Shown: positions 1 through 38,646 of the stretch, in pieces
Layout of the letters: the number at the start of each line of letters is the position of its first letter
How positions within the stretch are numbered: position 1 is the stretch's first letter
NCBI GenBank assembly: GCA_025062245.1
Contig: JANXAD010000016.1
Span: 1-38,646, forward strand
DNA: 38,646 nucleotides
DNA from: Thermodesulfobacteriaceae bacterium
GTDB lineage: Bacteria > Desulfobacterota > Thermodesulfobacteria > Thermodesulfobacteriales > Thermodesulfobacteriaceae
Direction: 5' to 3'
Notes under the pieces: generated by a model
What the model saw: only the letters and a program-made list of their open reading frames with translations
Told to the model about the DNA's origin: nothing
Databases searched by the model: none
Made by a program: the position numbers and the translations under genes

Positions 1-315
1 GAGAAGGTGGAGTTTGAATTGAAGACCTATTCAGAGAGAAAATATGAGCAGGGATTACAGGAGGGATTACAAAAGGGATTACAAAAGGGAATACAAGAGG
101 GATTACAAAAGGGATTACAGGAGGGATTATTAAGAGAGGCTCAAGAGATGGTGCTTGAGGTGGTAGAGGTTAAGCTTGGGAGAGTGCCTGAGGTGTTAAA
201 AAGAGAGATTGAAGCAGAACAAGATAGAGAAAAACTAAAAAGACTTCATAGAGAATTAATAATTTCTTCTGAGCCTGAAAAAACCCTTCTTAACTTTGGC
301 TATAGTTTAGATTAG
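1..315 (+). CDS. C-terminal part of an Rpn/PD-(D/E)XK-type transposase-associated protein (5' end outside window)
   Basis: The reading frame is open from the first base, so the gene probably starts upstream; a GTG at 7 could serve as a start but has no visible ribosome binding site in the window. The protein consists of a Gly-Leu-Gln-(Glu/Lys) repeat (about residues 18-41) followed by a charged helical tail with a VVEVKLGRVPE-like segment. This layout is typical of the C-terminal end of Rpn-family recombination-promoting nuclease/putative transposase proteins (DUF4351-like tails), whose catalytic PD-(D/E)XK domain would lie before the window. No catalytic residue is visible here, so the family call rests on the tail alone. 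It is convergent with the heptosyltransferase gene. It could instead be a truncated remnant; that cannot be decided from this window. Confidence 0.55.
   Translation, partial: EKVEFELKTYSERKYEQGLQEGLQKGLQKGIQEGLQKGLQEGLLREAQEMVLEVVEVKLGRVPEVLKREIEAEQDREKLKRLHRELIISSEPEKTLLNFGYSLD
52..123 (+). repeat. 12-bp coding tandem repeat, six units
   Basis: Six consecutive 12-base units of the form GGATTACARRAG (variants GGATTACAGGAG and GGAATACAAGAG) encode Gly-Leu-Gln-Glu/Lys. A seventh unit begins at 124 and decays. The repeat keeps the frame and forms a helical, charged stretch in the protein. Confidence 0.85.
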
Positions 316-380
316 TGCAATTCTTGGTGCTTTCTCACTAAGCCTTAAATCTTGAGAAACTCTTTGTTTTTTTATAATTT

Positions 381-1388
381 TTAAATCTTTTTTAGACAAT
401 TAAATTTTTCAAAGGTTTCTAAAAGTGTTTCAGCTATTTGAAATATTTCCTCAGGAGTTATGTTTTTCAGACAATTATAGTGTCTATAAGGACATTCCCT
501 TTCAAAACAGGGACTACAGTTAAATTCCTTTTTTATTATTTTAGCTTTAGGATTTAGAGGCCCTGTTAACTCAGGGTCTGTGGAACCAAAAATAGCAATT
601 TGGGGTTTTTCCAAACAAGCTGCAAGATGCATAAGTCCTGAATCGTTAGAAATAATAAGTTTAGAAAGAAAAAAAATTCCACTTACTGTAAGTAAATCTG
701 TTTTACCACAAAGGTTATAAATACCTTTAGGATAACCCTCTTTTATAAACTCACCTAATTCTTTTTCTGAAGAACTTCCCACCACTAAAAGCTGATATCC
801 CTTTTTAGAAAGCTTTTCTGCTAAAATTTTATAGTAATCTTTAGGCCATCTTTTGGCAAGACCGTAAGCAGCACCAGGTGCTAAAATCACAAAACTTTCC
901 TCTAATCTTAAGCCTACTTTTTTAAAAAGCTTTTCTACCTTTTCAAAGATCTCTTCGCCTAAGTAAAGCTTTAAGGCTTTTTCTTTTATTTTAAAACCAA
1001 GTTCTTTTATTAAGTATAAATAATAGTCTCTCTGATGCATTTTTTGAGAAGGCACCTTTACAGCCTTAGTCAACAAGAACCTTCGTAAATCTGAAGCGTA
1101 ACCCAACCTTTCTCTTATCCTTGCTCTAAAAAAAAGCCAAGCTGAAGAAAAGGAATTGGTAAGAAGAAGACCCCTCTGGGTTCTAAAAGGTTTTAAAGTT
1201 TCTAAATTTTTTTTGAAATTCTCTTTATAAAAGGGTAATACTTTAACCTTAGGAAAAAACTTGAAAAGTTCAACTATGGAGGGAGGACCAAAAAGATAGA
1301 TTTCTTCATCTAAATTTAGAGAAAGGTTATAATAAACAGGAGTTGCCATAAGGGCATCTCCTAACCAATTAGGAATTCTTACTAACAT
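381..1388 (-). CDS. waaF: ADP-heptose:LPS heptosyltransferase, glycosyltransferase family 9
   Basis: 335 residues, the normal size for GT9 heptosyltransferases. These enzymes add L-glycero-D-manno-heptose from ADP-heptose to the lipopolysaccharide core at the inner face of the inner membrane. The N-terminus MLVRIPNWLGDALMATPVY is the WaaF/RfaF signature. The C-terminal domain has ILAPGAAYGLAKRWP, the sugar-nucleotide region with ISNDSGLMHLAA, and IAIFGSTDPELTGPL, all typical of GT9. A cysteine-rich segment near the end (CSPCFERECPYRHYNC) is also common in WaaF proteins. The start overlaps the end of truD by 20 bases, so the two are probably co-transcribed. Heptosyltransferase II is the likeliest member; another GT9 specificity is possible. 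Confidence 0.82.
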   Translation of the reverse strand: MLVRIPNWLGDALMATPVYYNLSLNLDEEIYLFGPPSIVELFKFFPKVKVLPFYKENFKKNLETLKPFRTQRGLLLTNSFSSAWLFFRARIRERLGYASDLRRFLLTKAVKVPSQKMHQRDYYLYLIKELGFKIKEKALKLYLGEEIFEKVEKLFKKVGLRLEESFVILAPGAAYGLAKRWPKDYYKILAEKLSKKGYQLLVVGSSSEKELGEFIKEGYPKGIYNLCGKTDLLTVSGIFFLSKLIISNDSGLMHLAACLEKPQIAIFGSTDPELTGPLNPKAKIIKKEFNCSPCFERECPYRHYNCLKNITPEEIFQIAETLLETFEKFNCLKKI

Positions 1389-2535
1389 AAAAAAGTCTCT
1401 TTATTACTAAAGTAGCGTAAGAACCCTTTTCTAAAAAAAACTTAAGCTTATAGGTTTTTTCATTAAGTTTTTCATAACTTAATTCCTTGGGAAAAACTAC
1501 GGCTGGTCTGGGATAGGTTTTAAAAATAAGTCCTTTAATAAAGGTTCGAAAGTTTTTAAGCTCAGAAATTCCTTCTTTTTGTAAAACCTCGGAATAAATT
1601 TCCTTTAGGTTTAAAGCATTCAGAGTTTCTAACTTTAACTTAGGTGCTGGAAGAGGAAGCTTTAAACTTTTGAACTTTTCCCAAAGCTCTTCTGAAACTT
1701 CCTTATAAAAGTAAAATTCCCCTAAAAGATAGGGAACTTTGTAAAGTTTAAGGTTCATTTTCATTAAAAGTTCTTTTAAAATTTCATTCCAAAGATAACT
1801 TTGATAGGCATTACCCAAGAAAAAAAGGTATTCCTTATCTACTAAATTTAAAGCCCTTTTAAAAGTTCTTTTAGAGGGTTTATGTTGAGATAGAAACTCA
1901 ATTAGATTTCTTTCCCATCCTATCTGAGCTAAATCTTTACATTTCTCAGGATTTTTCCAATTTTTTTTTAGACACTCTCTAAGTTTTCTGGTTTTCTCTA
2001 TGTCCACAGCACTCCCTTCTACTAACATCAAGTAAAGCGCTCTTTCAAAATTTCCTCTAATAACTTCTTTTACGGCAAATTCTTTACTACTTTTCACAGA
2101 ACCAAATCTTTGCTCATCAAAGTAATTAGCTAATCCAAAAAGTTTTATTAATTCTATTTCTCTTTTTAGGTCTTCTTCCCTAATTTCAACCTCCCTTACA
2201 ACTATTTCAAATCTATTTCCTAAGAGTAAATCTTTGCTTAGGGGACGGAAGGTTTGTCCTAAATAGATAAGCTCAAAATTTTTCTCTCTTAAGTCCCTTT
2301 TAGGTCCTCCCTTTATGGTTATAAACTGATGAGCCCAAGCCCTTTTGTCTTTTAGCCCCCCATAGCCTATCTCGTTCATAGAAATTCTAAATTTTTTAGC
2401 AATTTTTCCTATAGCATCCCAAGAAGAAATATCATACTTTTTAAGTAAATAAAAGGCATAATCTCCCTTTCCTTCTGGAACTAAGTCTATGATTTCGGAG
2501 ACTACAAAATCCTCAATTTTTTCTTTGACTTTCAC
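1369..2535 (-). CDS. truD: tRNA pseudouridine(13) synthase TruD
   Basis: 388 residues starting at a GTG. TruD isomerises U13 of certain tRNAs to pseudouridine. The catalytic motif GYGGLKDKRAWAHQ is present, with Asp63 as the expected nucleophile. Further TruD features are the NYFDEQRFGS motif around residue 137 and the TRUD insertion domain, in the middle of which lies FFLGNAYQSYLWNEIL. The length agrees with the family. It is followed by the overlapping heptosyltransferase gene. About 290 bases of non-coding sequence lie upstream (2536-2824), in which I recognise nothing beyond a weak inverted repeat around 2586-2603. Confidence 0.88.
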   Translation of the reverse strand: MKVKEKIEDFVVSEIIDLVPEGKGDYAFYLLKKYDISSWDAIGKIAKKFRISMNEIGYGGLKDKRAWAHQFITIKGGPKRDLREKNFELIYLGQTFRPLSKDLLLGNRFEIVVREVEIREEDLKREIELIKLFGLANYFDEQRFGSVKSSKEFAVKEVIRGNFERALYLMLVEGSAVDIEKTRKLRECLKKNWKNPEKCKDLAQIGWERNLIEFLSQHKPSKRTFKRALNLVDKEYLFFLGNAYQSYLWNEILKELLMKMNLKLYKVPYLLGEFYFYKEVSEELWEKFKSLKLPLPAPKLKLETLNALNLKEIYSEVLQKEGISELKNFRTFIKGLIFKTYPRPAVVFPKELSYEKLNEKTYKLKFFLEKGSYATLVIKRLFYVSKNS

Positions 2536-2824
2536 TAATCTTATAAAGAGACCTTTTAAAAATTTAGTCTAACTTAAATATTAATCGAACTTCTTTAAAA
2601 GTTCTTTAATTCCTCTCTTAACTTCCCACTAACTTGAGATCCTCTTTTACTCCCTAAACCTCTTTCTTTGCTATCCCTATCTGAAGTCAGGAAGAAACCT
2701 CCTTGTTTTTTCTATAATTTTATCTTAAAATCTCTGTTAAACCATTAAATTTTGCAAAACTTTCTCAAAAATTGTGATGGTTTTATTAGGGAATTTTTAT
2801 ATTTCGAAAAGTTAAAAACTTTAT

Positions 2825-3265
2825 CTACTCTTTAGCTTTTTCTTCTATTTTTTCAATGTAACTTTTAATTGTTTTTCTCAATTCATCTTCATTTATAATT
2901 TCAAGATTATCGTTAACAAAATCGGAAAGATTAAGAACGATGTGATGTCTAATTTCTTTATCAAGGTCTATATCGAAAGCCATTTCTAAAAGGCTTCCCA
3001 GTGTCCCCCCTCTTTTTAACTCTCCTTCAAATTTTAAGTAAAGTTTATTTCCTACTCTTTCAGCTTCTATTTCGAGTTCATTAAGTGGGCTACCTGGCTT
3101 AACATACTCCATCTCGTGTTTATCACTTCCAAAATTAATTTTTTTAGGATACCACTTAAGCTCTTCAGTTATGATGTAGTGTATAGCCATAACTAATACA
3201 TTATCCTTTTGAGCTATAATAGCTTGTTTTTTAAAAAAATCTTTAATTTTATCCAATAAACCCAT
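2825..3265 (-). CDS. Conserved hypothetical protein, 146 residues
   Basis: I do not recognise the family. The start is supported by an AAGGGGG ribosome binding site a few bases before the ATG. The N-terminus MGLLDKIKDFFKKQ is an amphipathic basic helix. The rest is a mixed alpha/beta, acidic protein (EYVKPGSPLNELEIEAERVG followed by a strand-rich KLYLKFEGEL) ending in a charged helix rich in Glu and Lys. There are no cysteines, no membrane segment and no signal peptide, so a small soluble cytosolic protein is likely. It stands alone on the minus strand, bounded by the decayed mobile region on its 5' side and by a 290-base gap on its 3' side. Codon use resembles its neighbours. Confidence 0.6.
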   Translation of the reverse strand: MGLLDKIKDFFKKQAIIAQKDNVLVMAIHYIITEELKWYPKKINFGSDKHEMEYVKPGSPLNELEIEAERVGNKLYLKFEGELKRGGTLGSLLEMAFDIDLDKEIRHHIVLNLSDFVNDNLEIINEDELRKTIKSYIEKIEEKAKE

Positions 3266-3321
3266 TTTATCCCCCTTTGAGGATGTTAATTTTTAATCTC
3301 CCATAAGGCTATCATGGAACT

Positions 3322-3356
3322 ATCCTATGTCAATAGGATGTATGAGACCATAGGAT
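3322..3356. repeat. ATCCTAT / ATAGGAT inverted and direct repeat
   Basis: ATCCTAT (3322-3328), GTCA and ATAGGAT (3333-3339) form a perfect 7-bp inverted repeat, and a further ATAGGAT copy is at 3350-3356. It lies 57 to 91 bases upstream of the minus-strand gene starting at 3265, so an operator is possible; it may equally belong to the decayed mobile region beside it. Confidence 0.4.
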
Positions 3357-3378
3357 TTGGGACTGAGTAGAACTGGAT

Positions 3379-3914
3379 TGTTCCCCATTTTTGGGCACCT
3401 TGAAGGTTAGGGTTAAATATGGCCTCTCAGAACAAAGGATCTACCTCAAATCTCATCTCTTAGCAAAGCTTATTCCCCTAAGGGCTTATCTCTCAGAGCT
3501 ATCCTTAAGAGATTCTTTCTTGCATCTTCAACTTTTTATTATAGTCTCAAAAAGACCAAAAAAACCTGAAGAAAAGTATTTAAAAGGGTGGCTATAAAAA
3601 GATAACCCTTCTTTTAAAAGAGGAGGGGTATAAGGTTAACCACAAGAAGGTTTTGAGAATATGGCGAAAAGAGGGATTTTTAACAGGTATAAGTATTTTA
3701 AGAATAGGCATCGTAATAAGAGGAGAGAGGAACTTTTTAGTGGGGTAAGCGCAAATTTGGCAGGAGGGATGGAGGTCCTGAATTTAGGTCTAAAGCTTAT
3801 CAGAGGTTGATAAATAAATGGCCTATAGAGAGTTTTCAGAGGGTTTGAAGGAGGGAGTGTTTTGGGAGGAAATGGATAAATGTAAATGGGTGCAAAAAAT
3901 CCCACACCCTAACA
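3379..3914 (+). mobile_element. Degraded IS3-family insertion sequence (transposase pseudogene)
   Basis: Fragments of an IS3-type OrfB transposase appear on the plus strand in shifting frames. LASSTFYYSLKKTKK (around 3519-3565, frame 3) matches the start of OrfB. KITLLLKEEGYKVNHKKVLR with IWRKEGF (3599-3680, frame 2) matches the HTH/linker motif just before the integrase core. FRSKAYQRLINKWPIESFQR (around 3783-3843) resembles the C-terminal part of the core. Most of the DDE domain is deleted and there are stops in every frame, so it is inactive. Possible ends are TGTTCCCC at 3379 and ...CCCTAACA at 3914, both adjoining an ATTTTT(T)GGCACC-like inner sequence in inverted orientation; the match is imperfect and no target duplication is visible. 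A 68-codon open frame at 3391-3597 lies inside this remnant and is not a real gene. Confidence 0.65.
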
Positions 3915-3942
3915 TTTTAATTGTCCAAATTTTGGGGGCATC

Positions 3943-4065
3943 TCAGGTGTCTAACTCTGCTCTCTCTTGTTCTGTAAGTTTTTTTTCTACAACTATAAGT
4001 AAATCCCAATCACTATCTTTTTTAGTCTTTCCCTCATATCTTCCATACCAAAGCCTTAAAAACCT
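3943..4065 (-). pseudogene. Fragment of a minimal nucleotidyltransferase (MNT domain)
   Basis: On the minus strand 40 residues can be read: KVLRLWYGRYEGKTKKDSDW, then DLLIVVEKKLTEQERAEL, then a TGA. KDSDWDLLIVVEK is the metal-binding SD.D motif of nucleotidyltransferase (MNT/NTP_transf_2) proteins, and WYGRYEG occupies the place of the usual GSRxxG. There is no start codon and no C-terminal half, so it is a remnant. It lies between the IS3 remnant and an HsdM remnant. MNT proteins are often paired with HEPN toxins; no HEPN partner is seen here. Confidence 0.55.
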
Positions 4066-4255
4066 CTACAATTTTCTGATTAAACTCTCTTTCCTGAGTA
4101 AGTAAATTTGAAAGCTCCTCTGAAGAGGCTTTCATCTTTTCCTCAAAAGAATTCTCCAAAACCTAAAACAACATACTTGTATTCATGAACCTCTATTTTT
4201 TTAGTTTCGCTAAAGCTTTCCAAAGCTTGTCTTCAAAATTGATATCTCTATCCAT
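4066..4255 (-). pseudogene. Remnant of type I restriction-modification HsdM
   Basis: From an ATG at 4255 the minus strand encodes MDRDINFEDKLWKALAKLKK and then a stop. After a frameshift it continues as IEVHEYKYVVLGF. The intact HsdM N-terminus has the pattern MD..INFEDKLWKAADKLR...AEYKHVVLGL, so both pieces line up with it. A further stretch, EEKMKASSEELSNLLTQERE then FNQKIVEVFKAL (about 4066-4160), resembles the C-terminal helical tail of HsdM, so the body of the gene appears to be deleted. No HsdS or HsdR remains in the window. Confidence 0.6.
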
Positions 4256-4268
4256 AGTTCTTTTCTAA

Positions 4269-4994
4269 TTAATTTATTTTTCCCACACCTTCAGCCTTAA
4301 ATTCTACCACAATTTTTAATTTACTTTTTACTGGAAAGGGCTGAGAGATTTTAAGACATCTTTCTACAGCCTGATTAAAAAGAGGTTCATCAGAACTTTG
4401 AAGAAATCTATAGTTTAATATTTCTCCCTTAGGCGAAATTTCTAAAGAGACTAAGGCTTTAAGACCGGACTTTTGTTTTAAATAAATGGGAACCTCAAAA
4501 TTGGTTTGAAGTCTTCTTTTAATTAAAAGAAGAAGGCTTTCTGAAAAGTTTCCTGAAGGACCTCCTTCACCTTTTTGAACAGAACTTAAATTTTGAGTAG
4601 GGCTTAAAGTTTGTTCTTTACCTTGAGCTCCGGTTTCTTCTCCTTGAGATTTTCCTTTCAATCCCTTTATTTTACCTTCCAGTTCTCTTAATTCCTCTGA
4701 AGTTAACTTAGAAAACCCACTAACTTCTCTTCTAGCTCTTAGCTGACCTATTTTCTTATCTATAGTGTCTTCTTCCAAAACTTCTTTTTTAAACGCTTTA
4801 GTTGAAGGAGAGTCTGAAAAAGATTTAGGAATAGACTTAAAAGAGGGGCCTTCAAGTAGGGGGGAAACTAAACTTACCTTTATCTCTTCCTCTTTCATTT
4901 TGTGGGTTACTAAATAAAAGGAAGAAAAAAGACCTATTAAAAAAATAAGATTTAAAAATAGAGAAAGAAAGTAAGATAGTAAATGGAGGTTCAT
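4269..4994 (-). CDS. TonB/TolA-family energy transducer
   Basis: 241 residues. A hydrophobic N-terminal anchor (LLSYFLSLFLNLIFLIGLFS, residues 5-24) is followed by a long charged periplasmic linker. The C-terminal domain (about 150-235) has FEVPIYLKQKSGLKALVSLE, ISPKGEILNYRFLQSS and a helix ending in a conserved PFP, as in TonB_C/TolA C-terminal domains. Such proteins pass proton-motive energy from an ExbB/ExbD or TolQ/TolR motor to the outer membrane. The start codon overlaps the stop of the exbD/tolR-like gene (TAATG), so the two are translationally coupled. The expected ExbB/TolQ gene is not adjacent. Whether it serves TonB receptors or a Tol-like role cannot be decided. Confidence 0.75.
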   Translation of the reverse strand: MNLHLLSYFLSLFLNLIFLIGLFSSFYLVTHKMKEEEIKVSLVSPLLEGPSFKSIPKSFSDSPSTKAFKKEVLEEDTIDKKIGQLRARREVSGFSKLTSEELRELEGKIKGLKGKSQGEETGAQGKEQTLSPTQNLSSVQKGEGGPSGNFSESLLLLIKRRLQTNFEVPIYLKQKSGLKALVSLEISPKGEILNYRFLQSSDEPLFNQAVERCLKISQPFPVKSKLKIVVEFKAEGVGKIN

Positions 4995-5392
4995 TAGTTT
5001 TCTGGTTGAGTTAGAAGTCCTAATTCTTTAAAACCGGCTCTTTTTAATTCCGAAAGCACCTGCGCTACTATTCCATAGGGACATTCTTTATCCGCTTCAA
5101 TCTGCACTTCACCTACTAAGCCTTTACTTTTAGCTTCCTTAGCCCAAGAACCTAAAGCCGTAAGAGCTACCTCAGTTCCATAAACCTTTATCTTACCTTC
5201 CTTAGTAATGGTAATCTTAAGAGGTTCTCTTTCCTTTTGAGTTAAAGGATGATCCTTAGTTTTAGGAAGTTCTACCTCTATTCCCGAGGTTAAGAGAGGA
5301 GCTGTAATCATAAAAATAATTAAAATGACTAAAACAATATCTACTAAGGGTATGAGATTGATTTCTCCTTGTAAATCTTTACCTACTTTCAT
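4994..5392 (-). CDS. ExbD/TolR family biopolymer transport protein
   Basis: 132 residues. A single transmembrane helix (about residues 13-35, LIPLVDIVLVILIIFMITAP) carries the conserved Asp18 that takes part in proton-driven motor function in ExbD/TolR. A periplasmic domain follows, with KITITKEGKIKVYG and VQIEADKECPYGIVAQVLSE, typical of the family. It would work with a five-subunit ExbB/TolQ channel, which is not encoded next to it. It lies 3 bases after the YkgJ-type gene and overlaps the TonB-like gene by one base, so the three form one operon. Confidence 0.85.
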   Translation of the reverse strand: MKVGKDLQGEINLIPLVDIVLVILIIFMITAPLLTSGIEVELPKTKDHPLTQKEREPLKITITKEGKIKVYGTEVALTALGSWAKEAKSKGLVGEVQIEADKECPYGIVAQVLSELKRAGFKELGLLTQPEN

Positions 5393-5395
5393 AGG

Positions 5396-6124
5396 CTAAA
5401 GAAAAAGGTTTTCTTCTGTAAGAAGTTTATCTCTTATATAAATTAAACTTTTTTCTAAAAGTTCTTCTTCTGAGGTTTCTAAATCCTTAGAGAAAAAATC
5501 TTCTCCATAGTCTTCTTTTAATTTTTCCTTAAAAGTAGGAAGATCATAAGCCATTAAAAAAATTAAATCTAAAATTTCTCCTGTAAGAGGAGTATTAGAG
5601 AATTTCTGTCTTTTTAAAATAACCTCTCCCCATAAATCGTTGTAGTAAAGATAGGGTCTAAGCCCCTGTTCTTCTAAATAATCCTTTATCTTTATAACTC
5701 TTTTTTCATAATGACCTTTACAGTGGGTTTCTCTAATAATTTTAAAAACCTCTTGATTTTTTCCCTCTTCATTTTTGGTTATAAAGCGAGCTAAGGGATA
5801 GAGACGGCAAGAAGAAGGTCTATCTTTATAAACTAAACAACCTTCTTCCTCTTTTAAGAAAGGGCAAGCAAAGGTGTGTGGGTTTATATTAATAGAAATT
5901 ACAGGAAGTTGAGTTACTTCTCCCAAGTATAGTTCACCATATTTTTGGATAAAATCTTTTACTTCAAGATTTAGAGCCATTCTTAAACGTAAAAAGTCGT
6001 AGGGAGGAAGAACCAGCTTGACATCATAACAGCATCTATTGAAACAGGAGATGCCTTTGTAACAATTAAAGGCAAATTCATCTTCTAAGCTAAGATTTTG
6101 GGGGTCAAAAACAAAGTTATACAT
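5396..6124 (-). CDS. YkgJ-family cysteine-cluster protein
   Basis: 242 residues with the CxxxxxCFNRCC motif near residue 21 (NCYKGISCFNRCCYDVKLVL), then FACPFLKEEEGCLVYKDRPS followed by SCRLYP (around residues 84-109). This arrangement of eight or so conserved cysteines defines the YkgJ/UPF0153 putative zinc- or iron-binding family, whose biochemical role is largely unknown. A further HC occurs in RETHCKGHY. The start has an AAGGT-type ribosome binding site. It is the middle gene between fbp (3 bases upstream) and the ExbD-like gene (3 bases downstream), so it is probably co-transcribed with fbp; the functional link is not obvious. Confidence 0.75.
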   Translation of the reverse strand: MYNFVFDPQNLSLEDEFAFNCYKGISCFNRCCYDVKLVLPPYDFLRLRMALNLEVKDFIQKYGELYLGEVTQLPVISININPHTFACPFLKEEEGCLVYKDRPSSCRLYPLARFITKNEEGKNQEVFKIIRETHCKGHYEKRVIKIKDYLEEQGLRPYLYYNDLWGEVILKRQKFSNTPLTGEILDLIFLMAYDLPTFKEKLKEDYGEDFFSKDLETSEEELLEKSLIYIRDKLLTEENLFL

Positions 6125-6127
6125 ACC

Positions 6128-7246
6128 TTATTTAATAAAGGCTTTTTTTTCATCTACCAATTTGAATCTATCCTTTAATTTTTCAAGAACCTTGGGTAGG
6201 GTAGTATATTCCATTTCTTCAGGAGGAAGTCTGTGGGGTTCAAAGATTCCCTGTCTTCTTAAGAAGTTAGCCAAAAGTCCACAATCCTTTCTGGCTATTT
6301 CAAAAGCAGGGTCATCAAAAAGGTCTGAAGGTCCAATAAGATAGCCATCAGTAATTTGATAACCTGCAGCGATTACTCGTGGAGGACCATCAAAGCGGGT
6401 AGGTTTAGCATCTTTGAAAGAAACTGGCATAAGAGGTCCAGTATGAGAACCCCTCATCCAACCCTCAACCAACCAAGGACGAGCAAAGGGCTCTAAAATT
6501 TCCCCTATAGCTGGAAAACCAGCTTGAGACCTGATGATAAGAACAGGGTCATCCTTCCCTACATACCTTCCTGCCATAAGAGAAAGTTTTTGAGTAGAAG
6601 CAGAGGCTGCAATTTCTCCGTCAGATTTTCTATATACTGCTCTTACTACATACCTACTTGTGGCACCTATAAAAACTAAAAGATCATATAACTCTTCAGG
6701 AGTTCTTAAGGAAATATACATTCCGCTATAAACATCCATCACTTCAAATATAAATCCGTCATGCATGGAGGGATCTATGACTAATCCTGCAGTATTCATA
6801 GGATCTGCAAAAATTTCGTAAAGAGGTAGATTCCAAGCACTGGGGGAGGTTTTATCTGCAAAGAAGACCACCACAGGTTCACTTTTTCTTTCTACAAATT
6901 CCATCTCTGCCACTCCTGGACCCATTCCTCGAACATTTCCAGAGAAGGCATCTGCCAAAAGATCCTGTCCTGCTCCATACATTTTAAGTTTGGCAGCTAC
7001 TTCTGTCCCTTCCTTAAAGGCATTCCAAGCTAATTCATGAACTTCAGAAGAATCAACCCCTTTAGTATGGGTCATAACTAAGGCAATATCGTCCCCACAA
7101 ATTAGAACCGAGAGATCTCTAATTATACCTTTATCCTTTCCATCCTCAGCTACTTCTTGCACTTTATTTACCACATCCTTATAAACTGAAGAGTGTCCTA
7201 CAAAACCACCTATATCAGCTTTTATTACCGAAAGGGTAATCTTCAT
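6128..7246 (-). CDS. fbp: Class V (archaeal-type) fructose-1,6-bisphosphate aldolase/phosphatase
   Basis: 372 residues, full length for the family. The N-terminus KITLSVIKADIGGFVGHSS carries the metal- and substrate-binding KADIGGFVGH motif. GDDIALVMTH, GAGQDLLADAFSGNVRGMGP and the conserved segment DPMNTAGLVIDP are present. In archaea and deep-branching thermophilic bacteria this single enzyme condenses dihydroxyacetone phosphate with glyceraldehyde 3-phosphate and dephosphorylates the product to fructose 6-phosphate, forcing carbon toward gluconeogenesis. That suits an autotroph making acetyl-CoA from CO2. The start is fixed by AAGGAGG seven bases before the ATG. A good promoter lies upstream at 7287-7315. 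YkgJ and ExbD/TonB genes follow closely in the same direction. Confidence 0.92.
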   Translation of the reverse strand: MKITLSVIKADIGGFVGHSSVYKDVVNKVQEVAEDGKDKGIIRDLSVLICGDDIALVMTHTKGVDSSEVHELAWNAFKEGTEVAAKLKMYGAGQDLLADAFSGNVRGMGPGVAEMEFVERKSEPVVVFFADKTSPSAWNLPLYEIFADPMNTAGLVIDPSMHDGFIFEVMDVYSGMYISLRTPEELYDLLVFIGATSRYVVRAVYRKSDGEIAASASTQKLSLMAGRYVGKDDPVLIIRSQAGFPAIGEILEPFARPWLVEGWMRGSHTGPLMPVSFKDAKPTRFDGPPRVIAAGYQITDGYLIGPSDLFDDPAFEIARKDCGLLANFLRRQGIFEPHRLPPEEMEYTTLPKVLEKLKDRFKLVDEKKAFIK

Positions 7247-7286
7247 AAAAAACCTCCTTCGAAAAATTTTCTTTTTATCCGAAAAT

Positions 7287-7315
7287 ATTATAAAATATTA
7301 TTTAAAAATTGTAAC
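7287..7315 (-). promoter_or_regulatory. Sigma-70-type promoter for fbp
   Basis: On the minus strand GTTACA (-35) and TATAAT (-10, perfect) are separated by 17 bases, ending about 40 bases before the fbp start. It is the clearest promoter in the window. Confidence 0.6.
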
Positions 7316-7336
7316 CCAATTAAATTTAAATAAAAT
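7309..7336 (+). promoter_or_regulatory. Possible promoter for the FlhB-like gene
   Basis: TTGTAA (7309-7314), 16 bases, then TAAAAT (7331-7336). It overlaps the divergent fbp promoter, so the two would compete. The predicted transcription start (about 7343) is almost at the ATG (7345), and there is no ribosome binding site, which would fit a leaderless mRNA. The region is very A+T rich, so chance matches are likely. Confidence 0.3.
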
Positions 7337-7344
7337 TTATTTTT

Positions 7345-7653
7345 ATGGCAGAAGAAAAGGACAAAACGGCTGTAGCCCTTCAATATAACCCAGAAGAAGA
7401 GGTTCCTAAGGTTGTAGCTAAAGGGAAGGGCTACTTAGCTGAATTGATTTTAGAAATAGCTAAAAAATACGGAATTCCTATAAAAAAAGACGATAAATTA
7501 GTAAAAGAACTTTATAAATTAGAGTTAGAAAAACCTATTCCACCTGAACTCTATCAAGCTGTAGCTATAGTTCTATCTTGGGCACTTAGACTCAATCAGA
7601 AATTAAAAGAAAAAGTTCTTAAAAGTTTAGAAGAACGTTATTCTTCTAAATAA
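7345..7653 (+). CDS. FlhB C-terminal-domain-like protein (EscU/YscU/HrcU switch family)
   Basis: 102 residues matching the cytoplasmic domain of Flh[21 protein letters not shown] then [19 protein letters not shown] and [20 protein letters not shown]. In FlhB this domain sets the substrate specificity of the flagellar export gate after self-cleavage at NPTH. The NPTH site precedes the part present here and is missing, and there is no membrane domain, so this is a stand-alone FlhX/FlhB2-like protein. No flagellar or type III secretion genes are nearby. No Shine-Dalgarno sequence precedes the ATG. The 3' end overlaps the convergent birA gene by 16 bases. The real function of such orphan copies is uncertain. 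Confidence 0.8.
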
Positions 7654-8435
7654 GAGATTTCTCCAGAAAGTATTTTGTGAATTTCTTCTTCGGTTTTCAA
7701 AATAAGTTCTCCCCTATCTCCTATATCTAAAACTTTTCCTACTATACTTTCCAGGGGCCTTTTTTCTAAATCAAAACCATATCTTACCCACTTACCTAAG
7801 GTATCTGAAAATTGTTTGAAATCCTTTACAATAAGATTTTCCACAGGATTTTCTTCCAAAAATTTTCTTTCATAAAATCTTAAAAAACCCAGATAAAAGG
7901 AAAGCCATTTTATAAAAAAGTAGAGCACTTTTTCTACTTTAACTTCTTGATTAAGTAAGGTTTTTAAGTTAATGGCCTTTAAAAACTCTGGGAAAGGATT
8001 ATTAACATTAACTCCTATTCCTACAATATACCAGTCTTTATACCTTTCAATTAGCACTCCTGCTAACTTCTTTTCTTGATAATGCAAGTCGTTTATCCAC
8101 TTAATCTTTACTTCCTTCAGATTAAATTCTTCCATACATCTTTTTAAGGCTAAACCAAAGATCAAAGAAAAAAGCCCTGTATTTTCAGGTAAAAACTCAT
8201 CAAAAAGGGAAATAGCTATCCAAAGACCTCCCTTTTCTGCCCACCATCTTCTATTCCATCTACCCTTAGCTTGAGATAATTTGTCAGCCCAAATTATTCT
8301 TCCATTAGCTGTAGAAGGAAAAATTTCTAAAAGTTTTATAGCTATAGACATGGCTCTCTCTAAAAGGGGAAAATGCCAGATTTCCCTACCTAATTCCGGA
8401 AAGGAAAAGTTTAATTCTTGCCTCCCTAACTCCAC
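7638..8435 (-). CDS. birA: Biotin-[acetyl-CoA carboxylase] ligase, catalytic form without HTH
   Basis: 265 residues from a GTG start. The enzyme makes biotinyl-AMP and transfers biotin to the carrier protein of acetyl-CoA carboxylase. [20 protein letters not shown] corresponds to the GRGRxGRxW biotinyl-AMP loop with altered residues, [20 protein letters not shown] to the KWPNDxxxxxxKxxGxL motif, and [15 protein letters not shown] to the GIGxNxN motif. The N-terminal HTH of BirA repressors is absent, so it should not regulate biotin genes. The long start is preferred because residues 18-40 align with the family's N-terminal strand. It overlaps the biotinyl-like carrier gene by 10 bases and closes the acetyl-CoA carboxylase cluster. 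Confidence 0.82.
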
Positions 8436-9082
8436 TCCTCTTTAATACGCTTTATAATTTTTTCTAAATAAGGCAAATCCTTTTCAGGACAGAGTCCTAT
8501 AAGAGGTTTTTCTGCAGGGACTACTTCAAAGGGAGAAAAGTAAAGCTTGTAAATTATAAAACTTCCCTCTTCTTCAAAGTAAATAGGAACCTCTCTTTTC
8601 ATAAAACTCATAATAAGTAATTCATCCCCCTTTTTAACCTTTACCTTACCTAATCCCTGTTTTTCTATTCTTTGAAGTAAGGAGGGACTTAAAATATAAC
8701 GAGCGGTCTCAGGAGCTCTAATAATATATAGGGTAGAAAGAAGAATCTCAGAAATTACTTCCTCTTGAGAGAGGGGATGTTGAATTTCTAAAACTATCTC
8801 TTCAGCTTCTACAAATTTATCCAGAAGATCTAATTTTAAATTTTTAACTATTCCATCAATTTTAGCCTTTATAACCTTTAAATTTTTTTCCCTTTCTAAG
8901 ACAAAAAGAGGGGTTCCTGGTTTTTCTAACCACTTCCCAGAGGGACCTGAAACCCTATCTCCTTCTTTTACTTTAAACTCTCTAAGATAACCCGTATGGG
9001 GGGTTAAAACAGGATAAATTTTGAAAGGATGGGCTTTAAGATTTTTTAAAATCTCGTTTAATTGATTAAAATTAATTTCCAT
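8426..9082 (-). CDS. Biotin carboxyl carrier-like protein with two barrel-sandwich domains
   Basis: 218 residues. The position between the carboxyltransferase and birA genes argues for the carrier of acetyl-CoA carboxylase. Residues 22-101 look like a biotinyl/lipoyl fold: PVLTPHTGYLREFKVKEGDR, then LFVLEREKNLKVIKAKIDGI with Lys66 where the AMKM lysine normally sits. Residues 122-200 look like a second copy: KVKVKKGDELLIMSFMKREV with Met161-Lys162, followed by FSPFEVVPAEKPLIGL. Neither has the classical (A/V)MKM; the SFMKRE site is the closer match. Either Lys66, Lys162 or both may be biotinylated. The lack of a Pro/Ala hinge also differs from classical AccB. It lies 6 bases after the AccA-AccD gene. 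Confidence 0.65.
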   Translation of the reverse strand: MEINFNQLNEILKNLKAHPFKIYPVLTPHTGYLREFKVKEGDRVSGPSGKWLEKPGTPLFVLEREKNLKVIKAKIDGIVKNLKLDLLDKFVEAEEIVLEIQHPLSQEEVISEILLSTLYIIRAPETARYILSPSLLQRIEKQGLGKVKVKKGDELLIMSFMKREVPIYFEEEGSFIIYKLYFSPFEVVPAEKPLIGLCPEKDLPYLEKIIKRIKEEWS

Positions 9083-9088
9083 AATTTT

Positions 9089-11302
9089 CTATCTATAGTA
9101 TAAGTTTTGACCTCCCATAGTAAGAAGGGCTGTAAAGATTTTTTTTCTTAACTCCCTTCTATCCCAGATACCCTGTATATGTCCTCTTTTTAGGGCATTC
9201 TCAGCACTGTGATAGTCAGGAGGCACATCTTGACCGGTAGTTTCACGAATTACCCTTGGACCTGCAAAACCTAAACGAGTTGACCTTAGAGCAAACTGAT
9301 AGGGAGCAGAACCTAAAAAACTAGCTACTGGACCTGCATAGGAGTTATTATCATAAACTACAATATATAAACCACCAGCTTCTACATAATCTCTTACCGC
9401 TATAGTGCATCTTGGCATCTGGATCACTCCTAAAGTTCCCTCATGGATTCTTATTCCTCCTGTAGAGTGAACTAAAGCTAAAAAAGGACGCCGAGTAATT
9501 TTAGCTATTTCTATAGCTCTTATAAATTTTTCTCCCTCTGCTACTCCTACAGTTCCCTGTCTAAAATCTCCTATTAACATTACGGCAATTAAAGAAATAC
9601 CTCCGATTTTAGCTTCAAAGGAAAGAAGAGCCGAATTTACACCTGTATTTTCCTTAGCTTCTCTTAATTTCTCACTATAACCCGCAAAATTTAAGGGATC
9701 GGTAGAGGAAATTTCGTCATTAAAGGTTCTTATACTTCCTTTGTCAAAAATATTATTTAAATACCAAGTATATTCTAAAGGAAAGTGATAATTACAATTG
9801 GGGCAAACTCCACAAAATTCTCCATATAGGTCTGGAACCCAAAGGTCTGGACATCCATATTTTTCTCCCTGAGGACAAGAAACCGTTTTATCTTCTAAGG
9901 CTAAAGGACTTTCGTAAGGAGTTGTTTCTTCAGGAATGTATTGAGACCCTATTCTGGGTTTAAGCTTCTTTCCTACAATAAGATTATAAACTGTTTTAAC
10001 CGGATCTGAAACTGGTTTTAAAATCACAGAAGATTCACTACTTAGTTCTGATAAAAATTTTTTAAAACTTTTCTGTCCCTGTTTCAAAATTTTATACTTT
10101 ATCTCGTTTTTTACCTTTAAACTTAAATTATGGCCCACCTCCATAAAAGATTTCATGATACTTTTTGGTTCATAAACAGCCCATTTACTTATCTTTCGGT
10201 ATTTTTTAATTCTATTTTCCAATAGAATTTCCCTTTCATCTTCAGTTAAATCCCAGTCTACATAAAACTTAAAATTTTCCGAATCTTGTTTAGATAAAAC
10301 ATATTTTCTAAACATTTTTAAACTTTTAGTTTGAAGAACTATTTCATCAGTAGCCTTAATAAGTTCAACTTTTAACCTTCTAAAGAAATCAAAGTCCTTT
10401 TTACGAGCCCCTAAAGGTGGTTCAGGAACAATCCGATCTATAGTTCCTAATTTAAGGTTATCATAAGAGGTCAACTTTAAAAAGTTAGCACACTTTTCTA
10501 CTAATTCCCGTGGAGGTCTTCCCTCCTTAAGATTGGCTTCAATAGCAGCTGCTCCTTCAGGGCTTATAACTGAATAATATCCCTTTTCAGCCATAAGCCG
10601 AAAATCAGTAAGTCCTATAGCCTCTGCCCCTCCCGATCCTCCCTCTGAAATAAAAGAAATGGTAGGAACCTTTAATCCAGCCATGTAATACAGATTCTTA
10701 GCAATCTGTTGAGCTGCCCCAGGATAATCTTCAATGGGATAGGCTCCGGGAGTAAAAATAAAAAAGTGAATAGGAATACCCTCAGTTTCAGCCATTTTCA
10801 TATAACGCAAGGCCTTTTCATTTCCCCAGGGTTTAGCACTCCCTCCCTGTCTATATTCTTCCCCGTGTCCTTTTTCGTGCCCTATTACCATAACCTGATG
10901 AAAATAAAGTTCATTATCTACCTTACGAATTAACATAGCTTTAGCACAAACGATAGCAGGATCAAGGTTTATCTCTTTGTCTCCACCTAATTCCATATAA
11001 TTGTCATAAACATTTTCTAAGATATCTTGAAGGGTAATCCTTTGAGGATGTCTTACTATTTTTACTATCTCATAGGGGGTCAAAGTTTCCTCAGCCTTTT
11101 GAAGTAAAAATTCTATCTTCTGGTTAGTACTCTCTATAAAACTCTTTAATTCTTCAACCGAATAGGAGTAAAAATTTTGGTGAACCTCTAAAAGCTTTTC
11201 TATCAAAGTTTGTATATCACAAAAATCTTCACCTTTAATATCCCTTATATAGATTGCCGTTTCCATAAGATGGGTCAATTTTTTATGTAACTCTATTTTC
11301 AT
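9089..11302 (-). CDS. Fused acetyl-CoA carboxylase carboxyltransferase, alpha then beta
   Basis: 737 residues. The first half (about 80-330) is AccA-like, with IGHEKGHGEEYRQGGSAKPW, FTPGAYPIEDYPGAAQQIA and SEGGSGGAEAIGLTDFRLMA followed by SVISPEGAAAIE. A helical spacer follows (about 330-470). The second half starts with a zinc-ribbon-like segment (CPQGEKYGC, then FCGVCPNCNYHFP) and continues as AccD, with STGGIRIHEGTLGVIQMPRC, SYAGPVASFLGSAPYQFALR and GFAGPRVIRETTGQDVPP. Classical bacteria make the two subunits from separate genes, and natural fusions often have beta first. The enzyme transfers the carboxyl group from biotin to acetyl-CoA, giving malonyl-CoA for lipid synthesis. It lies 4 bases after accC and 6 before the carrier gene. 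Confidence 0.87.
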   Translation of the reverse strand: MKIELHKKLTHLMETAIYIRDIKGEDFCDIQTLIEKLLEVHQNFYSYSVEELKSFIESTNQKIEFLLQKAEETLTPYEIVKIVRHPQRITLQDILENVYDNYMELGGDKEINLDPAIVCAKAMLIRKVDNELYFHQVMVIGHEKGHGEEYRQGGSAKPWGNEKALRYMKMAETEGIPIHFFIFTPGAYPIEDYPGAAQQIAKNLYYMAGLKVPTISFISEGGSGGAEAIGLTDFRLMAEKGYYSVISPEGAAAIEANLKEGRPPRELVEKCANFLKLTSYDNLKLGTIDRIVPEPPLGARKKDFDFFRRLKVELIKATDEIVLQTKSLKMFRKYVLSKQDSENFKFYVDWDLTEDEREILLENRIKKYRKISKWAVYEPKSIMKSFMEVGHNLSLKVKNEIKYKILKQGQKSFKKFLSELSSESSVILKPVSDPVKTVYNLIVGKKLKPRIGSQYIPEETTPYESPLALEDKTVSCPQGEKYGCPDLWVPDLYGEFCGVCPNCNYHFPLEYTWYLNNIFDKGSIRTFNDEISSTDPLNFAGYSEKLREAKENTGVNSALLSFEAKIGGISLIAVMLIGDFRQGTVGVAEGEKFIRAIEIAKITRRPFLALVHSTGGIRIHEGTLGVIQMPRCTIAVRDYVEAGGLYIVVYDNNSYAGPVASFLGSAPYQFALRSTRLGFAGPRVIRETTGQDVPPDYHSAENALKRGHIQGIWDRRELRKKIFTALLTMGGQNLYYR

Positions 11303-11306
11303 TTTC

Positions 11307-12698
11307 TCAACTGGGTAAAAATTGATAAATTATTTCTAATTTTTCTTTAAGATACTCTTTATTGGTTTTTAATTTTTCACCCTTAGAGGTGACCCCTTCT
11401 ATAATTAGATTTTCAAGAAATTCTTGAGCTCGCCTTTTAGCTAATTCAAAGTTTTCACCATATATTATAGCTAAAGCTAAATTAGGATCAAACTGGGTGG
11501 GAATGTTGTAAGGTTTATCTTGAGGAACATGGGTTCTTATGGTTAACCAGCTTTCTGGTTTCCACTTAAAATGGGTAATAGTTCCACTTAAAGGTTGAAA
11601 ACCTTGAGAAACATCTTCAGCAATTAGTCTTAGTTCAATACTTGTTCCTTTAAAAAGGATCTCCTCTTGAGTATATTCTAATCTTTCTCCCAAAGCTACT
11701 TTTATTTGTTCTTTAATAAGATTTACAGAATTATTATTAATAAAAGAAATTTTACCTGAAATTTCATTTTCTACTTGAACTCGGGTGTTAACTTCCATAA
11801 GATAATATTTTCCTTCGGGAGTTACTAACCACTCCCAGGTACCTAAACTGTAATATCCAAAGTTTTTAGCTAACCTTAGGGAATATTTAATAATCTCGGA
11901 TTCTATCTTTTGAAGATTAAGAGAAAAATTTTTGTTAAAGTCAAACCCAGGAGCTATTTCAATCCTTTTCTGTTTAAAAGGGCTTTGGATAGTACAATTT
12001 CTGGTGCCAAAGTGCACATATTCTCCTTTTTTACTTCCTAAAATTTGAACTTCCACATGTTGAATAACAGGAATCTTAGCTTCAATCAGTACTCCTTCAT
12101 CTCCGAAAAGTCTTTTAGCATAAGCTCTAATTTTTCTAAAGACCGGTCTAACCTCTTCTAAATTTTTCACCTCCTCAATACCCATCCCCCCGCCACCAGC
12201 TGCAGCTTTAATAAATAAAGAGCGATACTCAAATCCTTCTTCCTTTAAAAGTTCTAATAGTTCTTCAGCCTTAAATTCTGCCTCTATTTCATTATAGATG
12301 GGTTCCGTAGTCCCTGGTATGACTGGAATTTTTAGTTGGGAAGCTAACTTTTTTAAATAGATCTTATTTCCTAAATCTCTGATAGCTTCCCAAGAGGGTC
12401 CTACAAAAATAAGTGGTCTTTCCCTTTTTTCAACTCTTCTGGCAAACCTGTAATCTTCAGAAAGAAAACCATATCCCGGATGTATTAGACTACATTTATT
12501 TTCATCTGCTACAGCTAATAAATCATTTATATCTCTATAATCAGAAATTCTAACCTTTTTCTTAGCTAACCTCACATGAAGAGACTCCTCATCCTCCTTG
12601 GTATAGACTGCTACATAGTCTAGCCCTAATTCTTCACAAGCTTCCATTATTCTTAAAGCTATTTCTCCCCGGTTAGCAATTAAAAGACGCTCTTTCAT
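11307..12698 (-). CDS. accC: Biotin carboxylase subunit of acetyl-CoA carboxylase
   Basis: 463 residues, close to the E. coli size of 449. The enzyme carboxylates biotin on the carrier protein with ATP and bicarbonate. LLIANRGEIALRIMEACEEL and LIHPGYGFLSEDYRFA begin the carboxylase N-domain. The glycine-rich ATP-grasp loop FIKAAAGGGGMGIEEV follows, then HVEVQILGSKKGEYVHFGTR with RNCTIQSPFKQKRIEIAP, and the catalytic YLMEVNTRVQVENEISG. The canonical RDCS/QRR/QK sequence reads RNCTIQSPFKQKRIE here, a mild divergence. It follows purA by 13 bases without a clear ribosome binding site, and the carboxyltransferase follows after 4 bases. It could in principle serve another biotin enzyme, but the neighbours point to acetyl-CoA carboxylase. 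Confidence 0.9.
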   Translation of the reverse strand: MKERLLIANRGEIALRIMEACEELGLDYVAVYTKEDEESLHVRLAKKKVRISDYRDINDLLAVADENKCSLIHPGYGFLSEDYRFARRVEKRERPLIFVGPSWEAIRDLGNKIYLKKLASQLKIPVIPGTTEPIYNEIEAEFKAEELLELLKEEGFEYRSLFIKAAAGGGGMGIEEVKNLEEVRPVFRKIRAYAKRLFGDEGVLIEAKIPVIQHVEVQILGSKKGEYVHFGTRNCTIQSPFKQKRIEIAPGFDFNKNFSLNLQKIESEIIKYSLRLAKNFGYYSLGTWEWLVTPEGKYYLMEVNTRVQVENEISGKISFINNNSVNLIKEQIKVALGERLEYTQEEILFKGTSIELRLIAEDVSQGFQPLSGTITHFKWKPESWLTIRTHVPQDKPYNIPTQFDPNLALAIIYGENFELAKRRAQEFLENLIIEGVTSKGEKLKTNKEYLKEKLEIIYQFLPS

Positions 12699-12712
12699 AG
12701 GATAAAAAATAT

Positions 12713-14008
<1,296 letters not shown>

Positions 14009-14041
14009 TTAATCTTAGAGACTTTTCTCCTACAAAATATA

Positions 14042-15121
14042 TCACAGCTTTAAAGATTGGGAAAGATAGAATCTTTCAGGTTTATACTCACATAGGGGTT
14101 CCTCTTCTAAGTAGTCACCTGTTAGCTCATAGGCTCTAGCGCGACACCCTCCACAGACTCTTATATACTCACACCTTCCACACTTTCCCTTATATAACTT
14201 AAAATTTCTTAAATCATTAAAAATTTGAGATCCCTCCCAAATTTCTTTAAATTTATTTTTTCTTAAATCTCCAGCTACAAGTTCTAAGTAACCACAAGGT
14301 TGAACCTCCCCTATATGGGATATAAAACAAAAACTTATACCTGCTAAGCAACCTCGAGTTATAGCATCTAATCCAAAGGTTTCTAAATTAACTAAAAGAC
14401 CCTCTTCCTTGGCTCTTTCTCGCATTATTCGGTAATAAAAGGGTGCACAGGTAACTTTTAAATTAATAGCCGAATTTTTCTTTTGGTAATAAAACCAAGT
14501 TAATAATTTTTCTAATTCTTTAGAAAAAGTTACCTCCTCTTTAAGATTTTTACCTCTACCCACAGGAACTAAGACAAAGAGATGGTGTGCAGAGGCCCCA
14601 AGATTTTTGGCTAATTCGTGAATTTTAGGGATTTCTCTAAGGTTTAAATAGGTAACTGTGGTATTAATTTGAAAGGAAAGATTTACTTTTTTTAGAATTT
14701 TTATTCCCCTTAAAGCACCTTCAAAAGCTCCATAAACCTTTCTAAAAGAGTCATGGGTTTCAGCTCTTGCTCCATCAAGACTTATACTTATCTTAGAAAT
14801 TCCAGCTTCTTTAAGCTCTAAAGCCAGTTCCTGAGTCAACAAAGTTCCATTAGTTGCCAAAACAGGATTTAATTCTAAGAATTTAGCTTCTTTGATAATT
14901 TCTAAGAGATCCTTTCTTAAAAGAGGTTCCCCTCCAGTAAGGATTAAAACAGGTTTTGATATTTCAGCTATTTCTTTTAATATTCTAAAAATTTCCTGAG
15001 TTTCAAGTTCTCCTTGATAAGGACCTTTAGAGGCAGATGCTCTACAATGAACACAATCGAGATTACAATTTCGAGTAAGTTCTAAAGCAATAAGCCGGGG
15101 TAAATAATTTGAAGATTTCAT
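14042..15121 (-). CDS. ahbD: Radical SAM/SPASM heme synthase of the siroheme route (AhbD type)
   Basis: 359 residues. The N-terminus has the radical SAM CxxxCxxC motif (TRNCNLDCVHCRASA, Cys19, Cys23, Cys26), then KPVLILTGGEPLLRKDLLEI. The C-terminal SPASM domain has RGCLAGISFCFISHIGEVQP followed by CGYLE and CGRCEYIRVCGGCRARAY. AhbD converts Fe-coproporphyrin III to heme b by decarboxylating two propionates; archaea and sulfate reducers use it. The pattern of CVHCRASA, KPVLILTGGEP and GCLAG..FCF is close to AhbD; AhbC and PQQ/peptide-modifying SPASM proteins are alternatives. The start overlaps the preceding gene by four bases (ATGA). No other ahb gene is in the window. Confidence 0.7.
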   Translation of the reverse strand: MKSSNYLPRLIALELTRNCNLDCVHCRASASKGPYQGELETQEIFRILKEIAEISKPVLILTGGEPLLRKDLLEIIKEAKFLELNPVLATNGTLLTQELALELKEAGISKISISLDGARAETHDSFRKVYGAFEGALRGIKILKKVNLSFQINTTVTYLNLREIPKIHELAKNLGASAHHLFVLVPVGRGKNLKEEVTFSKELEKLLTWFYYQKKNSAINLKVTCAPFYYRIMRERAKEEGLLVNLETFGLDAITRGCLAGISFCFISHIGEVQPCGYLELVAGDLRKNKFKEIWEGSQIFNDLRNFKLYKGKCGRCEYIRVCGGCRARAYELTGDYLEEEPLCEYKPERFYLSQSLKL

Positions 15122-15891
15122 CTTTCTGAATAATTTTTTACATAATTTCTTAGAATTCCAATTCCTTCTATTTTAATTTCTACTACATCTCCATCTTTAA
15201 GAGCTCCTACCCCTGGTGGGGTTCCTGTAGCTATAATGTCTCCTGGATAAAGGGTCATAATATGGGCTACAAACTTAACTAATTCGTAGGGGTTAAAAAG
15301 GAGTTCTGAAGTAGAAGAATTTTGCTTTAACTCTCCATTTACATAGGTTTCTATTTTAAGATTTAAAGGATTAAGATTGGTCTCTATAAAGGGACCTAAG
15401 GGAGCAAAGGTATCAAAACTTTTACATCTACTCCACTGAAAATCTTTTTTTTGAAGATCTCTAGCTGTTACATCATTAAAACAGGTATACCCAAAAATAG
15501 CCTTTTCAACTTCTTCATAAGATTTGGGACGATAAAGTTTTTTTCCTATTACCACAGCTAACTCACCTTCATAGTGAACCTCTTTACTTTCAGGAGGAAG
15601 ATAAATAATTTCCTCGGGTCCTATTACAGCAGAAGGAGGTTTAAAAAAGAAAAGGGGTTCCTTAGGCAAAGAAAGCCCAAGTTCCTTAGCATGATCTTTA
15701 TAATTTAAACCTACACCAATAATCTTAGTAGGCCAAACAGGAGCTAAAATTTTTAAACTTTTAAGCTCATGCACTTCCTCGTAAGAAGGGATCCTATCTG
15801 GGGAATAGACCTCGGGTATTTCAATTACTTCTGAATCTAAAACTACTCCAAAAAAGACTCTCTCTCCTTTTTGAAATCTACCTATTTTCAT
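15118..15891 (-). CDS. Fumarylacetoacetate hydrolase-family protein
   Basis: 257 residues. The family includes acylpyruvases, oxaloacetate decarboxylases and 2-hydroxyhepta-2,4-diene-1,7-dioate isomerases. IIGVGLNYKDHAKELG, PLFFFKPPSAVIGPEE, the metal-binding HYEGELAVVIGK (His-x-Glu-x-Glu type), FNDVTARDLQKKDFQWSRCK with SFDTFAPLGP, and the C-terminal GDIIATGTPPGVG are all family landmarks. The exact substrate cannot be read from the sequence; in an anaerobe without an aromatic degradation cluster, acylpyruvate hydrolysis or oxaloacetate tautomerase/decarboxylase activity is more likely than tyrosine breakdown. The start follows AAGG at good spacing, and the gene is coupled to ahbD by a four-base overlap. 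Confidence 0.82.
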   Translation of the reverse strand: MKIGRFQKGERVFFGVVLDSEVIEIPEVYSPDRIPSYEEVHELKSLKILAPVWPTKIIGVGLNYKDHAKELGLSLPKEPLFFFKPPSAVIGPEEIIYLPPESKEVHYEGELAVVIGKKLYRPKSYEEVEKAIFGYTCFNDVTARDLQKKDFQWSRCKSFDTFAPLGPFIETNLNPLNLKIETYVNGELKQNSSTSELLFNPYELVKFVAHIMTLYPGDIIATGTPPGVGALKDGDVVEIKIEGIGILRNYVKNYSER

Positions 15892-15924
15892 CGCGCCTTA
15901 AAATTTTAGACTATTTTGAAAATA

Positions 15925-16845
15925 TTACAATCCAGTTTCCTTTAATTTTTTGATTAATTCCTTTTGTTCAGCAGTAAGATAGGAGGGCATTTGAGGCATA
16001 AGAACTACATAAAGATCTCCTCTTTTCCCTCCCTCTAAGGGAAGACCTAAATTTCTCAGTTTAAGTTTGGCTCCTGGCTTGGTCATAGGAGGAACCTTAG
16101 CCTTAATTTTTTTACCTTCTAAGGTGGTGAATTCTATTTCATCTCCTAAGAAGAAACTGGTTATAGGAATTTCTCTTTCTATTATTAGGTTTCCATCCTC
16201 TACCTTGAAATCTTTATAAGAAGAAGAAACTAACTTCACTCTAAAAAGATAATTTTTTAAAGTTGGCCCTATCTTTTTAGTTATTCTTAAGACTTGTCCC
16301 TCCTTTACCCCTTGAGGAATTTTGATCTTTACCCTTTCAAAAGTTCCGGGTAAAAAAACCTCCTTTTCTCCTCCTCTAATCATCTCCTCTATGGTAAGAG
16401 GAAGTTCAGTCTGAATGGTTTCTTGATAACTTCCAAAGGGAGAACTTTCCTCTTCAAAGGGACCCCTAAATAGATTACTAAAAATTTCTCCCAAATCAAA
16501 AACAAAGGTTTGCCCACCCTTTTTATTTCTTTTACTAAAGAAAGCTCCTAAGTCTATTCCTAAATCTTTAAAAACATTTTCAAAGTCAAAACCCCTAAAG
16601 ATATCTTCAGTAGTATATCTTCTTTCAAATTCTGCTGAACCATACAGGTCATATAATTTTCTTTTTTCAGGATCCGAAAGAACTGCATAGGCTTCATTTA
16701 TTTCTTTAAATTTTTCTTCAGCTTCTTTACTTCCCCTATTTCTATCAGGATGATACTTCATAGCCAGCTTTCTATAGGCTCTTTTTATTTCTTCTTGGGT
16801 TGCATCTTTTTTAACTCCTAAGATTTTATAATAATCCTTAGACAT
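15925..16845 (-). CDS. CbpA-type DnaJ co-chaperone
   Basis: 306 residues. The J domain (residues 3-68) holds the HPD motif (KYHPDRN, residues 31-36) that stimulates DnaK ATPase. There is a short G/F-poor linker (about 70-130), then the two C-terminal substrate-binding subdomains ([36 protein letters not shown], and [12 protein letters not shown]). The CxxCxGxG zinc-finger region of classical DnaJ is missing, so it is a type II (CbpA/DnaJ2) protein. The ribosome binding site AAGGGGTGA supports the start. A possible promoter (TTGATT, 16 bases, TATTTT on the minus strand) lies in the gap shared with fhs. No dnaK or grpE is adjacent. Confidence 0.85.
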
Positions 16846-17012
16846 AAAATTTTCACCCCTTAATTAACGAATTTCAAATCAAATTAAAAAATAAAACCAT
16901 AGCTTAAAAAATCAAGGAAAAAAACTCTTTTTTATGCTTTGAGAAATTTTACCCCAGATTAAGAAAAATTTCTACACACAAGGTTTATGTTATTTTTAGT
17001 TTTAAAGTATTA

Positions 17013-17038
17013 TTGACATTAAAAAAGGAACTTATAAA
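17013..17038 (+). promoter_or_regulatory. Candidate promoter upstream of fhs
   Basis: A perfect TTGACA (17013-17018) is followed after only 14 bases by TATAAA (17033-17038); another TATAAA is at 17064-17069. The short spacer lowers the confidence. The rest of the divergent cbpA-fhs gap (16846-17106) is A+T rich; I see no riboswitch or RNA gene in it. The fhs ribosome binding site is AAAGGAGG at 17092-17099. Confidence 0.35.
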
Positions 17039-17106
17039 AAATTTTTTTTAGGCATAAATTTTGTATAAAAAGATATCTGAAAAAAATCTAATAAAGGAGG
17101 TAGGTT

Positions 17107-18873
17107 ATGCACCACTTGGATCCAACCAAAATGAAAGATTGGGAAATAGCTTATGAAGCAGAAAAATTTATGAAAACCGTTTATCAGTTAGGTGACGAAT
17201 TAGGCTTAACTAAGGAGGAGCTTTTACCCTATGGTCATTATGTGGCTAAGGTAGATTATAAGAAGGTTTTGGAAAGACTAAAAGATCGTCCTAATGGAAA
17301 GTATATCGATGTTACAGCTATTACTCCTACACCTTTAGGTGAGGGTAAAACTACTACTTTAATTGGTTTAGTTGAGGGTTTAGGAAAGAGAGGAAAAAAT
17401 GTTATTGGAACCATAAGACAGCCTTCTGGTGGTCCTACCTTCAATATTAAAGGTAGTGCAGCTGGTGGTGGAATTGCTCAGGTAATTCCTTTGGATAAAT
17501 TTTCCTTAGGTCTTACAGGGGATATTAATGCTATTATGAATGCCCATAATTTAGCTATGGTAGCTTTAACATCCAGAATGCAGCATGAAGCTAATTATGA
17601 TGATGAAACCTTAGCTAAGAAAGGTTTAAGAAGATTAAATATTGATCCCAAAAGAGTTGAAATGGGATGGGTAATTGACTTTTGTGCTCAAGCTTTAAGA
17701 CATATTGTTATTGGGCTGGGTGGTAAAAACGATGGATATCCTATGGAAAGTAAATTTTTCATTGCCGTAGCTTCTGAAGTTATGGCAATACTATCAGTTG
17801 CCAGAGACTTAAAAGATTTAAGAGAAAGAATTGGAAAAATAGTGGTAGCCTTTGATAAATTTGGTAATCCTGTTACTACAGAAGACTTAGAAGTTGCCGG
17901 TGCTATGACTGCTTGGTTAGTAGATGCTATTAATCCTAATCTTATGCAGACTATTGAGGGTCAGCCAGTGTTTGTCCATGCTGGTCCTTTTGCCAATATT
18001 GCTGTAGGACAATCTTCTATTATTGCAGATTATGTGGCTTTAAAATTGGGAGACTACATAGTCACAGAATCCGGATTTGCAGCAGATATTGGTTTTGAAA
18101 AGTTCTGGAATATTAAGTGCAGACTTTCTGGATTAGTTCCTAATGTAGTGGTAGTAGTAGCCACTATCAGAGCTCTTAAGTGCCACGGTGGAGCACCTAT
18201 TCCCAGACCAGGTCAACCTATTCCTAAGGAATACTTAGAAGAAAGACTTGACTGGGTAGAAAAGGGATGTGACAATCTACTCCATTGTGTAAATATTGTT
18301 AAGAAAAGTGGAGCTATTCCTGTAGTTTGTATTAATAAGTTTTATGCCGATACTGAAAATGAAGTGAAATTGGTAAAAAAGATTTGTGAAGATGCAGGAG
18401 TGAGAGTAGCCTATTCAGATCATTGGTTAAAAGGTGGAGAGGGGGCCTTGGAACTTGCTGATGCTGTAATTGATGCCTGTGAAGAAAAGTCTGAATTTAG
18501 ATTCCTTTATGAGGTTGATGAACCTGTTAAGACCAGAATTGAAAAGATTGCTAAGGAGGTATATGGAGCAGATGGAGTGGTTTATCTTCCTGCTGCGGAG
18601 GAAAAAATTAAGATGATTGAGGCTGATCCTGATTTGAGAAAAAATCCTATTTGTATGGTAAAGACCCATCTTTCTCTTTCTGATGATCCAACCAAGAAGG
18701 GTGTGCCTAAGGGATGGACCTTAAGAGTAAGAGATGTTCTTATTTTTAGAGGTTCTGGTTTTACGGTTCCCGTTGCTGGTGATATTAGCCTTATGCCTGG
18801 AACTGCTTCAGATCCAGCCTATAGAAGAATTGATGTAGATGTGGAGACCGGCAGAGTAAAAGGATTGTTCTAA
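17107..18873 (+). CDS. fhs: Formate-tetrahydrofolate ligase
   Basis: 588 residues, slightly longer than the roughly 557 of acetogens. The enzyme uses ATP to activate formate on tetrahydrofolate, the entry of the methyl branch of the Wood-Ljungdahl pathway. The P-loop [13 protein letters not shown] is at residues 72-84. Family motifs include [33 protein letters not shown] and [14 protein letters not shown], and the C-terminus [20 protein letters not shown]. The start follows a strong AAAGGAGG. It heads the plus-strand Wood-Ljungdahl island and is closed by its own terminator, so it can be expressed apart from folD and the downstream genes. No formate dehydrogenase gene is nearby. Confidence 0.96.
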
Positions 18874-18879
18874 AGAGTA

Positions 18880-18912
18880 AAAAGCCCCTCCTTTAAGGAG
18901 GGGCTTTTTAAT
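18880..18912 (+). terminator. Rho-independent terminator after fhs
   Basis: AAAAGCCCCTCCT (18880-18892) pairs with AGGAGGGGCTTTT (18896-18908) around a three-base loop, followed by a T run. Thirteen paired bases, seven of them G-C, make this a strong terminator. Confidence 0.88.
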
Positions 18913-18966
18913 TTTTAAAAAGAGGATTTTTTTAAAAAAACAGAAAATAAAAAAGGAGGGATTGAG

Positions 18967-19869
18967 ATGTCAGCTAAAATAATAGATGGTGTAGCTATTT
19001 CTAAAGAGATTAGAGAGGGAATTAAAAAGGAGGTTCAAGAATTAAAGGAAAAGCATGGTATTACACCAGGATTAGTAACTATTTTAGTGGGAGAAAATCC
19101 GGCTTCTGTTTCTTATGTCACGGCTAAACAAAAGACAGCTCATGAACTTGGTTTTTATTCTATTCAAGAAAATTTACCTGAAAGTGTTCCAGAAGATGAA
19201 CTTTTAAAAATGATTGAAAAATATAATAATGATCCTAAGATTCATGGAATTTTAGTTCAACTTCCCCTTCCCAAACATATTGATGAAAATAAGGTTATCT
19301 ATGCTATAGATCCAAGAAAGGATGTGGATGGGTTTCATCCTGTAAATGTAGGCAAAATGGTAATTGGTCTTCCTTGCTTTTTACCTTGCACACCTTATGG
19401 AATTTTAGTTCTTTTGGATAAGTCAGGTGCTAAAGTAGATGGTGCTGAGGTAGTGGTGATTGGAAGAAGTAATATTGTAGGAAAACCAGTAGCTATTTTA
19501 CTTTTCCAGAAGAGAAAACCGGTAGGAAATGCCACAGTTACTATTTGCCATACTGCAACCAAAGATATGGCCTTTCATACTAAAAGAGCGGATATTTTAA
19601 TTGTAGCTGCAGGAAAGCCCAAAGTAGTTACAGCAGATATGGTAAAACCAGGGGTAGTAGTAATTGATGTGGGAGTAAATAGAATTGGCACTACTCCTGA
19701 AGGAAAGGCTAAACTTTGTGGAGATGTGGATTTTGATAGTGTAAAGGAAGTGGCTTCTGCGATTACTCCGGTTCCAGGTGGAGTTGGTCCTATGACTATT
19801 ACTATGCTTATGAAAAATACCTTAGAATCTGCTAAGATGTGGGCGGGGCTTCCCTCCGAAGTAGGTTAA
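18967..19869 (+). CDS. folD: Bifunctional methylene-THF dehydrogenase/methenyl-THF cyclohydrolase
   Basis: 300 residues. FolD interconverts 10-formyl-, methenyl- and methylene-tetrahydrofolate, so this one protein covers the second and third steps of the methyl branch. SYVTAKQKTAHELGF holds the catalytic Tyr and Lys (YxxxK), VQLPLPKHID is the cyclohydrolase/folate motif, and PRKDVDGFHPVNVGKM and CTPYGILVLL are conserved. The nucleotide-binding loop is VVVIGRSNIVGKPVAILL, and the C-terminus TPVPGGVGPMTITMLMKNTL is typical. An AAAGGAGGG precedes the ATG. It lies between the fhs terminator and the cooS promoter region. No separate fchA is present. Confidence 0.95.
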   Translation: MSAKIIDGVAISKEIREGIKKEVQELKEKHGITPGLVTILVGENPASVSYVTAKQKTAHELGFYSIQENLPESVPEDELLKMIEKYNNDPKIHGILVQLPLPKHIDENKVIYAIDPRKDVDGFHPVNVGKMVIGLPCFLPCTPYGILVLLDKSGAKVDGAEVVVIGRSNIVGKPVAILLFQKRKPVGNATVTICHTATKDMAFHTKRADILIVAAGKPKVVTADMVKPGVVVIDVGVNRIGTTPEGKAKLCGDVDFDSVKEVASAITPVPGGVGPMTITMLMKNTLESAKMWAGLPSEVG

Positions 19870-19904
19870 TTTTTTTATTATTTAAAAATTTTTTTGAAGA
19901 ACGA

Positions 19905-19933
19905 TTGACTTTTATTTTTTTTGAATAATAATT
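19905..19933 (+). promoter_or_regulatory. Candidate promoter for cooS/acsA
   Basis: TTGACT (19905-19910), 17 bases, ATAATT (19928-19933); a TAATAA at 19926 gives an alternative -10 with a 15-base spacer. It lies 40 bases before the cooS start in the folD-cooS gap. Confidence 0.45.
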
Positions 19934-19970
19934 ATTACTAAGAAAAAAATTTAAAAAGGGGGTAGAGGAA

Positions 19971-22010
19971 ATGATAGACCGTGAAGCAAGATTTGGTAGG
20001 GGGAAGCTCCCACTTCAGGATTGGGTAGCAAGTGAGCTTTATGAGAATGTACCTGAAGATTTTCTTACCATGCCTAAGAGAGTTCTTAGAAGAGGGGTTA
20101 CTCCTTGTGCTTTCGGAAAGGGTGGAACCTGTTGTAAAGTTTGTAACATGGGACCTTGTCAAGTAGTGGAGGGAATTGAAGAATTAAAGGGTATTTGTGG
20201 AGCTACGGCAGCTACTATAGTGGCCAGAAACTTTGCTAGAATGGTAGCCGCTGGAACTTCAGCCCACTCTGACCATGGAAGGCATGTGGCTCATACTTTT
20301 TATGAGGCGGTTCATGGAGAGGCACCTTTCCAGATAAAGGACAAGAGAAAGTTGAGAGTCGTTGCTCAAGCTTTTGGAGTAGATTTAAATCTTCCTGAAG
20401 ATGAAATGGCTAAGAGAGTGGCTGATGAGGCTATGAAGGCTTTTGGTCAGCAAGATGGGGAGTTAAAGTTTGCTTTAAGAGCTCCTAAAACTCTTATTGA
20501 AAAATGGAGAAGACACAGAGTTATACCCAGAGGAGTAGATAGAGAGGTAGTTGAGCTCTTACATAGAACCAGTGTAGGTGTGGACCAAGACTACAGACAT
20601 ATTCTTTTGGGAGCTGCCCGTTGTTCTTTGGCTGATGGTTGGGGTGGTTCTATGATTGCTACGGAGCTTCAAGATATTATGCTCGGGACTCCCACTCCTA
20701 TTAAAACTAAAGTAAATATAGGACTTGCTACTATTAAAAAGGATCATGTAAATGTAGTAGTTCATGGACACGATCCTACCTTAGCTGAAGCTTTAGCGGT
20801 TTGTGCCAATGATCCTGAGATTATAGCTGAGGCTAAAAAAGTAGGAGCTAAGGGGGTTAATTTAACTGGTATTTGTTGTACTGGAAATGAAGTCTTAATG
20901 AGATATGGAATTCCTGTAGCTGGAAGTTTTACTCAACAGGAGACAGCTATTGGAACAGGAGCTATAGAAGCTGTAGTAGTTGATGTCCAGTGTATTATGT
21001 TAAATATAGTAGACATAGCTAAGTTCTTCCATACTGTAGTTATTACGACCAGTGAAATAGCCAAGATGCCTGGGGCCCATCATATAGAGTTTGAAACTTC
21101 AAGAGCTTTAGATATTGCTAAGGAAATTTTGAAAATGGCTATTTCTCGTTATCCCTATAGAGATCAAAGTAAAGTTAGAATACCTGAGCGTAGTGTGGAT
21201 GTAATAGTAGGTTTTAGCCATGAGACTATTATGTATATGTTGGGTGGAAGATTTAGAGCTTCTTACAAGCCTTTAAATGAAAATGTAATTAATGGGAGAA
21301 TTTTAGGGCTTGCAGCCTTTGCTGGTTGTGATAATTATAGGGTAGGGGAATCTATCACTATTGAAGCAGCTAAGGAGCTTATTGCTAATAATGTTCTTGT
21401 CTTAGCTACAGGATGTGCAGCTGTTAGACTTGGAACAGCTGGGCTTTTGAGACCTGAAGCGGCAGAACTTGCTGGACCAGGATTAAGGGAAGTTTTAGAG
21501 GCTGTAGGATGTCCTCCAGTTCTTCACATGGGTTCTTGTGTAGATAATTCAAGAATTCTCTTAGCAGCCACTGAAATTGTAAGAACCGGAGGACTTGGAG
21601 AAGACATATTCCAAATTCCAGCAGTTGGTGCAGCCCCTGAATGGATGAGTGAAAAGGCTATCGCTATTGGAATGTATTTTGTAACTACTGGAGTACAGGT
21701 AATCTTTGGCCCAACCTTTCCTACTCTTAATAGTAAAGAGGTTTGTGACTTTCTATTTAATGAAATAGAAGGTTATTTTGGAGGAAACTGGAGAGTAGCC
21801 AGAACGGCTAATGAGTTTGCCAATCTTATGATAGATAGAATTAATTTTGGTAGAAGAGGTCTTGGAATTGATGTGCCTAAGCCAAGAATCCTTTACGATA
21901 TGGCTATGAGAAGAGCTTTAGCTGCTCCGAAGGTGGAAACTCCCCAACATGTGGTTGGATATTATGGTCCTATAGCTCTAAAAGGTAGTGTCGAAGAGAA
22001 AAGAGCCTAA
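19971..22010 (+). CDS. cooS: Carbon monoxide dehydrogenase catalytic subunit (ACS-associated)
   Basis: 679 residues, the usual size of CooS/AcsA. It reduces CO2 to CO at a Ni-Fe-S C-cluster and delivers CO to acetyl-CoA synthase. The N-terminal cysteines sit as expected: Cys46 and Cys54 for the D-cluster, Cys55, Cys58, Cys63 and Cys76 for the B-cluster (CAFGKGGTCCKVCNMGPCQ). SAHSDHGRHVAHTF carries the conserved His residues, and GICCTGNEVLMRYGIP, VVDVQCIMLNIVDIA, LAAFAGCDNYRVGES, LATGCAAVRLGTAG and MGSCVDNSRI hold C-cluster and proton-path residues. The leader GGGGTAGAGGAAATG is shared almost exactly with acsB. It is followed by a terminator. No cooC or cooF lies next to it, and acsB is 8 kb downstream behind the Hdr/Met genes. 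Confidence 0.95.
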   Translation: MIDREARFGRGKLPLQDWVASELYENVPEDFLTMPKRVLRRGVTPCAFGKGGTCCKVCNMGPCQVVEGIEELKGICGATAATIVARNFARMVAAGTSAHSDHGRHVAHTFYEAVHGEAPFQIKDKRKLRVVAQAFGVDLNLPEDEMAKRVADEAMKAFGQQDGELKFALRAPKTLIEKWRRHRVIPRGVDREVVELLHRTSVGVDQDYRHILLGAARCSLADGWGGSMIATELQDIMLGTPTPIKTKVNIGLATIKKDHVNVVVHGHDPTLAEALAVCANDPEIIAEAKKVGAKGVNLTGICCTGNEVLMRYGIPVAGSFTQQETAIGTGAIEAVVVDVQCIMLNIVDIAKFFHTVVITTSEIAKMPGAHHIEFETSRALDIAKEILKMAISRYPYRDQSKVRIPERSVDVIVGFSHETIMYMLGGRFRASYKPLNENVINGRILGLAAFAGCDNYRVGESITIEAAKELIANNVLVLATGCAAVRLGTAGLLRPEAAELAGPGLREVLEAVGCPPVLHMGSCVDNSRILLAATEIVRTGGLGEDIFQIPAVGAAPEWMSEKAIAIGMYFVTTGVQVIFGPTFPTLNSKEVCDFLFNEIEGYFGGNWRVARTANEFANLMIDRINFGRRGLGIDVPKPRILYDMAMRRALAAPKVETPQHVVGYYGPIALKGSVEEKRA

Positions 22011-22024
22011 CTTTGATTAAAAGT

Positions 22025-22061
22025 GGTCAAGAGAGAATGAAAAATCTCTCTTGACCTTTTA
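22025..22061 (+). terminator. Rho-independent terminator after cooS
   Basis: GGTCAAGAGAGA (22025-22036) pairs perfectly with TCTCTCTTGACC (22045-22056) around an eight-base loop, followed by TTTT. It isolates cooS from hdrA. Confidence 0.85.
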
Positions 22062-22078
22062 AATTATTTTTATATACT
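22051..22078 (+). promoter_or_regulatory. Candidate hdrA promoter embedded in the cooS terminator
   Basis: TTGACC (22051-22056), which is also the 3' end of the terminator stem, is followed after 16 bases by TATACT (22073-22078). hdrA starts 31 bases further on. The position and both hexamers fit a sigma-70-type promoter. Confidence 0.45.
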
Positions 22079-22109
22079 TTTTAAAAAAGTTTAAAGGGGG
22101 ATGAATAAA

Positions 22110-25100
22110 ATGGGTAATGCCAAAGGTAAAGTTTTGATTTTAGGTGGTGGTATTGCAGGAATTCAATCTGCTTTAGATTTAGCAGATCTTGGGTATTATG
22201 TATATTTAGTGGAGAAGAAGGCCACCATTGGTGGGGTTATGGCTCAACTTGATAAGACTTTTCCCACCAATGACTGCAGTATATGAATTTTGGCTCCCAA
22301 GATGGTGGAGGCCGGTAGGTCTCCCAATATTGAAATTTTGACTTTAAGTGAAGTTGAAAGTATTGAGGGAGAACCTGGAAATTTTAAGGTTAAAGTTAAA
22401 ATAAATCCCCGTTATATAGATCCAGCTAAGTGTACTGCTTGTGGAGATTGTGCTAAATATTGTCCCAGATTGGCTATAGATTATTTTAATGCCAATTTAA
22501 CTTTTACTCGTTCTGCTCGTATAGATCTTCCTCAAGCAGTTCCCACTATCTATTATATAGATGCTGAGACTTGTTTACATTTAAATTATGAAACCTGCAT
22601 GCTTTGTACTAATATTTGTGGACCTAACGCTATAGATTTTTCTCAAAAGCCTGAATATAAAGAATTAGAAGTAGGAGCGATTATTATAGCTCCTGGGTTT
22701 GGTCCTGTTCCTCAAGAAGCTTTAGAAAAATTTGGTTATGGAATTTATGACGATGTGTTAACCAGTATTGAAGTTGAGCGTATGACCTGTGTTTCTGGAC
22801 CTACAGAGGGAGAGGTAATTAGACCTTCTGATTTTAAACATCCCAAAAAAATAGCCTATATTCAGTGTGTAGGTTCCCGTGATATTACTTGTGATAGAAA
22901 TTATTGTTCTTCAGTTTGTTGTATGTATGCAGTAAAAGAGGCTACCATCATAAAGGAACACGAACCAGAGGCTGAAATAACTTTATATTTTATGGATGTA
23001 AGAACTCAAGGAAAGGGCTTTGATGAGGCTTTTAGAAATTTTGTAGAAAAATATGGAATGAAAATTGTCAGAGCAAGGCCTCCTAAGGTTGAAAAGGTTG
23101 GAGAAAAGATAGCTTTAACTTATGTAGATGAAGATGGTCAAAGAAAAAGAGAGCTTTATGATATGATAGTTCTTTCGGTAGGGCTTTCACCTCCTAAGGA
23201 TGCAGAAAAGTTAGCTTCTGTTTTTGGAATAGATCTTAATGAATTCAGATTTGCTAAGACTTCAACTTTAAAACCTATTGAAACTAATCGTCCTGGCATT
23301 TATGTCATCGGAGCCTTCCAGGGGCCCAAGGATATTCCTGAAAGTGTTATGCAAGCCTCAGGTGGAGCAGCTACGGTTTCAGAAATTCTTAGAGAAGGAA
23401 GATTTAGTAGTTATATAGTAAAGGAGTATCCACCTGAAGATTTAGAACTTATGTCTGGAGAACCAAGAATTGGAGTATTTGTATGTCACTGTGGGGTAAA
23501 TATTGCTGGAGTGGTAAATGTTAAGGAATTAGTAGAATATGCTAAAACCTTACCTAATGTGGTGCATGCTGAGAATTTGACCTATGCTTGTGCTCAAGAT
23601 GCTTTAGAACATATTAAGAAGAAAATAAAAGAAGTTAAGCTTAATCGTGTAGTAGTTTCTGCTTGTTCTCCCAGAACCCATGAACCTCTTTTTCAAGATA
23701 CTGTCCGTGAGGTAGGTCTAAATCTTGCTTTATTTGAAATGGCAAATATTAGAGACCAGTGCACTTGGGTTCATGCAGATAATCCTGAGAAGGCTGCCGA
23801 GAAGGCTAAGGATTTAATTAGAATGGGAGTTGCTAAAGCTAGAAGACTTAAACCCCTTGTTCTTCAAAGAGTATCTGTTACTCCCACGGCTTTAGTAATA
23901 GGAGGTGGAGTAGCAGGAATGGTTTCAGCTTTATCTATTGCAGAGCAAGGTTTTCAAGTCTATCTTGTGGAGAAGGAGCCTGAATTAGGAGGAAGTTTGA
24001 AAAGGGTTAAGTATTTAATTTCAGGAGAGAATCCTCAAGAGTTTTTAAAAGACCTTATTTCAAAGGTTGAGAATCATCCCAATATAAAGATTTATAAGGG
24101 AGCTCAAATTGAGAACATATCGGGATATATAGGAAATTTCACTACCACAGTAAGAATAGGAGATACTTCTGAAGTGGTAAATCATGGGGTAGTGGTGGTA
24201 GCTACGGGTGGAAAAGAATATAGACCATCAAAGTATCCTTTAGATGGAAAGAAGGTTATTACTCAGCTTGAGTTAGAGGAAAGATTATTGGAAAATAAAG
24301 ATTTAGATAAGATTAAAAAAGTAGTCATGATTCAGTGTGCAGGTTCAAGGGGCGAAGAGTTAGGATATTGTAGTAAAGTTTGTTGTGTTCAAGCTTTGAA
24401 GAATGCTTTAAAGATTAAGGAAATAAAACCTGAAGCTGAGGTGTTTATTCTTTATATGGATTTAAGGGCCTATGGTTTTTATGAGAAAAATTATTTTGAA
24501 GCCAGAAAAAAAGGAATTAAGTTTATTAGGTTTACCAATGAAAGGAGACCTCAAGTAGTAGAGGGAGGAGTTAAAGTTTATGACATGATAGCTGGGGAGG
24601 AACTTTTTATTCCTGCAGATTTAGTGGTGCTTTCTGTTGGAATTGTGCCTTCTGAAGACCAAGAAGCGGTAAATATGCTTAGAATTCCCTGTGGTGCTGA
24701 AGATGGTTTTCTTATGGAAGCCCATGTAAAATTAAGACCGGTAGATACAGCTACAGATGGAGTTTTTATTTGTGGACTAGCCCATGGGCCAAAACCTTTA
24801 GAAGAAGTTATATCTCAAGCTAAGGCTGCCGCAGGAAGAGCTTCTATTCCTCTAGCTAAGAAGGAGGTAGAGGTTTCACCTATTGTGGCTGCAGTGGAGG
24901 AAGCAAAGTGTATTGGATGTGGTATTTGTGTAGAACTTTGTCCCTTTACAGCTATTGAATTAATTAAAGTAGATAAGAAAAGAAAGGCTAAGGTTATAAC
25001 TGCAGCTTGTAAGGCTTGTGGTATTTGTGCTTCCCATTGTCCAGTTTTTGCCATAGATTTAGGTGGATACACTAAAGAGGCAATTTTGGAGCAGTTGGCA

Positions 25101-25163
25101 GGTTTTAAGAAGGAACCTATGGAGAAGGTAGTAGAGGAGGAGAAAGTAGAGGTAGGTAATTAA
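22110..25163 (+). CDS. hdrA: Selenocysteine-containing HdrA, two-flavin long form
   Basis: The 1017-residue product needs the in-frame UGA at 22284-22286 (residue 59) to be read as selenocysteine. It falls in [15 protein letters not shown], where other HdrA proteins have Cys (DCxxCILAPKM). HdrA is the flavoprotein that splits electron pairs in Hdr complexes. Half one: FAD loop [20 protein letters not shown], the Sec motif, a ferredoxin-type cluster ([12 protein letters not shown], from residue 108) and QCVGSRD...YCSSVCC. Half two: a second FAD loop [17 protein letters not shown] (about 595), [18 protein letters not shown], and two C-terminal 4Fe-4S motifs ([12 protein letters not shown] at 934, [12 protein letters not shown]). 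Half two lacks the Sec motif. The ATG at 22110 is preferred over 22101, which touches the GGGGG ribosome binding site. First gene of the Hdr/Met operon. Confidence 0.92.
22287..22313 (+). promoter_or_regulatory. SECIS-like hairpin for hdrA
   Basis: Immediately downstream of the UGA, GGCTCC (22292-22297) can pair with GGAGGCC (22307-22313, one bulged G). The nine-base apical loop CAAGATGGT has GGU 18-20 bases after the UGA, the placement expected for a bacterial SECIS bound by SelB. Found by eye, not by folding. Confidence 0.6.
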
Positions 25164-25195
25164 GAGAATTTTAAAAAGAGAAGGGGGGAGAGGAG

Positions 25196-25906
25196 ATGAG
25201 TTTTGATCCCAGAATATTAGCTTTTATGTGTCATTGGTGAGCTTATACAGCGGCTGACGGAGCCGGGGTTGCTCGTCAAAGTTATCCACCCTATTTAAGG
25301 GTAGTAAGAGTAATGTGTACCGGGAGAGTGGATCCTTTATTTGTGATGACTGCTTTTAACAATGGGGCAGATGGGGTCTTAGTTGCGGGATGTAGGCTCG
25401 GGGAGTGTAAATATTCAGAGGGTAATTTAGAGGCTTTAATTATGGGTGAAGCAGTAAAAAATATCTTAAGGCTTATTGGAATGGAGGAGAAAAGATTGAG
25501 ACTGGATTGGGTTTCCTCTTCTGAGGCTTCAAGGATTGTTGAAATTATTAAGGACTTTTCTTATACTTTACAAGAAATTGGACCTTTAGGAGTAAAGGAA
25601 GGTTGGAGTGAGGAGGATAAAAAATTTTATTTAGAAAGCGCTGTAGCTCTTTGTAATAATATGCAATTTAGGTCTGCCTATGGAAATTTAGCTCGGGAAA
25701 TAAAAAAGTTGGGAGATTTTTCCTTAGAGGTTATCACTAAAAAGGTAGAGGAAAAGCTCTTGCCCTCTATTAAAACCAGACTTTATGAGATTGAGATTAA
25801 GGAATTGGTGAAAGAAGGTCCTAAGAGTTTAGATTATATAATTGCTAAAACCAAAGGAGATCCAGTTGAAATAGAAAAAATCTTGTCTAAAATAATAAAA
25901 ACTTAA
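25196..25906 (+). CDS. mvhD: Selenocysteine-containing MvhD/VhuD-type electron transfer protein
   Basis: 236 residues if the in-frame UGA at 25238-25240 is read as selenocysteine 15. MSFDPRILAFMCHWU-AYTAADGAGVARQ matches the MvhD N-terminus CxWCSYxGADxAG, with Sec in place of the second Cys. The rest is canonical: VMCTGRVDPLFVMTAFNNGA, then VAGCRLGECKYSEGNLEA, giving Cys12, Sec15, Cys41, Cys66 and Cys71 as probable iron-sulfur ligands. MvhD carries a 2Fe-2S cluster that links an electron donor to HdrA. A C-terminal extension (about 140-236) is longer than in the usual 140-residue MvhD and ends in a helix-turn-helix-like segment; its role is unknown. Translation from an ATG at 25313 would lose the N-terminal motif. 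The ribosome binding site is GGGGGGAGAGGAG. A 32-base gap separates it from hdrA. Confidence 0.88.
25251..25265 (+). promoter_or_regulatory. SECIS-like hairpin for mvhD
   Basis: CGGCT (25251-25255) pairs perfectly with AGCCG (25261-25265) around the loop GACGG, 11 to 25 bases after the UGA. The stem may extend through CAG (25248-25250) and TTG (25269-25271) with a GGG bulge. The G-rich loop fits a SelB-recognised SECIS. Confidence 0.55.
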
Positions 25907-25917
25907 GGAGGGCTACT

Positions 25918-26481
25918 TTGAGTGTAGAGAGCCTAACTGAAAAACTTTTAGAGAAAGTTCAAGAACCTAAATTAAAAGCTTTAGTTTCAGGTCAGGTTGA
26001 AAGTTTTGATCAGTGTTTTAGATGTGGTGCTTGTTCAGGAATTTGTCCGGTTAAAAAAACTACTCAAGTTTTTGATCCTCGCAAAATTATACATCTTTTA
26101 CTTTTGGGTTTTAAGGAAAAAATATTAAATGAAGTTTTATGGTATTGCTCCCAGTGTGGAAGTTGTGTTCCAGTTTGTCCTATGGATGTGAAACCTAAGG
26201 AAGTTATTGCGGCTTTAAGGAAATTTATGTTAGATGAGGGTTTAATTACCTTAGATGATCTTTTTGAGTTGGGAAAATTTGCTAGAGTTATCAGGGATAA
26301 GTGTATTGTTTGTTTAACCTGTGTTAGACTTTGTCCTTTTTCAGCTCCAGTAATAAATCTTGAAGGGTATGCGGAAATTCAGGTAGATAAATGTAAGGCT
26401 TGTGGAATTTGTGTCCAGGGTTGTCCGGCCCGAGCAATAGAATTAAGAAAAAATCCTGAATATATGGAGGTTAGGTACTAA
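25918..26481 (+). CDS. hdrC: HdrC-like protein with four 4Fe-4S motifs
   Basis: 187 residues from a TTG start set by AAGGAGGG. The first half is HdrC-like: CFRCGACSGICP (Cys33, 36, 39, 43) and CSQCGSCVPVCP (Cys77, 80, 83, 87), with the linking helix RKIIHLLLLGFKE seen in HdrC. The second half adds a ferredoxin module: CIVCLTCVRLCP (Cys129-139) and CKACGICVQGCP (Cys159-169). Ordinary HdrC ends soon after the second motif, so this is an extended form that can pass electrons through four clusters. HdrB, the usual partner with the CCG domains, is not encoded here. It lies 11 bases after mvhD, and its TAA overlaps the ATG of the next gene by one base. Confidence 0.85.
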   Translation: MSVESLTEKLLEKVQEPKLKALVSGQVESFDQCFRCGACSGICPVKKTTQVFDPRKIIHLLLLGFKEKILNEVLWYCSQCGSCVPVCPMDVKPKEVIAALRKFMLDEGLITLDDLFELGKFARVIRDKCIVCLTCVRLCPFSAPVINLEGYAEIQVDKCKACGICVQGCPARAIELRKNPEYMEVRY

Positions 26482-26879
26482 TGGAAGAAAAGGGATTTAA
26501 ATTAGGAATCCTTTGTTGTAATTATACTAATTTAGCAGAAAAGGAGGATTTTCAAGATATTTTAGGTGAAGTTATTATGAAAAGATATCCCTGTTCTGGG
26601 CACATTGAGATTACAGATATTTTGAGGACCTTTAGAGAGGGGGCAGAAGCAGTTTTAGTTGCTGGTTGTCAAAAAGGGACTTGTCATAATGAGAATGGAA
26701 GTTCAAGGGCTGAGCATCAAGTGGAAGGAGCTCAGAAACTTATTGAAGAAATAGGGCTTCCTAAGGAATTTTTAAAATTTGTTTATGTAGAAAGATTAAA
26801 TACGGGAGATTTTATAGATAAGGTTAAAGGTTTTTATAAGGAAGTATTAAATAAACTTTTAAAGGAGAAGAGGGTATGA
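26481..26879 (+). CDS. mvhD: Second MvhD-family protein (no selenocysteine)
   Basis: 132 residues, normal length for MvhD. ILCCNYTNLAEKEDF replaces the CxWC motif with an adjacent Cys pair. RYPCSGHIEITDILRTFREG and VAGCQKGTCHNENGSSRAEH keep the other probable 2Fe-2S ligands. In Hdr complexes MvhD joins the electron donor to HdrA; this divergent copy sits between hdrC and metV and is coupled to both, overlapping hdrC by one base and metV by four (ATGA). The order suggests it may connect the HdrC end of the complex to MetV, but that is inference. Both MvhD paralogues are in one operon, so they are probably not interchangeable. Confidence 0.8.
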   Translation: MEEKGFKLGILCCNYTNLAEKEDFQDILGEVIMKRYPCSGHIEITDILRTFREGAEAVLVAGCQKGTCHNENGSSRAEHQVEGAQKLIEEIGLPKEFLKFVYVERLNTGDFIDKVKGFYKEVLNKLLKEKRV

Positions 26880-27544
26880 TAATTGCTGAAAGAAGGCCCT
26901 TACCTAAGATTTTAAAAAATATTGAACCATATAGAAAAATTTTAGTATTAGGTTGTAGAGGATGTGTGGCTATTTGTTCTGCAGGAGGGGATAGAGAGGT
27001 AGCTATTTTAGCAGAGGCTATAAGACTTGCTCGTGAGAGAGCAGGAAATCCTGTAGAGGTTTTAGAGGAAACCTTTATTAGGCAGTGTGATCCTGAATAT
27101 TTGACAACCTTAGGAGAATTAGGAAAACAGGTAGATGCTATTGTAAGTTTAGCCTGTGGGGTAGGGGTAAACTTTATTGCAGACCTTTATCCAGAGGTTA
27201 GAATATTTCCGGGGGTGGATACCACCTTTTATGGAGCTAATGTGGCCTTAGGGGAATGGATAGAAAAGTGTAGAGGTTGTGGAGAGTGTATCATTGATAT
27301 GACCGGGGGGCTTTGTCCTATAGCAAGATGTGCTAAGGTTTTACTTAATGGTCCCTGTGGTGGTTCCCAAAATGGTAGATGTGAAGTAAGAGAAGATATG
27401 CCCTGTGTTTGGCATTTAATTGTAGAAAGGCTTACTAAAAGGGGTGAACTTGATAGACTTATGGAAATTTGGGGACCTAAGGATTGGAGAGCCTCTGGAG
27501 GAGAAGGTTTAAGAGTTAGAGAAAGATCAGATTTAAAGGTTTAA
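26876..27544 (+). CDS. metV: MetV, partner subunit of methylene-THF reductase
   Basis: 222 residues, the normal length. MetV forms a complex with MetF in acetogens and carries iron-sulfur/zinc sites. The N-terminal part has VLGCRGCVAICSAGGDREVA and FIRQCDPEYLTTL; the C-terminal part has the dense cysteine cluster KCRGCGECIIDMTGGLCPIA then RCAKVLLNGPCGGSQNGRCE and PCVWHL. GPCGGSQNGRCEV is the family hallmark. It starts inside the end of the second mvhD (ATGA overlap) and lies 25 bases before the metF-acsD gene. With MetF it reduces methylene-THF to methyl-THF, here presumably with electrons from HdrA/HdrC/MvhD, as proposed for the Moorella MetFV-Hdr-Mvh gene cluster. Confidence 0.88.
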   Translation: MIIAERRPLPKILKNIEPYRKILVLGCRGCVAICSAGGDREVAILAEAIRLARERAGNPVEVLEETFIRQCDPEYLTTLGELGKQVDAIVSLACGVGVNFIADLYPEVRIFPGVDTTFYGANVALGEWIEKCRGCGECIIDMTGGLCPIARCAKVLLNGPCGGSQNGRCEVREDMPCVWHLIVERLTKRGELDRLMEIWGPKDWRASGGEGLRVRERSDLKV

Positions 27545-27569
27545 GAGAATTCGTAGAGGAGGGGGGTCC

Positions 27570-30023
27570 GTGGAGTACAGAAGCCATTTAGAGAGATTAT
27601 TAAAAGAAGGTCAATTTGTAATTACCAGTGAAATAGGTCCTCCCAGAAATGCAGATGGGGAGGTAATAAGAAAAAAAGCTAAAATGCTAAAGGGTTATGT
27701 AGATGCAGTCAATATTACTGACTGTCAAACAGCAGTAGTTAGGCTTTCAAGTTTAGCCTCTGCTATTATTATTCTTTCTGAAGGTTTAGAACCTGTTATG
27801 CAGATGACTTGTAGAGATAGAAATAGAATTGGAATTCAGTCAGATTTATTAGGAGCCTATGCTCTTGGAATTAGAAATCTTCTTTGTCTAACAGGAGATC
27901 ATCATAAATTTGGGAATCACCCTATGGCTAAACCTGTTTTTGACTTAGATTCTATTTCTCTTTTGAGCATGGTGAAGGGTTTGGCTGAGGGAAGATTTCA
28001 GAATGGAGAGCCGATGAAGGGAGTGAGACCCAATTTTTTTAGGGGAGCAGCAGCTAATCCCTTTGCAGATCCCTTTGAATTCAGAGTAAAAAGATTGGCC
28101 AAAAAAGCTAAAGCAGGAGCTGAATTTATTCAAACCCAAATTATTTATAATGTTGATAAATTTAGAAAATTTATGGAAATGGCAAGAGATGAGGGGCTTT
28201 TAGAAAATATATACATCTTAGCAGGAATTACACCTCCTAAATCCTTAGGAATGGCTAAGCATATGAAATATTATGTTCCTGGATTAGATGTCCCAGATGA
28301 GGTTATTCAAAGGTTGGAATCTGCTAAGGATAAACAAGAAGAGGGAATTAACATAGCGGTGGATATTATTAATCAGGTAAGAGAGATTCCTGGAGTAAGA
28401 GGACTTCATATTATGGCTATTGAATGGGAGGAAGCTGTTCCTGAAATTGTAAAGAGAGCAGGGCTTCTTCCTCGTCCAGAAGCTCCAGAAGTTATTCCTC
28501 CCTTTGTAGTAGAAAAGATAGTAGAAAAACCAGTAGAAGTGATAGTTGAAAAGGTGGTAGAAAAGGTAGTAGAAAAGCCAGTGGAAGTAGTAGTAGAAAA
28601 AGTGATAGAAAAACCAGTGGAGGTTATTATGGAAGAAAGGGGATTGCGTTCTGAACTTCCTTTGAATGTAATTATAGATGTTTTAGCTAATATGAGAGCA
28701 AGTTTGGAGAGTTTAAAGTCTGGTATTTCTTTCTTGACCGAAAGTTTAGATAAGTTAGAAACTACGGTACTTGGCAAACCAGCTGAAAGACCAAGAGTTA
28801 TAATAGAAAAGCCTAAGGTTGAAGTAGCACCACCTCCTAAGGTTGAGGTAGTTCCTGAAGTAAAACCGGTTGAAGAAGTAAAGCCTGTAGTGGTTGAAGA
28901 AGTAAAAGTTGAAGAAAAGGTAGAAGTTGCTCCGGAGGTAAAGCCTGTAGTTGAGGAGGCAAAGCCGGTTGAGGAGGTAAAACCAGTAGTAGTTGAAGAA
29001 GTAAAACCACCTCCGGTTGAGAAGGTTGAAATTAAAGTAGGTGAATTTTCTGGAATATATAGACCTCTTTCTGAAAGGGCTAAAGGAATTAGCGAAGACC
29101 TTTATGTTGAAAAATCTCCAGATATGATAAGAGAAATAACTATCGGAAGGGGCGATAAAGTATTAAAAATTGGTGGAAGTAATGTTTTAAATTTCCATTT
29201 ATTTGAAGGAGAGATGAGAAATGGTATCAAGATTGCAATGGAAGTTCTTGATATTGAGCCTAAGGAATGGCCAGAGAGTTTAAAGAAGTACTTTGCAGAT
29301 GTTTATCATGATCCAGTCCTTTGGGCTAAGAAGTGTGTGGAGGAATATGGTGCAGAGGCTATTTGTTTATATTTAATGGGAACAGATCCTAATCTTTTGA
29401 ATTTAGATGCCAATCATGCTAAGGAAGTGGTTAAGAGAGTTGCTAATGCTATTGAAGTTCCTTTAATTATCTGGGGTTCTGGTAATGCAGAAAAAGATAT
29501 TGAAGTTTTAAGAGAGGTAGCGGAAGTGGTAGCTGAAAAGGGTGCTTTGATTGGACCTATAGTGGAAGCAAATCATAGAACCTTAGCAGCCGTAGCCTTA
29601 GGCTATAACCTTCCTGTAGTTGCTTCTACTCCTATTGATGTAAACTTAGCTAAACAACTTAATATTTTATTAGAAGGAATGGGAATTCCTTTAGACAGGA
29701 TCGTTATGGATCCCTCTATTGGGGCTTTGGGTTATGGAATTGAATATACCTATTCAGTTATGGAAAGAATAAAGTTGGCAGCTCTTTATGCTCAAGATAC
29801 TCAACTCCAAGTGCCCTTTATTTGTATGCTTGGAAAGGAGGTATGGAAGACCAAAGAAGCTAACTTACCTACAGATGAAACTTTTGGAGAGCAAGAAATG
29901 AGAGGAGTTATAATGGAAGCTTTAACAGCGGTAGCCTTAGCAGTAGCAGGGGGAGATCTGTTAGTGATGAGACATCCTAAGGCAGTACAACTTTGTAAAC
30001 AACTTTTTAAAGCTTTAAGTTAA
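27570..30023 (+). CDS. MetF-AcsD fusion: methylene-THF reductase joined to the CFeSP small subunit
   Basis: 817 residues, GTG start after GGAGGGGGG. Residues 1 to about 300 are MetF: FVITSEIGPPRNADGEVI, NLLCLTGDHHKFGNHP, GAEFIQTQIIYNVDKF and NIYILAGITPPKSLGMAKHM, a TIM barrel that reduces methylene-THF. Residues about 303-495 are a linker: VEKPVEV repeats, one helical segment (about 360-397, LNVIIDVLANMRASLESLKS and following), then Pro/Lys/Glu/Val repeats. Residues about 496-817 are AcsD/CdhD: VLNFHLFEGEMRNG, DPSIGALGYGIEYTYSVMER and LLVMRHPKAV, the corrinoid iron-sulfur protein small subunit. A single uninterrupted frame covers everything, with no start-and-ribosome-site pair at the AcsD border. 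Normally the two are separate genes. The fusion would hold the methyl-THF producer next to the methyl acceptor. No AcsD-only gene is seen. Confidence 0.92.
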   Translation: MEYRSHLERLLKEGQFVITSEIGPPRNADGEVIRKKAKMLKGYVDAVNITDCQTAVVRLSSLASAIIILSEGLEPVMQMTCRDRNRIGIQSDLLGAYALGIRNLLCLTGDHHKFGNHPMAKPVFDLDSISLLSMVKGLAEGRFQNGEPMKGVRPNFFRGAAANPFADPFEFRVKRLAKKAKAGAEFIQTQIIYNVDKFRKFMEMARDEGLLENIYILAGITPPKSLGMAKHMKYYVPGLDVPDEVIQRLESAKDKQEEGINIAVDIINQVREIPGVRGLHIMAIEWEEAVPEIVKRAGLLPRPEAPEVIPPFVVEKIVEKPVEVIVEKVVEKVVEKPVEVVVEKVIEKPVEVIMEERGLRSELPLNVIIDVLANMRASLESLKSGISFLTESLDKLETTVLGKPAERPRVIIEKPKVEVAPPPKVEVVPEVKPVEEVKPVVVEEVKVEEKVEVAPEVKPVVEEAKPVEEVKPVVVEEVKPPPVEKVEIKVGEFSGIYRPLSERAKGISEDLYVEKSPDMIREITIGRGDKVLKIGGSNVLNFHLFEGEMRNGIKIAMEVLDIEPKEWPESLKKYFADVYHDPVLWAKKCVEEYGAEAICLYLMGTDPNLLNLDANHAKEVVKRVANAIEVPLIIWGSGNAEKDIEVLREVAEVVAEKGALIGPIVEANHRTLAAVALGYNLPVVASTPIDVNLAKQLNILLEGMGIPLDRIVMDPSIGALGYGIEYTYSVMERIKLAALYAQDTQLQVPFICMLGKEVWKTKEANLPTDETFGEQEMRGVIMEALTAVALAVAGGDLLVMRHPKAVQLCKQLFKALS
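28509..29040 (+). repeat. Repetitive linker coding sequence in metF-acsD
   Basis: Two blocks (28509-28640 and about 28800-29040) of imperfect 21- to 30-base repeats encode VEKPVEV- and VKPVEEVKPV-type sequence. They flank a non-repetitive helical part. The reverse strand contains a spurious Ser/Thr/Phe-rich open frame caused by the repeats. Confidence 0.8.
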
Positions 30024-30063
30024 GGATTATAAAAAGTTTAAAGTTAAGAGGGGGGTAGAGGAA

Positions 30064-32304
30064 ATGTCTAAAATCATTTGTTCTGCAGCTATTAGAGGTG
30101 CTCACAAAATTGTGAACATGGCTTGGGAAAAGTATGAAGAGGCGGTAAAAAAGTATGGTAAGGAGCAAGAAGTAGGTTTTCCTAATACGGCTTATTATTT
30201 ACCAATTATTTATGCTATTTTAGGCTATCCAGTTAAGAGACTTGGGGATTGTGGGGAGGTATTAGAGGAAGCTAAAAAACTTCTTCCACCTGTTCCTGAA
30301 AAGGAAGTTTGGACACCCTATTTAGGTCCAGCTTTAGATGCTGGAATGGCAACCTATTTTGCAGAAGAGGTTATAGAAGCTATTAGATATTTAGAGGATC
30401 CTGACTTTTATACTAAAACTGAGGATCCTCTTAATGGTAACTATTGGTTAGGTGCGGCAGACGATGTTATTTTTAGAAAAAGAGGAGTAGAGTTTGTGGA
30501 TGGAACAGCTCCTGGGTTTGCAGCTATTTTAGGAGCTCCCATTGCTGAAACCAGAGAAAAAGCTAGAGAATTAGCTGTAAAATTAGCAGATGAATTGAGA
30601 GAAAAAACTCTTTATGTATTTATGCATGATCAGACTAATGGTGTTTATATGCCTGAACTTTTAAGAGAAGCAGGTGTTCAGCTTGGTTGGAATGTTCGTT
30701 TAATTCCCTTTGGGCCTACCTATACTTCAGTAGTATTTGCTATAGGATTTGCATGTAGAGTAGCTATGGCTTTTGGTGGAATCAAACCTGGAGACTATAT
30801 GGGGAACCTTCTTTACAACAGAGATAGAACCTATGCTTTTGCTATGCCCTTTGGTCCCGTTTCAGATGAATGGTATGCCAATGCAGCTGGGGCTATTAAT
30901 TGGGGATTCCCAGCTATTTCAGATTGGGATATCCCAGAGATAAAACCCTATGGAATTTGTATGTATGAACATGTGGTCTCTAAGATTCCTTACGAAGAAA
31001 TTGTAGATCGTGCAGTAGAAGTAAGAGGTCTTAAGGTTACCGCAGTGAAGTTAGATATTCCGGTCTCTTATGCTCCAGCCTTTGAAGGTGAAAGAATAAG
31101 AAAGGAAGATCTTTATTTAGAATGTGGTGGTGGTAGAACCATAGGAGTTGAGCTTTTACTTTCTAAACCTTTAGATGAAGTAGAAGATGGTAAAATTGAA
31201 GTAATTGGTCCTGAAATTAATGAACTTCCTAATCTTGGAATTAAGGGACCACCCTATAGATTACCCTTAGCTATTTTAGTCAAAGTTGCCGGAGCCAGAA
31301 TGCAAGAAGATTTTGAGCCTATTCTTGAAAGACAATTCCACCATCTAATTAACTATGCTCAAGGTATTATGCACGTGGGACAGAGAAATATTATGTGGAT
31401 AAGAATTGGACAGCAAGCCGCTGAAAAGGGATTCCTTTTTAAGCATATTGGGAGAATTCTTTATGCTAAATTAAGACAGGAATTTAGTGCTATAGTAGAT
31501 AAATGTGAAGTAACTATTTATACTGATGAAGAGAAAGCTAAAGAAGTATTAGAAATGGCTAAATCTGTTTATGCTAAAAGAGATGCCCGTTTAGCTGGAT
31601 TAACTGATGAGGATGTTGATACTTATTACACTTGCACTCTATGTCAGAGTTTTGCTCCCAGCCATGTATGTATCGTTTCTCCTGAAAGAATGGGGCTTTG
31701 TGGGGCTTATAGCTGGCTTGATGCCAGAGCTTATTATGAGCTTAATCCTGCCGGTCCTAATCAACCCATTGTAAAGGGAGATTTATTGGATGAAAAACAT
31801 GGTAAATTTGTGGGAACTGAAGAAGCAGTTAGAAAATTCTCTGGTGGCAAGGTGCAAAGTGTTTCTCTCTATAGTATTTTAGTAGATCCTATGACTTCTT
31901 GCGGATGTTTTGAGTGTATAGCAGCTATTTTACCTTCGGTAAATGGAATCATGATAGTTCATAGAGACTATACTGGAATGACCCCTACGGGAATGAAATT
32001 TACTACCATGGCTGGAATGGTAGGTGGAGGTCAAGTAACTCCAGGTTTTGTGGGTATTGCTAAGCTTTATATAGCCTCCCGTAAATTTTTAAAAGCTGAG
32101 GGAGGCCTTTTAAGAGTAGTTTGGATGCCTAAGTCTCTTAAAGAAGAGTTAAGGGAGAAGTTAGAAGAGAGAGGTAAAGAATTGGGAGTTCCAGATTTAT
32201 TAGATAAAATAGCTGATGAAACTACAGCTAATACTGAAGAGGAATTAGCAGAATGGATTAAAAAGGTTAATCATCCTGTTTTAAATCTACCTCCTTTAAT
32301 GTAA
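30064..32304 (+). CDS. acsB: Acetyl-CoA synthase, bacterial type
   Basis: 746 residues, matching the full-length bacterial enzyme with its N-terminal CODH-interacting domain (the archaeal form lacks it). It joins CO, the methyl group from the corrinoid protein and CoA into acetyl-CoA at the Ni-Ni-4Fe4S A-cluster. A-cluster cysteines are Cys524, Cys527, Cys536, Cys546, Cys613 and Cys615; the spacing (3, 9, 10, 67, 2) is the same as in the Moorella enzyme. Motifs include FMHDQTNGVYMPELLREAG, MYEHVVSKIPYEEIV, CTLCQSFAPSHVC and GMTPTGMKFTTMAGMVGGGQ. The leader is nearly identical to that of cooS. A terminator-like hairpin covers the stop codon, so downstream acsC and acsE may be made in smaller amounts. 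Confidence 0.96.
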   Translation: MSKIICSAAIRGAHKIVNMAWEKYEEAVKKYGKEQEVGFPNTAYYLPIIYAILGYPVKRLGDCGEVLEEAKKLLPPVPEKEVWTPYLGPALDAGMATYFAEEVIEAIRYLEDPDFYTKTEDPLNGNYWLGAADDVIFRKRGVEFVDGTAPGFAAILGAPIAETREKARELAVKLADELREKTLYVFMHDQTNGVYMPELLREAGVQLGWNVRLIPFGPTYTSVVFAIGFACRVAMAFGGIKPGDYMGNLLYNRDRTYAFAMPFGPVSDEWYANAAGAINWGFPAISDWDIPEIKPYGICMYEHVVSKIPYEEIVDRAVEVRGLKVTAVKLDIPVSYAPAFEGERIRKEDLYLECGGGRTIGVELLLSKPLDEVEDGKIEVIGPEINELPNLGIKGPPYRLPLAILVKVAGARMQEDFEPILERQFHHLINYAQGIMHVGQRNIMWIRIGQQAAEKGFLFKHIGRILYAKLRQEFSAIVDKCEVTIYTDEEKAKEVLEMAKSVYAKRDARLAGLTDEDVDTYYTCTLCQSFAPSHVCIVSPERMGLCGAYSWLDARAYYELNPAGPNQPIVKGDLLDEKHGKFVGTEEAVRKFSGGKVQSVSLYSILVDPMTSCGCFECIAAILPSVNGIMIVHRDYTGMTPTGMKFTTMAGMVGGGQVTPGFVGIAKLYIASRKFLKAEGGLLRVVWMPKSLKEELREKLEERGKELGVPDLLDKIADETTANTEEELAEWIKKVNHPVLNLPPLM

Positions 32305-32317
32305 GGAGGTTTTTTTA
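32289..32317 (+). terminator. Terminator or attenuator overlapping the acsB stop
   Basis: ACCTCCTT (32289-32296) pairs with AAGGAGGT (32303-32310) around a six-base loop that includes part of the stop codon region, followed by TTTTTT. The hairpin lies 30 bases before acsC, with no promoter seen between, so it probably attenuates rather than ends transcription. Confidence 0.65.
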
Positions 32318-32340
32318 AAATTTAATTAGGAGGAAAATCC

Positions 32341-33702
32341 ATGGGACTTACAGGAATTCAAATAATGCAAAAGCTACCTAAGACTAATTGTGGGGATTGT
32401 GGTTTCCCAACCTGTTTAGCCTTTGCTATGAAGGTAGCCACAGGAGAGGTAGAAATAGGTAAATGTCCTCATGTAGATCCAGCTGTTAAAGAAGAGATTG
32501 AAGAGGCTTCTGCTCCTCCTATCCGAACAGTAAAATTAGGTGGAGGAGAAAATCTTTATAAGTTAGGAGGAGAAACAGTTCTTTTTAGACATGACAAGAG
32601 ATTTGAAAATCCTACTCTTATAGGAACTTTTATTGCCACCGATATGAGCGAAACTGAAATTGATAGAAGAATAGGTCTTTATAAAAAGTTTCAGTGGGAA
32701 AGAGTGGGGGTTAAACTATTTCCTGATATTATCTTAATTGAAGACAAAGGAGATGGGGCAAAGTTCTTAGATTTGGTTAAAAAAGTTAGAAGTGAAATTC
32801 CATGGGCAGCTATTATTTTAAGTTCCTCTAATGTAGATACTTTAAAGTCTGCCGTCTCTGAGTGTGGTGAGTTTAAACCTCTTATTTACGGAGCTAATGC
32901 TTCTAATTTAGAAGCTTTTTGTAATTTAGCTTCAGAAACTAAGACACCCTTGACGGTAGTGGGTGATAGTTTAGGCGAGGTAGCTAAACTTTCTGAAGAG
33001 GCTTTAAAAAAGGGATTGAAAGACTTAGTTTTAGATACCGGTGCTAAGAGTGTTAAAGAACTTTTAGAAGATTTAGTAATTGTTCGGAGGTCTTCTATCA
33101 AGAAGAGATTTAGACCTCTTGGCTTTCCGGTCTTAACCTTTACTTATAGATATGCCTCTTCTTTAGATTTAGAAGCTGTATTAGCTGGATTATTAATTGC
33201 CAAATACGCCAGTGTAATTATTCTTTCCGATTTAACGGCAGATATCCTTTATAATCTTATGGTAGAAAAGATGAATATTTATACTGATCCTCAAAAACCT
33301 TTGGTAGTTGAAGAAGGTATTTATCCTGTTAACGGACCCGATGAAAACGCTTTAGTGGCTATTACTTGTAATTTTGCCTTAACTTATTTTATAGTAAACG
33401 GTGAAATTGAGGGTAGTAGAGTTCCTACCTGGCTTTTAATAAAGAATACCGATGGACTTTCGGTTCTTACAGCTTGGGCAGCTGGCAAATTTACTGCTGA
33501 TGGAATAGCGGACTTTGTTAAAAAGTGTGGTATTTCAGAGAAGGTAAAACATAGAAAACTTATCATTCCTGGATATTTAGCAGGAATGAAGGGAGAGTTA
33601 GAAGATGAACTTTCTGGTTGGGAGATTATAATAGGACCGAGAGAGGCCAGTGGAATTCCTGCCTTTTTCAGAAATTTGATAAAGGAAATGGCTGCAGCTT
33701 AA
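32341..33702 (+). CDS. acsC: Corrinoid iron-sulfur protein large subunit
   Basis: 453 residues. The N-terminal 4Fe-4S domain has Cys17, Cys20, Cys25 and Cys42 (TNCGDCGFPTCLAFAM and GKCPH), the cluster that reactivates the cobalt to Co(I). The middle is a TIM barrel (IDRRIGLYKKFQWERVGVKL onward), and the C-terminal part (from about residue 320, AITCNFALTYFIVNGEIE, KNTDGLSVLTAWAAGKFTAD) is the corrinoid-binding Rossmann-like domain. Together with the AcsD part of the fusion protein it forms the methyl carrier between AcsE and AcsB. GGAGG precedes the ATG. It lies behind the acsB attenuator and 34 bases before acsE. Confidence 0.95.
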   Translation: MGLTGIQIMQKLPKTNCGDCGFPTCLAFAMKVATGEVEIGKCPHVDPAVKEEIEEASAPPIRTVKLGGGENLYKLGGETVLFRHDKRFENPTLIGTFIATDMSETEIDRRIGLYKKFQWERVGVKLFPDIILIEDKGDGAKFLDLVKKVRSEIPWAAIILSSSNVDTLKSAVSECGEFKPLIYGANASNLEAFCNLASETKTPLTVVGDSLGEVAKLSEEALKKGLKDLVLDTGAKSVKELLEDLVIVRRSSIKKRFRPLGFPVLTFTYRYASSLDLEAVLAGLLIAKYASVIILSDLTADILYNLMVEKMNIYTDPQKPLVVEEGIYPVNGPDENALVAITCNFALTYFIVNGEIEGSRVPTWLLIKNTDGLSVLTAWAAGKFTADGIADFVKKCGISEKVKHRKLIIPGYLAGMKGELEDELSGWEIIIGPREASGIPAFFRNLIKEMAAA

Positions 33703-33736
33703 CATATAAAACTTTAAAAATAGGAGGAGGCATTTT

Positions 33737-34627
33737 ATGAGCCAGACTGTAATTTGTATTGCAGAAAGTATTAACATAATGTCTAAAAAAATTGGAACAG
33801 CAATGAAGCAAAGAGATCCTGGTCCTATTCAGGAAATGGCTATAGAGGAAACAAAACTGGGAGCTGATTATTTAGATCTAAATATTGGTCCTGCTAAAAA
33901 AGATGGTCCTGAGTTAGCACCTTGGATTGTTAAGGTGGTAGAAGAAGTAGTGGACACTCCCATCTCCTTAGACACTACCAATCCAGATGCTATGATTCCT
34001 GGGATTAGGGCTTCTAAAAATCCCAAGAAAGCTCTTTTAAATTCTATTTCCTTAGAAAGAGTAGAAAAATTGGGTCCTTTTGCTGCGGAGGTAGGTTGTG
34101 AGACCGTAGCTCTTCTTTGGGGACCTCAAGGTCTTCCAAGGGATGCTAATGAAAGAGCTTCTATTGCTGTAGATTTAATTATGAAACTTAATGAATATGG
34201 AATTCCTAATGAAAAAATTTGGGTAGATCCTATTGTTACTCCTATTACTCTTGGAGCTCAACAGATCTTAGAACTTCTTACTTTCTTTTCTATGCTTCAA
34301 GATATAGCTCCTGGTGCTAAAAGCACTGTAGGTCTTTCTAATGTTTCTAATGGTGTAAGACATGAACTAAGACCCTATCTTAACCGAGTTATGCTTATGA
34401 TGCTTATGAAATATAATGTTTATTCAGCAATTGTTGATGTTTATGATCAAGAATTAGTAGAAATTGCCAAGGGGAAACATCCTGATTGGGTAGCCTTAAC
34501 CCATAGAATTATGGATGGAGATGAACCAGATCCTAAAACCCTTTCTCCTAAGGAATTAGAAATATATAAAACTGTAAGAGTTTTAATGGGTAAAACCATT
34601 TTCTCTGAATCTTGGTTACAAATTTAA
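33737..34627 (+). CDS. acsE: Methyl-THF:corrinoid iron-sulfur protein methyltransferase
   Basis: 296 residues, longer than the 262 of the Moorella enzyme because of a C-terminal extension. It moves the methyl group from methyl-THF to the cobalt of the AcsC-AcsD protein. It is a pterin-binding TIM barrel: ICIAESINIMSKKIGTAM, GADYLDLNIGPAKKDGPEL, TPISLDTTNPDAMIPGI, WVDPIVTPITLGAQQILELL and TVGLSNVSNGVRHELRPYLN, with the Asp and Asn residues that contact the pterin. The gene has an AGGAGG ribosome binding site and ends at a strong terminator, closing the Wood-Ljungdahl island. Its substrate comes from MetF, which here is fused to the subunit that AcsE methylates. Confidence 0.93.
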   Translation: MSQTVICIAESINIMSKKIGTAMKQRDPGPIQEMAIEETKLGADYLDLNIGPAKKDGPELAPWIVKVVEEVVDTPISLDTTNPDAMIPGIRASKNPKKALLNSISLERVEKLGPFAAEVGCETVALLWGPQGLPRDANERASIAVDLIMKLNEYGIPNEKIWVDPIVTPITLGAQQILELLTFFSMLQDIAPGAKSTVGLSNVSNGVRHELRPYLNRVMLMMLMKYNVYSAIVDVYDQELVEIAKGKHPDWVALTHRIMDGDEPDPKTLSPKELEIYKTVRVLMGKTIFSESWLQI

Positions 34628-34650
34628 GAAATATTTAAGAAATTATGAAT

Positions 34651-34700
34651 TTTAAGCCTTCCTTAGATTCCTTAAAATCTAAGGAGGGCTTAAAGCCTTT
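34651..34700. terminator. Long hairpin terminator between acsE and mnmA
   Basis: TTTAAGCCTTCCTTAGATT (34651-34669) and the segment 34676-34694 form a 19-bp stem with one G-U pair and a six-base loop. On the plus strand GCCTTTTT follows, ending the acs operon. The mnmA stop codon is inside the right arm, so the same hairpin can act on the convergent minus-strand transcript. Confidence 0.82.
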
Positions 34701-35715
34701 TTGAGATCATTCCAGCTCCTAAAAGGAAATTCTTTTCATAAAAAGCACAGATCTGCCCAGGAGTTACTCCCCAAGTAGGTTTTTCAAAGATTACTTTATA
34801 AGAATTTTTTTCCTTTTTTAGTTCTCTTACTGGGATAAGGTCACTTCTATATCTTATTTGAGCTACAGGTTTTTCCCAAAGTTCTAAGGGTAGGTGTAAA
34901 TTCAGGTCTTCTAAAATCAATCCTTCTGCGTAAAGCTGTTCTCTTTCTCCTACAACAATTTTATTTTCAGTATATTCTAAATCCACTATGTAAACAGGCT
35001 TTCCTAAGGGAAGATTCAATCCCTTTCTCTGTCCAATAGTGAAAAACTGGATACCAGGATGTTTACCAACCACCCTATTTTGATAAACCACAGGTCCTTC
35101 CTTGGGAGGCAAATAATTTTTTAAAAAATTTTTAAGAGTCCTTTTCTTAAGAAAACATATATCTTGAGACTCTTTTTCTTCTTTAAAAGGAAGATTTAGA
35201 GCTTGAGCCATTTGATAGACTTCCTTTTTAGTAAGATGTCCTAAAGGAAAAATGAGATAGGGTATAACTTCTTTTTTAATTAAGGAAAGAAAGTAAGTTT
35301 GATCCTTTTGGAGATCCTTAGCTTTGGAGAGTAAAATATGGCCTTTATACTCAGCAGTTTGGATATAATGTCCAGTAGCTAAATATTCAAGTTTAAGTGT
35401 TTTTAAAGTATAATCATATAAAAGTCCAAATTTAATTTCTCTATTACACCAAGCACAAGGATTAGGGGTTTTCCCTTCTTTATAGGAATTTATAAATTTA
35501 TGGACAATTTTTTCTTTGAAGAGGTTTCTTAGGTCTAAAAATTGATGAGGAATTTTTAAAAAGTTTAGGAGATAGGAAAGATTTTTAAAAACTTCTATTT
35601 GTTCATCAAACAAGTAAAGAGTAATTCCTACCACTTGATAGCCTTGAGTTTTCAAAAGATAGGCAGATAAAGTGCTATCTATACCTCCACTTAAAGCTAA
35701 AGCTATTTTCATCAT
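34690..35715 (-). CDS. mnmA: tRNA-specific 2-thiouridylase MnmA
   Basis: 341 residues. MnmA thiolates U34 of Lys, Glu and Gln tRNAs, which stabilises decoding and is favoured in thermophiles. The PP-loop ALALSGGIDSTLSAYLL is at the N-terminus. TPNPCAWCNREIKFGLL carries the nucleophilic cysteine, and ESQDICFLKKRTLKNFL the second catalytic cysteine. LEYLATGHYIQTAEYKG, HPGIQFFTIGQRKGLNLPLG and the C-terminal beta-barrel (RYRSDLIPV, FEKPTWGVTPGQICAFYE) complete the family pattern. Two ATG codons (35715 and 35712) are possible starts and neither has a clear ribosome binding site. The gene is divergent from the YcaO gene and convergent with acsE. Confidence 0.94.
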   Translation of the reverse strand: MMKIALALSGGIDSTLSAYLLKTQGYQVVGITLYLFDEQIEVFKNLSYLLNFLKIPHQFLDLRNLFKEKIVHKFINSYKEGKTPNPCAWCNREIKFGLLYDYTLKTLKLEYLATGHYIQTAEYKGHILLSKAKDLQKDQTYFLSLIKKEVIPYLIFPLGHLTKKEVYQMAQALNLPFKEEKESQDICFLKKRTLKNFLKNYLPPKEGPVVYQNRVVGKHPGIQFFTIGQRKGLNLPLGKPVYIVDLEYTENKIVVGEREQLYAEGLILEDLNLHLPLELWEKPVAQIRYRSDLIPVRELKKEKNSYKVIFEKPTWGVTPGQICAFYEKNFLLGAGMISKRL

Positions 35716-35767
35716 GGTTAGAGTTAAAAAAGTTCTTTTAAAATAAAAAATAGGGATTAAAATTATT

Positions 35768-35797
35768 TTGTTATGTCTTTACAAAATCTATTATAAA
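35768..35797 (+). promoter_or_regulatory. Candidate promoter for the YcaO gene
   Basis: TTGTTA (35768-35773), 18 bases, TATAAA (35792-35797) in the mnmA-ycaO divergent gap, about 20 bases before the start codon. AAGGA at 35806-35810 is the ribosome binding site. Confidence 0.4.
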
Positions 35798-35816
35798 AGA
35801 TTTTTAAGGAATGGGT

Positions 35817-37562
35817 ATGAAGGAAAATTTAAGAAAAAAGTTTGAAGGGAGTTCCTATAAGGTTTTAGCGGATAAAGCTAAATTTCCAGAAGAGACGATA
35901 AAAGAAGTTGAAAATAGGCTTAAGAGTATAGGCCTAAGAATTTATAAGGGATTACAGAGGATTGATAAGGGTAGATTAGGAATTCCTGTTTATATCAGCT
36001 TATATGATTTAGAAGGGCAAAAGGTTACTGGAAATTATAAACAGATGGGTAAGGGTTCTACTGAGGTTTTAGCTCAAGCAAGTGCCTTGATGGAGTTAGT
36101 GGAGCGCTTCTCTCTTTTTGCCTTTTATCATAGAGTTTCTGAGGTAGGAATTTTTTCTTCCTTTGAAAAGCTTGGAGTTCAGGCTATAGATTTTTCTTTA
36201 TTTTTGCAATCGGTAGAGGACGAAGAGGAGGCTAAAAGTAAGAAAATAGCTTACCAATATTTAAGAAGGGTTCCCTTTTATTTTGTTCCAGCTTTAGAAT
36301 ATAGAACTAAAGAAATAAAGTGGCTTCCCTTTCACTGGTTTTGGCTTTTATACGAATATAATGGTTCTGCTGGAGGAAATACCTATTTGGAAGCTTCGGT
36401 TCAAGCGGTGTGTGAGTTGATTGAGAGGCACACTAATGCTTTATCTATAAGAAAACCTGAGTTGATGGCAGCTATTAAGAGAGAGTCTATAAAAGGAGAA
36501 GCTGAAAGGCTTTTAAAGTGTTATGAAAGATTAGGTATTCAAGTTTGGATAAGGGATATGACCTTTGATATGCCAGTTCCTACGGTAGCTGTTATGGCCA
36601 TGGATCCTTCTACTTATCCGCAAAGAAGCGAAATTGTATACGCAGCAGGAACGGCTACCAGTCCTGAGAGAGCTTTGATAAGGGCTTTAACCGAAGTAGC
36701 TCAATTAGCTGGAGATTTTGACACCGAGGGTAAATACTTAGAAAGCGGCCTTCCTAAGTTTGCAACTTTAGAAGAAGCCAGAAAAATAGTTGCATACTCT
36801 AAGGAAGTAAATTTAGAGGATTTACCCAATCTTTATTCGGAAGATCATAGAGAGGAGTTAGAAATTTTGAGTCAAAAATTAAAAGAATTAGGGTTTGAGG
36901 TTTATTTATTAGATATAACCCATGAAATTTTAAATCTTCCCGCGGTTTACGCTATCATTCCAGGAATACTTTTTAGAGAAAGGACTAAAATTTCCTATCT
37001 TTATCAAATGGTAAGAACCTTAAATTTGTATTTAAGTTTAGAGGAAAGAAAAAATATTTTGGAAGAGCTTATAGGTGAAATTGAGAATAGGTATTATCTT
37101 TGGGCCTATTTAGGGAATGTTTATAAGGAAATGAAAAAGAAGGAGGAGGCTATTTTGTGTTATGAAAAAGCTTTACTTCTTTCTCCCCCTGAGCCTGACC
37201 AAGTGGCTATTTTTACTCATTTAGCGGATCTCTATTTAAAGAAAGAAGAATTTTCAAAAGTTATAGAAATAATTGAAAAAGCCTTGGAAATAGAAGAAAT
37301 TCCAGAATTATATAATCTTTTAGGAAGAACTCTTTATAAGTTAGGCAACTATAGGGATGCTATGGAAGTATTTTTAAAGGCTACTGAACTTAATCCTTCT
37401 TCAGCCATTGATTATGCTAATGTAGGTTACTGTTTAAAAGCTTTAAATTTTATTCCTTCTGCTATAATCTTTTTTAGAAAGGCTTTAGCATTAGATCCGG
37501 ATTTAGAGGGGGCTAAAAAAGCCTTGGAATGGTGTGAAAACCTTTTGAATACTAAAAATTAA
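35817..37562 (+). CDS. YcaO-domain protein with C-terminal TPR repeats
   Basis: 581 residues from the ATG at 35817, which lies six bases after AAGGA; an ATG at 35811 directly touches the ribosome binding site and is less likely. YcaO domains use ATP to activate amide bonds, for thioamide or azoline formation. The domain (about residues 60-370) shows KGSTEVLAQASALMELVERF, AGGNTYLEASVQAVCELIER and ATSPERALIRALTEVAQLAG, with the Glu residues that bind Mg-ATP. The C-terminus (about 400-580) has TPR repeats such as YYLWAYLGNVYKEMKKKEEA, NLLGRTLYKLGNYRDAMEVF and ANVGYCLKALNFIPSAIIFF. No TfuA and no small precursor peptide lies beside it. A NIL-domain ferredoxin follows after 17 bases, which suggests sulfur insertion, but the substrate is unknown. 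Confidence 0.82.
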   Translation: MKENLRKKFEGSSYKVLADKAKFPEETIKEVENRLKSIGLRIYKGLQRIDKGRLGIPVYISLYDLEGQKVTGNYKQMGKGSTEVLAQASALMELVERFSLFAFYHRVSEVGIFSSFEKLGVQAIDFSLFLQSVEDEEEAKSKKIAYQYLRRVPFYFVPALEYRTKEIKWLPFHWFWLLYEYNGSAGGNTYLEASVQAVCELIERHTNALSIRKPELMAAIKRESIKGEAERLLKCYERLGIQVWIRDMTFDMPVPTVAVMAMDPSTYPQRSEIVYAAGTATSPERALIRALTEVAQLAGDFDTEGKYLESGLPKFATLEEARKIVAYSKEVNLEDLPNLYSEDHREELEILSQKLKELGFEVYLLDITHEILNLPAVYAIIPGILFRERTKISYLYQMVRTLNLYLSLEERKNILEELIGEIENRYYLWAYLGNVYKEMKKKEEAILCYEKALLLSPPEPDQVAIFTHLADLYLKKEEFSKVIEIIEKALEIEEIPELYNLLGRTLYKLGNYRDAMEVFLKATELNPSSAIDYANVGYCLKALNFIPSAIIFFRKALALDPDLEGAKKALEWCENLLNTKN

Positions 37563-37579
37563 AGGAGGTCTAAAATAAA

Positions 37580-38005
37580 ATGTATAAAAAGGAGGGTTTA
37601 TACTTAAGGTTTCCGCCTGATGTAGTAGATAGACCTATTGTTTACCGATTAGTAAAGGATTACGATTTGATTTTTAATATTTTGAAAGCCTTTATTACTC
37701 CTGGTAAAGAGGGTATTATGATTTTAGAAATAGAGGGTCCTCAAGAGAATTTGAGCAAAGGTTTAAAGTATTTAAAGGAAATGGGAGTAGAAGTAAGACC
37801 TTTAAGTCAACAGATTGTTAAGAATGAAAGGGAATGTATTCATTGTGGTTCCTGTATAGCAGTGTGTCCTACAGGAGCTCTTTATATAGATAGAACAACT
37901 TTTAAAGTGATATACGATTCTGAAAAATGCACTGCCTGTGAATTTTGTGTAAGTGCATGTGTGACTAAGGCTATGGAAGTTCATATTGAGAGTGAAGCAG
38001 CTTGA
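37580..38005 (+). CDS. NIL-domain ferredoxin
   Basis: 141 residues. The N-terminal NIL domain (about 1-75, YLRFPPDVVDRPIVYRLVKD and KEGIMILEIEGPQENLSKGL) precedes two 4Fe-4S motifs: CIHCGSCIAVCPTGAL and CTACEFCVSACVTKAM. NIL-ferredoxin proteins accompany the DUF39 protein in the sulfide-dependent homocysteine synthesis of methanogens and sulfate reducers; here the partner is a YcaO-TPR protein. AAAGGAGG precedes the ATG. It is almost certainly co-transcribed with the YcaO gene and supplies or accepts low-potential electrons in a sulfur-related step (inference). Confidence 0.88.
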   Translation: MYKKEGLYLRFPPDVVDRPIVYRLVKDYDLIFNILKAFITPGKEGIMILEIEGPQENLSKGLKYLKEMGVEVRPLSQQIVKNERECIHCGSCIAVCPTGALYIDRTTFKVIYDSEKCTACEFCVSACVTKAMEVHIESEAA

Positions 38006-38043
38006 AATTTTTTAAAAATAGGTTTTTATTAATAAAAGTTTAA

Positions 38044-38646
38044 ATGGCTAAATTGGATCCCTTTTTTAAATTAATGGTAGAAACTGCAGCCTCAGATTTA
38101 CATCTTTCTGCAGGGAATCCCCCTCTTTTAAGGGTTCACGGAGATTTACAAAGAGTTAAATATAAAGTTTTAGAGGATGAAGAATTAAGAGAGATGCTTT
38201 ATGAAGTTGCTCCTGAGGAGGTGATTAAAAGGTTTGAAGAAGAGGGGGAGGTAGACTTTGGGTTAGAAATTCCTGGTTTAGCTCGTTTTAGAGTGAATTA
38301 TTACAAACAAAGAAGAGGAGTAGCTGCTGCTTTTAGATTAATTCCTAATAAAATAAAAACTGTAGAAGAATTGGGACTTCCAGTTCTTCTTAATAAGTTA
38401 GCCCTTCTTCCTCGTGGTTTAGTCTTAGTAACTGGACCTACTGGTTCAGGTAAATCTACCACCTTAGCTGCTATAATTGATTATGCTAATAGGACTCGTT
38501 ACGATCACATTATAACTATTGAAGATCCTATTGAATTTGTGCATGAGTCCAGAAACTGTTTAGTTAATCAAAGAGAGTTGGGAACCCACACTAAAAGTTT
38601 TGCCAACGCTTTAAGAGCAGCTTTAAGAGAAGATCCCGACATTATC
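38044..38646 (+). CDS. pilT: PilT-type twitching motility ATPase (3' end outside window)
   Basis: 201 codons are visible, roughly the first half. PilT is the hexameric ATPase that retracts type IV pili. The N-terminal PAS-like domain has ETAASDLHLSAGNPPLLRVH. RFRVNYYKQRRGVAAAFRLI follows, then the Walker A GLVLVTGPTGSGKSTTLAA (about residues 130-148) and the Asp box HIITIEDPIEFVHES. The frame is still open at the last base in ALREDPDII, just before the expected Walker B. The ATG at 38044 has no good ribosome binding site. It lies 38 bases after the NIL-ferredoxin gene; a PilU or PilB-like protein is less likely because SDLHLSAG is close to PilT. Confidence 0.87.
   Translation, partial: MAKLDPFFKLMVETAASDLHLSAGNPPLLRVHGDLQRVKYKVLEDEELREMLYEVAPEEVIKRFEEEGEVDFGLEIPGLARFRVNYYKQRRGVAAAFRLIPNKIKTVEELGLPVLLNKLALLPRGLVLVTGPTGSGKSTTLAAIIDYANRTRYDHIITIEDPIEFVHESRNCLVNQRELGTHTKSFANALRAALREDPDII

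Follow-up and report, generated by a model that had tools for sequence, protein, structure and literature searches.

Whether the enzymes of the Wood-Ljungdahl pathway in bacteria are loose or form an assembly is an open question, and it is raised directly by one gene of a Thermodesulfobacteriaceae bacterium, in which methylene-THF reductase (MetF) and the small subunit of the corrinoid protein CFeSP (AcsD) share a single reading frame. Is this fusion real, how old is it, and what does the gene make? The window referred to below is the whole stretch of 38,646 nucleotides that was analysed; its features are listed in Table 1.

One frame and two complete domains

A preliminary description of the locus had read one uninterrupted frame of 817 codons, and this is confirmed. 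The encoded protein has a predicted mass of 90.6 kDa, calculated from its sequence, and the GTG start is preceded by a strong Shine-Dalgarno (SD) sequence (GAGGAGGGGGG, -12.5 kcal/mol). Codon-position GC in the linker between the domains is that of a coding frame, and stops number 40 and 25 in the other two frames of the linker. The same frame recurs in dozens of independently assembled genomes, isolates included, which excludes a missed stop or frameshift; named genomes from an independent collection, such as Thermosulfurimonas dismutans S95 and Thermodesulfobacterium hveragerdense, have it as well.

The two domains had also been called complete, a claim that Pfam, AlphaFold2 and Foldseek together bear out. 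Residues 7-298 match the MTHFR family PF02219 (E 1e-43, 149.9 bits against a Pfam cut-off of 24), and the best PDB relatives of the N-terminal half are MTHFRs. Alignment to human MTHFR places E21, D110 and Q190 at the catalytic Glu, Asp and Gln (E28, D120 and Q183 in E. coli), and all three are invariant across 39 fusions. The bifunctional homocysteine S-methyltransferase-MTHFR model PRK08645 is matched by its MTHFR part alone (229 bits against a cut-off of 453), and by this test the fusion has no homocysteine methyltransferase domain. Residues 522-763 match CdhD (PF03599; E 3e-43, 148 bits by Pfam) without the FeS domain of AcsC. The NCBIfam model for subunit delta, NF003376, is passed with 374 bits against a cut-off of 280, and NF040759 stays under its own cut-off. 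CFeSP small subunits are the best PDB relatives of the C-terminal half (2h9a_B, E 8e-79). AlphaFold2 predicts two confident barrels, the AcsD half agreeing with 2h9a_B at a TM-score of 0.94 (Foldseek) and the MetF half with MTHFRs.

The genes of Table 1 make up a nearly complete Wood-Ljungdahl cluster, all on one strand, with the order MetV-[MetF-AcsD]-AcsB-AcsC-AcsE around the fusion. MetV is encoded next to MetF, as in MetFV-type MTHFRs, and no HdrB-like gene was seen in the window cluster. The same genome has one more MetF homologue, on a different contig (545 aa; L002:1477-3111, contig C23 of G000), fused to a MetV-like C-terminal domain. The window also encodes a 583-aa protein with a YcaO domain followed by TPR repeats (35811-37562) and a 737-aa protein that has an AccA-like carboxyltransferase domain and, towards its C-terminus, a long part that no family matches with confidence (9089-11302).

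Table 1. Features of the window, in order of position
Feature	Position	Strand	Basis or remark
Formate-THF ligase (FTHFS) and FolD, methyl branch	17107..19869	+	PF01268, PF00763/PF02882
CO dehydrogenase (CODH; AcsA/CooS type)	19971..22010	+	PF03063; without N-terminal island
HdrA-like flavoprotein, MvhD, ferredoxin/HdrC-like, MvhD	22290..26879	+	Electron-transfer genes 5' of metV
MetV, partner of MetF	26876..27544	+	PF12225
MetF-linker-AcsD fusion gene	27570..30023	+	Single open frame, 817 aa, GTG start, TAA stop
MetF (methylene-THF reductase) domain	27570..28478	+	Residues 1-303; PF02219, human MTHFR alignment
Linker	28479..29114	+	Residues 304-515; V/E/K/P-rich, predicted disordered save for the island
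Putative internal Shine-Dalgarno sequence, GGAGG	28619..28623	+	-10.5 kcal/mol duplex with anti-SD; conserved in 11/11 window-type genes
Putative internal start, ATG, codon 354	28629..28631	+	In frame, 5 nt after GGAGG, just before the island
Helical island	28647..28793	+	Profile match E 6e-21; single 37-residue helix, 365-401, in AlphaFold2 model
AcsD (CFeSP small subunit) domain	29115..30020	+	Residues 516-817; PF03599, NF003376, Foldseek
AcsB, acetyl-CoA synthase	30064..32304	+	NF040764
AcsC, CFeSP large subunit	32341..33702	+	NF003195; 2.3 kb downstream of fusion
AcsE, methyl-THF:CFeSP methyltransferase	33737..34627	+	PF00809; position after AcsC; NF005719/NF040758 below cut-offs

Age and spread of the fusion

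Related genomes do share the fusion, as had been suspected. Of 395 sampled Thermodesulfobacteriota genomes, at least 40, from 14 families, encode MetF and AcsD in a single frame, which is 722-1174 aa long. Profiles of the helical island in the linker find about 160 species, nearly all with fusion-length frames or shorter ones seemingly cut by contig ends, a count that rests on island match and frame length, with both domains checked in some of the frames. In the AcsD tree, 57 fused AcsD sequences and two natural splits form one clade on a long branch (SH-aLRT 100). Two changes explain this tree: the fusion arose once and was split once later, and multiple origins are unneeded. The MetF tree is compatible, a branch with SH-aLRT 90 setting 57 unfused sequences apart. 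Three unfused rows fall within its fused group (L039, L043 and L052); each reaches a contig end, and they are probably truncated fusions, two of which (L039 and L052) show island sequence. Judged from these trees and counts, the fusion is ancient and widespread and not an oddity of one genome. It probably came from adjacent genes, since MetF and AcsD adjoin each other in the unfused genomes G351 and G370, where the gene order is the same.

In two genomes of the window's own genus (G100 and G345) the fusion has been undone. A stop directly follows MetF, and AcsD has its own ATG (MQNEKELL...) where the linker island begins, at a position equivalent to the putative internal start of the window. 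Since such fission is tolerated, the tether would not be essential everywhere.

The linker, its island and other fusions

The linker had been described as repetitive, about 190 residues long and holding a helical island. The island stands, and the length has to be corrected to 212 residues. In the AlphaFold2 model pLDDT falls below 50 on either side of the island helix (residues 313-363 and 402-486). Among the fusions linker length ranges from 110 to about 470 aa, and the sequence changes greatly while the frame is kept. There are two island types, one of the Thermodesulfobacteriaceae and one common to Desulfobulbia-like and long-linker families, with weak resemblance between them. Long linkers also contain a coiled coil and TPR motifs, which, together with the island, suggest that in many families the linker does more than keep two domains apart. 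In one such protein and others like it (L143:6109-9249; residues ~310-745) a coiled coil, an island hairpin, TPRs and a conserved LPPCPxxLTxEEWxxKWVIR motif were noted; the AlphaFold model of this protein, built from 10 sequences, is poor in the AcsD half and usable for the coiled coil, the helical hairpin and the TPR region.

The island is nearly private to this gene in the genomes searched, a split sister clade being the exception. In the order, 30 fused genomes have an island, and in each of them its profile matches the fusion once. Each genome of the split clade (G100, G345, G406 and G409) has two matches, one to AcsD and one to an extension at the N-terminus of CODH. Beyond the fusion, AcsD and the split-clade CODH, the searched genomes gave no match save a marginal one in a 46-aa frame of G128. 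Fusions without an island occur only in a T. hveragerdense-like clade with a short linker (G028, G065 and G227). Tested members of this clade, G407 included, are without AcsA-type CODH: the two complete genomes have just a partial CODH homologue of 474-493 aa, and the other two a distant CODH (42-43%). The 474-493 aa protein, part CODH-like with a ferredoxin C-terminus, replaces CODH and HdrA in the cluster (L114:10009-11487, L115:9946-11367, L116:4531-5964 and L051:5529-6950). The presence of the island on CODH in the split clade and its absence where AcsA-type CODH is absent suggest, on few independent events, that its partner is CODH or the CODH/ACS core, and its occurrence on both AcsD and CODH in the split clade points to a docking helix.

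Other subunits of the pathway are joined as well. In G026 (L190:5315-8683, 1123 aa) and G102 (L191:5925-9374, 1150 aa), CODH follows the AcsD C-terminus by way of a Pro/Ala-rich linker with a helical segment; in L191, GGAGG lies shortly before an in-frame ATG that opens this segment. AcsC-AcsE fusions of 776-817 aa are found in relatives of the window's genus, two in the split clade (L112:2461-4863 and L113:2631-4958) and one in G180 (L117:12111-14561), which retains MetF-AcsD. Judged by frame length, AcsC and AcsE are also fused in G409 and G406, for a total of five genomes, three of them seen in full. In eight other families, AcsD of ~520-545 aa (L182-L189) has a C-terminal Ala/Lys/Glu tail of ~200 residues that ends in a short conserved segment, and most of these genes adjoin a CODH gene with an N-terminal extension. 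Both kinds of fusion and the tailed AcsD argue that subunits of this pathway were tied together more than once.

A probable second product from one frame

In most cases the linker carries an in-frame start codon with an SD sequence shortly ahead of the island. In the window, translation from this putative internal start would give an island-AcsD protein of 464 aa and 51 kDa (28629-30023). All 11 distinct window-type genes (5 fetched after the pattern was noticed; a duplicate was removed) have GGAG 5-10 nt before an ATG that lies 5-9 codons before the island, and the residues at this site differ among them (PVEVIM, PLEVEM, PWEEEM, PLEGEM and LEGEEEM). In the Desulfobulbia type, the ATG itself opens the island (MNEKERQ...) and follows Gly-Glu. 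For this Gly, at -4 from the ATG, all 41 of 41 distinct genes use GGA (18 of them were added once the pattern had been seen), whereas gene-wide GGA stands at 13% and GGC is the dominant Gly codon. This count is not a probability because the sequences are related, and the other Gly columns of the same genes are the fair control for it. The first 21 genes have 44 invariant Gly columns, of which the -4 column alone has one codon throughout; the next reaches 85%. The spacing from SD to ATG is kept in both island types. A conserved putative ribosome-binding site with an in-frame start is present in two lineages and not in the Thermodesulfatator type, whose linkers have no internal ATG and no strong GTG. 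In the long-linker type, in-frame ATGs ~50 codons before the island often have GGAGG, inconsistently. For individual genes, synonymous-codon shuffles of SD energy were not significant (p 0.02-0.67), owing to the Glu-rich linker; these energy-based shuffles were judged too weak, and codon-column conservation was used instead.

The main rival to an internal start is a pause site: the gene would make one protein, its linker a tether only, and the SD-like sequence would slow the ribosome between the domains or be a by-product of Glu-rich coding. Glu-rich linkers do make GAG and GGAG runs common, and both the shuffles and the Thermodesulfatator-type fusions sit well with this explanation. However, it does not account for a GGA fixed where GGC dominates, for a spacing to an in-frame ATG that is kept in two island types, or for split AcsD genes that begin at the same position, and we consider it doubtful, if deserving of serious attention. 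It seems probable that the gene makes island-AcsD as a second product in two lineages, including the window type. Given an internal start, the single protein of about 90 kDa expected in the preliminary description may be only part of the output.

A proposed tether between reductase and corrinoid protein

Taken as a whole, the evidence is best explained by a tethered two-enzyme protein with a docking helix and, in several lineages, a second product, a reading to which we assign a probability of roughly 0.6. The corrinoid protein has to shuttle between AcsE and AcsB. In a recent cryo-EM study, CFeSP was modelled docking on ACS in an extended state (PMC12289521). In the fusion, the MetF barrel, with MetV and the HdrA/MvhD electron-transfer proteins, would produce methyl-THF, and a mostly disordered arm of ~210 residues with one helix would join it to the AcsD barrel, which with AcsC would form the corrinoid protein and accept the methyl group via AcsE. 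The arm would hold the reductase beside the corrinoid protein and still let AcsCD swing from AcsE to AcsB and back. The helix would serve as a docking module, either for self-association or for the CODH/ACS core. The arm would also contain, in several lineages and in that of the window among them, an internal ribosome-binding site that yields helix-arm-AcsD and so allows AcsCD to be made in excess over MetF. Methyl-THF production is likely to be tethered to methyl acceptance, as follows from the sequence if the full chain exists, and a raised local concentration of methyl-THF is plausible. As a more tentative suggestion, the full-length protein and helix-arm-AcsD may bind each other or the CODH/ACS core through the helix that they have in common, and so set the stoichiometry of a Wood-Ljungdahl assembly. 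If so, the methyl-branch reductase and the carbonyl-branch enzymes would belong to one flexible complex in many Desulfobacterota autotrophs.

It is also conceivable that the chain is a polyprotein cut in its disordered linker, or a fusion with no role, so that MetF and AcsD act separately as in other bacteria. The split clade retains the pathway and linkers drift freely in sequence and length, as this would allow, but the fused frame has been kept over 14 or more families while the linkers changed greatly, and the linker retains a folded island, in some families along with a coiled coil and TPRs; we find this explanation unlikely. Substrate channelling, in which methyl-THF would pass directly from MetF to AcsE/AcsCD inside the tethered assembly, has a similarly low probability in our estimate. 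MetF and AcsD flank the AcsE step and AcsE is fused to AcsC in five related genomes, yet a long disordered arm raises local concentration and forms no tunnel. The flexible tether of the preliminary description fits the disordered linker and the gene order; AcsE, which it had placed in the same assembly, is a separate gene in the window. An assembly or frameshift artefact is refuted by the frame kept across dozens of independent assemblies and isolates.

A fusion kept in so many families, beside independent AcsD-CODH and AcsC-AcsE fusions, indicates that selection repeatedly ties subunits of this pathway together, and the fusion is present in cultivable species in which assembly can be tested. 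The conserved internal start, if true, would bring dual translation, unusually, into core carbon fixation and would caution against reading one gene as one protein; a second, AcsD-only start, if used, would also ease fission. No enzyme of this form had been known to the authors of the preliminary description, and among openly licensed papers we found none that describes the fused architecture, its island or an internal start, although an earlier description is possible. The word 'fusion' is absent from a 2026 study of this pathway in Desulfobacterota (PMC12827605). In the genome paper of T. dismutans, TDIS_1006, which from gene order we infer to be the fusion, appears solely as methylene-THF reductase (PMC4911364). 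Search-based annotation can hide the fusion in this way. Both domains are well known; their fused architecture, the island and the internal start are apparently new.

Comparison with known systems

In enzymes of the dihydrolipoamide acyltransferase type, long arms rich in Pro, Ala and charged residues join folded domains and let a carrier reach several active sites. The arm of the window has no sequence relation to these and joins a reductase to a corrinoid-protein subunit. CFeSP small subunits of known structure (2h9a, 4djd and 9fzy) resemble the AcsD half closely, being complete barrels that are 39-44% identical with TM-scores of 0.89-0.94, but the window AcsD differs in having an N-terminal arm, an island, MetF and a probable short form. 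In acetogens, MetF and MetV form a heterodimeric reductase, which works with HdrABC-MvhD in Moorella (PMC8515935, PMC5861303). The window system is like acetogen MetFV, which occurs with or without HdrABC-MvhD, in that MetV is encoded next door, and its upstream HdrA and MvhD genes recall the Moorella complex. However, the MetF of the window bears AcsD on a long arm, and no HdrB-like gene was seen in its cluster. Finally, Cas11b (PMC11899642) and RpnS (PMC10327210) arise from an internal in-frame start that gives a C-terminal product from one frame, as proposed here. In the window, by contrast, the start is predicted only, the gene belongs to central metabolism, and the short form would be a complete subunit with a docking helix.
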